NCBI GenBank assembly: GCA_030068145.1
Contig: JAPJBO010000044.1
Location: forward strand, 372,001-436,000
Direction: 5' to 3'
Source of the DNA: Diplonema papillatum
Lineage: Eukaryota > Euglenozoa > Diplonemea > Diplonemida > Diplonemidae
DNA length: 64,000 bases
Shown: positions 1 to 64,000 of the stretch, in pieces
How the letters are laid out: each line of letters opens with the position of its first letter
How positions within the stretch are numbered: position 1 is the first letter of the stretch
The notes under the pieces: generated by a model
Told to the model about the DNA's origin: nothing
What the model saw: only the letters and a program-made list of their open reading frames with translations
Database searches by the model: none
Position numbers and translations under genes: made by a program

Positions 1-145
1 TGCTCCTGGTCGCTTTTTCGTCCAACCGGTGCGAGCAGGCGTTCATCCGCACCCACGCCTCCGACGGCGCCACGCAGCCGCCTGAGTACGCGCCGCTTCC
101 GCCTTTCGTCCCGTCTCAGGGCGTCCGCGCAGTTGCTGTCCGCCG
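1..145 (+). CDS. Partial exon at the left edge, possibly WDR59-like
   Basis: The frame starting at base 3 is open across the left edge and reads LLVAFSSNRCEQAFIRTHAS, followed by a proline-rich stretch ending VRAVAVR. A plausible splice donor (GTATTT) follows base 145. The exon would end with two bases of a codon, which fits acceptors near 3638-3641 in the next recognised exon, so it may encode the start of the RWD region of the same WDR59-like protein. That link rests only on phase and position. GC content is higher than in the following sequence. A second frame is also open here, so the coding call is weak. Confidence 0.35.
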
Positions 146-366
146 GTATTTTGTTCCTTACTGGTCTGTCGTGTCGATCGAAGATTTTAGAAGATCAGCA
201 GTATTATTATGCTGCCGAGTCCTTACAGTTGCCCGCAAGCCTATCCCTTGTGGTACCTGCATTTCAAGTACAGTGGGCCCCTTCAACACTTGCACACGGT
301 TTCAATTTCGTTGCTAGGTTTCGTAACCCGAAAAGACTTCGTTTCTTCACCTCGGTTGCGAGCACC

Positions 367-690
367 CGCTTTGCAGGAAATACTCGACGTAGCTGCTTCG
401 ACTCCAAATGGAAGGAGAGGTAAGAGGCAAACACAATACAAACACAATCTGATTTGTTCTTCGCTTACACCACCGTGTGTTGTCTTCTCACTCAGGACTT
501 GACCTGTTGTGTTTGTGTGATTTGTCGTGTCTGTGTGTCTTGTCGTGTAGGGGTAGACCCGCATGACGTCCGTTCAACACGTGTTTCGGTAGTTACAGCA
601 CTTGGGATCCCTTCTGTTCTTTGTCGAGCAGCATCGTCGAGCATTTCCTTTCAAACTGGCGCTGTATGTAAAAATACTCGCATGCGGATT
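367..690 (-). repeat. Dispersed family F, minus-strand copy
   Basis: This is the reverse complement of 37550-37830. Its 5' end on the minus strand carries GCGCCAG..AAGGAAAT..GCTGC, and its far end matches GAGTCGAAGCAGCTACGTCG. It lies in the presumed intron or 5' flank of the WDR59-like gene. Confidence 0.7.
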
Positions 691-947
691 CCCAAAAAGA
701 GGAACCGTGTTGTTGTTGTCCACCCGCGCGCAATTCAAGGTTAATCTGCAAGGTATCAGCAAGCCAGCTAAGGAGAGCAAACCGTGAATGATCCTTTGGT
801 CGGTGTGACTGAATTAAACGGATGTTAAATTGGCGGATGGAGAAGGAACAACGTCTCCGAGTGACTCTCCCAGGAGGCAATTTAATTCGACATCAAAAAG
901 GGCAGTTCGTGACAGTGGGGGGTTAGGGCCTTCTCCCTCTGAGCATA

Positions 948-1035
948 TCAGCCGCCTGACAAACCGGACTCACATGGCTGTCCTGTCTGCAGACACTCAG
1001 GGTCCACTGATGTTGTCCCGTGGCTCCAGTCCCTA
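948..1035 (+). repeat. Family B, fragment
   Basis: CAGCCGCCTGACAAACC, then CTGTCTGCAGACACTCAGG, matches the centre of the family B copies at 30137 and 35098. Both ends are missing. Confidence 0.6.
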
Positions 1036-1589
1036 TTGATCCCGCGCAACGAGGCCTTGACGAAACTCAAAAGAGAACCGCTAAAACTTCGTTTTGATGC
1101 CTTCTCGGGTTAAGAGACCAACAAAAAGAGTCGAGAGAATCGATCCCTTGTTATTCCATGCTTTATCATTCACGGCGAAAGCCTGCTTTGGGCACGCTGG
1201 TTTGTTCACAGTAACATCGGTGGTCGACCCGTATGCGTATGGTGTACGCGTAAGCGCTTTCATCCCGATGAAGAGATTACTTGCAACATTCCCACTGTTC
1301 ATAGAGCACAGGTCTTGATGCGAGGGGTTTATCCCAGCCTTCTGAATACCAGTAGTACGCTGATGCAGCAAACTGGGCCACCTGCACCTCCTTGCCACCT
1401 GAGCTCTGGATCCGACTACGAGCTTTTTAACAGCAGCAGCAAGAATCGAAGCCCGGTGCAAAGTGTGGTGTTGAGCACATACGATTGCACTTTCCCACGT
1501 AGACATGAAAAGACGCTTAGAGCATAGGAGGCATGTAGCATACATGAGACGCAAGATTCTGCCTAAACACTTGAAGGGGGTGCCCCCCC

Positions 1590-1778
1590 AGCACGGGTGG
1601 TCCTGGCTGTGACGAGCTACGAACACACACCGCAGTCCTGTCTGCAGACACTCAGGTTCCGCGCTGATGATGGTCCGCCTTATGTGTCCGTGGCTTAAAG
1701 GACCGAAACACGGCGCAGACGGGACCAGTGCGGTGTTGAGCACATACCCATTCCAAGCACGTTCTTGCAAACCCCCCC
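1590..1778 (+). repeat. Family B copy
   Basis: Begins GTGGTCCTGGCTGTGACGAG and runs through CTTATGTGTCCGTGGCTTAA to CATTCCAAGCACGTTCTTGC, ending in a C-run. It is nearly identical to 30137-30343 and 35098-35290. Confidence 0.8.
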
Positions 1779-1904
1779 CCTACCCCCAACTACTCTACGG
1801 CACCAGAAAGTCCAAAAAGACCATGGTAAAGAAAGTAGAAAGAGAAAAAAGAAGTTGTCGACAACGAAAGAAAGAAAAGAACAGAAAATAAGACTCTGCA
1901 TCCG

Positions 1905-1980
1905 CGAAGAAGACTTGATGCTAGCATCAAACACATGAGAGGCAAGTATCGCCTGAACACGAAACTAAGATTTTCCCCCC
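1905..1980 (+). repeat. Family A copy (GATGCTAGCATC palindrome)
   Basis: Contains TTGATGCTAGCATCAA, a perfect 16-bp palindrome, then ATGAGAGGCA and AACTAAGATTTTCCCCCC. This copy has CGCCTGAACACGAAAC where most have CTGCCTAAACATTAAAC. Confidence 0.75.
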
Positions 1981-2207
1981 AGAATGCTGTATATCCGCCG
2001 GTGGCCCTCACTGATCAAAAACACAACGGACACAGACTCGATACTGAAGTTGAGCGCGCGCTGCATCTTCTCATTGTGTACTCATCCGGGCACTTGGTGT
2101 CTCGGCAGTTTCTGGTCAAACCGATGGACGTCCTGCTTGACAGGCAAGTCAAGCTTTTGCAAGACCGGAAGGATGTTGAACTAGTCAAGTATGCCCCTCT
2201 TTTCTCG

Positions 2208-2665
2208 AAGAAGAAGAAGAAGAAGAAAGAAAAAGGCCGTTCCTGGTCCAGGAACGTGACGGTCAACCACAGCTTGCAAAGCTTGAGTCGTCCCGAGTCT
2301 TCAGCCATCTCACGTCACGGCTGCTCGACCACGTGCTGTTCGGAAGTAGCCTCGATTGGCAGGCCTCCTGTCTCGTGCCCCATCGGTTGCTGATTGCAGC
2401 ACATGTCTCTGGGGGGAAGTCGCCTCCTTTTACACGTGGTCAGCGAGGGGAGCTGTGGTCTAGTCAGATATCTTCTGCAGGATTAGCATTCTTTCGAGAA
2501 AAGAGGCGGTACTGCAGAGCCACGGGCCTACGGGTCAAGTGGCTACCGATTTCCCAAACTAAAGCATCAAGGCTTGGCGAACCTTGGGCTTGGCGCTCGC
2601 GCTGAACACAAGCTCGTCGAGACGGTCAGCCCCAGGGCAGAGCGGAGGGGGTTGTAGCACTGTGC
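2208..2665. repeat. Two family C copies facing each other
   Basis: The left arm, 2208-2300 (+), has the (GAA)n head and GGTCCAGGAACGTGACGGTC. The right arm, 2503-2665 (-), is the reverse complement of the distal half (GTACTGCAGAGCCACGGG to TTGTAGCACTGTGCTG). About 200 bp of unrelated sequence separates them. Confidence 0.7.
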
Positions 2666-2861
2666 TGCTTCCGTCAGGTGCACCATCATTGATTCCCTCC
2701 GTTCCACGGAGGGATTCTTTCCATCATTGATTCCCTCGCGCACACCCACACACAGGTTGCAGTCCGCCGACAATGCGCTTCACAGCATAAAGCTTCGCGT
2801 CAGGGTACCGGCCCTTCAGGTGTGCACGCCTACCCCCCAACACGCAATTCCTCACTTTTAT

Positions 2862-2965
2862 ATGGTAACAAGCTTGCTTGTCTATATCAAAAAGCGTCGG
2901 ATGGCAGCGTGCTGTGTTAAATCACTCAAAACAGGGTTTAAACACGTACGCACAAACAAAAGCTC
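2862..2965 (+). repeat. Family E copy
   Basis: GGTAACAAGCTTGCTTGTCT through GCGTCGGATGGCAGCG to AAACAGGGTTTAAACACGTA. It matches 38668-38757, and more weakly 4185-4262. Confidence 0.65.
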
Positions 2966-2974
2966 GCCCAGTGT

Positions 2975-3240
2975 GCGCGCGATCAGCCGGCTTGCCGGCT
3001 GATTACAGTTCGAGCCTTTTGTTTTACCGGCAGACTCGCAAAAAATCAGTCGATTTTCAACCGTATCTTTGGCTATGCCGCCCAAAACGGAGCGGAACCA
3101 GCTTGATGCACAAACCCGGCAAGATGTGAATCAAGATGTTGTCGCAAAACCTTCTGATCGGCAGACCAAAAATCAGCCGGCTGATTATCAGCCGGTCAGT
3201 AGTGCAAGACTTTTTTCCCCGGCTGAAATCAGCCGCTTTT
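2975..3240. repeat. Cluster of ATCAGCCGGCTGAT palindromes
   Basis: GATCAGCCGGCTTGCCGGCTGATT near 2980-3003 and AATCAGCCGGCTGATTATCA at about 3171-3190, plus two half-sites, could form hairpins. Nothing coding is seen here. It lies a few hundred bases before the RWD exon of the WDR59-like gene. Confidence 0.5.
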
Positions 3241-3504
3241 TTCCTAGCAAAGACTGCGCTCACCCTTGCGGCACCCCCAAACACGTTCGTTGCAGTTTCC
3301 CCAAAAAAGAAACTAGCGAGTGGGGAATCGGCTAACGAAGTTGCGGTGTCTTTCTCGGTCGGGTAGGACGTGCTGTACTTCTCTTGTTTGCGCCTCAACA
3401 TACGTTTGCCGTGCCGCCATATGTCCGCCACCGGCATAAAAAGGGGGGCGACGGGGGGGACAAAGCCATGGTTTGCCATGCCGTCAAATGTCCGTCAAAA
3501 AATA

Positions 3505-3573
3505 TAAAGGTGGGGAAGGGGGGGTTCTCCGCTATGCCGGCAAGTGTCCGCCAAAGTCTAACTGACACGTTCC
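3505..3573 (+). mobile_element. Half copy of the 29-bp-TIR MITE
   Basis: The right half matches 16095-16165, including CTATGCCGGCAAGTGTCCGC and the full terminal repeat ending ACTGACACGTTCC. The left terminal repeat is absent; only diverged ATGCCG..TGTCCG pieces lie upstream at 3410-3500. Confidence 0.65.
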
Positions 3574-3608
3574 CTAGTAAACAAAGATTTTATCCTCATT
3601 CATGGCAG

Positions 3609-6600
3609 GTACCGTTCTTGGAGCAGACCCACCACAGCAGTAAGAACCCACCTGTTGTCTTCTTTGAGATCAGCGTGACGCAGGGCGAGCTGCTGCCGGA
3701 AGTGGTCGTGAAGAACGACTGCATCAGGAGCGAGAACGAGCTTTCGTTGCACGACCGGCTGATCGACGAGATCTCGGTCCGGATGAAGCAGGCCATGCTC
3801 GACGCGTTTCAGAACAGCAAGCCATGGCTGCCCAGCATGCTCGACGCGTGCAGCAACCAGCTCGCCAGCTTCGGGTCCCTGCAGCCGTCGCAGCTCAAAA
3901 AGCTGTCGTCGCCCCTGCGCATACGCGGGCCGTCGCGCACCCTCCCCGTCAGGTCGACCACGCCGGAAACCCCCGTCTCCCACAACCTTCTCCTCCCCAA
4001 GTCCATGTCCAACTGCTCCGGGTCACTCGACGGCCTCCGCGGCACGCCACCTTCGACGGGTGAACACTGCCCCTACCTCCCGGTCTCGTCGCCGCAGGTT
4101 TGCTACAAAAAGGCGTACGATGTGCAGCCAAGGTATTTCCTTCTTCTTTTTGTGTCAAACAAATGCAATTTGGCAAGAGCAAAAACCGATCGATGGCAGC
4201 GTACTATCCTCACTCCCGTTAGATGAACAAAACAGGTTTGAAGGAAGTGCGCACAAACAATGATCGAAGATCTTAGAAGATTTATACTATTCCGACGAAA
4301 ACTAACACTTGGTTATTACCCTGCCGCTAACCCGAGAAAAACACCGCATATTCACCTCTCGCCAATCTCCCCAACCATTGCTTTCTGAAGTGAAAATACT
4401 GTCGACACGTCACTGCGGCTTCTTAATACTCGAAACACTGTTACAGTCTAAGAATGGTCGCTTTTTCTTTGCGCACCAGCGAAGTCACCTGCTGATTTTC
4501 ATGTAGTACGCGTTGCCAACTCCCGGTTGTCAGCATAAAACATGATCCCGGTAGCTCCACATTTGCGCCGGTAAAGACCGGCGCCCAGCGAGACTAGAGG
4601 CAGCAGTTAAAGTTCGGGAAACAGTAAAGTTCGGGCGAAGCTAAGTTCTGGCGAAGCAAAGTTCGGGCGAAGCAAAGTTCTGGTGAAGCTAAGTTCGGCG
4701 AAGCTAAGTCAGCAGCAAAGTTCGCTGCTAGGTTCTGGGGAGGCTAAGTTCTGGTGAAAGCAAAGCTCGGGCGAAGCAAAGCAAAGTTCGGGCGAAGCTA
4801 AGTTCTGGTGAAAGCAAAGTTCAGCAGCAAAGTTCGGGCGATGCTAAGTTCTGGTGAGTCAAGTTCGGGCGAAGCTAAGTCAAAGCAAAGTTCGGGTGAG
4901 GCTAAGTTCTGGGGAGGCTAGCAAAATTCCGGCGAAGCTAAGTTCTGGTGAAGCTAAATTCGGCGAAGCAAAGCAAAGTTCGGGTGAAGCTCAGTTCTGG
5001 GAAAGCTAAGTTCTGGTGAAGCAAAGTTCGGGCGACACAAAGTTCGGGCGAAACAAAGTTCGGGTGAAGCTAAGTTCTGGGGAAGTTCTGGTAAGCACAG
5101 TTCTGGTGAAAACAAAGCTCGGCAGCAAAGTTCGGGCGATGCTAAGTTCTGGTGAAGTTCCGTTCGGGCGAAGCTAAGTCAAAGCAAAGTGCAAAGTTCG
5201 GACGAAGCAAAGCAAAGTTCGGGCGAAGCTAAGTTCGGCGAAGCAAAGCAAAGTTCGGGTGAAGCTAAGTTCTGGGGAGGCTAAATTCTGGTGAAAGCAA
5301 AGTTCGGGCGAAGCAAAGCTCGGGCGATGCTAAGTCAAAGCAAAGTTCGAAACAAAGTTCGGGTGAAGCTAAGTTCTGGGGAAGTTCTGGTGAAGCAAAG
5401 TTCTGGTGAAAGCAAAGTTCTGGCGAAGCAAAGCAAAGTTGAGTTCGGGTGAAGCTAAGTTCTGGGGAGGCTAAATTCTGGTGAAAGCAAAGTTCGGGCG
5501 ATGCTAAGTCAAAGCAAAGTTCGAAACAAAATTCGGGTGAAGCTAAGTTCTGGGGAAGTTCTGGTGAAGCAAAGTTCGGGCGATGCTAAGTTCTCGTAGT
5601 AAAGGTCGGGCGATGCTAAGTCAAAGCAAAGTGCAAAGTTCGGGCGAAGCAAAGCAAAGTTCGGGCGAAGCTAAGTTCTGGTAAGCTAAGTTCGGCGAAG
5701 CAAAGCAAAGTTCGGGTGAAGCTAAGTTCTGGGGAGGCTAAGTTCTGGTGAAAGCAAAGTTCAGGCGAAGCAAAGCAAAGTTCCGGCGAAGCAAAGCAAA
5801 GTTCGGGCGAAGCTGAGTTCGGGTGAAGCTAAGTTCTGGGGAGGCTAAATTTTGGTGAAAGCAAAGTTCGGGCGAAGCATAGTTCGGGCGATGCTAAGTC
5901 AAAGCAAAGTTCGAAACGAAATTCGGGTGAAGCTAAGTTCTGGGGAAGTTCGGCGAAGCAAAGCAAAGTTCGGGCGATGCTAAGTTCTGGTAGTAAAGTT
6001 CGGACGATGCTAAGTCAAAGCAAAGTGCAAAGTTCGGGCGAAGCAAAGCAAAGTTCGGGCGAAGCTAAGTTCTGGTAAGCTAAGTTCGGCGAAGCAAAGC
6101 AAAGTTCGGGTGAAGCTAAGTTCTGGGGAGGCTAAGTTCTGGTGAAAGCAAAGTTCAGGCGAAGCAAAGCAAAGTTCTGGCGAAGCTGAGTTCGGGTGAA
6201 GCTAAGTTCCGTCCGGGCCTGAAGTATGCAAATACCCGGTGCCAAATCACTGGTCAAGAAAACCCCGGAGCGAGGGAATTGACCGAAGACCAAGGGGCAC
6301 CAAAAAAGGTCCTCGGCGGGGTTCGAACCCGGGAACTCCAGCCCTCAACCCTGGCGCCGTTCACTCTGCCATCACGGTGTCAATTTCCAGGGGCAAAAAA
6401 AGCTTCACAAAAATTCTGACCCAAAAAAACACTACGAAAAAGTGCCCCCGGGCTTCGCCCCCGACCCCCTAAAAAGTGGGGTTGGCTCGATAGAGCTATT
6501 AGCATACCTCTAGTCTCGGAAAATTTAGAGAAAAGTACCTTAGGGGCCTAGGAACAAAATTTAAATGACCTTAGGGGCCTAATCGGGGACCTTTAGGTCC

Positions 6601-9227
6601 TCAAAATGATTTAAAAATTTGTTTGTTCCCGGGGGGAAAATACGAACATGCTCAAAAAGCGCTAAGTACAATGCCTGCACAACTCTAAAAACGAAGGTAC
6701 TCGGCTGCGGTTTTTACGTCGAACGGCAGCTTGCTGTGCTACGGTTTTGGCAAGGACACGACGCCGAAGGTGCACATTTTGAGGAGCGTCGCCCGGGATG
6801 CGCTGGAAGCGCCGAAGGCGTGGGACCTGACGCCCACCGTCGAAGCTTGCATCGCCAACAGCCACCGGGAGAGCGACAAGAAGCAGCAGACGATGTGGCG
6901 CGCGGTGGCGGCCCTGCTCAGCTCCCGGCCGAGCCGGTCCTTCGTCCTGAAGTCGGCTGTCGGCGCCGTGCTGCAGACGCTGCTCGCCGGGCAACGGTAC
7001 TACTCGTGCGGCGCGGTCGCCAGCATCCTCCTCTTGCACGCCTCCAGCACGCCGCAGGGCGGCCTCCCCGCGTCCGCCCAATCGTCGCCGGCCTTCGTGA
7101 GGCCGCTGTCCTCATTCATCTCGTTACCCCCGCGGACCGATGGAGACCCGGTATGCATTTGGTTCGACTTCGACTCAGGCACTGTTTTGTCTTGCACTTG
7201 GTTCGACTTGAGTTTTGTTTTTTACCAAACATGCAATGTTGGAGGAAATAAGAACGCGTCACAGGCCTTCCACGGCGTTTCCTTGCGCCCTGTACCAAGA
7301 AACAAACGTCCAGGGCAAAGCGTTCAACGAAAAATACTAGAACGAAAAATATGTCAAGTTGGAAACCTCACAGCAGGAAGGTGAAGTTCACCTACCCTTC
7401 GAGCGGGTGACGGGACAGCGCCCCCTGAAGGGGGTAAAACTGCTGACCGAGGCAGCCGCCGGCTTCGTCGGCGAGCGTTTCTCCTCGGACGAGGCCACCG
7501 CGGTGCAACAGCTTCGCACCGTCGTCGCTCGGGTGTTGGCAGCGTTCAACGAAAAACAATTCCCTCCCCTCATCATTTTCCGGTTTCAACCGTGATTAGC
7601 CAGTGACGCGTCTTATTTTTGCATAAGCACCTGCTTTGTAGGAAATACTTGAGGAGGCTGCCAGCTGCAAAAGATCAAAGGAGGTAAACTGTGCTGCAGC
7701 CCACACGAAACACAGGTGAATCCGGGTTTAGTGGCGGGCGTAAGTGTTCAACAAAAAGGACCATTTTGTAGTCGTATTGTTTCTCCCCCTCTAGCCTCCT
7801 TCGAAGTAAGCACAAGGCAGCCCCTCGAGTATTTTTACAGTTGGTTCGACTCATCGTGCAGCTTCCTGACTTTGGAAGCAAGATACGTACCGCGGTGTTT
7901 CAGGGATGAGGAAGGGGGCGCTTCTCGATCTTTGGAGGCATAAAAGCTCGAGCGATGGGCGCAACTGGCGTTTTTGTTGGCTCTAGCCGGGGCGGACCCA
8001 GTCATTTCGTCCCGGCGCTCCCGTTTCCCTGATGACCACGCTTGAACCTTTGCGAGTTTTTTCTACGAGTCTTTGTGAGTTTAGCCTTGCACTTGGCTTG
8101 ACTTCGACTCGGTGTGAGTTTTGGCCTTCGCGATTTGATGAATGGCGCATTTTTCTGATGGTCGCAAGCCGCGTTGAGGCCGAAAGTGTATTGTGCTCTA
8201 CCCACTGAGTCTTCAGCCCCCCCCCTCAAGGTTTCATTCCCCACTTTGGGAGCCGTACACTCCCCTCTTTACAACGTCTATTTTCTATTTTGCATCCCTT
8301 TCCTAGACGACATCTTCCTCGAAGAAGACTTGATGCTAGCATCAACCATGCATGAGAGGCAGTGCTCTGCCTAAACATTAAACTAAGATTTTCCCCCGGT
8401 ACCAATTGCGCCCCAGTCGAAGATATTCATCGGCGTTTTCAGTGTCTGCATCTCCGAGGCGCGGGGGCAGGTTGCTTACAGCGAACGAACCTGCACCACT
8501 TTTCCGCAGCCGTCACCATGGCTGAAGAAGATGCCGTCGGGGGCGTCGGAGGCGGAAGCCGAGAGTCTCGTATGTCATATCTCTTTCAGCCAGTGCCGGG
8601 GGGGGGACTATTTTGCGTTGCTTGCAGGGGAGTACAAATGAGCGACGTAATCCGTGTAAGCTGATGGCTTGCACTTACCAGGCGCTTCTCATTCAACGAG
8701 AATAAATGCAATCATCGATCCTCATCGCAACACAAGTTCAAAATATTTCCCGTCGCCATCAAGAGGTAGTCGAAAAGCTCTCAAACTCGTGGGAAGTCCG
8801 AAGTTTATCTGGCAGGCCTTTCCCCCGGTAGAAACTGTGCACTAAACAGGATGGCTGCATGATCCCGCCGCCAATGCGGCGAACTGTTTATTCGTGCATT
8901 CGGGCGCTTCTGACGGCTGCGATGGTGTCCGGATGTCTGAAGCTCGAGAGGGAGGCCGCTTCGGCCATGTATGTACTCCTCCGCATTTGCAAGCTGCAAG
9001 CTGCAGACGGGGGGCCCGAAGAGCAGATCGGGCTCGAGTATGACGTTCCTCGGCCGCGGACCCTGTGCTCCGTCTGCGGGTGCGAAATCAGGGGACTGCT
9101 GGTCACGTGCGTCCGCTGCAATCACGCGTCGCACCTCGACTGCTCTCGCCGCTGGTTCGGCGACGCTGGAGGCATGCGTCCCTGCCCGGAGGGCTGCGAT
9201 TGCGCTTGCGTTTTTACGTGGACGTGA
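3609..9227 (+). CDS. WDR59-like GATOR2 subunit, RWD region to C-terminal RING
   Basis: In the known family, WDR59 is a scaffold of the GATOR2 complex, which relieves GATOR1 inhibition of TORC1 when amino acids are plentiful, at lysosome- or vacuole-like membranes. Proposed exons are 3609 or 3638 to 4132, 6697-7150, 7377-7433 (3' limit unsure), 8417-8569 and 8850-9227 (TGA at 9225). Exon 1 holds the end of an RWD domain (PPVVFFEIS, then LPSMLDACSNQLASF, like the family's CLEPCLRQLVSCLESF). Across the first junction the protein reads QPRYSAAVFTSNGSLLCYGF, matching the family's SGARF..GYLVYF block. Exon 2 continues with the helical block (TVEACIANS, AVAALLSS, SAVGAVLQTLL). The last exon gives the zinc RING: CSVCGCEIRGLLVTCVRC, HASH, then CPEGCDCAC. 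Phases agree at the first junction (2/1) and elsewhere at 0. The WD40 propeller is not seen and should lie upstream. Middle exon 7377 is the least certain; its frame stays open and helix-like to about 7560. Confidence 0.78.
4575..6400 (-). mobile_element. tRNA-headed SINE-like element with minisatellite body, copy 1
   Basis: On the minus strand a tRNA-like head (about 6309-6390) has an A box (TGGCAGAGTGAACGG), an anticodon-like hairpin with TGA, a B box (GGTTCGAACCC) and a T6 run after GAGGACC. It is followed by about 1.6 kb of minisatellite and the end GTCTCGC (4596 on the + strand as GCGAGACTAGAGGCAGCAG). The order matches the copy at 22735-23345. The acceptor stem does not pair, so this is not a working tRNA gene. 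It lies in the intron 4133-6696 of the WDR59-like gene, antisense to it. Confidence 0.7.
4610..6208. repeat. AAGTTCGGGCGAAGCT minisatellite
   Basis: A degenerate array of 14-17-bp units around AAGTTC(G/T)GGxGAAGC(A/T), with higher-order blocks such as GCAAAGTTCGGGTGAAGCTA and AAGTTCTGGGGAGGCTAA repeated many times. It shows no ORF structure and forms the body of the tRNA-headed element. Confidence 0.9.
7218..7330 (+). repeat. Family D block, copy 1
   Basis: From TACCAAACATGCAATGTTGG to CGTCCAGGGCAAAGCGTTCA. It is nearly identical to 39247-39361 (one substitution noticed in the shared core), where it lies inside a hAT MITE. Here no terminal repeats are visible. Confidence 0.8.
7620..7838 (+). 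repeat. Family G copy
   Basis: CATAAGCACCTGCTTTGTAG through GTTTAGTGGCGGGCG to AGCACAAGGCAGCCCCTCGA. It matches 36768-36945, and a short piece occurs in reverse at 23485-23525. The head resembles family F. Confidence 0.65.
8230..8398 (+). repeat. Family A copy, long form
   Basis: Shares GAGCCGTACACTCCCC and ATCCCTTTCCTAGACGACAT upstream of the palindrome with 21150-21297. Its C-rich 3' end lies 18 bp before the acceptor of the exon at 8417, so it may supply that pyrimidine tract. Confidence 0.75.
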
Positions 9228-9690
9228 ATTACGCTTTTTTTCTGAGGCTTCTGTGTCCTGGTTCGAGCGCTTTCTGCGTTCCACTCGGTGATCCGAACTT
9301 CCTGAGGCTGCTGCGCCCTAGTTCGAACGCTGTCTGCATTCCACTCGCTGATCTTCGTGTGCGGGTGCACCAAAGAGTAAAGGAACCGGTCACGGCTGCT
9401 CTCGCCGATGGTTCGGCGACGCTGGGGGCGTGCGTCCCTGCCCGGAGGGCTGCGATTGCGCTTGCGTTTTTACGTGGACGTGAATTGCGCTTTTTGCTGA
9501 GGCCTCTGTGTCCTGGTTCGAGCGCTTTCTGCGTTCCACTCGGTGATCCGACCCTACTAGGCTGCCGCGTCCTAGTTCGAATGCTGTCTGCATTCCACTT
9601 GATGTTCTTCGTGTGCGGATGCGCCAAAGAGTATATAAGCCGGTCACGGCTGCTCTCGCCGCCGGTTCGGCGATGTCGAAGGCGTGCCTT
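9141..9690 (+). repeat. 255-bp tandem duplication of the WDR59-like 3' end
   Basis: Units begin at TGCTCTCGCC at 9141, 9397 and 9651, so the spacing is 256 and 254 bp with about 2.2 copies. The unit contains the codons for the final zinc ligands (CPEGCDCAC), the stop and roughly 150 bp of 3' sequence. Only the first copy is in frame with the gene. The second copy ends with TATATAAG at 9632-9639 where the first has GTAAAGGA, so a TATA-like sequence arose in the duplicate. Confidence 0.85.
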
Positions 9691-10369
9691 GGGAAACGAA
9701 GATACGAGCAGCTTTAACTCTAAAAAAGGTTCCCCCGCAAAATTGGCTGGACGCAATTTGCATCATGCGTGCATAAAGAGACACGACGGGCGAGGTGCTG
9801 TACGCAACCGAGCCAGCATAAGCAACAGCAAAAGCCTGCACTTGGAAAGAAAACTCCATCTCAAGTCAAACAGAGACTTCAAAACCCGCAAGAAACAGTC
9901 TAAAGATTGCTCCGGTCGAAGTCAGCAGTTCCCCAACCACGGTCGGTCCTCTGATTGTTTTATCTGCTACGGGTTCGTGTTCAGCGCAAGCGCCAGGCCC
10001 AGGGTAAGTTTGGTACAAAAGTCGCTTAGCCACTTGACCCGCAGACCCAGCAGTACCGCCGAACACTGAAGCTTGGCTCCCGTCCAGCAGGACATGCAGT
10101 AGGAAAAAAAGAACGAAAGAGGCAACTAGTGGGCGGCGAACGGGTAACACTCCGAACAGCGCCGTAAATCGTTGCATCTCCTGCCCTCCCGAGAACGTAA
10201 ACCCTTGAATGTTTTCCTTGACCGGAAGCAACCGACGCGAAAAGCGGGAGTGGGGGAAACCATGAAAGCGCGGGCCTTGCTAGCTCCTTCCTCCCCTCCC
10301 GATTCCGTGAGCGTCGCGAATGCTTTGTTTTCTGTTCATCCTCTTCTTCTGTTCTTGCACGCTTGGCAG
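9691..10369 (+). other. Gap without a recognised gene
   Basis: Contains a degenerate family C fragment (about 9975-10090, GTTCAGCGCAAGCGCCAGGC and CAGTACCGCCGAACACTGAA). The rest shows no repeat or coding pattern that I recognise. Confidence 0.5.
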
Positions 10370-10446
10370 CCATGTACAAACGCCAGCAAAACGGCTTTCA
10401 TTGAGAAGTGTCATACGAAGACTCGCCGTGTGTTCCGCCTGTCCAG

Positions 10447-10595
10447 CCTGGAATCTTGTCAATCCAACCGCCTCCCGACGCCACTTTGAATGCGCACGGA
10501 CAACCACCTCGAGAGCCCACGAACCCCCCGGAGCTGCGGTGCAAACGCTGCTTCACCGACCTCAGGGGCCTGCTTACGCACGAACGTTTTTGCAC
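10447..10595 (+). CDS. Candidate exon with a C2HC zinc-finger-like motif
   Basis: After a pyrimidine-rich acceptor (CTGTCCAG), the open frame reads a proline-rich segment (PGILSIQPPPDATLNAHG) and then ELRCKRCFTDLRGLLTHERF followed by Cys-Thr, giving spacing C-x2-C-x9-H-x3-C. A good donor (GTACGT) follows base 10595. An in-frame TGA at 10402 sets the upstream limit. The exon ends with two codon bases left over, which does not fit the next recognised exon at 11604 directly, so either an exon between them is missing or this belongs to another gene. No family could be assigned. Confidence 0.4.
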
Positions 10596-11603
10596 GTACG
10601 TCACCTTGGGGAGTGATGTTCGCCCTACGGAACAACTGGGATCTCGACCTAACAGGGCTGAAGTCTGGTTCAGTGTCTGTTGTAAATAAGAGGACGCAAG
10701 GCTGAGTGCTGCACCGGCGCAGTTAGCTTTTCATGCTGCGTGTTGACGGCCTGCCGGCTTGCGTTTAATGTACTGGAGGTCCGCTAAAGACCGCCTGGCC
10801 TCGTGCTAGGCGTAAGGTTGTACTGATCTACAAACAACCACTTACGAGCTTGTCAACCCCACCTATTTTCTATCTTCTTCCCCCCTCCCCTTTTCGACAT
10901 TACTGTTGACAAACGGTTAGGTCGGACCCTTCCCCGGTGAACATCCCGTGAAAGTAACAGTGGTGACTCAGGCCGATGCGGACATGGCAACCCCTGCTCA
11001 ACATGTATGCACGCGCACCGCAAAAAGATTTCTTACCTTTTCCTTATCCCTCAAAACCAGCACCAATAACAACGACCCCCTGGAAGAACCAAGCCCATGG
11101 CTGCTGCATTGCGTCCAGCAGCGAGTGCCAGCAGCGCGCGGCAGCAGAACGACGACCCTTCCTGAGTCGCTGTGATTGAATGACCAGCACGCCTGCACTG
11201 TGGCCGGTGTCTGCCCGAGCCGTCGGCAGACTGCGCACTTGCTCTTGAAAAGCGTGATGCACTTCGTCGCGTTCCTCCTGTCGACTTCCGCAAAATCCTC
11301 TGGAAAATAACGGGGTCCCGGCTTGCGGCTGGGGCTTTAGGGGACGCTCCCGTCGTATGCTGGCGCGATGATATGCGGTTGCGGTTAGGTTTGGGTGTGC
11401 ACCTGGCTGGATCATCGGTCATCAGACTTCGCAGTCCGCAGCCGGAATCGAACCCTAATTCTCCGTTACCTGTTACGGCCACGGTCCATTTTACCACTGT
11501 TAAAAGATCATAGGAAAGAAGCCCTTGCGGGCTTGCACCGACTTAAAGCGGCACAGAGGCAAGATTCGGCTCAAACACTGGATTAAGTTTCTTTCCCCCG
11601 CAG
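10596..11603 (+). other. Gap with rRNA relic, otherwise unrecognised
   Basis: Apart from the minus-strand 18S fragment at 11442, I see no repeat family. A stretch at 11070-11175 is GC-rich and partly open and could hide a small exon linking 10595 to 11604, but no splice pair convinced me. Confidence 0.4.
11442..11487 (-). pseudogene. Small-subunit rRNA fragment (relic)
   Basis: Read on the minus strand, this 46-bp stretch contains AACGGAGAATTAGGGTTCGA followed by TTCCGG, preceded by ACCGTGGCCGTAACAGGT. This is the near-universal eukaryotic 18S segment before the GAGAGGGAGCCTGAGAAACGG block. Homology stops abruptly on the 3' side (CTGCGG instead of AGAGGG). The piece is far too short to function and is probably an insertion relic. 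The TTCGATTCC motif might be mistaken for a tRNA T-arm. Confidence 0.75.
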
Positions 11604-13550
11604 AACACCAAACAGGCTCGGGGAGCTGGGAAGAGGGGGGGCAGCGTATGTCTGCAGGGGCGGCGGAAGGCAATGGGGTCCAACAAGGGTTCGAAGGCAG
11701 AATCCGCGTCGCTGCACAGCTGTTGCGTGGCGTCCAGCAGTGACACGGCGCCGGAGAAGGCGGACGTGGCGCACTCGCACGCCGGCTCCGAGAGCTCATC
11801 TCGCGGGCATGGGATGTCGGACGCCGCGACCGACGTCGCCGACAGCGGCGAGGCCGCTTCGCAAACCAGCGCCGGCCCGCCGAACGAAGACACCGTGCCG
11901 TTGGCGGACAAACCGCGAGAGGAAGATCCGAGCGAGGCCTCGGACGGGACCCAGGTGGAGGAAGCCCGTGAGAAGCAGCCCAGGTTTGCGATGGCCACCG
12001 CTTGCAGCCTGTCGAAAGCCCGCCGTGATTCGCACGATGAAGAAGCGTCGGGACTTCAACATAGCCGCCGGAGCGCAGGTGTGCACTTTTTTCATGGATT
12101 TAAGAAGTGTTGGATGATGATCGGGTAAGAAATTATGCATCTGTGACTGTGCTACAGACAAGAGGCCAGTCGTAAGGTCGAATACCTGTTCCCTTGACTC
12201 AATTGTCGAGGGTGACGTTAATTGCACTTATCGATGGATGTCTTGGGTCTGAAGATCCCAGACGCCGCAGTCAATGCGAATCGCTAAAGCGTAAACTCAG
12301 CATTGCATCCCTCAAGCGCAATCACCACACACCTGGGACGCACAAGTTCCCGCCTGGTGTACCTGGAAACTGCTCTCACGACCTGGGAAGACGTACGTTG
12401 CGAATTTGATAAAGTTGGACTTTCTGTTAGCAGCTCCTGCAAGTGTGCTGAAACGTACCACAAGCACAATCACCACACACCTCAGACGCATAAGTCCCCG
12501 CCTGGTGTGCTGAACCGTAAACTAGCGCAAGCATCGCACACACGCGGGGCGCAGAAATAGGGTACCTGCAACTGCTCTCACCTGGGAGGGCTTTGAGTTT
12601 TCAATACAGCGGGACTTTGTGCTGGCATGCGCTAAACCGTTTTCTATTGCATCCCGCAAAGCGCAACCCCCGCACACGCAGACGACGCTAAACGGGAGCC
12701 GAAGCGCGCTGCGCGCGCCGGCAGCACCCTCGGCGCCGCCACGGAGAGCTTCCGGAAGAAGACCGCCCCCCACAGGGGCGACCGGGACACCACGTGGGCC
12801 TCCCGCGACTTCTTCCCGCCGCCGGAGCCGGCGTTCCGCTCGCCGCCGCAGCCCCGGAAGCAGCCTGCCGCGAGGAGGCAGCCCGACCTGCCGCAGCCCC
12901 GCGCCCCGGCTGGCCCCGCCGCCGCCTCCCCCCAGCCGCCACCGCCGCCCTCCACCCCGGACGACGTGCGGCCGCGTGCGCCGGAAGCGAAGCTCTCTCC
13001 GTCCGAAATCGCGATGACCCGCTACAGCCGGCGCTCGCTGCTGTCGCCGGGGCCTTCCCCCGAGTCGGTTCCCGCGGCGCCGCCCGCCGTCGTGATGAAG
13101 CCCTTGCAGAGCCCCGTCCGGATGCGGAACCCTGACCTCCGGTTCTTCGGCGCAGCCGGCCCCCCCCTGGTGTCGCCTCCCCCTTGCGTCACCTACAGGC
13201 CAGCCGTTGGCAGCCCGCTGCTGGTCTCCAGCTACACCGCCATGCCCATCCACCCGATGCTGTCTCCAGCCCCACGGTTCGACCCCTGCAGCTACGTTGC
13301 TTCGCCGGCGGCGGTCCCCCGCCTGTTTGACGGGCGCCGCGCGAGAAGCCCGCCGCCGCTTCCTGCCGGCGGCGCCGAGGTCATCTCGCCGCCGCGCTGC
13401 AAGCCGGCGGCGGCTGCTGCCGCCACCCGCGAGCCGCGCCCGAGGCACGGGCCCCTGGCGAGCGTTGATCCCGAAGCGCTCACCCGCATGCGGCAAGCCG
13501 CTGAGTTGAAGGCCCGCAGCGTTCTCAGCAAGCCTCCTGCCTTCCAGTGA
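11604..13550 (+). CDS. Proline/alanine-rich disordered protein, two 3' exons
   Basis: Exon 11604-12078 follows a strong acceptor (TTTCTTTCCCCCGCAG) and ends at CAG/GTGTGC. Exon 12682-13550 starts after CACACGCAG and ends with TGA at 13548. One base left at 12078 plus two at 12682 make GAC, so the 603-bp intron keeps the frame. The first ATG is at 11673 (MGSNKGSKAESASLHSCC). The first exon is Ser/Glu/Asp-rich; the second is Pro/Ala/Arg-rich with repeated SP dipeptides (LLSPGPSPES, LQSPVRM, MLSPAPRF), typical of a disordered phosphorylatable tail, and ends in a short helix-like stretch before LSKPPAFQ. No catalytic or binding domain is visible. The true start may lie upstream, perhaps in the zinc-finger exon near 10447. 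Function unknown. Confidence 0.65.
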
Positions 13551-13982
13551 AGCGCTCCGTCGTTAGAAATGGGCGGAACAAACATTTCGCGTTGTTTCCG
13601 TGTGGTTATGCAGGACGGCCAGGCAAATATTTGTCGGTGTACTGCACTCAGTCCAGTCTTTTGTGTTTGTGACTTGTTGACATCAGTGGTTTTCCGCCAT
13701 TTTTAGCCAACAAAATGAATTGGTTGGCTAAGAATTTTCACGGTTCACAAAAAGAGGTCAAGAATCTTTCTCTCGACCAAAGTGTTCGGAGGGTCGGCAG
13801 GTTGTGGCTTCCGGCTTGGTGTAGAACTGGGTTTGGGTTTGTGAGCTTGCTCTAGAACTGTTTGTAGATGGAATTCCTGTGGCGAAAAAAAGTTTTTTAG
13901 CCAACCCCTGGTTAGGGCAGACAATTTTTTTTTTAATAGTACATCTGTACTGACGGGAACATTTCCGGAACAACGGTTGCAC

Positions 13983-14453
13983 ATGAAAGAGAAAACGAAG
14001 CCAATGAAAAAAGTGCTAATAACAGGAAAACCCCCCCCAGAGAGGTTTATACCCTGTACACGCGAAGAACAAACTGGTGCAGTGAAGGATCGACACCTCC
14101 TTGAGATCAACGACCTGTCGTTAGATGTTTCAGCAGATCATAAAAGACCGTCACCTCAGACGCCTGCTGAGTATGATGATGATGTGGTGGTAGATGCTAC
14201 ACGTGAGGACAAACCTCTACCCGGGTTTCCGTCCTCGCCCGTGTTCTCGGCAGCTCTTGGTTCTGAGGGGTCCGTGGCATACGGCACCCCACCACTCGAA
14301 GCCTACCTGTGCAGGCTGCCGAGTGTCCAGGCAAATAGCGCAAAATGTGTAGTTAGAAACGCGCGGGCACAAGCTTGCATGGTTTGTTCCTCAGGCAAAC
14401 ATTCTGAGGTCGCCTGTAAAAAACACCACTTCAGAAGTCCCTCCTGCTTGTAG
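13983..14453 (+). CDS. Hypothetical 156-residue ORF
   Basis: The ORF runs from ATG at 13983 to TAG at 14451. The protein begins MKEKTKPMKKVLITGKPPPE, has an acidic centre (EYDDDVVVDATREDKPLPGF) and a Cys/His-containing tail (CMVCSSGKHSEVACKKHHF). Codon use is poorer in GC than in the four main genes, and no family is recognised. It lies between two host genes in a repeat-rich stretch and could be a chance ORF, a small gene or part of an old mobile element. Confidence 0.25.
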   Translation: MKEKTKPMKKVLITGKPPPERFIPCTREEQTGAVKDRHLLEINDLSLDVSADHKRPSPQTPAEYDDDVVVDATREDKPLPGFPSSPVFSAALGSEGSVAYGTPPLEAYLCRLPSVQANSAKCVVRNARAQACMVCSSGKHSEVACKKHHFRSPSCL

Positions 14454-14789
14454 CAGTGCAACAACTCAATCCAAGCAACCTGTTCCTTGTCCCGCTTGTT
14501 TGCCTCAACACGCTCTTCGAGTCCCAAAGTCCACACTTACGGCGTGCTAAAAGGCGTTGCTTGATATTTCTTCTGGTATCGGCTTCCTGCCGAAAGTTCG
14601 CCGAGTGGACCGTTAGCGTTTAGTAAGGCTAGATTATTCTCGCTTGTGAACTATGTATTCGCTTTGTTCTTTACAGATCCCCGTCGCCTTTGCTTCCGAC
14701 GTTGTGCAGGTGCTCTGTAGCGGGAAAGTGTGAGGGTTCGGTCGGCTCCACGAGTTCACGCGACGGCAGAGAGAAAGAAAAAGAGAGAA

Positions 14790-15060
14790 GAAGAAGAAAA
14801 AGGCCGCTCCTGGTCCAGGAACGTGACGGTCGACCACAGGTTGCAAAGCTTGAGTCGGAGGCAGCACAGTGCTACAACCCCGTCCGCTCTGCCCTGTGGC
14901 TGACCGTCTTGACCTTGTGTTCAGCGCGAGCGCCAAACCCCAAAGGGAAATCGGTAGCCACTTGACGACCCGTAGGCCCGTGGCTCTGCAGTACCGCCGA
15001 ACACGTGAAGCTTGGCTTCCGCATAGCAGGCTTTCCCTGGTACCTAACGGCGGAGAGAAA
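14790..15060 (+). repeat. Family C copy
   Basis: Near full length: (GAA)n head, GGTCCAGGAACGTGACGGTC, GAGTCGGAGGCAGCACAGTG, GAAATCGGTAGCCACTTGAC, GTACCGCCGAACACGTGAAG, TTTCCCTGGTACCTAA. It lacks the CAAGCCTTGATGCTTTAGTT piece present at 33715. Confidence 0.8.
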
Positions 15061-15157
15061 CAACAGAAAGTCAACACGACAATCCAACAGCAACAAGCGG
15101 TTCCAGAAGAAGCAAGACGACTTATACATGACGACTCGTAGATGAGAAACCCCCACC

Positions 15158-15520
15158 CATGCTAGCATCAATCAAGCATGAGAGACAGTGTTCTGCCAAA
15201 CGTAAAACCAAGATTCTCACCCCACCGTGCTGATGATAGGCCGCCTATCCTGTATTACCGAAACACGGTGCAGCAACTGTCAAACGCGGTGGTAGGAGCC
15301 CCCGAGGCAGATTTGCTCCCGTAGCATGCTGGTCCTGGCTGCGACGAGCATGCGATACGAACAGCCGCCTGACTAACCAGAACCACATTGTTGTCCTGTC
15401 AACATACACTCAGGTTCCGCGCTGATGCTGTCTGTGACTGCAGGGACCGAACCACCGGTGCAGATGCGACCAGCGTTGAACACAAAGTGCTTCCAAGCCC
15501 GTTCTTGCAACCCCCCCTTT
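15158..15520 (+). repeat. Family A fragment followed by family B copy
   Basis: ATGCTAGCATCAATCAAGCA and AGTGTTCTGCC (15160-15205) are followed by a diverged family B (about 15325-15515). B here has TACGAACAGCCGCCTGACTA and GCGACCAGCGTTGAACACAA. It precedes the purine-rich promoter region of the CCCH gene. Confidence 0.65.
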
Positions 15521-15529
15521 CCAACGCAG

Positions 15530-15770
15530 GACAAAAAGAAAAACCATAACACCAACAACAAAAGCAGAAAAAGAAGGTTTTTTTTGCACCAAACAAAAAA
15601 AGAAAGGGGGCGTTGTGGTGAAAATAAGAGAAAAGGAGAAAAGGAAAACAAGAAAAGAAAGAGACGGTCGGGGGAATAAAAGGGCGCCAAAACAGGCGTA
15701 GGCCCGAGGTCGACAGAGCTAGGAGGGCGTGCGCGCCGGGAGCGTATAAGCTGCCAAGATTTCTCTCCAG
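15530..15770 (+). promoter_or_regulatory. Probable promoter of the CCCH gene
   Basis: A purine-rich run (A/G, about 15535-15675) is followed by a GC-rich stretch and TATAAG at 15745-15750, 24 bp before the ATG at 15774. The same order (purine-rich tract, then CATATAAG) precedes the giant gene at 44620-44744. The assignment rests on this resemblance and on the in-frame TAA at 15747 that forces translation to begin at 15774. CTCTCCAG just before the ATG could instead be a splice acceptor of a 5' UTR exon. Confidence 0.35.
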
Positions 15771-15773
15771 ATA

Positions 15774-18700
15774 ATGGCTGCGGCCGACATGGCCCGCCAC
15801 CACGCGATGTCAATGGGCATCGACATCGACTCGCCGTCGTCCCCGACCTCCTCCGCGGGGGGCAAGAAGCGGAAGGGCAAGAAAGGCGCCCCGGAGACAA
15901 GTCCGCTTATTGGTCTCAAGACCACGATGCTGAAGACCGCCCTCTGCCGGCACTTTGACCGCGGCCACTGCAAGTACGGCGATCAGTGCGGGTTCGCCCA
16001 CGGCTCTCACGAGCTCTCAGGTATAGTCTTGTTGTTTAGAGACGCTAGTCGCAGAAGTTTACCAGGAACGTGTCAGTTAGACTTTGGCGGACAATGTCCG
16101 GCATGGGGAGGGGGGGTTCTCCGCTATGCCGGCAAGTGTCCGCCAAAGTCTAACTGACACGTTCCCACCGACCAATAGCATACTGCGCACGACCGCTCGC
16201 GCGCTTGCTTAACCGTGTCCTGAGGAGCTGCGATGAAAATTGGAGACCGTTGCGCAGATCTCTTACGAAGTACGTTCCCCCAAGCGACTCTTACTAATCA
16301 CGTTCTCCCAAGCGACTCTTGCTAATCACGTTCCCCCAAGCGACTCTTACTAATCACGTTCCCCCAAGCGACTCTTACTAATCACGTTCCCCCAAGCGAC
16401 TCTTGCTAATCACGTTCCCCCAAGCAGTGTGAGACTTAGCTATAGCTAGCTGATAGCTAGCTATAGCTAGCTAGCTATAGCTGAAAATAGCTAAAATAGC
16501 TAAAATAGCTGACTGAGCATTTTCAACGGAAATGTCACTATTCCGACTATTTTCTCGGATTTTGTGCCGTTTTCCACAGTTTACCGGGATTTTTCAGGCA
16601 GATGATCAGCATGAGGTTCACACCGTGCTACCCCCCCCCTTCATCGGGCTTCCCCCCTGTAGACTACTGCACAGTAGGACTGGACCTGGGTCTGGCTTGC
16701 TGCACTCTGGCAGTCTCTGCTTACAATGCTGGTAGACTTGTATCGTAGGGCCTGGGGGAAAACCCGACGCACCACAAACAATCCTTTTCATTTCCGGGTC
16801 CATTTCTCGCATCGGAGCTGATCGCGAGCAGGAATTCGAAAAAAGTCTGCCACGTGGAGTCACGGTGGACCAGCCAAGAAATGTCACCAGCCAGGGATCG
16901 ATTCCTGTCCTTCCCACTGCAAACCTGGTGCGGTTTCCACGCCCGGTGCCTGCATCTTGTAAGGACCCCCGAACCACGCACATACTGGATGGTCCCTGGT
17001 CTATTTTTCACGGATCTCTCCATCAGAGCTGATCGCGAGCAAAAAGTCGTCGAAAAAGGTCTGCTGCGTGAACCAGCAACATAATGCCACCACCAGGGGA
17101 TCGATGCCCGTCCTGCTCATTGCACACCGGGTGGTTTCCAAGCCCGGTACTCTGCATCCTGTAAGAACCCACGGACAACGCACGTAATGTTTGATTCCCG
17201 GGTCTATTTTTCACGGATCTCTTCATCGAAGCTGATCGCGAGCAAAACTTTGTCGACAAAGATCTGCTACGCGGACCAGCAACAGAATGCCACCAGCCAG
17301 GGGATCGATACCGTCCGTGTTCAATGCACACCTGGTCAGGCTGGTGGTTTCTACGCCCGGTGCCCTGCAAATTGTAAAAACTACTGACCACGCACATAGT
17401 TTCTCGTCTCCGGGTCTATTTTTCACGGATCTCTTCATCGGAGCTGATCGCAAGCAAAAATTCGTCGGAAAAGGTTTGCTATGTGGACCAGCGGGAAAAT
17501 GTCGCCAACCAGGGGATCGATTCCCGTCCTTCCCAATGCACACCGGTGGTTTCCACGCCCGGTGCCCTGCATCTTGCACGGACCCACGAACCACGCACAT
17601 ACTTTTTCGTTTCCGGGTCTATTTTTCACGGATCTCTTCATTGCAGCTGATCGCGACCTAAAATTCGTCGAAAAAGGCCTGCCGCGTGGTCCGGCGGGAA
17701 AATGCCACCACCCAGGGGATCGATTCCCGTTCTTCTCAATCTACACCTGGCGGCTTCCACGCCCGGCGCCCTGCAACTTGCACGGACCCACGAACAATGC
17801 ACATACCTTTTCGTTTCCGGGTCTATTTTTCACGGATCTCTTCATTGCAGCTGATCGCGACCTAAAATTCGTCGAAAAAGGCCTGCCGCGTGGTCCGGCG
17901 GGAAAATGCCACCACCCAGGGGATCGATTCCCGTTCTTCTCAATCTACACCTGGCGGCTTCCACGCCCGGCGCCCTGCAACTTGCACGGACCCACGAACA
18001 ATGCACATACCTTTTCGTTTCAGGGTCTATTTTTCACGGATCTCTTCATTGCAGCTGATCGCGACCTAAAATTCGTCGAAAAAGGCCTGCCGCGTGGTCC
18101 GGCGGGAAAATGCCACCACCCAGGGGATCGATTCCCGTTCTTCTCAATCTACACCTGGCGGCTTCCACGCCCGGCGCCCGGCAACTTGTAAAGGGCCACG
18201 AACCACGCACATAGTTTTTCGTCTCCGGGTCTACTTTTCACGGATCTCTTCATCGGAGCTGAAAACGAGCAAAAAATCGTCGAAAAAGGTCTGCTGCACG
18301 GACCAGCGGGAAAATGTCACCAACCAGGAAATCGATACCCATTATGTGTGTGCACACGGCCCGGAGAGGGCGGGGGGGGGTACCAGGGGGGCTGGTTTCG
18401 TCGCAATTTTTTTGCATTTTTGGGTACCTACCTGAGGTTTTCTGACGAAAAAGACGTGAACATATTTTCAGTCGTCTGGGCAGCTATTTTAGCTATTTTT
18501 AGCTATAAATAGCTAAAAATAGCTAGCTGGCCAAATAGCTAGCTAAGTCTCACACTGCCCCAAGCGACTCTTGCTAATCACGTTCCCCCAAGCGACTCTT
18601 ACTAATCACGTTCCTCCAAGCGAACTTTCACTACTCTTTAGCACGAACATGGTTACAATCTTGCTGTTGCCCCTCGCGGGATGCAGGCTAAAGAACGTTG

Positions 18701-21700
18701 TTCGGTGGTTGATCAGAATACGCAACCTGAAAATTGAAGCAAGGGTGGGTATGAGTAGGAAGACGATCACCCGGCACAACAATAACCGCACAGCGGAACG
18801 AGCAGCCAACGCAGCGTCTCTCTCGCCTCCTCTGCTGGACAGCCGACAGCAGCAAATGTCCCTCGGGCAGGTATGTCTTGTTTGTTTAGCAGATCGTCAC
18901 AACCCGTCCACTCTGTCCTGCGATTGATCGTCTGCACTGGCCTGTATGCAGCGAAAGCCCGCCTCGTAAAAAACCTGCCTGTGGGGGGTGATTTCGGCTT
19001 GTTTTCGGAGCGTTTGGCCACCTGAGTGGTAGGTTTCGAGTTTTGGGTTGAAGCAATTAGCCGCCTTTGGGTGGGCTAGTGGAATTGGTGTAGAAGGTGT
19101 GAATCCACTGCCTTTGCTGGATGGGGATTGCTTCGGGGGGAATGCATAGTCCAAGCCCAGACCGAAATTAGCCCAGCACCTGCCTGGCGTGCCTGACCCA
19201 GCGAGCTACGAGGGCCAAAGAATATTCACTACTTACCCCCCCCCCCCTTTCCCTTTTAGACAACCTTCTATTCTCGTTTCCGCTTTACTTTGATCATAGG
19301 TGTCACGGCAAGTTTTGGCAGCCGCTGCTTAACTTAAAAGAACTCAATGCTTAACAAAATTTGACGTGGGTGGCTTTAGATTTACATCTGAATGACACCT
19401 CAACACAAAAACAAGTTGTCGACAACTAAGAAGTAAAAAAGAATAAAACAACACTACGCACTTCTTTGCCATTTTCCTTCAATTCAACAGCAACACCTCG
19501 GCTCCAATATGCTCCCCGTGGGCTTCATGCCGCAGGTCGGCATGCAGCCCGGCTACCCGCAGCAGCAGCAGCAGCAGCAGCAGAACCAATGGAACGCGCT
19601 TCAGGTATGCAGTCAAAGTATTTTAGTCGCATAAGTCTGATGATGAGATCGCAGATCTTAGAAGATTACAGTACCCGACGAATACCTAACACTGTGTACG
19701 AAGTCAATACCCCCGTCGCTCTCCCGAAAACATCGTCACTTCACACCCCTCGCTTGCCCACCCACCCTTGCCCCCTATTCTGAAGTCTTGTGTTATGAGG
19801 CGTCACGACAATGTGACAAACACACCAGAATCACTGCCTGACCTTTCTACCTTCGATTTTTGCATCGCGCGACGGTGAAGACGAAGCAGCATATGGAGCC
19901 AGTACGCAGTAGGAGGAAGATGTATAATAGTCGCAACATTACGATACGATCGCATCAACAATGCGGGTTTCCGCACGGTTGGAAGTACAGTTGGTGGCAA
20001 ACCAATGCAGGAGAGAAGGAGGGGGTCAGCATGTTTGTCTTTCCACTCGTATCTTTCTCTCCCCAACGCACAGCTGCAACAGACGTTCCAGCAACAACAG
20101 CAACGGCTGCAGCAGCAGCAGCAGCAGGTCCAGCAGCTCCAGCAGCAGCAGATGCAGCAGAAGCTGCAGCTCCAGCAGCAGATGCAGCAGATGCAGCAGC
20201 AGCAGCACATGCAAATGAGCCCGCCGCTGCAGCCTGCGAGCAGCCCCATGAACCACTACCAGCAGCAGCTGCACCAGCCTCTCAGCCACCATGAGCAGAA
20301 CCTCCAGAACTTCTCGGATCCCCACCAGTTCCAGCTCCAGCAGTACCAGCAGGAACACCTGCAGCAGCAGCAGCACCAGCAGCAACAACAACAGCTTCAG
20401 CTCCAGCAGGAGCAGCTCCAGCAGCAGCAGCGCGAGCAGCAGAACCAGCAGCAGCAGCTGCAGCAGCAGCAAACGCTGATGCAGCAGACGCTGCAATCTC
20501 CCAGCCTTGACGACTCGCTCGGGTGGAACGCAACTCCTGGAAACCAGCCTCTGACGACGAGCTGCATGGGCCTGCCTCTTGAGCACTCCCTCAAAGGCAG
20601 CATCAGCGGCCTCGCAGCCACTCTCAATATAATGCCATTGGCCAATTGCACCGGGGCCAACCCTGTCCTCAACGCAACCCAGCAGAGTGTCAAGTCCGAG
20701 AATCCTTTGTCTACAAACCCCGATCTCCTGCACCTCGTCCTGAGTCAGAGAAGAACGAAGGTATCCGGCCTCTCTTTCACTACAGTCTTTACCTGTTTAT
20801 GCAGGGAGGGTAATCCGCTATTGCGGTAAGCCCAACCTGTCTTTCCCTTTCCCAGAGCCTAAACACTTTCAATCCTTGAAAGTAGTGCCCCGTGGCGGTT
20901 GGTTACGAGCCACAATCCCATCCAAACCCCCTTTTTTTAAAAAAGGGGTATGAAATCTTGAGGGACTAGCCCCCTGTGTTTTTTTCACCGCGGTGTTGTG
21001 TGTACCTCGTTCTTCGTCTCAGGTTGCGCTCTTGAACGCAGACCAATCCAAAGTCAGAGCTCATCAGTGAGTCCTTTGGATGGGAATTTCCAGTCCTGTT
21101 CCCGTGCGAGCACAACTTGGTTTCATTGTGTTTTCCTTCCTTCATTCGACTTTAGGAGCCGTACACTCCCCTTTTTACCTCTTTCTAATTTGGATCCCTT
21201 TCCTAGACAACATCTTCCTCGAAGACGACTTGATGCTAGCATCAACCGTTCATGAGAGGCAGTGTTCTGCCTAAACATTAAACTAAGATCTTCCCAGCAT
21301 CTGTTTGAGTACTGTGGTGCCACAGCGTTACCTTTTACACATCTTGTTTGTCATGGCACCACGTGCTGCAGGTACCACAGACTATTTAATCCGTAACGTC
21401 GCTTAAACGACACAATTTACGCTGACATCCCGCATGTGTTCTCAGAGACAATACTTTTCTCGATGTTATGGATCCAGTTTTGCCGACTTCCCTTACCTGC
21501 ATTGTTCTGTCGGCCAGAGGCTGTTAGCCTGGGAGACCTACTGCGGTTAACGGTACGGCCGTATGCATGAGAGCATTTGCGTTGCACATCGGCCAGCCTA
21601 CGGCCAAATCCTCACCTTCAAGAAGAGACGACTGTATCATCTGGGGCCTGTGGACATGGTCAACAAGATTGTCAACGTGTCACCACTTCAGATCTCTGCA

Positions 21701-24700
21701 TCCGGGTTGCGGAATGTTCACGCGTTTTTCCTTTCGGCAATCCATGGTAAAGCACCGCCGCCGCTTGGGGCACGGATCTCGCCCCTTCGTACCGTCTCGT
21801 CCTTTGTCAGCAGCAGCATCCCGACCATCGAACTAAAAAAGTAAAGTGTGCACGAAAGAAGCCATGCATGCCCCCCCTCCAAACCCCAAAAAATAAATAT
21901 AAACCAAAGAAAGAAATAAAAACACAAACCGACGGTGACCCCCAAACCCTTTTTCAACCTTTCCAATTCCCTTCAAGCTAAACCATTATACAACGACCCC
22001 CCCCCCCAAACCCCCTCCCAGTACGTTTGAACCTTAAAAGAACCCATTCGACGAAGGTCACCCGGAGGCTCTGAAATCCCGGATTCTCAAGCGAACTATA
22101 CCTCTCAAACAGGGCTTCATCGTCCGCCTTGGCAACGAGCCGCTTATCGCGCTGCCCGGCGTCGGCACGTTCTCGTTCACTTACAAGAGCGTGAAGAAGG
22201 AGTCCGTCACCAAGATGCAGATCGGATCCAGGGTCGACTTCCGCCTGTCCCAGACACACCCTCCCCGCGCCGTTTCGCTGCGCCTCCTCAGTGACTCTCA
22301 GACCCTCGACATGGCCTCTGTCGAGGAGCTCATCGCCGACGCGTCGACCAAGAGCAAGAACGAGTCTGGCAGCACCGTGCCTCTGGGCGCTCACCAGAAC
22401 GGAGAGGTCTGCAACACACCCCCCCAGCCCCCTCCTGCTAAGATTTCCCCCCCTCCATTCTTGAGACGCAGTGCTCTGCCTAAACATTAAACTATGATTT
22501 TCTCTCCCGTTCGCAAAAACAACGAAGACAGAGAAATGGTCGTTACCTCACGGCCATTTTCCTGAACCCGTATAAAGGGGGTCGAATAATAACAGTTATT
22601 CGAGACTGGAGGTCCTATGAACATGCAATGTGAATAGCCTCTATTCGAGCCAACCCGGCTTTTCTTGCAACAATTATGAAACCGTATTGTTTTTGGACTG
22701 GATAATTGTTCAGTGCAAGCTTTTTCCCCTGCTGGGAAAATGCACAGGGGTGGCAGAGTGAGCGGGCGCCGGCCTTCAGGCCGGTCGGCCCGGGTTCGAA
22801 CCCCGCCCGTGGCATTTTTCCGGTCGGGGATTGTTTTCGAGGTTTGCTGCGTTCCGGGGTCTAATGTGCCCGAAATTTGCGTTTTTTGCGGAGTTTCTCA
22901 GTAACTCGCGGTATTTGGGTCACCCCGTCGCCCCGGGAGAGGGCCGGCGGGGGGGGGACGGGCGGGAAAAGGCTGCCGCAAGGGTGCGGCGGGGCCTCCC
23001 GGGTACGAGCGCCAAACTTTACCCGTGCTCGGTGGGTCCGAGGGGTGTCCCCCCCGGGTACCAGCGCCAAACCTTTCCCGTACTCGGTGGGTCGGGGGGG
23101 TCCGGGGGGGGTGTCCCCCCCCGGGCACGAGCACTGACCTTGACTTCACCCGGACTTTACCACCCTGGCCGAACTTCGCTTCGTGCCCGAACTTTTTTCA
23201 GTACCAGCGCAGCCTGAGCGCTTAGCACCAGAACTTAGCAACGCCCGAACTTAGCATCACTCGAACTTAGCTTCACCAGAACTTAGCATTGCCCGAACTT
23301 AGCTTCGCCCCGAACTTTACCTGCTGCCTCCAGTCTCGCCACGCGCCGGCCTTAGCCGAGCGCACGTACTTTGACACATGTCTGGTTGCCTAAAAGCACG
23401 ACCACTACTTGATCCTGCAACTGTTCGGCTAACCGGAACTTTTTTTAGTATTCGACAAATCGAATAATCTATCGCAACTGGCAGTCTCCTCAAGCATTTC
23501 CTACAAAGCAGGTGCTTATACAAAAAACCTGGCCTCAGTGGCGCATGCACCACGCGCTCTTCATACTCAAGAAATTATACCTCCGTTCTGTGTTTCGCCA
23601 TAAACATCCGCTTTGTTCAGTTGTGTTTGGCTATGTTCTGGATCCCTCCGTCTCTGTTTTTGACTTTCATTCGTGAAGCGATTCCCCCCCCAAGCCAACG
23701 TGCTCGGCGGTATGCGTGGCAGGTCACTGACGAGGTGAATCCGAGCTTTGAGCTGAGACACTCTGGTAATCCTGCTTTTCTACGTCTGTACGCCTGTGAA
23801 CGTTTTAGGCAGCATTTCACTATCGGAACAGGCGCACTTTCGCACCTCCACACACGGACACAAATACTTTCCTCACGCAGATGCTCGACGACCACCGCAA
23901 ACCGATGGGCGCTTCTGTGAACTCTGACAGCACTCCTGAGTGGCCAACCACGGGAACCTTGGTATGTTGCCAGATCCCGTGTATTTTCGCTCTTTCCCCT
24001 GGGGGGGGCGCGCACTTGCGTCCGAAATGACAGTAAATCGATTTTCGTTCCCAAGACGGACTTTCCTGTGCACTCGTGGCATGAGTGCTCCTGGCTGCGC
24101 GTGTGACAAGATACGAACAGCCGCCTGACAACCTCACCGCTGTCCTGTCTACAGACACTCAGGTTCCGCGCTGATGACGACTCGCCTTGCGTGTCCGTGG
24201 CTTAATGCCCGAACACGATGCGGTGAGCACACGACTCCGCCATGCACGTTCTTGCATTTCTTCCCCCTCCTGGACATGAAGCCATTATTATTTTCTCTTC
24301 CTGGACTTGATGCATCAACCAGGCACGTGCTCTGCCCAAAATATTACATATTCCCTGACGACGGGACTAGTTTCAAGCTAACTATTTGATGCTTGCCATT
24401 AGCCAGGGTGGCCTTTGACCTCCGCACATTTTCCCGACCCCAGAAGGACCCCGTTAGCATGACCCTGAAAACACCCCGAGATGTCACAAATCACCTCAAA
24501 TCCAGCAGTTCTCGAACTGGAACGACGCCGGCGAGGGCCGCGAAGTGCAAACGGTATGGCCCTTCGCTCACTTTACTCCGGGAGTACATGTATCCAGGTC
24601 CTGCCGCGGAAGAACTGCAAACTTTCACAACGACTGGGTAAACGGCACGCCGGCAGTTTCTGACCGAGCGCGTAGATGCAGTATCCACTTGACCATGTCG

Positions 24701-27157
24701 GAACATTTCAAGTGTTTGCGTCGCCGCTGTAATTGAAGCTTCAATACCTGGAATGCTTCTGCTGTTAAAGTCACCTCCACTGAAGGTGCCACTGCTTTAC
24801 TTCCACTCACTACTTTGAATTGCTTCACTTCAATACCTGGAAAGCTACTGCTGTTATAGTCACGTCCACCACCACTACCGCCGTTGTGCTTGTCATTTAT
24901 ACGCAGCGTGCTCGAAGTATCTCCTCCGAGTGCAAAACTGATGCCCGACCAAGGCGCTGAGACCCAAAACAGTGGTGTGACACGGCAAGTACGCCTCGTG
25001 CGAAAAGCTATCTGGGCAGTTTCCGCGTGGACGACCGAGTCCGTTGTGCAGCAATGCGCGCTGCTTACATCTTCCTCGAAGAAGACTTGATGCTAGCATC
25101 AACCATGCATGAGAGGCAGTGCTCTGCCAAAACATTAAACTAAGCCGCATGCACACAAAAGCCAGTCTCGAGGTGCCCGGAACTGTGCCAAACACGTGAT
25201 TTGGCCTCTTCGAGCTCGACAAACTCCTTTGAAACAAGAAGAAAGGCCCATTTTTTTTTTCTGAATTCTTTGGGTTTGTGGGTGCCTCCCACCTTGAAGC
25301 CAGGCCAATCTAAACAACCCCCTCTTCCCTCCACGTAGGCACCGGCTGCGGCAGTGGTTGCGAGCCTCGTCCCCGTCGTCGCGGCTTGCAGGTCGAAGGC
25401 GTCTGTTGTCGGGAAGGACAGCGGCAGGCGCCCGGACGCGGACGTGAACGCGATCCTGGCCGAGATCTTGGACCTGACCGACTCCCCGGCGACGGGGAAC
25501 GCGCCGCTGGTCCCGTCGCAGTCGAAGACGACGCCGACGTACGAGCTTCCCGCCGACCTGTTCAACGAGCCGCAGTCGCCGGTGACCGCGGCGTGGACGG
25601 TCGGCCTCGGCGGCATGACCGCGGGGCTCGACGCCTTCGGGCACGGCAACTTCGCGAACACCCTCCGCATCGCGCCCACCGCGCACCCCCTCTCGCAGAC
25701 CTTCCCGCCCCCCGGCACGCCCATCAACGCCGCCCCGCAGAGGTCCTTCAAAAGCCTGAAGCACGCGGTCCCCGACTTAACCGTCCTCCGCGTGCAGTTC
25801 GAGAGCATGTTCCCGGTTTCAGGTATGTTGCGTTGCGTTTACACGAAACCCCGACACATCATCCGACACGAGCGGCACCCTCTCACTTTTCTCAGCTCCC
25901 TCCTTGCCCAAGCCTCTACGGTCAACCGGAGACTTCAAAATACCGACCTTCTAATCCGCAAATAGCGCTAGAAAAGCCTCCAGGCAAAACACCGTCCGTG
26001 TAGGCGTCGCACGTATTACAGTCCGCAGCATGCAGTCCGCGTAAACCTAAGGTTGCCCTAAAGCTGGCGCAAAGAAATCTGTGGAACGAATCTTTGTCAG
26101 CGGAACGCTTTCCGAAACGTTTCCCAAGGGCAAGGGATCTGTAATCTGCTACCACAGAACAAAGCGTGCCTGCAGCATCGAGTCGTAAAGGGCGCGGCTT
26201 CGTCGCATATATATTAATGCTATGCCGGTCCATCGCTATCTCCTGGAACTGCATCGAATTGCCTGCCGCTGTTCAATGTAGCGAATCGAGGTTCCTATCC
26301 CCTGGCGCTGCATAGAATTGCCTGGAGCTGCATTCTTCTGTCAATGACAGTCTATCAGGAGGGGATGGACCGGCTTAAAAACGTCGCTTCCAGCGAATGG
26401 TCAGGGCTGGAAACGGGGGAGACGCCGAGCGCAAGTTTATTGAAACCCACCACCATTACCAGAAACAGCACCTACAAGTTCAAAAGCTGCTTGTGTTGAA
26501 GCTTGCACAGACTTGAAGCCGTGTGCTATCACTTGATTGTAACATCTTGCGTTCACAAACCTTTGCCTTTGTTAGTCGCTGGTTCTTGTTTTCTCGGTCA
26601 GTCTCCATCTTGAACCAATTGCAACAGCCGAACCGTCGCTCAGCGATGAGTGGTGGAACGAGAAGCAACCCGCTGAAGGCAAGCAGTGGCCGAGGCTGAT
26701 TGCTGCTAAAAACCTGGTGGCGATGTTCCCTGAGGTCGCCTCCGTGCCCATCCGCAAGGCGGACGAGAAGCAGGCAGTCACCGAGAAGCTCGAACTGTTC
26801 ATCCAACGCGTCGACAGCTCGCACCAGCTGAACCCGTTTGCCGACGACGACCGACCAGCCTCCCCTGCAGCCGCCGCCATTCTCGACTGCGTCGCGAACA
26901 AGTCGAGGCTCCCCCAGACAAGCCTGTCGATGGTGACCCTCGGTGACTACTTCGAGGCCTACGATGCTGTGTTGGCCATGGAGAAGGCCAAGGCGTCCCT
27001 GAAGATCGCCACCTTCACCGACTCCTATCTTCGCGACTTGCAGCTCTCCGCAGCAAACAAACTCGCTTTCGTCCTCAGCGCCGGCGACCACATCACCTTC
27101 CCCGGCAATGCCGACTCGAGCGCTACCAGCTCCCCTCAGCTGGAACCTATGGCTTGA
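15774..27157 (+). CDS. CCCH zinc-finger, glutamine-rich protein with cold-shock-like module
   Basis: Proposed exons: 15774-16020, about 18794-18870, 19491-19604, 20074-20760, 21023-21066, about 21574-21746, 22057-22406, 23881-23961, 24506-24553, 25339-25822, 26628-27157 (TGA at 27155). Their phases are all compatible and give 944 residues. Exon 1 has a basic patch (GGKKRKGKKG) and a C-x7-C-x5-C-x3-H finger (CRHFDRGHCKYGDQCGFAH), a typical single-stranded RNA-binding unit. Exons 3-4 are Met/Gly-rich, then polyglutamine coded mostly by CAG. Exons 6-7 join as SAIHGHPEALKSRILKRT and continue QGFIVRLGNE..FTYKSV..GSRVDFRLSQ..RAVSLRL, which has the layout of a cold-shock/OB fold (moderate confidence). 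Exon 10 carries ILAEILDLTD and Pro-rich sequence; the last exon is helical (DEWWNEKQ, EKLELFIQRV) and unrecognised. The overall composition suggests a post-transcriptional mRNA regulator. The first intron (2.8 kb) carries a MITE and a satellite-bearing element. Least certain are the starts of exons 2 and 6, the weak donor at 22406, and the short exons at 21023 and 24506. Confidence 0.7.
16065..16165. mobile_element. 101-bp MITE with perfect 29-bp inverted ends
   Basis: The left end, 16065-16093, starts GGAACGTGTCAGTTAGACTT; the right end, 16137-16165, is its exact reverse complement, ending ACTGACACGTTCC. The 43-bp centre includes a G-run and ATGCCGGC. No clear target duplication is seen. It lies 45 bp inside the first intron of the CCCH gene. 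A half copy is at 3505. Confidence 0.88.
16265..16424 (+). repeat. 28-bp tandem array (CAAGCGACTCTTACTAATCA), left part
   Basis: About six units of CCCCCAAGCGACTCTTRCTA followed by ATCACGTT. The array resumes at 18558-18625 after the inserted element, with the same register. Confidence 0.9.
16425..18557. mobile_element. 2.13-kb hAT-like element carrying a 203-bp satellite
   Basis: The ends are an 18-bp perfect inverted repeat, CAGTGTGAGACTTAGCTA, each followed by TAGCTA-rich sequence. CCCCAAG flanks both sides (16418-16424 and 18558-18564), a 7-bp duplication, perhaps an 8-bp one that lost a base. CAGTG ends with about 8-bp duplications fit the hAT superfamily. No transposase is present: the interior is eight units of about 203 bp, so it is non-autonomous. 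It split a 28-bp tandem array in the first intron of the CCCH gene. Confidence 0.85.
16785..18440 (+). repeat. 203-bp satellite units inside the hAT-like element
   Basis: Unit starts (TCTATTTTTCACGGATCTCT or variant) fall near 16795, 17000, 17200, 17415, 17618, 17821, 18024 and 18228. The units starting at 17618, 17821 and 18024 are almost identical; outer units are more diverged. The long + strand frame through 17481-18191 is only the periodic reading of these units. Confidence 0.9.
18558..18625 (+). repeat. 28-bp tandem array, right part
   Basis: Two to three units of CCAAGCGACTCTTGCTAATC, continuing the array interrupted at 16424. The last unit is diverged (CTCCAAGCGAACTTTC). Confidence 0.85.
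21150..21298 (+). repeat. Family A copy, long form, intronic
   Basis: GAGCCGTACACTCCCC to AACATTAAACTAAGATCTTC with the intact 16-bp palindrome at 21229-21244. It lies in the intron after the 21023-21066 exon of the CCCH gene, in the gene's orientation. Confidence 0.75.
22445..22505 (+). repeat. Family A, 3' fragment
   Basis: TTGAGACGCAGTGCTCTGCC followed by TAAACATTAAACTATGATTT. The palindrome half is missing. It follows the presumed donor at 22406. Confidence 0.7.
22735..23345 (+). mobile_element. tRNA-headed SINE-like element, copy 2
   Basis: Head 22738-22820: A box TGGCAGAGTGAGCGG, palindromic anticodon arm CCGGCCTTCAGGCCGG, B box GGTTCGAACCCC, then GTGGCATTTTT. Next come about 270 bp with three GC-rich units (CGCCAAACTTTACCCGTG and variants), a short CCCGAACTTAGCTTC array (23215-23310), and the end TGCTGCCTCCAGTCTCGC. 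Read in reverse, this end matches 4594-4615. It lies in an intron of the CCCH gene in the sense orientation. The 6- or 8-nt anticodon loop and unpaired acceptor exclude a functional tRNA. Confidence 0.7.
24060..24365 (+). repeat. Degenerate family B followed by family A fragment
   Basis: B at about 24085-24250 (CAGCCGCCTGACAACCTCAC, GACACTCAGGTTCCGCGCTG) and an A-like remnant at 24307-24350 (TTGATGCATCAACCAGGCAC, GTGCTCTGCCCAAAA). Both are intronic in the CCCH gene. Confidence 0.55.
25066..25146 (+). repeat. Family A copy, intronic
   Basis: ATCTTCCTCGAAGAAGACTT, the 16-bp palindrome and CAGTGCTCTGCC, ending AACATTAAACTAAG. It is about 190 bp before the exon at 25339. Confidence 0.75.
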
Positions 27158-27217
27158 TGACCGCAGCAAGGCGAGTGCTTTCTTCTCCGCTGCTTTGAAC
27201 CTACTTTCTCTCCTTTC

Positions 27218-27420
27218 CCCCCCCCCCCCCCCCCCGTGGGAGTCTTCATTAGCGGAAAAAAGTCTTTATTAGCGGCCGCTAATAAAGACTTTTTGGGCGC
27301 GAATAAAGACTTTTTGGGCGCGAATAAAGACTTTTTGGGCGCGAATAAAGACTTTTTCGGCGCGAATAGAGACTTTTTTCCCGCGGATAGAGACTTTTTC
27401 CCGCGGAAAAAGTTGTGAAA
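27218..27420. repeat. Poly-C run and palindrome-headed GCGAATAAAGACTTTTT array
   Basis: After about 18 C residues comes the near-perfect palindrome AAAAGTCTTTATTAGCGGCC / GCTAATAAAGACTTTT (centre about 27278), then four units of GGGCGCGAATAAAGACTTTT and two diverged GCGGATAGAGACTTTTTCCC units. A sister structure lies at 29872-30105. Confidence 0.85.
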
Positions 27421-27424
27421 GTTG

Positions 27425-27640
27425 GGTCGAAAATTTTTGGTCGAAATTTTTGGTCGAAAGTTTTTGGTCAAAATTTTTGGTCGAAATTTTTGGTCGAAAG
27501 TTTTTGGTCAAAATTTTTGGTCGAAATTTTTGGTCGAAAAATTTTGGCCAAAATTTTTGGTCGAAATTTTTTGGTCGAAAAAATTTGGCCAAAATTTTCG
27601 CCGAAATTTTTTGGTCGAAATTTTCTGGTCAAAAAATTGC
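27425..27640. repeat. AATTTTTGGTCGAAA 15-bp array
   Basis: About 14 units alternating GGTCGAAA and GGTCAAAA or GGCCAAAA. Long frames on both strands reading FLVEIFGRNFW or FDQKF are artefacts of the period, which is a multiple of three. Confidence 0.9.
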
Positions 27641-27878
27641 CCAAACCCAGAACACAGACCAACCCCCATTGATAAACACACACCCTGATAACCACAGATA
27701 CGACCCAGATACGACCCTTGAATCCCGGATCCTCAAGCTGCTTTGATCAACGCAACTATTGTAAATCGCTTTGCTGTACACGTAAATTGCTTTGTACACT
27801 ATACTCTTTCATCACGACTAACCGATAGCGAGTTTCTACTTCCCAAGCTCGAGATCTTGCGGGAGGGGGTTCGCCACC

Positions 27879-28016
27879 ATGCCACCTGCACCGCCACTTC
27901 CAAACCAGCTTCCCATCCCCCCGATCAACAACCTCCAAACCGTCAGGCTGCAGCCCTACACCCTGCGCCACTTCCACCAGAAGCCCCCAAGCTCCAGCGA
28001 CCATCGTGCCCGATGA
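27879..28016 (+). CDS. Short ORF with strong Kozak context, 45 codons
   Basis: GCCACCATG opens a frame reading MPPAPPLPNQLPIPPINNLQ, then a segment with LRHFHQK, ending in TGA at 28014. The start context is ideal and the composition protein-like, but it is short, without homologues known to me, and set between two arrays. It could be the remnant of an exon. Confidence 0.2.
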   Translation: MPPAPPLPNQLPIPPINNLQTVRLQPYTLRHFHQKPPSSSDHRAR

Positions 28017-28084
28017 CGATACGACACCCCGGCACAGTCGCGGAGTTAGGGCCGCCACAGCAGAGCGCCTCTTATCACTGGAGG

Positions 28085-28380
28085 CTGGCATACCCAGACC
28101 CGCAAACCCGCATACCCTAACCCGCAAACCCGCATACCCTAACCCGCAAACCCCGCAAACCCGCATACCCGAACCCGCCAACCCTAATACCCGCATACCG
28201 AGACCCGCAAACCCGCATACCCTAACCCGCAAACCCGCAAACCCGCGTACCCTAACCCGCAAACCCCGCAAACCCGCATACCCTAACCCGCAAACCCGCA
28301 AACCCGCGTACCCTAACCCGCAAACCCCGCAAACCCGCATACCCTAACCCGCAAACCCCGCAAACCCGCAAACCCGCCGT
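28085..28380 (+). repeat. CCCTAACCCGCAAACCCGCA array
   Basis: About 13 units of 20-30 bp built from ACCCGCAAACCCGCATACCC and TA. The TACCCTAACCC core resembles C-strand telomere sequence, but the units are GC-interrupted, so this is a minisatellite and not a telomere. Confidence 0.88.
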
Positions 28381-28438
28381 GCCGGAACTGTTTTGCAAAT
28401 ACACACAGCAGATCAAAGAAAGGGGGGTAAGGTGGAAA

Positions 28439-28822
28439 ATGCAGATCAAACGGGAGTAGAATGTGCACACGCTTATCCGACTCTTGACTTACTATGCCGT
28501 GTTCTGAAAGCTGTCGAGGGGCCCCTCCATAGGTTCTCGCATGATTCGTTCGCCTTTGTAACACTATCCGTTTGTAGTACGCTTCGCAATTGTGTTCTTG
28601 CACTCTAGCCGAATGGCGGGTGGCGGATTTCCGCGCTCGGGCGCAAGACACAATTATGCTGCTTTTGCAGTGCAAGCCGAACCCGGTTCGCGACTTCGGT
28701 TGCGGTAAAGTGTTACGAAGTCTTCGGCTTTCAGATCCGGATACGCGTATGCAACAGATAGTTAGAGGTCACTTGAAGGATACCCGTGTGCAGCGTTCGA
28801 AAGAGTTTGCGTATCTGGTGTC
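28439..28822 (+). repeat. 385-bp direct repeat, left copy
   Basis: Starts ATGCAGATCAAACGGGAGTA and ends AAAGAGTTTGCGTATCTGGT. It is highly similar to 29391-29778, with a few substitutions and small indels. It contains CTAGCCGAATGGCGGGTGGC and a TTCGCGACTTCGGTTGCGG stretch. No coding role is evident. Confidence 0.88.
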
Positions 28823-29390
28823 TTTTTTTTCTGGGGGGGAATCCCTTTTGACCCATGTATTTTGTGTGAAGATTTTCGAAGCAGCCCGAGGATATTCGTC
28901 AGTCCTTTCTTTCTTCCGGCGTAATTGTCGTCCAGGTTACTGATCGTGAGAAGGGGTTCCAAGTACATGCTGTCAATTCTGTCTGAGTGCGCGATGCAGT
29001 TTACCGATAGCCACCGCGTGCCTTCTGTGCCAGGGGTCGGATACGTTTACTTGCTGACCGGTGCTAAGTTGTAGACGGCCCACCTATCAGCCTGAGTTCA
29101 GCTCCACAAGGTTCGTTTCGTTAAGGCAACTCATGATCACTTCGGTGTGAGGGATTAGTCCTGTTAGAAACTGCTTGTGGGCGCCTGCTCCGTTGCGTGG
29201 TCTTCTCTCCGTACAGTGTTCCACGTCTGGAAGGTCCTTGCGTTCAGTTCGCGCTTCCTGTGGGCACAAAGACAGCCGATGACTTCAGGAAGGAATCAGC
29301 CATTCTTGCGTGATGTAATGTGGAGAGCCTCAGACTCCGTCTGTGGCCATTTGGGTTGTTAGCCCACCGTCCTTCGCTTGCGTTCGGGAA

Positions 29391-29778
29391 ATGCAGATCA
29401 ACCGGAAGTAGAATGTGCACACGCTTATCCGTATCGTGGCTCACTCTGCCGTGTTCTGAAAGCTGTCGAGGGGCCCCTCCATAGGTTCCCGCATGATTCG
29501 TTCGCCTTCGTAACACTATCCGTTTGCAGTACGCTTCGCAATTGTGTTCTTGCAATATCTAGCCGAATGGCGGGTGGCGGATTTCCGCGCTCGTGCGCAA
29601 GACACAATTATGCTGCTTTTGCAGTGCAAGCCGAACCCGGTTCGCGACCTCGGTTGCGGTAAAGTGTTACAAAGTCTTCGGCTTTCAGATCCGGATAACG
29701 CCTTATGCAACATGATAGTTAGAGGTCACTTGAAGGATACCCGTGTGCAGCGTTCGAAAGAGTTTGTGTAACTGGAGT
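29391..29778 (+). repeat. 385-bp direct repeat, right copy
   Basis: The partner of 28439-28822, with about 568 bp of unrelated sequence between them. The arrangement could be a segmental duplication or the ends of a short old LTR-like element. The ends lack a clean TG...CA, and I see no target duplication. Confidence 0.85.
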
Positions 29779-29871
29779 CGGTTGTCCATCTCGGGGTATT
29801 TGAGACCCAAAAATTTAGCCCAAAAATTTGACGAAATTTTTGACCGCCGTGCAAATTTTTCTGAAACTTCG

Positions 29872-30105
29872 GAAAAAGTCTCTATTAGCGAGCGCTAATA
29901 GAGACTTTTTTCCCGCGAAAAGAGCGCTTTTCCCGCGTAAAAAGCCACTTTTGCGCGAATAAAGACTTTTTGGGCGCGAATAAAGATTTTTTGGGCGCGA
30001 ATAAAGACTTTTTGTGCGCGAATAAAGACTTTTCGGGCGCGAATAAAGACTTTTTTTCCGCGGATAAAGACCCTGGGCCGCTAATAAAGACCCTGTCCCC
30101 CCCCC
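29872..30105. repeat. Palindrome-headed GCGAATAAAGACTTTTT array, second site
   Basis: Head palindrome AAAAAGTCTCTATTAGCGAG / CGCTAATAGAGACTTTTT, then half-units GGGCGCGAATAAAGACTTTT and GGCCGCTAATAAAGACCCTG. Same layout as 27245-27420 but an independently mutated head. Confidence 0.85.
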
Positions 30106-30106
30106 C

Positions 30107-30343
30107 TGGACACGAAACTAAGATTTTCCCCCCGCGTCGTAGCACGGGTGGTCCTGGCTGTGACGAGCTACGAACAGCCGCCTGACAAACCAGGCTCACA
30201 CCGCTGTCCTCTCTGCAGATACTCAGGTTCCGCGCTGATGATGATCCGCCTTATGTGTCCGTGGCTTAAAGGACCGAAACACGGCGCAGACGGGACCAGT
30301 GCGGTGTTGAGCACATACCCATTCCAAGCACGTTCTTGCAATC
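30107..30343 (+). repeat. Family A tail joined to a full family B copy
   Basis: CACGAAACTAAGATTTTCCC (A tail) is followed by B from GTGGTCCTGGCTGTGACGAG to CCATTCCAAGCACGTTCTTG. A minus-strand frame through it recurs in the copies at 1590 and 35098 simply because the DNA is nearly identical. Confidence 0.8.
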
Positions 30344-30346
30344 CCC

Positions 30347-30984
30347 CCCGCGCCTCCCCCAAAACATACATGTCATGTGCATATGATATGTATGCTTGAT
30401 CAACATTAGTGTCCGGCACCCGCGTGCCACATATTTTTGGCAGTTGTTACAAACAATGTTACGCACTCAGTATTCGACTTCCACGGCCGCCGTCGTGCTG
30501 CCAGCTCTTGTGGATTCCGATGGGCGATCCGTTGGCCTCCTTAAGTCAACCTCTCGGGCACACCTCAACTAGCACTCTAAAAAGCCACGAAGCGCTTCTC
30601 GGCCATCCGGTGGAAAGCTGCGATCACGCAGGGTAATTGCGGCCCACAGCTGCCCTTAGCTGGATCTCCGACACCGTCGAGACACCCTCTGCTCAGGCAA
30701 ACCTGTCGCTGGTGACTCTTCATCCGGCGTCCCTGGATGCATGGTATCGTGGTAGTATACACACATTCGTAGTATGGTGATATACATACTACCTACATAC
30801 TACCTGTAGAGTACCCTGCAGTGCCTGTGGTACTACGTGGTGGTACTACGTGGTCGTACTACGTGGTGGTACTACGTGATGGTACTACGTGGTGGTATGT
30901 GGTAGATACCACACCTCGTGGGTGCACGGAGGAGCTGAGGATTGCATCCCGAGCTCGTCGTGCAACCTCGAAGCCCATGACGCT
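30347..30984 (+). other. Gene-poor stretch with a GGTACTACGTGGT minisatellite
   Basis: At 30829-30897 five to six units of GGTACTACGTGGT or its variants are tandem, just after loosely related TAGTATG and CATACTACCTA motifs. The rest shows nothing recognisable. Confidence 0.7.
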
Positions 30985-31195
30985 GTTTTTTTTTACAGAA
31001 GCGCCAGCTTGGAAGGAAATCCTCGACGATGCTGCCAGACAAAGAGCCGAAGGGATCCCAACTGCTGTAACTACCGAACCACGTGTTGAACGGTGAGGTC
31101 ATCCGGGTCTACCCCTACACGACCAATCACGCAAACACAACAGGGCAAAGTCCTGACTGAGTAAACACACGGTGGCGTAAGCGGAAGAACAACCC
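30985..31195 (+). repeat. Family F copy
   Basis: AGAAGCGCCAGCTTGGAAGG, GGATCCCAACTGCTGTAACT, GAACCACGTGTTGAACGG, and AACACAACAGGGCAAAGTCC to CACACGGTGGCGTAAGCG. It is shorter at the 3' end than the copy at 37550. Confidence 0.75.
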
Positions 31196-31758
31196 CGTGG
31201 AAAATGGCGAAGGCGTCTCAAAAGGCTAACGCGCTCGTCCCCCCTACGCACGCGGGCGATCCCGCGGCCTTTTGCCGGCAACGCCGACTCCGGCGCTACT
31301 CGATTCCCCTCCTGCCCTGGGAAAGCAAAGCGAGCAACTCTTCGCCAATTATTTTTCTTCTTTCTTTCTCAAAAAAAAAAACTATTCCGAAATCAACCGG
31401 CGCCCGTGCCGAACCTTTAAAAACCCCCTGACTAGGTAACCTTCTTTTGTGTGATCGTGATTGTGTCAGCCATTCAAGAGAGCTAAGAACTCTTGAAAAA
31501 CGAAAGTCCTGTTTCAAAAACACGAATGAATTGTAATGCTACCAGCGGAGATGACAGTGAATATTGGGCGTGTGCCCCACAAGTATATTTCTGTATACTG
31601 AGACACCTATTTCGTAATTTTCCCACAAGTGTCCATTTCAAGCGCTACTGTACTTCTATTGTGGCACTGACACCTGCACCTAACAAAGCGAGCCCGGACA
31701 CCCCATTTCGTGCCGTCAATCCAGTGCTCCCATTGGTACATGTCCAGTAACGTAAACG

Positions 31759-31823
31759 CGTGTAATTGAGACACCCCCAAAAGTGTCTCAATTACAAGCG
31801 TTTTCTGCTGTCTCAATTACACG
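31759..31823. repeat. Small foldback element, TGTCTCAATTACACG ends
   Basis: The 15-bp outer ends CGTGTAATTGAGACA and TGTCTCAATTACACG are perfect inverted repeats. A third, inverted copy (TGTCTCAATTACA, 31784-31796) makes a tight internal hairpin with the left arm. Total 65 bp. Confidence 0.8.
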
Positions 31824-31829
31824 GGGGAG

Positions 31830-33020
31830 GGTACCTTTTAAATATGCTCTTGCTTTTCTGTCGGAGACCACCAGTTGCGGACGCGGTTTCACACGTGAAT
31901 CTGCAAGGTTAGGCGTACAACAAGAAACAGAAAGTTCCCACTGTTCTTCTCGGTGTGCAGTTTCTCCCCCCGTCGAAATACCCCGGAGCCTCTGGGAGTT
32001 TTATACACGCGCGCCGTTGCCGAATGCCCAGCACAAGTGGGCGCTGTGCTTCTGGTGGGGCCTCTGAGGCAGGGCAGTGTCCACGGCTGACACGCACGAT
32101 ACAAACCTCAGTCATCCGACCCGCCGTCTCAGCCCACGAACACGCCCCCACCTTCGTTTTCTTTTTTGCAACCAAAACGGTTCTGTGCACCGCCCGCCCC
32201 GCGGCCTGGCCCAGCGATCTCGTGCGAAATGTGAGAACGACCGCAATGTGGTCATGTGTGCAACGATGGGGCGTACCCGATTCACTTTGTAAGTGTGTGC
32301 ACTCTATCACATCGGCGCCTCAACACTCGGCTTTTTGTTTGCGCGCACCAGCGGAACTCACCTGCTTTGGTAAGTTTCATGTAGTACGCTGCCAACTACT
32401 AATTTTTAGTACCAACAACGCATTGTTTACTCTAAAAAAGAAGGTGTGCACGCGTCAGCGAAAGCTTAGAAAACGAAGGAATAGCGAAGAGACCGACAAG
32501 CCATACGAGAACGAGCAGTGCCTTGCCGTTGTAGTCTCAAGCACGAAGGGAACTGTGCTGTATGTATGTATCTATCTAAGCTGAAGTTTCCCATCAAGCC
32601 GCCGCCGTAGGCCGCGCAGTCGCGAGAAAGAAGGGGGCCCGCAGCGTTACAAGGCGGCGATCCCCCGCGAGACGAGTTTACTAGGAATTCGGGAGTGGTT
32701 TTTGGAGTGAAGGAGTTCGCTTGAAACACCGGAATTTTGGAGTCTGTTAGCAATATGCGTGTACTTGCGGATGGTGGTTGACACGAGTGGTAAGAGCATC
32801 GGTGTGTGTTCCTTTGTTGCTGACCGTTGGTGCCTGCGTCTGTTCTGTCTCCAGGGAAGCAGAAGGTTGAGCTCACCCCCCGGCCAGAGCACCCGCTGCA
32901 GCACCAGCTCCGGTGCCGCCACTCATTGTAGCAGAGCCGCAACTTGCAGCCTACGCCCGCCGTAGCAGCGCGAAGAGAAGTGAGACCGGAAACTCCCTGG
33001 AGAGATGGTCCCTGCACTCC
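31830..33020 (+). other. Gap without a recognised gene
   Basis: A short repeat at 32335-32400 (GCGCACCAGCGGAACTCACC, TTTCATGTAGTACGCTGCCA) is shared with 4470-4520. A 209-codon + frame at 31955-32584 runs through that repeat and has no coding composition. Otherwise nothing is recognised. Confidence 0.5.
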
Positions 33021-33023
33021 AAC

Positions 33024-33025
33024 TC

Positions 33026-33068
<43 letters not shown>
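33024..33068 (+). repeat. (TC)n microsatellite
   Basis: About 21 uninterrupted CT dinucleotides. Similar but shorter tracts lie at 43368-43401 and 43517-43550, and a (GA)n tract at 39553-39575. Confidence 0.95.
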
Positions 33069-33072
<4 letters not shown>

Positions 33073-33539
33073 CTTTTTTCGTGCGGTAGAAATACTAAGC
33101 ATACTCGAGCAGAAAGTAGGAATAAGCCTCGAGCAGCAGGCTGAGAAGAGTAGAGGACAGGTATCTATACTATTTAAACAAAAGCAAGCAAACGCACAAA
33201 CAGAAAGAAGAAAACAGGGAAGAAGTGCGTCCTTCAACCGCCGGCAGAAACACACCTCACACAAGCTTCTTTCACTCTAGAAGAAGAGGGCGAACTTGAA
33301 ATCAACCCGAAACGTGCCCGATTGTATGTGGTTTACGAGGGCAACAAAAAAAGCGAAACTTTTACTAAGAAAAGAAGAAGAAAAAAAATGACGCCCGTAT
33401 CAGGATGATCCAAACGGTACGGGAAAATGGAAAGTCGTTACCATCGAGATACCACGGGACTCGACAGTAGAAAGAAGTACCGGGGGTGCTCACCGCCAGA
33501 TCCGTCCGCAGAAGTAGCCCCCCGATACGTGCACGAAGA

Positions 33540-33835
33540 AAGAAGAAGAAAAAAGAAAAAGGCCGCTCCTGGTCCAGGAACGTGACGGTCAACCACAGCT
33601 TGCGAAGCTTGAGTCGGAGGCAGCAACAGTGCCACAACCCCGTCCGCTCTGCCCTGCGGTTGATCGTCTCGACGAGCTTGTGTTCAGCGCGAGCGCCAAG
33701 CCCCAAGGTGCGCCAAGCCTTGATGCTTTAGTTTGGGAAATCGGTAGCCACTTGACCCGTTGGCCCGTGGCTCTGCAGTACCGCCGAACACGTGAAGCTT
33801 GGCTCCCGTGTAGCAGGCTTTCCCTGGTACCTAAT
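33540..33835 (+). repeat. Family C copy, most complete
   Basis: Runs from GAAGAAGAAAAAAGAAAAAG to TTTCCCTGGTACCTAATACC and includes CCAAGCCTTGATGCTTTAGT, which is missing at 14790. Target duplications and terminal inverted repeats are not evident. Confidence 0.8.
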
Positions 33836-34247
33836 ACCCCCCCCCGATACGTGCACGAAAATAAATTATGCAGCACATGCCGACCCTCCGCCTCTCCCTG
33901 CCTCGCCCGGGTAGCTGGGTGGTTTCTTTGTATTGTTTCGATGAGAAGGTGGATCTTGCGTCCATTCTTCCCACCATCACCTCCTCCCCGTGGGTGTAAA
34001 CAAACTTGTGAACACTGAGATGTGAACGACCCACACTGCAGGAACAGGATTTGGGTCACGCCACATCTCTCCCAGCTTTCCTGTCCCACCAGCTCCTGCT
34101 CCTCACCGCCCCGTAGCGTGCAGCGAAGGCAGAGCCATTCACTTGTGCCCTTAAACTTGCTTTCCTGCCAAGCTGAGTGCTGGTTTGTTAGTAATGTAGA
34201 GCAGAAACCTCGTGAAACACGAGTCGATTCCCCCCCCCCCCCCCGCC

Positions 34248-34330
34248 CTACTTTCTTCGAAGAAGGCTTGATGCTAGCATCAAACGTGCATGAGCGACAG
34301 TGTTGTGTATGAAGATTAAACTAAGATTCC
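34248..34330 (+). repeat. Family A copy
   Basis: TTCTTCGAAGAAGGCTTGAT with the intact palindrome, but GCGACAGTGTTGTGTATGAA replaces the usual AGGCAGTGCTCTGCCTAAAC. It ends ATTAAACTAAGATTCCCCC. Confidence 0.75.
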
Positions 34331-35094
34331 CCCTCCCCCTTCCTTTGTTCTCGAAGATATTGCAAATCATGCTTAGGGATAGTGATTAGTTCTGAGTCGT
34401 TCAGCTGGCGAATGCGGCAGTCGAATAGGATTCAACTGTTCTTTTTCTCTCTAAACTTGTCGTCCGCCAACAGTGGAAATAGGAGGGAAGGAGGAATTAT
34501 CGGAAGAGCGAGTGTAGCGAAAGAGGGGGGGAGTGTGCGCCAACAACAGTGCCTGGACCACTGCCCCTGAGGCATGATTCTGCCCGAACACTAAACTGAG
34601 ATTTCCCCCCCGTCGACCGGATATTGCTGCGAAGCCAGGGAGGTTTGCTCCCTGATTCACGCACTTTCTTGCTCCGTTATCTTGGTTCTGGCGGTACAAG
34701 GGACCTGTGCGGTCCTCATACGTACCAAACACGAAGTGCCACCTCGCCATCCTTAATAGTCAACCCTTACCCTCGCGTGAGCCGAGGGACCACCCTACTG
34801 GGGGACAAGGGACAACGGCATCAGGGATTTGGAGATGCAGGATGCGTGGGATTCTTCAATGTGTCTGTCACCGCACCTCAGATCCCTGACTGAATGTTGG
34901 CAGCATGATCACAATTGTGTCATACACGCACTGCTGTTTGCCAAGAATCCGGAAGTCTGGGCAGGACAATGCCGCCTCTACCATCTCCCGCGCTCAAGTC
35001 CGCATAAGCGACTCTTTTGCAAGAGTGAGAATAAACGTCGTTGTACGTCGGGAAATACGGTTCGTCCCCCCCCCCCGGTTTCGCCTGTGCTCTA

Positions 35095-35292
35095 GTAGTA
35101 GTCCTGGCTGTGACGAGCTACGAACAGCCGCCTGACAAACCACACTCACACCTCCTGTCTGCAGACACTCAGGTTCCGCGCTGATGATGGTCCGCCTTCT
35201 GTGTCCGTGGCTTAAAGGACCAAAACACGGCGCAGACGGGACCAGTGCGGCGTTGAGCACATACCCATTCCAAGCACGTTCTTGCAATCCCC
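35095..35292 (+). repeat. Family B copy
   Basis: AGTCCTGGCTGTGACGAGCT to CATTCCAAGCACGTTCTTGC, followed by AATCCCCCC. It differs from 30137 at scattered sites (CTTCTGTGTCCG, GGCGTTGAGC). Confidence 0.8.
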
Positions 35293-35299
35293 CCAAAAT

Positions 35300-36765
35300 C
35301 CTCACTATGGTTCTTTCATTGTGAGCGCACCGAAACATACGGAAAGATGGTCGGCCAGCGGGAGTGACGGCCGAACCAACGCAAGAAAGAGACAGCCGGT
35401 GCTGTAAATTCAGAAGAACAGAGAGTAAAGGGTGGGCAAGTGACCTAGTGAAAGACCCGTTCACTACAGGCGCTGCTGTGATTTGGCCGTTCTTCTGCAG
35501 CTACCTTATTCCCATGTACGTTTTCCATTGCTTCTTTTGAGCTGTTCTGTTGGAAAGGAACAGGAACGCGGCTTCTCGTTCTAGTGACCAGTTGTTCTTT
35601 CCTAAGAAGGGCCGCCGATGGACCGAGTAGAAGCGACAAACGGTCGCTGTTGGTGCGTACGCATTTCATTCGAAGCACGTACTCACGTTTCCCCTCTCCC
35701 GGTATCCTTAATCGTACAATGCGGCTCCTCCTGTTGAATTTTTGCTCATTATTTTCTTACCTTCTCTTGGGGTACCTACTCTTACTAAGCGGAAGAGATC
35801 AGCAAAGAGTCGTGTGTTTTGTACATTGATTTGTACGAGACTTTCCCCCGACCCTCCCATTGCCGGGTGGAGGGGGCCAAACCGAAGCGTATATTTTGGT
35901 AGCAAGGAAAGACGTTGCAGGTGCTCGTGTGACAATGAAGTGCTTCGTCCCTCCCCCCAGACCCCACAAAGTAAACGGGCTTCTTCTTTTTCTTCTTCTT
36001 TTACTTCGAACTTTCTGCTTCTTTTTGCGTTTTCTTTTGAAAGTATGCAAATACTGCAAGAAAGGTAGTTGAAATAGACCTCTTGAGTTTCGTGCTGCTC
36101 ACAGTTTCAGCACGAGCGCCAAGCTCGATGGTAACGCCAGCGCCTTGATGCTTGTATTGTTGTTGGAAAATCCGGTAGGCACCTGAGTGTAACATGTTGC
36201 GCATCATACCAGTAGAAGCGAAGGCAGTGTTTTGTCTACCGTGCTTCGAAAAATAACGAACTACGAATGCTGAACGGTAATAGTTGTGTACCAAAAACCT
36301 TAACTCTAAGAAGCACCTGAACCACCCGGGGAGTTTGGTACAGCCACGCAGCGTACGTAGCTCTGCAGAACAGATGCACGAGCTAGTGGTGCATTGCACC
36401 TACTACGTATCGGTCCCAGATGGCACCATGAGAGGATACCGAGGGCAGCGTAGCGCCCGTCTGGATATCCATCCTCATATTCCCGTATTCGGCCCATACT
36501 GAGGTGCTACATACTACACACATGCACTGCACCGTGCTGCTACGCGCTGTGTTCCAATACCTAGCTCATTATTTCGGTTCAGCAGCTTTACCCCGTATCA
36601 GAATTTGACTTCGACCCAGGGTTGAGAGGGGCCGATGGTGATTGAATGCTTTCGAAGAGACCAAATGAGGTGACCTTCGTTCGGTTGAAACTTCGCAACT
36701 TTCTGCTGCCACGGACGAAGTTCTTGGAGTTTCAACGGGTCCCAGAAAGGGATGGGTTTTGTATA
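35300..36765 (+). other. Gap without a recognised gene
   Basis: A weak family C remnant lies at 36095-36200 (TTTCAGCACGAGCGCCAAGC, CGCCTTGATGCTTGTATTG). ORFs here are short, overlap on both strands and share no signal with known families. Confidence 0.5.
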
Positions 36766-36767
36766 GG

Positions 36768-36945
36768 CCCCTGCTTTGTAAGTACTTGACAAGGCTGCTA
36801 GTATCAGAATCTCGAAGGGAAAATGTGCTGTCACATGTGACACAGGTAACTCTGGGTTGAGTGGCGGGCGTCAACGAAGAACCACTGAGTTGGAATGTAT
36901 CTCCCTCGCTAGCCTCTGTCGAAATAAGCACAACGCAGCCACTCG
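36768..36945 (+). repeat. Family G copy
   Basis: CCCCTGCTTTGTAAGTACTT, GGTAACTCTGGGTTGAGTGG and AATAAGCACAACGCAGCCAC match 7620-7838 with scattered changes. Confidence 0.6.
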
Positions 36946-37549
36946 ACACGTAGCATTTTTCAAAGTACGGATTATGTGCCTACGGGCTTCGGCGGTTTTC
37001 CCGGCCACGATTTGAGAAGATCGGAAGTTAATCATAAGTTGAGAGTGGTCCCTGCAGTCTGACGCGTCTCTCTATCTTTTCCTCTATTTGGATGATGCGA
37101 CACTTTAGTTTCGGTTTTGTGCTGCAGTCTGCTCTTTACTTCGTTTTGGTAGTACAAACTTTCTCCCGTGCTGCCCTATCATTGGAAACGTGGACGGGAA
37201 ATCTACCTCTCAACTCGTCACAACTCTTTTCTTCTGTGTCTATGCGCAAACACCTCGTGCCCACGCAACTATTAGAACGAAAAGGGAGTTTTGTTGGGGG
37301 CTTTACTATCTTGGCATCAAACTCAAGCAATGGGCAAAGATGAAAGACTACCGACGAGCACGTCAACTCCGGTTGATCGTCGTTACAACACAACAGGTCT
37401 CCCTCTCAAAATTGTGATCAGAACACTGAGAACACAAGCAAACCGCGACGTTTTGTCAAACAGCGAAAACATGCACTCGGGGGGGGCCTGCTTCCTCCTC
37501 TAGTAGGATCGCGAGGACTGTGCAGTCGTATCCAACGCTTTTTCTTTTT

Positions 37550-37830
37550 ACATAAGCGCCAGCTTGGAAGGAAATGATTGACAATAGCTGCCAGAGAAAG
37601 AACCGAAGGGATCTTAAGTGCTGTAACTACCGAACCACGTGTTGAACGGACGTGAGGTCATGCGGGTCTACGCCAACATGACAAACCACACAAACACAAC
37701 AGGTCAAAAGTCCTGAGTGAGAAAACAACACACGGTGGCGTAAGCGAAGAACAAATCCCTCTACCTCTATATTTCCTCCTTTCCATTCGGAGTCAAAGCA
37801 GCTACGTCGAGTATTTTTTTTCAAAAGTAT
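37550..37830 (+). repeat. Family F copy, full length
   Basis: CATAAGCGCCAGCTTGGAAG to CATTCGGAGTCAAAGCAGCT and ACGTCGAGTATTTTTTTTC. It defines the family with the minus copy at 367-690. Confidence 0.75.
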
Positions 37831-38667
37831 GCAAATACTGTTGCAAGGAATAGTTGACCAGACCTCCTGTGCTTGCGTTGCCCATGAATGCGGGAATTGG
37901 AAACCCTGATGTACCCGGAAGACCACCACCCCGCAATACAGAGCACCCCTTTTTTCTTGGTACTGGACTTGTACACATGGAGGTACTCATCTTCTGCAAA
38001 TGATTATGACTCTGTATACTCCGAGAGCTTGAGAGTTTTTCACACCTGTTCAAACGAAGAAGAAGCTCTTTCCTCAGGTCTTGTCATTCAATGGATAATC
38101 AGCTGCTGCTGCTGCTGATGTTCATCATTGTTGCGATGTCTGCCGCCGGAAGTGTTCTCTAGCTGGCGAGACCTGCGGTCCAACTAGCCTGTCTTTTTTA
38201 TAGCCATGCATGTGTAAGGAAACTGAGCCGCCTGAGGACCTCTGATTATGAACGATTGCCACCTGCCACCACGTCCAGGATTTGAGTTCAGGATAGTGCG
38301 GTCAACGAAGAAGTTTAGTTCCCCTCTTCATTCTCCTACTCTCGCGGTGTACGGGTTTCCCTAGTCCCGCTTGTATTTGTTCTTTTAAGTGGCGTCTCTG
38401 CGTCGGCTCAGGACTCACTCGCAACTCAATTGTCTTTCTTTGTACTGTCTTGTTCTGAATTTCTTCTTCCTTCTTCCCGTCCCCTCCCCCCGAAGTATAT
38501 ATTTGACCACAACTCAACAGGAACCGTTTGCAGGAAAGATCAGCATGGGGTGCTGGAGCTTCGTTTAGTGGTCACATCTACTGGCTTTGCCCTGACACGA
38601 AATTCGGTCTGCGAAGCAGCTTTGTCTGACTTTCGTCGCACCCCCAACACGACCGAGTGTACTTCTT

Positions 38668-38757
38668 CATGGTAACAAGAATGCTTGTCCATATCCAAAG
38701 CGTCGGACGGCAGCTTAAAGCACTTAAAACAGGGTTTACACACGTGCGCACAAATCT
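38668..38757 (+). repeat. Family E copy
   Basis: CATGGTAACAAGAATGCTTG, CGTCGGACGGCAGC, AAACAGGGTTTACACACGTG. Diverged from 2862-2965 but collinear. Confidence 0.65.
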
Positions 38758-38913
38758 CCGCGATTGAGGTTGAGGCTGCACAACCGGGAGCAGTAGCGCT
38801 AGGGGGCGCCTCCCTCGCTTCTTTCGCCGAAGCCTCCCATGACTTTGTGGTCTTGTGCCTGCCTGCCGTGCAAGTTTACACGATTGTACAAGCGAGACCG
38901 CTCAAAATACCTT

Positions 38914-38989
38914 TCAGAAACGAAGAGGGCCCCGCTGTTAGGTGTTCTGGCTCAGAAACGAAGAGGGCCCCGCTGTTAGGTGTTCTGGC
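38914..38989 (+). repeat. Perfect 38-bp tandem duplication
   Basis: CAGAAACGAAGAGGGCCCCG followed by CTGTTAGGTGTTCTGGCT occurs twice in a row without a change, so the event is recent. Confidence 0.9.
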
Positions 38990-39042
38990 TATGAGCCAGC
39001 ATGCCCAACCACGTGAACTGCCGCAATACCAAACTTGAAGGC

Positions 39043-39466
39043 CAGGGCTTACGCTCCACGTGTGGAACGTGTGGATTTCCACACGTAAATTCTTTTTGAA
39101 TTTTGTTCCCCCACGTGTGGATCCACAGGTACCACATGTGGATTCTGATTTTTGGTCCACATGCAGGTGAGTCCAGGCCCACTAGTGGACAAGGCCGCAC
39201 AACCAGGTGTCGCCAAAGTCCAGTAGCTACCTAGCGACGCTATTCTTTTTTTTTACCAAACATGCAATGTTGGAGGAAATAAGAACGCGTCACAGGCCTT
39301 CCACGGCGTTTCCTTGTGCCCTGTACCAAGAAACAAACGTCCAGGGCAAAGCGTTCAACGTAGAATGTCGCACATAAGGGGAAAGGTTTTTTCCGCTCGA
39401 ACCTTAAGCGCCCACATGTGGACCACACGTATTTTCTCTGAGGCCGAAAACGGAGCGTAAGCCCTG
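39043..39466. mobile_element. 424-bp hAT MITE with 8-bp target duplication
   Basis: The terminal inverted repeats CAGGGCTTACGCTCC / GGAGCGTAAGCCCTG are perfect over 15 bp. TTGAAGGC flanks both sides (39035-39042 and 39467-39474), the 8-bp duplication expected for hAT. The interior has several CCACACGTGTGG-type palindromes near both ends and, at 39247-39361, the family D block also found alone at 7218. No transposase. Confidence 0.93.
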
Positions 39467-39474
39467 TTGAAGGC

Positions 39475-42400
39475 TTTAATTCGGGGTTCCAAAGCTTCGA
39501 ATCAGCCTGATGGGGGGAAAGAGGGCAGTGACTGTGTATGTGTGTGTGCGAGAGAGAAAGAGAGAGAGAGAGGGAGCGAGATAGATAGAGAACACATCGA
39601 AACACGTCAACGGGTATAGAGAACTGTATACCGGAACGCAGACGCCCTGGCTGACAGTGAGGACTGATTGAAGGTCCTGAAAATGGTGGCCAGATGCTAA
39701 TATCCGCGGCTATAGAGAATCGTCACCTGCTGAGGGGACCTTTAGCTGTGAAGTTGCCAGCGAAAGAGACTAGAGCACTTACGTCACATTCTTGTGCGAC
39801 TTTTTGACGGGCAGAGAGGATTTGTTGAGAAGGGTTCTGAAAACGAGACAAAAGGTTGTTGGCCACTGCGAAGAGTCATTGTTTCAATTGGCCGGAAAAC
39901 TCTATCCACGGATGTAGAAAGTCGTCAGCTGTTACGTTGCCAGTGAAGAGACGCGTGGGGGGCGCAAGACTAGTGCAAAGCGAATTTCTTCTTGGTGTCG
40001 GTCGCAACACTTACAAACTAGGCTAGCCGGAGTTAAAGTGTGTTATCATACCTACATCCCTCATACTACCCGCCTCACAGCCTCAATGGTCAACCGGAGA
40101 CCCTAAAACACCGAACCTCGAAACCACAATGAACGCTAGACAAGCGCAACCGGCCACATTGGGGAGTTCCTTCCTCAGCAAAGATTATAAACGCAACCCC
40201 TCTCTGACTTTCAACACCGACCATCCCCTACAACTAAGATTTCCCCCCCGGGCCCAGGGGATGCATTTTGGGACACCCATTCCGACTCACGATTCCAATT
40301 CACGACGGAGGCAAACATACATCAGGCAAGATTCTGCCTGAACACGAAACTAAGATCCCGCCCCGCTTTTTCTACTTTAACAACTTCTTTTTGAAGAAGA
40401 GCTCTCATCAAACAGGCATGCGATGCAATGTTCCGCCGAAACATTATGCAATAATATCTTCCCTCCTTCTTCCCCAAAACATGCATGAGAGGCAGTGTCC
40501 TGCCAAAACATAAATTAAGACTTTCTCCACCTGTCGAGCCACACTAAAGAACCTCGTCATATGACGAGAGGACCTCTAGTCGCTAGTCATGAATTCGACT
40601 TGTCGTTGCTCTAGTCTCTTCACTGTCAACGTCCCATTTGGAAGACGGGCGCCCGGCCCTTATCCTCAGCCCTTTGGCGTAAGCCTTGGCGTAAACGCTT
40701 TTTGTTCTCCTTTCCCTCGCCGGACCTTCGGGTTGTTCGGCCCTTTTCAATTAAATTATTCTTGTTGTTAAACAAAAAGGAATGCCGAACGAAAGAGTGC
40801 TGCAGTCGACACAAGCCGCGTTAGTTTCCCTTTTTCTCCGGTTGTCTTCTCTTTTCTTTTTCTTTTTTTTTCTTGTCGTGTATATTTGACGATCTGATAC
40901 GGTTGGTACTGTTTCGACGAGTACTAACGCAGTACCGTGCTATCCCTCGCTTGTCCCTTCTTGCATCGTGACATTTTGGGTAGCCGCACGAGAATTCTTG
41001 CACGGCTTTTCTGTCACTTTGCATCGCACAGCAGCGTTTCCCCTCGGGGGAGTGCGCAGCTCGAACGAGTCCCTCTCGGGCTCATTTTCTCCCTCGGCCC
41101 CCCTGTCGGCAGCCCGTTGCTTCGTTGTCCAGTGCAAGACCCCCTCACTCCGGAACTCTTTTTCGTAGTAACAGTGCTTTGTAAACACGAAAGAGAGAAC
41201 GCTGGCAGCGTGTTTGGGAGAAGATTAGCCTAACGAGCATATTTCCCTCACTATCAATCACTAGCAACTCGCTAATACTCTCCCGCCACGTGGTTAACTA
41301 TTTTTCAGAAGGCGAAAAAGACTCAGAACCGAAACCGAGACGTGGTTGTCGTACGGTGTACCTGCCGGGGTGAAGCCAAGGCGAAATGTACCGTAACAAA
41401 AGTCCTTCCAAGCACCCCCAGGTTCTTCGTGTCGCAGTCCCGTTGAATTTGAATCAGGGTCATGGCGTCTTGCTGCCGCTGATAGCCCCCCCTGGCGAGC
41501 TGGTATGTGGGGGATCACTGAGCCAGTCCACCCCTGTTTCCTGGTACTCTGCTTGGAATTGCAGTCTATCAGCAGCCGGCTCAATTTCGATTCGGAGATC
41601 GCAAGCGAATCCGAGAACCAAAGAACTAACGAGCAGCACACGGCGGGTCAGTCCCATTCGTTGCTCAAGGGGACTTGTCCTCTTTCTTTCTCCCTTTTTT
41701 TTCTTCGAAGAAGTATTGATGCCAGCCATCAAACATGCATGAGAGTCAAAGTTCTGCCTTTACATCAACCCAATATTCCCTCCGTCCGCGAGGGCCAAGA
41801 GGGCTAGGTGCCTACCGATGAGAGGCCGACAGAATAACACTTTGCGTGGTTGCCTGTGGCGTCTATTACTCTCTCCCGGACCCGGGTTCCCTTCCGTCTT
41901 TTTCCGAATCCCTTTTCTTTTCATCCTTTCAGAAAGCCCGAAGGTTTTTCTTCATATTCTTGGGGTCTGCTCGTCAGCATTTTTTGGCCTTCGATCGCTT
42001 TTCTTTCTCCCCGGTTTCCTTGTTCCGTTCATAGCTCTTTGCGTCTCTCTCCTTTTTTAAATCAGCGCCCTGCTGTGAATGAATACTCTGAGCCTAAGAT
42101 TAGTAGGAAGCAAAATATGAAAGGGAAATGCCGAAAGAAATACTCAGAGGTGCCTCTCTGTGCTACCGGTATTGTAGACCAAAAGGAATCTGTTGGACGG
42201 GATGCGCACGTTCCGCGTTTTGAAACTAGGGGCCACCTCGAGTATTTCCTGGGGTCTTTATTCAAAAGGAACTCTCACTTTCAACCAAAAGAACAAGCGC
42301 GTAACCCGCTTTCCCTCTGGTGCATCGCAGACATGTAACACTACGTGATCTGGGCAACGTGTGGGAGGGTGGTCTGTTCTTCGCCTTCCTCCCCTGAACA

Positions 42401-43360
42401 TCTACGATTTTCCCCCTCTTCTATACGGAGACGTGATGCCGGGGATAACTCAGGCACGTAGGGGCACTGTGTGTTGTGGAGACGCTGTGCACTCATTTTC
42501 CTGGAGGACAGGTGCCTGGTGTGCATAGCTCGACGCATGGCCGGAGACTCCAAAATCCAGGTGTACAAACTAAAAACGAAAGCGAACTTGCACTCTAAAA
42601 ATATCGCTAAAAAGGGAGACTTAAAGCCCCGAGGTTTCAAGCGAACTTTAACTCTACAAAAGCACAAATGGATAGAACAGAAGCAGCACCAGGATGAGGG
42701 CAAACGTCAGCAGCGGTAGCAACACGCCGGCGAATACGCACAAGGGCCCGAATTAACCGGTTACGGTGAACTGGACAGAGGCTCAAAGAGGTAAGTGAGT
42801 CACCGTGTGTACTACGCCAAAAGGCTCCCCTGCGGATCTCCGTAGTTATTAGCACAATGAACGCAACAGTTTTCTCGGCTGCGGCCTGTCTGGCTCTGGT
42901 GGTACTGACACCACTTTCGTTTTTTTGCGGATTTCTTTCCTTTTTCTTTCATTCTTCGTGTCTTCATTGTCGCGGCCTGCAAGGCGTCTTCTTCGTGCAG
43001 TTCTCCCACTGAAAAATAAGATTCTTTGTTTTTTTCTTCTTCAGACACACTAACACACACACACACACTCTCTCTCTCTCTTTCTGAAGCGTCTCTCACT
43101 TCGTTCACGAAGTGTCCCTCTGCGTTACCAAACTCGTTTAAGCCTATAGGGGGGTCTGCGGGTCCTGGGGCAAGCTCTGAGGCTTAGGTTGTCCCTCTGC
43201 ACAAGTTGCAAGGTTGGAAGGGGACGATTAGAAACCTGAGGACCGGCAGACAATTCCTGGTTCTTCCTTGTTCCGATCTCGATCCCCTGGGTTTTCTGAA
43301 TCGCCCGGTCGGTCTGATTTTTTGGGGTATAAAGCTATTGTCCGAAATGGGACCCTTCTC
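39475..43360 (+). other. Gap without a recognised gene; A-family fragments
   Basis: Family A pieces occur at 40320-40350 (GGCAAGATTCTGCCTGAACA), 40480-40525 (ATGCATGAGAGGCAGTGTCC) and 41703-41780 (TCTTCGAAGAAGTATTGATG; the palindrome here is broken to GATGCCAGCCATC). Nothing else is identifiable. A 162-codon frame at 41850-42338 is unsupported. Confidence 0.5.
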
Positions 43361-43361
43361 G

Positions 43362-43367
<6 letters not shown>

Positions 43368-43404
<37 letters not shown>

Positions 43405-44619
43405 GAATTGTCAGCGCGGTAGCGATGACAGCGAGAACACATATAGGTGGGGGGAGAGAGGCCCTGGGACTGCTAAGGCGTGACAACCTCACCCTTTGAC
43501 TTGTTTTATGTGTTCTCTCTCTCTCTCCCTGCTCCATCTCTCTCTCTCTCATGTTTTTGTCTTCTGTTGTTTTCTATATTTGCAATGCTTGCTTCCTTTC
43601 TCCTTACTTGTTTGTCCCGTCACTTCTTGCTGTTGTGATTGCTTTCCACTTTTTTTACGTTTCTGATTCGAGAAGTCTGCAGACACTTATTGGTCCGGAA
43701 GTTGGATGGTGTACTTGCTGACCTCTAAAACGAGAACGGTAAAGCAAGCCAGCGCAAAGAGCGCTTGTGTTGTGCGCGTCGAAGCAAAGCGGTCCGGGAA
43801 GTGCCCGAAGTTACCGGGTGTGAAAAGCTGGCTCGGGTATTCTAACTCTCCAGCAAGCGACGGAGATCTCCAGCACCAAGACGCTCTGCTCATGCTACAT
43901 CCCCGGTTTTGTTGCACACGCGTTGCGCAGAGGGAGAACATACTGGAGTGCCGGAAACACGGATGCGAAACACGAACACGAGGACTGAGAACCTGAGTTC
44001 CAACTGAACTAAAAGACGATACCAGCCAGAGGAAAGCCGGGCGGCCACGAATGCCTAAGAATTGGCACCAGATTGAGAGGGAACGGCAGATCGGAGCCAG
44101 AATAACAGCACAAGGAGCGGCGGCGGAATGACAGCGATCGGATAACTGAACAGTGTTTGAATGACCACAAATGCCTAAGAAGTGACACCGGGAACCGTTT
44201 GACGAGTACGCAACCCGTGGTGCCAAAACTCCCTGGCGTTTCACGCCGAAGCGGAACGACCGTCACCTTAGCCCATCCCAAGCACCCGTAAACGCGGTCG
44301 GGGAAATCTTTTGAAGGATTCAGGACGAGAGTGACACTCGACAGACGATTTACGCTTTTCCTTTTCCTCGCGACGTACGCATCTGCTCCCTTAGCTTCTG
44401 TTTACGCAGAGAACGCTGCCCATAAACCTAAACCACGAAGAAAGCAGGCTCAGGGGGATGGTTTGTTGGGGCTTTGAACCTAACATGCTCGGCGTTGCGC
44501 TGTCAGGCAACTAGCCTATCGTTGACGAACAGTACAGTCATTCGCAGTGCTTCTGAGCCAAAACTCATAGCAGAGGATACCGCGCCGAAGTCTATAACCG
44601 GCCGGCGAAGAACAAAGAA
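43368..44619 (+). other. Gap with (TC)n tracts, no recognised gene
   Basis: Pyrimidine microsatellites at 43368-43401 and 43517-43550, then unique-looking sequence up to the purine-rich tract before the giant gene. No repeat family or exon pattern was recognised. Confidence 0.5.
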
Positions 44620-45456
44620 AAAAGACTAGAAAATAGAAAAAGAGAACCGCGGCAACGAAAATTTGAAAAGACGGCAAAGAAAGCCGTCCCCCGAAAAATA
44701 AGAAGAGAAAAGCAAAGACAGAGAAAACGAAGAGCCCATATAAGCGGGCCCCGAGAGGTGTTCGATTTAGAGAAGACCCTAGAGTAGCGCTCTCTTTTCC
44801 AAGCCCCGATCTTTTTTGATTTTTTTTGTTGGTTTCTTCTTGTTTCCCCCGTTTCTCACGTTTTTCTGCGCAACGCGTCGTTGTGTTTTGCCGATAATTC
44901 TACCCCCGGACCCGACTGGATTTGCACGAGTTGCGGGCCGCTTCAAAGAGGAGACGTGATTCCGGTCCGGAGACTCTACAGATTGGGCAGAACGGTCATA
45001 CAGACTTCAGAACGCGCTTTAGAAGTGAAACCGTGTGGGTCGGGTTAATTTAGCGCTTCGCGCCTTCTTCCAACGAGACACGCAAAGCTCCGTTCCCACA
45101 CACATACGCGGGTTTGCCCCCTTTTTCTTGTACGCATTCTGCGTGCGCCGGCGGAAAACACGCGGGGTTTTTAGGTTTTATTTCCCCCCACCCTCGCTCC
45201 TTCTTTTTGTGGAGTGTTGTTGTTTTCTTTATTATCGCGGTGGAAACTTTCTCTGCCCGTGAGGGTGCACGTGAGTCCTTCCGTCGAAGACGTGTCCTGG
45301 GGGCGGTCGTAGAGGTTGAACGAATCGATAATAAAATACTTTCAGTTCCAAAAGAACTGAAGGGTTTCTCCTTTTTTTTTTTTTCCGACCCCCGCCCCTT
45401 CGACGCTGGGGAGAGAGAGAAAGAGAGAGAGAGAGAGGGATCGCCGGGGGGGCGGG
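44620..45456 (+). promoter_or_regulatory. Promoter and 5' leader of the giant gene
   Basis: A purine-rich tract (about 44624-44735) leads to CATATAAG at 44737-44744, then GC-rich sequence and pyrimidine-rich runs (44800-44865, 45175-45240). Just before the ATG are a T13 run (about 45371-45384) and a (GA)n tract (45412-45440). If transcription starts about 30 bp after TATAAG, the leader would be about 690 nt, or shorter if a 5' intron exists. The start site is inferred. Confidence 0.35.
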
Positions 45457-48400
45457 ATGGAGGAACCGCGGACGGAGGGCGACGTGGAGTACCTGCAGCG
45501 GAAGGGCGTGTCGGCCCTGTTCGACGGTATGATCCGTGACATCGCCGATGCCCAGCCGGCCCGGCCGGGCCCGTGGATTCTCCGCTTTTTGAAGGCGCGG
45601 CAGACTGCGCCGCCGCCCGACACACTCTGGGTCCAGGCTGGCCCCCTGAAGTCGCTGGAGGGCGTCTACACTCTCGCGGGAGCCGCGAACGGCGTCCCGT
45701 TTTGGAAGTCGAGGGGGAACCGGCTGTACACGAACTCGCGCGGGGCGTGGGTGATCGCGGAGAGCCAGCGGAAAATGGCGGAGGATACCGGCGTGGTGTT
45801 CTCGGACGCGCCGCACGACGGGGCGGAGTCCCCGGTCGACGTGAAAATTTGGCGCCACCAGGACTCGAGGAGGACCGTCGCCGCGGTTGTCGTCACTGCG
45901 GCGGCGCCGCCGCCGCGGAGCCCGAGTGCTCCGTTTTCGGCTCCCACCGCGGCTTCGTCGCAGATGGTGTCCGCCCTGTCCGGCACGCGCGCCGGGTCGC
46001 CGCCTGCGGCGGCCGCCCAGCCGTCGCTTTCGAGGCACGGGTCCTCGTCGTTGTACACGGCCCGCAAACCCCCCCAGGACTTCAACTCGTCCCACGGGTC
46101 TGCCGCGGGCAGCAGGTCGCCCTTGCGGTCGAGCTTCACGTGGTCGCCAACCAACGCGCTCTCGGATCCGAACGCCAGCGCGAGAAGCGTTCGCGACACG
46201 TCGCCACCGTCCCGCCGCCGGCACTCCGGAACGCCGCAGGTGAAGTCCCCGTCGTCCGCTCGCTCCTTGAAGTCGGCTGCCCGGTCCGGAAACCTGCCTT
46301 CCTCCGAAGAACCCGACCCGCAGCAGCACACGGCCTCCGACGAAGGCTTCGGCCGGGCGCGCACTTCGGCGCAGAAGTGGAAGGAGGAGGCGGCGTCGAG
46401 CACGATGAAATCCGTCACCCTCGAAGCGGAGCTCGACCTCGCGAAGTCAGCGAACGCGAAGCTCGCCGCCCGCGCCCGGCGGAAGAGCTCGGAGGCGGCG
46501 ACCCTCCAGACAGAAATCACCCGCCTCCAAGGCCGCCTGACCGACCAAGTCCTGCTCCAGCAGCACGCCGCCGCCGACGACGCCCTCGAAAACGCGACGT
46601 TGCACTCCGCAACGTCGTCCCCAGCCTTCCACCCGGCCGCCAGCTCCGTGGCGCGGCTGCAAGGCGAGCTGTTCGCCGCCCAGGAAGAAGTCGACCTCCT
46701 CACCGTGAGCCGGAAGAAGGACCAGACCGAGCTCGAAACCCTCCGAGACGCCCTGCACGGGTTCCAAGCCGAAAAGCACCGGCTCGAAGCCGACTTGGAC
46801 GCGTCGCGCGGCCGGTGCGCGCTGGTGCAGCAGACCGTGGGCTCGTTGAAGTCGGAGCTCGCGGACAGCCTCCGCCAGTGCGAGGGCTTGCAGGCCGAAA
46901 AAGACCGCGAAGCGACCAGGGCGGACCGCCGGACGCAGCACGTCGACGAAGAGTGCGAGGCGCTCCGCCGGAAGGTCTCCGCCACCGCGGCGGAGGCGCA
47001 GGAGAAGCTGCGGGAGAAGGAGCGCGAGCTGCAGAGCCAGAAAGCGGAGGTCGAGTACCTCAAGCAGGCCGTCGCCCGCAACGAGCGGGCGACCGAAACC
47101 ATGCAGCAGCGCATGGTCGCCGAGCGCGACGAGCAGAAGGAGTACGTCGACGTCATGCGCGCGAAGCTTTCGAAGGCGACCGTCGAGAACACCTCTTTAA
47201 AAGCCGATCTCGACCAAGCCGTGGCGTCCATGGACGCCTTCAGAACCCGCACCCGCGAGGAAATCGAAGAAAACTACCGGCAGCTCAACCAGCTCCCCGA
47301 TCTGCGCAGGAAGCTCGAGACCAAGGAGGCAGAACTCGCGCAATCCCTCAAACGCCTTTCGACCTTCGAAGACAAGCTCGCAGACGCAACCCTCGCGGCC
47401 GACCAGCACAAAGCAGAAGCCGCGTCCGAGAAGAGGAGAAGCGAACAGCTTGCAGAAACCGTTGAAGAACTGCGGGGCCTGGCGGAGACCAAGTCGCGGG
47501 CGATCGAGCGGCTGGAGCAAACCCTGGCGGAAGTGCAAGAGTCGGCGGACAGGCGGGACCGGGAGGCGTCAGCCGGGATCTCGAAGCTCGAGACGGAGAT
47601 CCTCGACCTCGCGGCAAGCATCGGCGAAAAGGACGCGGAAACCGAGCAGAACGAGCTCGGCGCCGCCCGGCGTGCCGCGGAGTTGGAGCAGGCGGCGCAG
47701 AACTTGGCCGCCGAGGTCGCGTCGAAGACGCGCGCGTGCAGCCAGCTCTCCCGGGAGCTCGACGGCTTGCGGGAGTCGATGGTCGACCGCGACGCTCGGT
47801 ACCGGCAGGACCACGCGGAGCTCGTCCGGCTCCTCTCGGAGAAGGACGCCGAGGTCGCGCGGCTGCGCCGGGATAACGGCGCCCTCCAGGCCGCCTCCTC
47901 GGCCGCCGCCCCCACCGAAGGAACCCGGGCGCTCGAGGCCGAACTCGAACGGGAGCGGCTGCTCACGGCGGACCTGACGAAGCGGCTCGAAGCCGCTGAG
48001 AGGGCCTCGGAGTCTCCGGAAGAACCGGCGCCGGAGATGGAAGAGCTGGCGGAGATGGTCTCGGTTCTCGAAGACGAGCTGCGCGAGGTGCGCATCGAGA
48101 GAGACGCGCTCCGGGGGGCCGTCGGCAAGTTTAAGGCCGACCGAACTGCGGATTCCGCCGCCTTCCGACAGCGGGAAGCGCTGCTGAAGGCGTCGAACCA
48201 CACCCTGCAGGCGGAGCTCGACGAGAGCACCTCCGACTGGCGCGCCGCGTCGGGGTTGCAAGACGACATCGTCGAACTCCTCCAAAACGCGTCGGCTTCG
48301 GAATCCGCGCTCTCCCGCGAGCAGGCAGCCGAGAACCGCCTTTTGACCGAGCGGGTACTGCAGCTGGAACTCCTCGCGGAAGCCGACAGCCCCCCGGGCC

Positions 48401-51400
48401 CGAAGTCCGGCCTGCAAGCGTTGCACAACGCGCGGAACGCGGCAACGGAAGAGGCCCCTTCGCCGCCGGGCCTGCAAGCGTTGCAGAACGCTTCGAAGAC
48501 GGACGAAGCGAGCGACCTCGGAGCCAGGGTCGACGAATTGCAGGAGGCGCTCGCGCGAGAACGCGGGCTTTCCGCTGAAAAGGACCGTGAAATCGCCACT
48601 CTCCAGCAACGGGTGGACGAAATAGAAGCGAACAGTGCATTCGACCGCCGCGAACTGGAAGAGAAGTTTGAACAAGAACGTGGCCTCTCCGTTGAAAAGG
48701 ATCGCCAAATTGCCACTCTCCAGCAACAGTTGGACGAGATCGAAGCAAGCAGTCCGGATAGTGCATTCGACCGCCGCGAACTGGAAGAGAAGCTTGAACA
48801 AGAGCGCAGTCTCTCCGTTGAAAAGGACGGTCAAATCGCCACCCTCCAGCAACGGCTCGGCGAGATCGAAGAACGCCTCGAGCTGGAAGGTCAGCACCCA
48901 CAGCAGGAGAGTCAAACGACCACCCACCAGCTGCACGTCGAAGGAGCCGGGTTGCAAGCATTGAGCCGCTCGTCGGACGCAGCCGCGGACCAGGCGGGGA
49001 CGACCACAGCGACGCCAGGACTGCAAGCTTTGAAGAACTCAGTCGAAGCTGCGGCAGACGAGACGAGCGACCGGCTCGACGACGAAACGCGCCGGGAATT
49101 GGGAGAATTGCGCAGGCAGCTCGAGCGTGAGCGCGGGGAGGCAGCGGAGAAGGACGAACGGATCGCGGGGCTGACCGCAGCCGCGGAGCGCGCGAACGAG
49201 GAGGCCGAGGGACTGCGGGCGAAGGCGCGGGCGAACGACGAGCGAGCGGAGCGTTTGAAGAAGGAGCTGACCGACGGCCTCCAGCGGGCCTCCTCCGAGA
49301 TCGACCGGCTGATGGAGCAGCTGCAGGACCTCAGCGTTCGGAACGAGGAACTCCGCAGCGAGCTGGAGCAGGAGCGCGAGTCCAGGAGGGAGAGCCTGTT
49401 CGGCTCCCCCGAGCCGTCGCCCAGAAGCTCGCAGCTGACCGGCGCGCTCGACCGGGGCGCCAGCAGCGTGCCGACCGGCGAAGAGGCCGCGAGGCGGAGC
49501 CTGCTCTCGGTGCCCGCCAGCGACCCGAGGGCGCTGTCCGCCAGCAACTTCAGGAGCACGAGCAGCGGCAGCAGTTCGATGAAGAGCGCCCAAGACGAGC
49601 CCGACGACCCGGCTGCCCTCCTCAGCCTTGTCCAGCAGCTCACGTCGCGCAACGCGGCGCTCCAGCAAGCAATCTCAGACACGACCGCCAGCGCCGCAGA
49701 ACGTGACGAAGCCGTCGCAAAATGCCTCCTCCTCGAAACCGAACTCCAGCAACACCGCCACGAAACACACGCAGAGCTCGTCGAAGCCCGAGAGACCATC
49801 GAGCGTCTACGAGCTGAGCTTGACTCCCAGCAAACCGTTCTCACCTCTGTCCAAGGCGAAGTCACCCACCTCGGCGATGCCTTAGCTGCAAAAGAAGAAG
49901 AAATGAACGAGCTTCGCAAAGCGAACGAAGCCCACGAGCTACGCCAAGGGCTTCAAGGCCCCCACGCAGACGGTGCCAGTGCGGATAGCAGGGGTAGTAG
50001 CGTGGGGAAGGGGAACCCGGTAGAGGATGAGGTGGCGCGGTTGAAACGCGAGCTGGAGGCCGCGCGCGAAGAGAGGCAGAAGCTGGTGAAGGAGGTGGCG
50101 GAGCTCTCCGCGGGGACGGACGCGCTGGAAGGCGAGGCCAAGCGCCTGGCCGCCGAAGTCGAGAAGGTGACTGCCGACAAGGAAGAACTCGACGCGTTGT
50201 TAAAGGATATGGAGCTCATCCAAGCCGAAGTCGCCACCCTCACTGAGGCGCTCGCCGACTCCAAATCACACACCTCGGCCCTGCAGAATGACCTGCTCAC
50301 TGCGAACACTCGCATACAACAACTTGAAGGCTCACTTCACGAGAAGCCAGACACGATACAGCTGGAACAGCGTCTGTTGAAATCGGAAGCTTGCGTAGAA
50401 GTGCTCGTGCAGGAGAAGGCCGCGTTGCTCGGAAAAGTGGCGGACCTGCAGTCGGAGCTGCAGCTGGCGGGCGGCATCATGACCGACAAAGACGCGGTGA
50501 TCTCCGGCATGCAGCGGCTGCTGGACCAGCTGCGGGGCGAAACCCGCGAGCTGCAGCGGGCCGTCGACGACGGCAACGAAACCGCGGACGCCCTGTCGTC
50601 CGCTCTGTCCGACCTGGCCCAAGCCAACGCTGCAACGGAGACGCTCGCCGCCGAGCTGGCTCAGCGTGTGGCCGATGACGAAGCTCGCGAAACAGTGCTC
50701 ATCGAAGAGCGCGACACCCTCGCTATTCACGTCCGGGAGCTGGAGGAGATGCAAAAACAGAACTCAAGCGCTCCGGCACCAGGTGCCGGTGAAGCCGAAG
50801 AGTTGACTGCATTGCGGGAGAAGGAAGCGCAGCTGAACCGCGAGCTGCAGAGAGCCGTCGACGAAGGCAACGAAACCGCGGACACCCTGTCGTCCGCTCT
50901 GTCGAACCTGGCCCAAGCCAACGCTGCAACGGAGACGCTCGCCGCCGGGCTGGCTCAGCGTGTGGCCGATGACGAAGCTCGCGAAACAGTGCTCATCGAA
51001 GAGCGCGACACCCTCGCCAGTCGCGTCCGGGAGCTCGAGGAGACGCAGAGGCAGAACGCAGGCGCTCCGGTACCACCAGGTGCAGGCGAAGCCGAAGAGT
51101 TGGCTGCGTTGCGGGAGAAGGAAGCGCAGCTGCACCGCGAGCTGCAGAGAGCCGTCGATGAAGGCAACGAAACCACGGACGCCCTGTCGTCCGCTCTGTC
51201 GAACCTCGCCCAAGCGAACACTGCGACGGAGACGCTCGCCGCTGAACTCGCTCAGCGAGTGGCCGACGACGAAGCACGTGAAATGGCGCTCATCGAAGAG
51301 CGCGACACCCTCGCCGATCGCATCCGGGAGCTCGAGGAGATTCAGAGGCAGCACTCCAGCGCTCCGGACGACAAGGATAGGGGAACGCCGGCACCCAGTG

Positions 51401-54400
51401 CCGGCGAAGCCGAGGAGTTGGCTGCGTTGCGGGAGAAGGAAACGAAGCTGAACCGCGAGCTGACGCTGGAGCGGTTCGCCCGCGAGAGCATGCAAACGAC
51501 GCTGCAGGCGGAGCAAGAAACCGCGGACAACCTGCGCTTAGCGCTTTCGCGACTCGAGTACCAGCTCAGCGAGGACGGCCGCGCGCGCGACAGGGACGTG
51601 CAGCGGAGCCTCGAAGCAGAACTCGCCGCAACCCAGCAACAACTCGCGGAGGCAAACGCCCGGGCCGCCACAGCGACCATCCCCGTCGAATCCCCCACGA
51701 TCTCGTTTGAAAACGCGGAGCTGTCAGATCAGAAGTCGGCCGAACCGCCGCTCGTAGGCGACTTGCTGGCAGAGCGGCGGATCCTGCAGAAAGAAGTGGA
51801 GGATCTGTCCAAAAGCGTGCGCGAGCGGGACGTCGAGAATTCGGACATGAAGCAGGTGGTCGGGCTGCTGAGCACGCAGCTGCGCAAGGTGACGACCGAA
51901 AACCTCCAGAACGACGAAAAGCGGCAGGCGGAGCTCGAGTCCCTCGCCGGCCAGTTCTCCGAGCTGCAAGCCCGGTACGACGAGGAAACGTCGCTGCGCT
52001 CGGAGGAAGCTCTCGAGAGGGACCGGCTGGCCACGGACTTGGGAGAGCTCCGCAGCCAGTACGACAAGGCCGAGCGCTGGACCGCCCTCGAGCCCACGGC
52101 GTCCGACTACCACCCGCGGGGAGAAGAGGAGAACGACGGGGACCACCTCGAGGCCGGGCTCCGGCAGGTGCGGGTGCCCTCGGAAAACTACCTGCGCAGC
52201 CCCCGCATGCGGGGCGCCGGCGCGGGCTTCGACGGGGCCGAGCACACAGAGGCGGGCGAGCTGCGCAAGCAGCTGGCGGCCGCGACCGCCGCGAACGAGG
52301 CGCTCAGGCTCGAGCTGGACCTGCTGAAAGAAGCGGCCCCCGCCGCGCTGCCCGCAGCGGTTCCAAACGAGTTGCTCTCGGCGCGTGCAGAGCTTGACGA
52401 CTTGCGGGCCGCGAACGCCGCGCTGGAGGAAATAGCGGGGCAGCTCCGGGGGCAGGTCGAAGCGAAGACGGCTGAAGTGCTCAAGGGTGCGGAGGTCATC
52501 GGGCAGCTGCTGGAAGGCAACGAAGTCACCGCGGCGGCTCAGGAAGAGTACGGCAGGTCCCTCGGTGAAGCCGAGGTCAAGTTGCACGCGGCTCAAGAAG
52601 AGCTCCACCGCGCCGAAGCCGAGCTGCGAGAACGCGGCTCCGAGCTGGTATCCCGCGCTGCCGACGAACTGGAGGACAGGACAACCCTCGAGGCGCAGGT
52701 CCGCCTCGCAAGCGACAGAGCAAGGCAAGCGGAAGCCAAGCTTCCCGCGATGCCGCAATCCGACTCGGTCGACCAACTCGAGCAGACCAGCTCGTCGCAC
52801 GTCCTCCCCCGGATGTCGCCCGAGGACTTCGCGGACAGGGACCACCTCTCCGCGGCGCTCATCGAAAAAAACGCCGCGGGTCTCGAGTCGAACCGAGAAG
52901 GAAACGACGAAGAGACCACCAAATTGCGCGATGACCTCCGCGTGAAGGAGGAGGCGATGAAGGAGCTGGCGAGCGACCTCGCCGCAGAGCAGAAGAAGTG
53001 CGTCGACCTCGAACGGCTGGCCGCGGTCCTCCACGAGCAGCTGGCCGACGTCGAGGCGAGCTGCGGCGGCGACGCGGGCGGCAAGACGGACGCCGAGCGC
53101 GACCAGGCGCTGGGCGGAGGCGAGCGGGAGGAGCTGCTCACCAAAATCGCGTCGCTGCAGCAGGAGCTGGCCTGCGTCGAAGCCGACTGCGCGCGGGCGA
53201 CGCGGACGATCCACGTGCTGGTGGAGGCGCTGGACGAGAACCTCAACGAGCCGGGCGGCGGCAGCGACGCGGCGGACCAGCCCGAACCCTTGCACCACAC
53301 GGCTTCCGAGGAAATGGAGTGGCAGCACGGCTTTATCCATTTGGAGCAGCCTTCCGAGATTGTCGCGAACGAAGAGATGCTCGCGCGAGTCGACAGCACC
53401 GACCGAGCCGTCTCGGACAGTGCAGACTTCTCAGCGAGGAGGTCGGTGCTGCTGGATGCGGCGGACTCGGCGTTCGACCGATCCGACAGTGCAGACATCC
53501 GGTCTGACGTGATGATGCAGTCCCGCAGCAACCTGCGGGGGGCGGAGGGCATCGAGCGGGGCCGGTCGGACAGCGTTGACCACGCGTGCCCGGACAGCCT
53601 CGGGCTCGCGCCCGCCGCCGACGACTCCGACGACAAGTCGGACAGCGCGAACCTGCCGGGGTCCGCGTCGTGCGGCGACTTCGGCGGCGAGGACATCGAA
53701 ATCCCGGGCTGCCGGTTCGTCGACATCGAGATGGGCGCCGGGGACGCGTACGCGAACGTTTTGCCGCACGCGGCGGACATGATCAACAACCTCCTCTACG
53801 TGCTCGACGCGGCGGAAACGGACCGGAATTCACTCGCCGCCGAGCTGGCATCGGCGTTCGACCAGGTGCGCGTGCTGGAATCCATCGTCGCGAAGGTTGA
53901 AAGCGAGGCGGCCCAGCTGCAGGCGAGTATCCTCGAGATGCAAGAAGCGTACAACCTCGACGACGCCGACGACGCCCTGTACGCCGCCATCAAGGACAAC
54001 CTGCACGCGAAGCTGCCGCCGGTTCGCGTTCGACCGAGCTCGAGCTCCCTACGAACCAGCAGCAAGGAGAAGGACAACCAGTCCGACCACGACTCCGCGG
54101 GGGGGCCCTCCCTCGCCTCCGGCGACGCGGACACCACGCAAAAGCACTTCCAAAGCCACGCGACGCTGCCAGCGGCCGTCCCGCTGTCGCACCCTGTCAA
54201 CATCGTGTCGAGCATCACCGGGCCGTCGTCCGCCACATCGCAAGACGCTGTCCAGCGATACCTGCGGCGCATCCACTCGGCGGCCCATCAGGATGGCGAC
54301 CTCGCGAGTGACGGCCCGTGGTCCGCGCTGGGTGTCGACACGCCTCCAGAGGTCGACGAAAGCTATTCGATGGAAGACCAAGTAAGCGCGTTGCGCCGGC

Positions 54401-57400
54401 GGGTGCAGAGGAGGGACGCGGCGATCCGGGCGCTCGAGGAAGTCGTCCACCGAGTCACCGGCGCGGCTGAAGCCGCGAAGGAGCGGTTCTCCGACGCGAG
54501 CGAAGAAACCCAAGTGCCTACGGCCGCCGCGGAAGCCCGGCGCGAGGCCCGCGACACCATCTCGCGGCTGCTGAAGGAAGCCGAAGAAGCCGCGGCGAGG
54601 GAATCGGCGCTGGCGCGCGAGCTGCAAACCGCGCGCGCCAGCGCGACCGGCGCCGAGAAACCCGCGGAAGAAGCCGACGACGCGGATCTCGACGCCGCCG
54701 TCGCCTACCACCGCACCGACTCCGTCCGGGCCGTCGCGGCCGAAACCTCGGCCGCCAAGGCCCTCGTCGAAGCCATGGAAGAAGGGCTGAAAGAGTACAA
54801 GCAGCAGTTCGATGAGCTCGAAGTGAGCCACCACGAGCTGTCGCACGAAAACGCTCGCCTTCAGCAAGCCCTCGACGCCGCCCGCGCCGAGCTCCAGGAC
54901 TCGCACGAAGCTATTCAAACAGGGATGAAAGAGCACAAGCAACAGTTCGACGAGTTGGAACGAGGCCACCAAGAGCTGTCCACCGAAAACGTCGCCCTCC
55001 AACAAGATCTCGATGCCGTGCGCGCGGAGCTCCAGGGCTCGCACGAAGCCATGGATGCAGGGCTGAAAAAGCACAAGCAACAGGTCGACGAGTTGGAAAG
55101 GAGCTACCAAGAGCTGTCCAAACGAACCGTCGCTTTGCAAGAAGCCCTCGATGCCGCGCAAAGTGCCAAATCCGGCGCACTCGACGCCGCAGATCGCGGG
55201 AGAGGCCTTCAGCCCACAAGCGGAGCGGACGAAGTACCGGCGTCTGCAGCCGATGACGACGGTGGTGAACCGGTTGCCAGAGGGCTGCCCATTCAGACCG
55301 ACCCGGCTTCGTCGGACGAAGGGCAGACGGGCACGCCGGAAGGTGCAGAGCGTGGTCTGTCCGGTATATCAGTTGCGGCGCCGGAAAGAGCGCTTGCTGG
55401 TCCTGGCGAGGTTGGGTCGTCTGTTGAGGGTCCTCAAGAAGCGGAGGCGCAGGAAGCTGTCCACAGTCCATTCAGGGAAGACTTCCTCGAGTTCGAATCC
55501 CCAGCGGACGCCCAACCACCGAATCCGAGCGAGGCTCCGATCCAGAAGCAAGTTTCCGAGGATCAGCACCCGCCCGCCGAGCAAGTTGTCGACTTCCAGT
55601 CAGCGCAGGGCCCCAACGACCTTCAGGTACAGGCGAAGAAGTCTCTCTGCAGCCCGCTTACAGAGCCCCCAGTTGACTTCCAATCAGCGGTGGACGGTGG
55701 GGCCCCCAGTGAAGTCCCGGCTCATGCGGTGGCACCGATCAACAGCCCGTTTGCGGATGGCTTTCTTGAGTTCGAATCCGGGAGGGAAGGAGACCGCCCC
55801 CGCGGGGCCTGGCGTCAAGCACCGCGAGACGTCGACAGCCCGCTTGTTGCCTTCCAAACGGCGCAAGGTCCCCACGAGTTCGCGCGATCCGTCGACGAAC
55901 ACCCCCTCGACTTCCAATCGGCAGTGGAAGGCGGGGGCCCGAGCGAGGCTGCGACCGGTGAGCTTCCGGCTGGTGATGGAGCAGGGCGCCGTCAGGCGCG
56001 GCACAGCGTAGGCAGCCACCTCATTGACTTCCAATCGGCAGTCGCAACTCCGCCAAGTCTCGAAAGCCCTTTGACGGTGAACAACGAAGGCGGGTGGTCT
56101 GAAAACCCGTACGCCGCGCTGGCCCAGGCTAACGAAGCCCTGCAAGCGGACCTCGACCGATCTCATTCGGATAACCGAGCACTCCGCCATCAACTGGAAG
56201 AGCTGCTTGCTTCTGGGAAAGGCACGGGGCTGCAAGCGTTGAACAACGCAGCAAGCGCGCCGCGAGACGCGACCGCGGGCCCCGGACTGCAAGTTTTGAA
56301 CAACGCAGCGCAGCCGGCGGCGGACGCCGAGCGGATTTGCGACGAGCTCCGCGCGCAGCTCGAACGGGAACGCGAGAGCTGCGCCGAAAAGGATCGGCAG
56401 ATCGCGTCTCTGCAGCGAACTGACGAAGCCACCGCCGGCGGGAAACCTGAGACGGCGGGCGGGACCGCCGAGCCCCGTTCACCGGACAGAACATTAGAGA
56501 AAGCTGGGCTGCAAGTGTTGTACGCAGCGAGCGCTGCGATGTCCCCTGGACTGCGAGTGTTACGCGACGCATCGTCGCGCACATCGACGGATGAGACTGT
56601 CGAGCTTCAGACAGCCCTTGAGGAATTGCGAGAGCAATTGAAGCGAGAACGCGAAGTTTCTTCTGAAAAGGATATTCGGCTTGCGGATCTCCAGAGCCAG
56701 GCTTACGAAGCTGGCGCCCGTTCACCGGACAGAACAGTAGAGAAAGCTGGGTTGCAAGTGTTGTACGCAGCGAGCGCTGCGATGTCCCCTGGACTGCGAG
56801 TGTTACGCGACGCATCGTCGCGCACATCGACGGATGAGACTGTCGAGCTTCAGTCAGCGCTTGAGGAATTGCGAGAGCAGTTGAAGCGAGAACGTGAAAT
56901 TTCTTCTGAAAAGGACATTCGGCTTGCAGATCTTCAGCGCCACGCTGACGAGGCTGGAGCCCAGTCATCAGACGGAACCGTAGAGAAAGCTGGATTGCAA
57001 GTGTTATACGCAGCGAGAGCTGCGATGTCCCCTGGGCTGCAAGTGTTACGCGACGCATCGCGCACATCGACGGATGAGACTGTCGAGCTTCAGTCAGCGC
57101 TTGAGGAATTGCGAGAGCAGTTGAAGCGAGAACGCGAAGTTTCTTCTGAAAAGGACATTCGGCTTGCAGATCTTCAGCGCCACGCTGACGAGGCTGGAGC
57201 CCAGTCATCAGACGGAACCGTAGAGAAAGCTGGATTGCAAGTGTTATACGCAGCGAGAGCTGCGATGTCCCCTGGGCTACAAGTGTTACGTGACGCATCG
57301 CGCACATCGACGGATGAGACTGTCGAGCTTCAGTCAGCGCTTGAGGAATTGCGAGAGCAAGTGAAGCGAGAACGTGAAGTTTCTTTTGAAAAAGACGTCC

Positions 57401-60400
57401 GGCTCGCGGATCTTCAGCGCCAAGCTGACGAGGCCGCCTCTCAGTCATCAGACAGAACCGCAGAGAAAGCGGGGCTGCAAGTGTTGAACGCAGTCACCAA
57501 CGACACTGGGGCTCCCGGATTGCAGGCATTAAGCAACGCGTTGCACCACACGTCAGCGGACGAAACTGGCGCAATCCGATCAGCGCTTGAGAAGTTGCAA
57601 GGACAGCTGGAAAGAGAACGGGAAGTCACTGCTGGCAAGGATACTGAAATTGCGGAGCTGAAGCAAAGATTCGGCGATGGAGTTGAGTCGGCCGCATTGC
57701 CGGAGAAGGCTGGACTCCAAGCCTTGAACGCAGTTGCAGACGAGACCAATGCGCCCGGCATACTTGCATTGAACAACGTGTTGGATACAGCAGCAGGCGA
57801 GGTAGGCGAGATCAGACTGGAGCTCGATAGCATTCGCGAGCAACTCGAACAGGAATGTGCGCACTCTGGTGAGAAGGATCGTCAGATCGCAGCTCTTCAA
57901 CGAATAGCTGACGGGGCTGAGCCGCAAAAATCGGACAAGGAGGCCGGGGTGCAAGTGTCGAACCAATTGAGTGAGACAGAGGCGTCGGGACTGCAAGCTC
58001 TGCTGAACTCGGCGGCAGACGAGAGTGTCGAGCTACGATCAGCGCTTGAAGAAACGCGGGCGCAACTGGCTCGGGAACGTGAAATCTCTTCTGGAAAAGA
58101 TGTTCATATTGCAGCTCTGCAGCAGAAGGTCGACGCTGTCGAGCTGTCTGCGCCACCGGGCAACGGGGGACTGGAAGCCTTGAACGCAGTGAAAGGCAAG
58201 GCTGACGCGCCCGGGCTCCTTGCGTTAAACAACGCGCTCATCGCAACGGCGGATGAGACTCGCAACCACAGCTTAGAACTCGATGCACTGCGCGAGCAAC
58301 TTGAGCGTGAACGTGAATTATCTTCCGGGAAGGATCGTCAGATCGCAGATCTTCAAGAACGAGTGCAGGTGGTTGAGCTGCCAGGTTCGGATAGGGCAGG
58401 GCTGCAAGCTTTGCACAATGCAGCAAAGACAAACGGGACACCAACCAGCGACCTGCACGAGGAGTGGAGGAGTGCTGAGGACCGGCCTTTAGAAAGCCCC
58501 GGTATGGACCTCGTCAGTTACCGATCGGCAATGGATGACAACACTCGAACGGCACTACTGCCGAACTCGAGCAAAGAGGAGCAAAAGCAGCAGGTGCAGG
58601 TCTTTGCGACACCGATGGCGGATTACATCGACACCCAGTCGGGAGCGGGGCAGGCGCGCAGCATGCCGAAGCTGTCTCTGCAGGCGAACGGCGAGCGTGA
58701 CCGGGAGGAAATCGACCGGCAAGACGCGATGGAACCGCAGGACGAGTTCCGAACGCCTTTGAACCCTCCGGGCTGGGACTTCCCTCCGCCTGCTCGGTCG
58801 GAGCATCACGAAGAGCTGTTGTCCGCCACGCAAGGGTCGAAGCGAGACAGCGAAGACGGGAGCGCGACTCCGGGACCCAACGGGAAGTGCGCGTCGCTGT
58901 CCGGGGACGCCGAATCCTTGCTGGTCGAGCGGGACGAAGCGCTGGCCTACGTGTGCGAACTGGAAGAGGCACTGCTCCGGTCCGAAGCCACGGCTCTCGA
59001 AGCCGTCGAAGCCATGTACGCCTTGCAGAACAGGCTCGAGGACTGTGCTGTTGAAGACGCGTGCATGTCAATGAAGACCCTTGCCAACGCGTACGAGGCA
59101 AAAGGCCGCGCGACCGGGTTGGAGTCAGAAGTTTCACGCCTGCAGGCTCTCGTCGCAGACGGGCCCGATTCGGCGTCAAAGGATGCCGAGGACCAGACGA
59201 AGGTCGTCCTAGCGCTGATGGACGAAATCGACGAGCTTCGTGCGGGAACGGAGGGCTGGAAAAAAATGTTCGGCGACTTAGAACAGTCCGCGATGTCCGC
59301 CGTCGACGAACTGCTTCTGTACCAGAGCACCGTCGAAGCCGTGGCGGAGCAAGAAGCCGAGTACTGCGCCCAGCTGGTGGCGGCCGCCAGACCGCGCGAA
59401 CGGCAAGCGAACGGGGACGACGACGACCACGAACGGTCTCCGGCGATGCCCCTCGCCCTCGCGGAAGACCTCGACTTCGAAGCCACGCAGCTGGCCCGGA
59501 TCGACAGCAACCTCGACGTGGGCAGCCGCGACCAGCAGCAGCCGTCGCCCGCCGTGCCTTGCCAAGTCACGGCTGAAATAGATTTCGACGCGACGACTAT
59601 GTCCAGGCGGGAGCATGCAGTGCCCGCGAAGCCGTCGCACCAGCAGCAGCAGCGTCGCCACCTCGAAGCCGCTCCGAGCGGCGACTGCCAGGAAAGCCAG
59701 CAAGACCAAGTGCCGTCGCCAGCCGTTCCTTTAGACCTGGCGGACGACCTCGACGATGCGGCGCAGCTCTCGTCGAGAGACCTCAGAGCCGCCGACTCCC
59801 GAGGAACGGGCGGGCCCGACCTGGAGGATCGCCCGCAGAGCCCCTCGCCGTCGATGCCGCTGGGGATCGCGGACGAGCTGGACTTTTCTGCGACCCACTT
59901 GTCCCGGGCGCCGCACGCCGCCGAAGCCGCGTCGGAGGCCGGGTATTCAACCGACGACGCTGACCCACCGGCGCCGGTGTCGTTGCCGGCGCCGCGCGCC
60001 GGCGACGTCGCCGAGTACTTGCGGCTGCTGGCGGACATGCAGGACCAGTTCGTGACCCTCGAGGCGCACACGCAAACCGAGCGCGCGGCGAGCGCTGCGC
60101 GCATCGCCAGCCTCACCGACGAGGTCGACAGGCTCACCGGCCTCCTCGCCGGCGGGACCCCCGAACCCGAAGCCCTGACGGCCCGCTCCCTCGACAACGC
60201 GAGCCTCGCCGGCAGCGCGGAATCGGAGGAGGAACCTGTCACCGAAGAGGACCTTCGCGCCGCGCTGGCGAAGTCGCGGGTGAAGCGTGGGATGCTGGCC
60301 GCGAAGCTCGAGCACCTGAGCACGGAGCACTGCCGGGTCCTCGAAGAGACCTGCACGCAACGAGACGACCTCATGAAGCAGGTCGAGGAGGCCTTCGGCG

Positions 60401-63400
60401 AAATCGACGGCGGTGCCTCGGCCGAGCTGTCGGCCGCCCAGCACGACCTCGCCACCGCCAGCGCCGAGTGCGAGCGACTCAGCGAAGCCCTCCAAGCAGA
60501 ACAAGCCACGTCCGCGCGGCTGGCGGCGTCGGTGACCGCGGCGCAATCCGGCAACCCGGAAACGACGGTTGCCGGAGAACAGCTGCGGGCGCGTTGCGAC
60601 GAGCTGGAGCGGGAGCTGGCGGCCCACGCCAACTGCGCCGCCAGCCTCGAGACGCTGCAGGAGGAGCTGATGGCCGCGCACGCGGACCGGGCGCGGCTGA
60701 CCGCCGAACTCGACACGGCGGAGGCCAACGCCGAGATGCTGGTCGCGAAGTGCGACGCGCTCGAAGCGACGCTGGTTTCGCAAGAAAACACCATCCGCGA
60801 CGTCACCGACCGGCTGAAGGCCATGTCGGACGAAGACCATGAACCGGGCTTCGCGGTGCAAGTCGCCGAACTCGTCGCGAATCTGACCCTAAAAGACGAA
60901 GAAGCACGTGCCCTCCGGCACCGGTTGCGGAAGCTCGAGTTGAAGGCGAAGGTGAAGCGGGACCAGCAGCGCGAGGCGAACAAAGCGACGCCGAGCACCG
61001 GGGCGTTGACACTCGAGCTTAGGCAAGTCCGGGGACAGCTCGACGCGAACGAAGACGAGGCCGACGAAATGAGGGAGCTGCTGGTCGACCGGCTGTCGCC
61101 CGTCATGCACTTCGACGAGGGCGTGCCTGTCGCCCCCTCCGCCTCCGACGACCACCTGCGGCACCGCCGGCACACCGTCCCCATCCGGCCCCGGCTGACG
61201 CTGCCATACCTCGAGAAGGAGAAGGAGAAGGAAAAAGAGGCGGAGCCCCCGCGCGACACGGTAGTGCGCGTGGTGTCGCCGCACCCCGACACCGACCCTC
61301 CCAGCTTCCCCGGGTCGGTCGGCGGGAAAGAACTCGAAAGCACGATCCAATCTGTCGACAGAGTAACCGCCGACGTCGTGCAAATGCAGGACACGGTAGC
61401 GTACGTCTTGGCGTTGACGAAGGAGGAGGTCGACGGGCTGAACGCTGAACGAGATGAGTTGCAGGCGGAAATCACCGGGTTGCAAAAGCTGGTCGAGGAA
61501 CAAAGTGCAGAAATCGAGAGTCTACGGGAGCAAGACACGATGCCGGGCATGCAACGGCAGGAGACCGCACCCCTGGACACGGGCCTCGAAAAGAAGGACA
61601 GCCAACGGGAAGAAGAGTTGGAGAAGTTGCGCACGGAGCGCGATTGGCTCGCGGAAGTGGCGGGCGGCCTGGTTTCGCGCTTGACGGACGGCGTCATCGG
61701 CATGCAGGAAGACGTCATGGTGCTGGCAAGCGCTGGTCTCACGCCCCCAAGCTCGGTGCGTTTGTCGCACGAGGTGACGCGCACCGCCGACACCCCCATA
61801 CAGCAGCAGCAGCAGCAGCACCGGCAGCAGCCCGACTTCAGCGCCGCGCGGCAGAAAGGCGGCGACCTGCACAACATCCGTGAGGAGATCAACTCCCTCT
61901 TCATGAACAGCCAAAACCGCAACCCGTTCCAGAACACGCTCTCCAACTCGCAGGCGGACGCGAGCTGCGCCAGCAACGTCCCGCTGGCGGCGGCGAGCAC
62001 GGAACCGGCGAACAACCAGTCGACGCCGGCCGTGTTTTCAACCCCGCAAACGTCCGCGGCCGGCCGCTCACCCGTGGACAGGGCGGAGGATGTCGACGAG
62101 CTGCACGCGTCGGTCCGCGAAAGGGACCGGCTGCTGTCCGAAGCGAACGCGACGCTCGACTCCCTCAAAGCCGACAAGGGCGACCTGCTCTCGGAACTCG
62201 AACTCGCCGCCGCGGAAATGGAACGCCTGCGAACCACGCAGTCGAAGGACGACCTAGAGCAGAGCAGCAAGCAGCTCGCCACCGAGACAGCCGCGCTCCG
62301 GGCAGAGGTAGCACGCCTTGAAGCGGACAACGCCGCACTGGTGGACAGCTTGGGTGAACAGGAGGATCGTGTGGCCAGCTTGCTGCTCGACGTGCGCCGG
62401 TATTCGGACCTGGCGGCGGAGGCCGCGTCCCGGGCGTCGGTGCGCCGCGCGAGCGCCACCAGCGACGGCGACGCCGCCGAAAAGCGACGCGAGCTCGAGG
62501 CCCACGTGCGCGACCTGCAAGAGGCCCTCTCCCGCGCCGAGATCAGCAGCCACAAGTCGACCGACGCCCTGCAAAGGACCATCGCCGGCCTTGAACGCGA
62601 ACTGTCCGCAGCACGCGAGCAGGTCGACCGCCTCAAAGCCGACCTGGTGGAGCTCGTCAGCCCGACGGCGGCGCCTTTCCCCCGTACGCCGCCGCCGTCG
62701 AGCGACGAAGAAGGCCCCGGGCGGCTGATCCTGAAGCTGCGCGACGACGTCGACCGGACGGCCGCCGAAAAGGCGCGCCTCGCGGAGGAGGCGGCGGAGG
62801 CCCTGCGGGCGGCGGACGCCGCCCAGGACCGGCTCCGCGGCGACAACGCCAGCCTCGCGGCGGAGCTCGAGCGCATCGACCGCGCGCGGGCGGACGAGCG
62901 GCGCGAGCTCAGCGAGGCGGCGGACCAGATCGAATTCTTCGTGGCGCGGCTCGCGGAGGCCGAAGCCGCCGTCGAAGGCGGCGAGGCCCTGCAGGCCGAG
63001 GTCCGCCGCCTCCGCGAAGAAAACGAAAGCCTCCACGCACGGAGGGGCGATACAGCTGCGACTGACCAACCCGACGCTTCAGAGGTCCAGAACAACCTCG
63101 AAGCCGAAGTGAAGCGGCTAGCTGATGAGAACAGGCGTTTGACAGCTGCTGCCGACCAACCCGATGCTTTGGAGATCCGGAACAACTTGGAAGCCGAAGT
63201 GAATCGACTAGCTGCCGAGGTCGCAGCCTCCGTGCGGGAAAAAGAGGCGTTGATTGAGCGGTTGGAGGACGCACTGCTCGAGCTGAGCGAAACGAAGATC
63301 GTCGCGCGGGACGCCCGGGCCGCCGCGGTCCACAACCAGGACGCGCTGTGGGTGGCGGAGCTGAAGGCGCACAGGCTCGGGGACGTCGCGAAGGAGCTGC

Positions 63401-64000
63401 AGCGCGACCTGCGCCTGGAGCGGGCGACCGTCGAAAAGCTGTCCGCCGACCGATCCGACCTGTCCCGCGCCCTCGGCACCCAGCACGCCCGCGGCAACCA
63501 GCTCGAGGCGGACCTTGCTGCAGCTGCAGCCGGAGTCGCGCCGGACCTGCAGGTCCTCCATCCGCCTCCGAGCCCTCGCGAGCTCGAAGGCGAAATTGAA
63601 GCTGCGAAAACCAAAGACGACGACCCGCATGCGCAAGGAGGCGCCGCGGCCGTGGGTGATTCGAGCCTGCGGCAGGCCGGGGCCGACCTGGAGCGGGCTC
63701 ACGCGAAGATCGCCGAACTCGAAGCGGAAAGAGACGGCCTCGAGGAGGCCCACCGCGAGTTGTCGGAACGCGCCCGGCAAGAAGAAGCGGCCTGGAAAGA
63801 GCGCTTGCAGCGCGCCGAATCGGCCGTGGCGGAGCTGCAAGGTGAACTCGACGACACGCGTGGTCACATGCGGGAGCTGACAGCGAAGACGGAGTCGCAA
63901 GCCCGCCAGCTTGTCACCAGCGGCGAGGTGCTGCAGCAGCTCGAAGCCGAGCTTGAAGCAGCGAACGCTTCAAACTTAGCGGCGCGAGAGAATACCGGGC
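45457..64000 (+). CDS. Giant coiled-coil protein with DPY-30/RIIa-like N-terminus (3' incomplete)
   Basis: One frame is open from ATG 45457 to the right edge, at least 6,181 codons without an intron. An in-frame TGA at 45358 and no ATG between fix the start. Residues 9-47 (EYLQRKGVSALFDGMIRDIA..PGPWILRFLKARQ) match the DPY-30/RIIa dimerisation-docking helix pair. Residues about 66-136 form a small domain (LEGVYTLAGAANGVPFWKSR, RLYTNSRGAWVIAES, SPVDVKIW) of unknown function. A Ser/Pro/Ala linker reaches about residue 300, then heptad coiled coil dominates. Internal repeats: GLQxL-containing modules (985-1195 and 3590-4332), 98-99-residue repeats (1739-1995), Ser-Asp runs (2645-2735), 46-residue repeats (3110-3248), DFQSA motifs (3342-3542 and near 4353), and four ADxLDFxATxLSR motifs (4664-4827). 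A short polyGln lies near 5449. Inference: an elongated cytoskeletal or flagellar scaffold. The C-terminus is outside the window. Confidence 0.95.
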   Translation, partial: MEEPRTEGDVEYLQRKGVSALFDGMIRDIADAQPARPGPWILRFLKARQTAPPPDTLWVQAGPLKSLEGVYTLAGAANGVPFWKSRGNRLYTNSRGAWVIAESQRKMAEDTGVVFSDAPHDGAESPVDVKIWRHQDSRRTVAAVVVTAAAPPPRSPSAPFSAPTAASSQMVSALSGTRAGSPPAAAAQPSLSRHGSSSLYTARKPPQDFNSSHGSAAGSRSPLRSSFTWSPTNALSDPNASARSVRDTSPPSRRRHSGTPQVKSPSSARSLKSAARSGNLPSSEEPDPQQHTASDEGFGRARTSAQKWKEEAASSTMKSVTLEAELDLAKSANAKLAARARRKSSEAATLQTEITRLQGRLTDQVLLQQHAAADDALENATLHSATSSPAFHPAASSVARLQGELFAAQEEVDLLTVSRKKDQTELETLRDALHGFQAEKHRLEADLDASRGRCALVQQTVGSLKSELADSLRQCEGLQAEKDREATRADRRTQHVDEECEALRRKVSATAAEAQEKLREKERELQSQKAEVEYLKQAVARNERATETMQQRMVAERDEQKEYVDVMRAKLSKATVENTSLKADLDQAVASMDAFRTRTREEIEENYRQLNQLPDLRRKLETKEAELAQSLKRLSTFEDKLADATLAADQHKAEAASEKRRSEQLAETVEELRGLAETKSRAIERLEQTLAEVQESADRRDREASAGISKLETEILDLAASIGEKDAETEQNELGAARRAAELEQAAQNLAAEVASKTRACSQLSRELDGLRESMVDRDARYRQDHAELVRLLSEKDAEVARLRRDNGALQAASSAAAPTEGTRALEAELERERLLTADLTKRLEAAERASESPEEPAPEMEELAEMVSVLEDELREVRIERDALRGAVGKFKADRTADSAAFRQREALLKASNHTLQAELDESTSDWRAASGLQDDIVELLQNASASESALSREQAAENRLLTERVLQLELLAEADSPPGPKSGLQALHNARNAATEEAPSPPGLQALQNASKTDEASDLGARVDELQEALARERGLSAEKDREIATLQQRVDEIEANSAFDRRELEEKFEQERGLSVEKDRQIATLQQQLDEIEASSPDSAFDRRELEEKLEQERSLSVEKDGQIATLQQRLGEIEERLELEGQHPQQESQTTTHQLHVEGAGLQALSRSSDAAADQAGTTTATPGLQALKNSVEAAADETSDRLDDETRRELGELRRQLERERGEAAEKDERIAGLTAAAERANEEAEGLRAKARANDERAERLKKELTDGLQRASSEIDRLMEQLQDLSVRNEELRSELEQERESRRESLFGSPEPSPRSSQLTGALDRGASSVPTGEEAARRSLLSVPASDPRALSASNFRSTSSGSSSMKSAQDEPDDPAALLSLVQQLTSRNAALQQAISDTTASAAERDEAVAKCLLLETELQQHRHETHAELVEARETIERLRAELDSQQTVLTSVQGEVTHLGDALAAKEEEMNELRKANEAHELRQGLQGPHADGASADSRGSSVGKGNPVEDEVARLKRELEAAREERQKLVKEVAELSAGTDALEGEAKRLAAEVEKVTADKEELDALLKDMELIQAEVATLTEALADSKSHTSALQNDLLTANTRIQQLEGSLHEKPDTIQLEQRLLKSEACVEVLVQEKAALLGKVADLQSELQLAGGIMTDKDAVISGMQRLLDQLRGETRELQRAVDDGNETADALSSALSDLAQANAATETLAAELAQRVADDEARETVLIEERDTLAIHVRELEEMQKQNSSAPAPGAGEAEELTALREKEAQLNRELQRAVDEGNETADTLSSALSNLAQANAATETLAAGLAQRVADDEARETVLIEERDTLASRVRELEETQRQNAGAPVPPGAGEAEELAALREKEAQLHRELQRAVDEGNETTDALSSALSNLAQANTATETLAAELAQRVADDEAREMALIEERDTLADRIRELEEIQRQHSSAPDDKDRGTPAPSAGEAEELAALREKETKLNRELTLERFARESMQTTLQAEQETADNLRLALSRLEYQLSEDGRARDRDVQRSLEAELAATQQQLAEANARAATATIPVESPTISFENAELSDQKSAEPPLVGDLLAERRILQKEVEDLSKSVRERDVENSDMKQVVGLLSTQLRKVTTENLQNDEKRQAELESLAGQFSELQARYDEETSLRSEEALERDRLATDLGELRSQYDKAERWTALEPTASDYHPRGEEENDGDHLEAGLRQVRVPSENYLRSPRMRGAGAGFDGAEHTEAGELRKQLAAATAANEALRLELDLLKEAAPAALPAAVPNELLSARAELDDLRAANAALEEIAGQLRGQVEAKTAEVLKGAEVIGQLLEGNEVTAAAQEEYGRSLGEAEVKLHAAQEELHRAEAELRERGSELVSRAADELEDRTTLEAQVRLASDRARQAEAKLPAMPQSDSVDQLEQTSSSHVLPRMSPEDFADRDHLSAALIEKNAAGLESNREGNDEETTKLRDDLRVKEEAMKELASDLAAEQKKCVDLERLAAVLHEQLADVEASCGGDAGGKTDAERDQALGGGEREELLTKIASLQQELACVEADCARATRTIHVLVEALDENLNEPGGGSDAADQPEPLHHTASEEMEWQHGFIHLEQPSEIVANEEMLARVDSTDRAVSDSADFSARRSVLLDAADSAFDRSDSADIRSDVMMQSRSNLRGAEGIERGRSDSVDHACPDSLGLAPAADDSDDKSDSANLPGSASCGDFGGEDIEIPGCRFVDIEMGAGDAYANVLPHAADMINNLLYVLDAAETDRNSLAAELASAFDQVRVLESIVAKVESEAAQLQASILEMQEAYNLDDADDALYAAIKDNLHAKLPPVRVRPSSSSLRTSSKEKDNQSDHDSAGGPSLASGDADTTQKHFQSHATLPAAVPLSHPVNIVSSITGPSSATSQDAVQRYLRRIHSAAHQDGDLASDGPWSALGVDTPPEVDESYSMEDQVSALRRRVQRRDAAIRALEEVVHRVTGAAEAAKERFSDASEETQVPTAAAEARREARDTISRLLKEAEEAAARESALARELQTARASATGAEKPAEEADDADLDAAVAYHRTDSVRAVAAETSAAKALVEAMEEGLKEYKQQFDELEVSHHELSHENARLQQALDAARAELQDSHEAIQTGMKEHKQQFDELERGHQELSTENVALQQDLDAVRAELQGSHEAMDAGLKKHKQQVDELERSYQELSKRTVALQEALDAAQSAKSGALDAADRGRGLQPTSGADEVPASAADDDGGEPVARGLPIQTDPASSDEGQTGTPEGAERGLSGISVAAPERALAGPGEVGSSVEGPQEAEAQEAVHSPFREDFLEFESPADAQPPNPSEAPIQKQVSEDQHPPAEQVVDFQSAQGPNDLQVQAKKSLCSPLTEPPVDFQSAVDGGAPSEVPAHAVAPINSPFADGFLEFESGREGDRPRGAWRQAPRDVDSPLVAFQTAQGPHEFARSVDEHPLDFQSAVEGGGPSEAATGELPAGDGAGRRQARHSVGSHLIDFQSAVATPPSLESPLTVNNEGGWSENPYAALAQANEALQADLDRSHSDNRALRHQLEELLASGKGTGLQALNNAASAPRDATAGPGLQVLNNAAQPAADAERICDELRAQLERERESCAEKDRQIASLQRTDEATAGGKPETAGGTAEPRSPDRTLEKAGLQVLYAASAAMSPGLRVLRDASSRTSTDETVELQTALEELREQLKREREVSSEKDIRLADLQSQAYEAGARSPDRTVEKAGLQVLYAASAAMSPGLRVLRDASSRTSTDETVELQSALEELREQLKREREISSEKDIRLADLQRHADEAGAQSSDGTVEKAGLQVLYAARAAMSPGLQVLRDASRTSTDETVELQSALEELREQLKREREVSSEKDIRLADLQRHADEAGAQSSDGTVEKAGLQVLYAARAAMSPGLQVLRDASRTSTDETVELQSALEELREQVKREREVSFEKDVRLADLQRQADEAASQSSDRTAEKAGLQVLNAVTNDTGAPGLQALSNALHHTSADETGAIRSALEKLQGQLEREREVTAGKDTEIAELKQRFGDGVESAALPEKAGLQALNAVADETNAPGILALNNVLDTAAGEVGEIRLELDSIREQLEQECAHSGEKDRQIAALQRIADGAEPQKSDKEAGVQVSNQLSETEASGLQALLNSAADESVELRSALEETRAQLAREREISSGKDVHIAALQQKVDAVELSAPPGNGGLEALNAVKGKADAPGLLALNNALIATADETRNHSLELDALREQLERERELSSGKDRQIADLQERVQVVELPGSDRAGLQALHNAAKTNGTPTSDLHEEWRSAEDRPLESPGMDLVSYRSAMDDNTRTALLPNSSKEEQKQQVQVFATPMADYIDTQSGAGQARSMPKLSLQANGERDREEIDRQDAMEPQDEFRTPLNPPGWDFPPPARSEHHEELLSATQGSKRDSEDGSATPGPNGKCASLSGDAESLLVERDEALAYVCELEEALLRSEATALEAVEAMYALQNRLEDCAVEDACMSMKTLANAYEAKGRATGLESEVSRLQALVADGPDSASKDAEDQTKVVLALMDEIDELRAGTEGWKKMFGDLEQSAMSAVDELLLYQSTVEAVAEQEAEYCAQLVAAARPRERQANGDDDDHERSPAMPLALAEDLDFEATQLARIDSNLDVGSRDQQQPSPAVPCQVTAEIDFDATTMSRREHAVPAKPSHQQQQRRHLEAAPSGDCQESQQDQVPSPAVPLDLADDLDDAAQLSSRDLRAADSRGTGGPDLEDRPQSPSPSMPLGIADELDFSATHLSRAPHAAEAASEAGYSTDDADPPAPVSLPAPRAGDVAEYLRLLADMQDQFVTLEAHTQTERAASAARIASLTDEVDRLTGLLAGGTPEPEALTARSLDNASLAGSAESEEEPVTEEDLRAALAKSRVKRGMLAAKLEHLSTEHCRVLEETCTQRDDLMKQVEEAFGEIDGGASAELSAAQHDLATASAECERLSEALQAEQATSARLAASVTAAQSGNPETTVAGEQLRARCDELERELAAHANCAASLETLQEELMAAHADRARLTAELDTAEANAEMLVAKCDALEATLVSQENTIRDVTDRLKAMSDEDHEPGFAVQVAELVANLTLKDEEARALRHRLRKLELKAKVKRDQQREANKATPSTGALTLELRQVRGQLDANEDEADEMRELLVDRLSPVMHFDEGVPVAPSASDDHLRHRRHTVPIRPRLTLPYLEKEKEKEKEAEPPRDTVVRVVSPHPDTDPPSFPGSVGGKELESTIQSVDRVTADVVQMQDTVAYVLALTKEEVDGLNAERDELQAEITGLQKLVEEQSAEIESLREQDTMPGMQRQETAPLDTGLEKKDSQREEELEKLRTERDWLAEVAGGLVSRLTDGVIGMQEDVMVLASAGLTPPSSVRLSHEVTRTADTPIQQQQQQHRQQPDFSAARQKGGDLHNIREEINSLFMNSQNRNPFQNTLSNSQADASCASNVPLAAASTEPANNQSTPAVFSTPQTSAAGRSPVDRAEDVDELHASVRERDRLLSEANATLDSLKADKGDLLSELELAAAEMERLRTTQSKDDLEQSSKQLATETAALRAEVARLEADNAALVDSLGEQEDRVASLLLDVRRYSDLAAEAASRASVRRASATSDGDAAEKRRELEAHVRDLQEALSRAEISSHKSTDALQRTIAGLERELSAAREQVDRLKADLVELVSPTAAPFPRTPPPSSDEEGPGRLILKLRDDVDRTAAEKARLAEEAAEALRAADAAQDRLRGDNASLAAELERIDRARADERRELSEAADQIEFFVARLAEAEAAVEGGEALQAEVRRLREENESLHARRGDTAATDQPDASEVQNNLEAEVKRLADENRRLTAAADQPDALEIRNNLEAEVNRLAAEVAASVREKEALIERLEDALLELSETKIVARDARAAAVHNQDALWVAELKAHRLGDVAKELQRDLRLERATVEKLSADRSDLSRALGTQHARGNQLEADLAAAAAGVAPDLQVLHPPPSPRELEGEIEAAKTKDDDPHAQGGAAAVGDSSLRQAGADLERAHAKIAELEAERDGLEEAHRELSERARQEEAAWKERLQRAESAVAELQGELDDTRGHMRELTAKTESQARQLVTSGEVLQQLEAELEAANASNLAARENTG
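48403..49040 (+). repeat. GLQAL modules in the giant gene, first cluster
   Basis: Four GLQAL motifs (with HNARN, QNASK, SRSSD, KNSVE after them) alternate with coiled-coil units of the form LExERxLSxEKDRxIATLQQ, three of which are near-identical in protein (48537-48870). The same two-part module reappears at 56226-58450. Confidence 0.85.
50641..51440 (+). repeat. 98-99-codon tandem repeats in the giant gene
   Basis: AQRVADDEARE recurs with starts at 50671, 50965 and 51262 (294 and 297 bp apart), each followed by IEERDTLAxxxRELEExQ, a Gly/Pro/Ala break (APxPGAGEAEEL), ALREKEAQLxREL and GNETxDxLSSALSNLAQAN. High DNA identity points to recent unequal exchange. Confidence 0.9.
54784..55197 (+). 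repeat. 46-codon tandem repeats in the giant gene
   Basis: Three units 138 bp apart, at 54784, 54922 and 55060: GxKxxKQQxDELExxxxELS, then LQxxLDAxxAELQxSHEA. The 46-residue period is not a whole number of heptads and implies a hinge or phase shift in each unit. Confidence 0.9.
55590..56060 (+). repeat. DFQSA short-motif region in the giant gene
   Basis: (V/L/I)DFQSA followed by a Gly-rich turn occurs at 55591, 55675, 55909 and 56026, a variant (VAFQTAQGPH) near 55846, and SYRSAMDD near 58515. Two DFLEFES or GFLEFES motifs lie among them (55480-55780). The surrounding sequence is Pro/Glu/Ser-rich and not coiled coil. Confidence 0.85.
56226..58450 (+). repeat. 80-81-codon GLQxL/coiled-coil modules, second cluster
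   Basis: Near-identical units start near 56501, 56744, 56987, 57227 and 57467 (243, 243, 240, 240 bp). Each has GLQVLYAAxAAMSPGLQVLR, DETVELQSALEELREQLKRE and EKDIRLADLQRxADEAG. More diverged units continue to 58450 (GLQALNAVAD, GLLALNNALI, GLQALHNAAK). Confidence 0.92.
59446..59935 (+). repeat. Four ADxLDFxATxLSR motifs in the giant gene
   Basis: MPLALAEDLDFEATQLAR (59446), VPCQVTAEIDFDATTMSR (59552), VPLDLADDLDDAAQLSSR (59725) and MPLGIADELDFSATHLSR (59853), each preceded by a Ser-Pro-Ala or Ser-Pro-Ser motif in disordered sequence. Spacing varies while the motif stays, which is typical of a selected binding site. Confidence 0.88.

What the first reader, a model, noticed from the sequence alone, without database searches (positions are those of the whole stretch)
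45457..64000. Single exon of at least 18.5 kb encoding a giant coiled-coil protein
The frame is open for 6,181 codons to the window edge with no intron, while the other genes here are cut into short exons by repeat-filled introns. The mix of a docking helix pair, a small globular domain, long coiled coil, several tandem repeat families and disordered motif regions suggests a cytoskeletal or flagellar scaffold not obviously described.
Basis: partly seen in the sequence, partly recalled or inferred. Interest (0 to 1): 0.75.

Follow-up and report, generated by a model that had tools for sequence, protein, structure and literature searches.

The report
Giant coiled-coil protein with docking domain
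A single uninterrupted gene in an unidentified protist encodes at least 6,181 amino acids of mostly coiled-coil scaffold that starts with a small helical 'dimerisation and docking' domain, so it probably acts as a long cytoskeletal or flagellar tether; the type is known, this particular build I did not find described.

Summary
One + frame is open from ATG 45457 (in-frame stop at 45358) to the window edge: 6,181 codons, at least 670 kDa. It is coding: every 600-nt block favours this frame, simulated DNA of the same composition reaches at most 862 open codons, and four tandem-repeat families within it have periods divisible by three and dN/dS 0.22-0.48. No GTRAGT/GTATGT donor or long pyrimidine tract occurs inside, so one exon is the best reading; RNA is still needed. 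The 3' end lies outside the window.

The 'docking helix pair' is, by sequence, a dimerisation/docking (D/D, RIIa/DPY30-type) domain, residues about 8-48, closest to PKA RI-alpha and Chlamydomonas FAP385. The 'small globular domain' (about 56-148) matches nothing searched. The rest is discontinuous acidic coiled coil, local repeats and repeated short motifs.

Most likely: a long dimeric tether whose D/D domain clasps an amphipathic helix on a partner, plausibly flagellar/basal-body. Location is inferred. Giant repetitive coiled-coil cytoskeletal proteins are a known kind (FAZ10, p197, NUP-1); this fits none by repeat type. A diplonemid-like host, where about 59% of genes lack introns, would make 'single exon' ordinary; the host is not established.

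The parts
45457..63999 (+). open reading frame, first 6,181 codons of a giant coiled-coil protein, no stop before the window edge
45365..45413 (+). pyrimidine tract followed by AG just upstream of the ATG: possible (trans- or cis-) splice acceptor; unproven
   Evidence: sequence; in-frame stop at 45358
45478..45600 (+). residues 8-48: D/D (RIIa/DPY30-type) dimerisation-docking domain, predicted helices 6-15, 18-32, 39-49
   Evidence: profile hit 22 bits, best of all windows and 3,000 shuffles; RI-alpha alignment 0/2000 shuffles; AF2 pLDDT 72; top PDB sequence match FAP385, E=1
45622..45900 (+). residues 56-148: probable small globular domain, W/Y/G-rich, no coiled coil, no family match
   Evidence: composition; no Pfam/PDB match; AF2 uninformative
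45904..46386 (+). residues 150-310: Ser/Pro/Ala-rich low-complexity linker
46393..63999 (+). residues 313-6181: discontinuous acidic coiled coil with disordered inserts
   Evidence: heptad periodicity z: mean 1.0, 24% of windows >2; Pfam hits are only sub-threshold coiled-coil models
48634..48871 (+). tandem 42-aa repeat (126 nt), 2 copies
48409..49146 (+). first cluster of GLQAL...EKD units, about 2,400 residues before the main cluster
50545..51432 (+). tandem ~99-aa coiled-coil repeat, 3 copies, dN/dS 0.28
53374..53601 (+). region of short SDSAD/SDSVD motifs
54769..55182 (+). tandem 46-aa repeat, 3 copies, dN/dS 0.48
55444..56046 (+). disorder-like stretch with repeated DFQSA / DFLEFES short motifs
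56227..58446 (+). main cluster of GLQ[AV]L...EKD units; six tandem ~80-aa copies from 56497, four of them near-identical (dN/dS 0.22)
59437..59946 (+). four copies of a SPAxPLxLAxDLDFxATxLSR-like short motif

Best explanation
A real, translated, probably single-exon protist gene for a giant (at least 670 kDa) acidic coiled-coil scaffold. Shown: open frame, purifying selection between repeat copies, a D/D-type N-terminal domain by sequence profile. Inferred: the D/D helices pair with a second copy (or another D/D protein), forming a four-helix bundle whose groove clasps an amphipathic helix on an anchor protein, as RIIa/DPY30 domains do in radial spokes and AKAP complexes. The two chains then run side by side as a long segmented coiled coil that spans a distance or builds a filament, while the repeated short motifs (GLQ[AV]L, DFQSA/FLEFES, PLxLAxDLDF) act as multivalent sites for partners. 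Expansion of tandem units lengthens the rod without breaking the frame. Many D/D proteins outside PKA and COMPASS are axonemal (own knowledge; several), so a flagellar, basal-body or associated cytoskeletal location is the best guess.
For: Open frame and its improbability; codon-usage frame consistency in 30/30 blocks; dN/dS 0.22-0.48 in four repeat families; no GTRAGT, GTATGT or pyrimidine run of 14+ within the ORF. D/D: a profile built from FAP385, AK8, NME5, RI-alpha, RII-alpha and DPY30 hits residues 11-46 at 22 bits, above every other window of the protein and all 3,000 shuffles; 0/2000 shuffles reach its score against RI-alpha; single-sequence AF2 gives three helices in the expected places, pLDDT 72. 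D/D domains dock axonemal proteins on amphipathic helices (PMC11779644). Coiled-coil periodicity. No transmembrane segment or clear NLS in the visible part. GLQ[AV]L occurs 17 times against 0.03 in shuffles.
Against: No Pfam RIIa/DPY30 hit, PDB match only E=1, and Foldseek returned nothing for the short model. Partner binding cannot be tested here. No homologue, transcript or localisation; the C-terminus, often decisive for targeting, is outside the window.
Confidence: 0.6

Rival explanations
1. Nucleoskeletal (lamina-like) protein such as trypanosome NUP-1: a giant coiled coil forming a network under the nuclear envelope.
For: NUP-1 is a >400 kDa, almost purely coiled-coil acidic protein with large internal repeats (PMC3313915).
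Against: NUP-1 has 17 near-perfect 144-aa repeats and a C-terminal NLS; here the repeats are 42, ~99, 46 and 80 aa and few, no clear NLS in the visible part, and no D/D domain is part of the described NUP-1 layout. The C-terminus is unseen.
Confidence: 0.1
2. Golgin-like or other membrane tether: long dimeric coiled coil anchored to a membrane by an unseen C-terminus.
For: Long discontinuous coiled coil with short repeated motifs; C-terminus outside the window.
Against: No transmembrane segment in 6,181 residues; a D/D domain is not a golgin feature (own knowledge).
Confidence: 0.12
3. The frame is real but is spliced or read from several transcripts, so the 6,181-codon protein does not exist as one chain.
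For: No RNA evidence here; a neighbouring gene has large introns; GC3 is lower at about 55.4-58.9 kb.
Against: Uniform frame in all blocks, no canonical donors or pyrimidine tracts, purifying selection in repeats also inside the low-GC3 segment.
Confidence: 0.12
4. Assembly artefact: separate genes or repeats mis-joined into one frame.
For: Near-identical tandem repeats can be mis-assembled in copy number.
Against: Copies differ by 10-36 bases from each other, the frame continues through unique sequence between arrays, and all joins keep frame.
Confidence: 0.04

Closest known systems
D/D (RIIa / DPY30-type) docking proteins: PKA RI-alpha, FAP385, AK8, NME5
   Same: Residues 8-48 share the Y-x-Q...A-L...I...P.RP pattern of RI-alpha and three predicted helices
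   Different: The ones listed are small or enzymatic proteins; none is the cap of a giant coiled coil
Trypanosoma brucei FAZ10
   Same: Giant ORF (13,005 bp), coiled-coil domains, internal repeats, no TM helices (PMC5358337)
   Different: 52 near-identical 35-aa repeats and an N-terminus with no recognisable motif; here no such repeat and a D/D domain
Trypanosoma brucei p197 (TAC)
   Same: Very large (880 kDa) extended coiled coil used as a tether from the basal body (PMC13108849)
   Different: About 35 spectrin-like repeats; no such array here
Trypanosoma brucei NUP-1
   Same: Acidic giant coiled coil with tandem repeats (PMC3313915)
   Different: 17 repeats of 144 aa, nuclear; neither seen here

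Membership tests
D/D (RIIa/DPY30-type) domain proteins | sequence matches a D/D profile | tested here: met
D/D (RIIa/DPY30-type) domain proteins | helix 0 + helix I + helix II in the RI-type order | tested here: met
   AF2 model helices 6-15, 18-32, 39-49, mean pLDDT 72, no alignment
D/D (RIIa/DPY30-type) domain proteins | structural match to solved D/D bundles | tested here: inconclusive
   Foldseek returned no matches for the 54-residue monomer
D/D (RIIa/DPY30-type) domain proteins | dimerises and binds an amphipathic helix | not testable with these tools
   needs biochemistry
FAZ10 | arrays of 35-aa repeats in two coiled-coil domains | tested here: not met
   repeat units are 42, ~99, 46 and 80 aa
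NUP-1 | central 144-aa repeats | tested here: not met
NUP-1 | C-terminal NLS | not testable with these tools
   3' end outside window; no clear NLS in the visible part
p197 | about 35 spectrin-like tandem repeats | tested here: not met
   no high-copy array; no spectrin Pfam hit

The most novel reading that the evidence does not exclude
A previously undescribed class of protist cytoskeletal ruler or tether in which a PKA-RI-like D/D clasp and an unclassified small globular domain cap a coiled coil of more than 0.6 MDa, docking on an AKAP-like helix at the flagellum or basal apparatus.
Probability: 0.25. Interest if true: 0.6.

Novelty: new variant of a known kind. Interest (0 to 1): 0.4.

Why it matters
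If right, it would join the docking chemistry used in axonemes and PKA anchoring to a very long coiled-coil tether in one chain, giving a testable handle (the partner helix) on how flagellates build and anchor large cytoskeletal structures. It would also be a case where repeat-copy number directly sets rod length.

Tried and rejected
Pfam on the whole ORF gave only sub-cut-off coiled-coil models (KASH_CCD, DUF4164, Sas-6_C_CC): rejected as compositional. PDB search with residues 1-152 gave lectins and antibodies at E>0.2: chance. AF2 of residues 1-152 failed (pLDDT 34), so the second domain has no fold assignment. Searches for relatives in viral and prokaryote contigs found none, as expected for a eukaryote; no whole genome is held, so 'no homologue' is not a claim I make. 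A first attempt at dN/dS without codon alignment was wrong because of indels and was replaced. Host: a diplonemid fits (GT-AG introns, intron and intergenic repeats, possible trans-splice acceptor) but other protists such as chromerids were not excluded. Rfam and ARAGORN found no RNA gene.

Full report
Observation. The + strand frame starting at ATG 45457 has no stop to the last full codon of the window (63999), 6,181 codons. The previous in-frame stop is TGA 45358 and no other in-frame ATG lies between. GC rises from about 0.50-0.57 in the immediate flank to 0.58-0.69 in the ORF, GC3 is 0.77. A frame this long is not compositional: log10 P is about -67 under independence, and 200 second-order Markov sequences reached at most 862 codons.

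Is it translated? Codon usage favours this frame over the five others in 30 of 30 blocks of 600 nt. Four tandem families have periods of 126, 297, 138 and 240 nt, all multiples of three. After codon-level alignment their copies show dN/dS of 0.37, 0.28, 0.48 and 0.22, with in-frame indels only. This is evidence that the protein, not just the DNA, is kept. It also covers the segment with reduced GC3 (55.4-58.9 kb), where one might suspect a non-coding insert.

Is it one exon? There is no GTRAGT or GTATGT and no pyrimidine run of 14 or more inside the ORF. By contrast a neighbouring gene on the same strand joins in phase across GT-AG introns of 2,932 and 805 bp (22113-22406, 25339-25822, 26628-27157), with dispersed repeats in the first intron. 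It need not be surprising: in Diplonema papillatum, whose introns also carry repeats and GT-AG ends, only about 41% of protein-coding genes have introns (PMC10161547). The host of this window is not established; no genome is held for it.

Anatomy. Residues 8-48 (core EYLQRKGVSALFDGMIRDIADAQPARPGPWILRFLK) are a D/D domain. The best PDB sequence match for residues 1-50 is the radial-spoke protein FAP385, E=1. A profile of eight D/D domains picks residues 11-46 above every other stretch of the giant protein and above 3,000 shuffles (22 bits, E=1.7e-5 in that database). AlphaFold2 without an alignment gives helices 6-15, 18-32, 39-49 with pLDDT 72, the order expected for RI-type D/D (own knowledge). 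Against: Pfam's own models do not fire and Foldseek finds nothing for the isolated monomer.

Residues about 56-148 look globular (lower charge, W/Y/G-rich, no heptads) but match no Pfam or PDB family and could not be modelled. Residues 150-310 are Ser/Pro/Ala-rich. From 313 to the edge the protein is acidic (net -483 for the whole visible chain), with heptad periodicity broken by Pro/Gly-rich inserts (24% of 49-residue windows have z>2). No transmembrane segment or clear NLS is visible.

Repeats and motifs. GLQ[AV]L occurs 17 times against 0.03 in shuffles, in two clusters (residues 985-1192 and 3591-4320), most followed by a coiled segment ending in an ..EKD..IA.LQ-like stretch. Six of these units stand in tandem, four nearly identical. 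Other motif groups are DFQSA/FLEFES (3342-3530), SPAxPLxLAxDLDF (4661-4830) and SDSAD (2436-2710). They sit in disorder-like stretches and read as multivalent docking motifs; that is inference.

Mechanism. D/D domains dimerise and their groove holds an amphipathic helix; in axonemes this is how AK8, AK7 and others dock on RSPH3 or CFAP91 (PMC11779644). I therefore propose a parallel homodimer (or heterodimer through D/D), N-termini clasping a partner helix, long segmented coiled coil as a tether or filament, short motifs recruiting further partners. The D/D assignment is supported by computation; dimerisation, partner and flagellar location are inferred.

Comparison. Giant repetitive coiled-coil proteins are known in flagellates: FAZ10 (13,005-bp ORF, 35-aa repeats; PMC5358337), p197 (880 kDa, spectrin-like repeats; PMC13108849), NUP-1 (144-aa repeats; PMC3313915). 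The repeat types that define these are absent here, so it is not filed under any of them. A D/D cap on such a rod was not found in the literature searched, though that search was limited and no eukaryote sequence database was available.

Verdict. Real, coding, very large; a new variant of a known kind. Interest is moderate: the size and open frame are not rare among flagellate scaffolds, but the D/D-capped layout is specific and testable.

Noticed in passing
window 22113-27157, probably starting upstream: A multi-exon + strand gene; last three exons join in phase through GT-AG introns (2,932 and 805 bp) and end at the stop codon at 27155. The first of these exons has a weak cold-shock-like match (CSDE1, E=0.18).
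   Followed up: partly
window 15750-16154 and 20059-20520: Exon-like frame with a CCCH zinc finger (PF00642, E=2e-8), and a poly-Gln-rich frame further on; possibly parts of RNA-binding protein genes.
   Followed up: partly
window 22750-22820: tRNA-like stretch with a B-box-like GGTTCGAACCCC, not called as a tRNA by ARAGORN; looks like a tRNA-derived SINE inside an intron.
   Followed up: no
window 1598-1787, 15356-15430, 24105-24205, 30169-30358, 35115-35304: Dispersed repeat family containing CTCAGGTTCCGCGCTGATG...GTGTCCGTGGCTTAA, scattered through introns and spacers.
   Followed up: no
window 28098-28377: Telomere-like AACCCGCAAACCC array of about 280 bp in the interior of the window.
   Followed up: no
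window 16260-18650: 28-bp CTCTTACTAATCACGTTCCCCCAAGCGA repeats flank a 204-bp tandem array (16865-18340) on both sides, with TAGCTAGCTA segments: looks like a repeat-bounded or mobile unit.
   Followed up: no
window 45341-45361: Perfect short inverted repeat (TTCAGTTC..GAACTGAA) directly before the pyrimidine tract upstream of the giant ORF.
   Followed up: no
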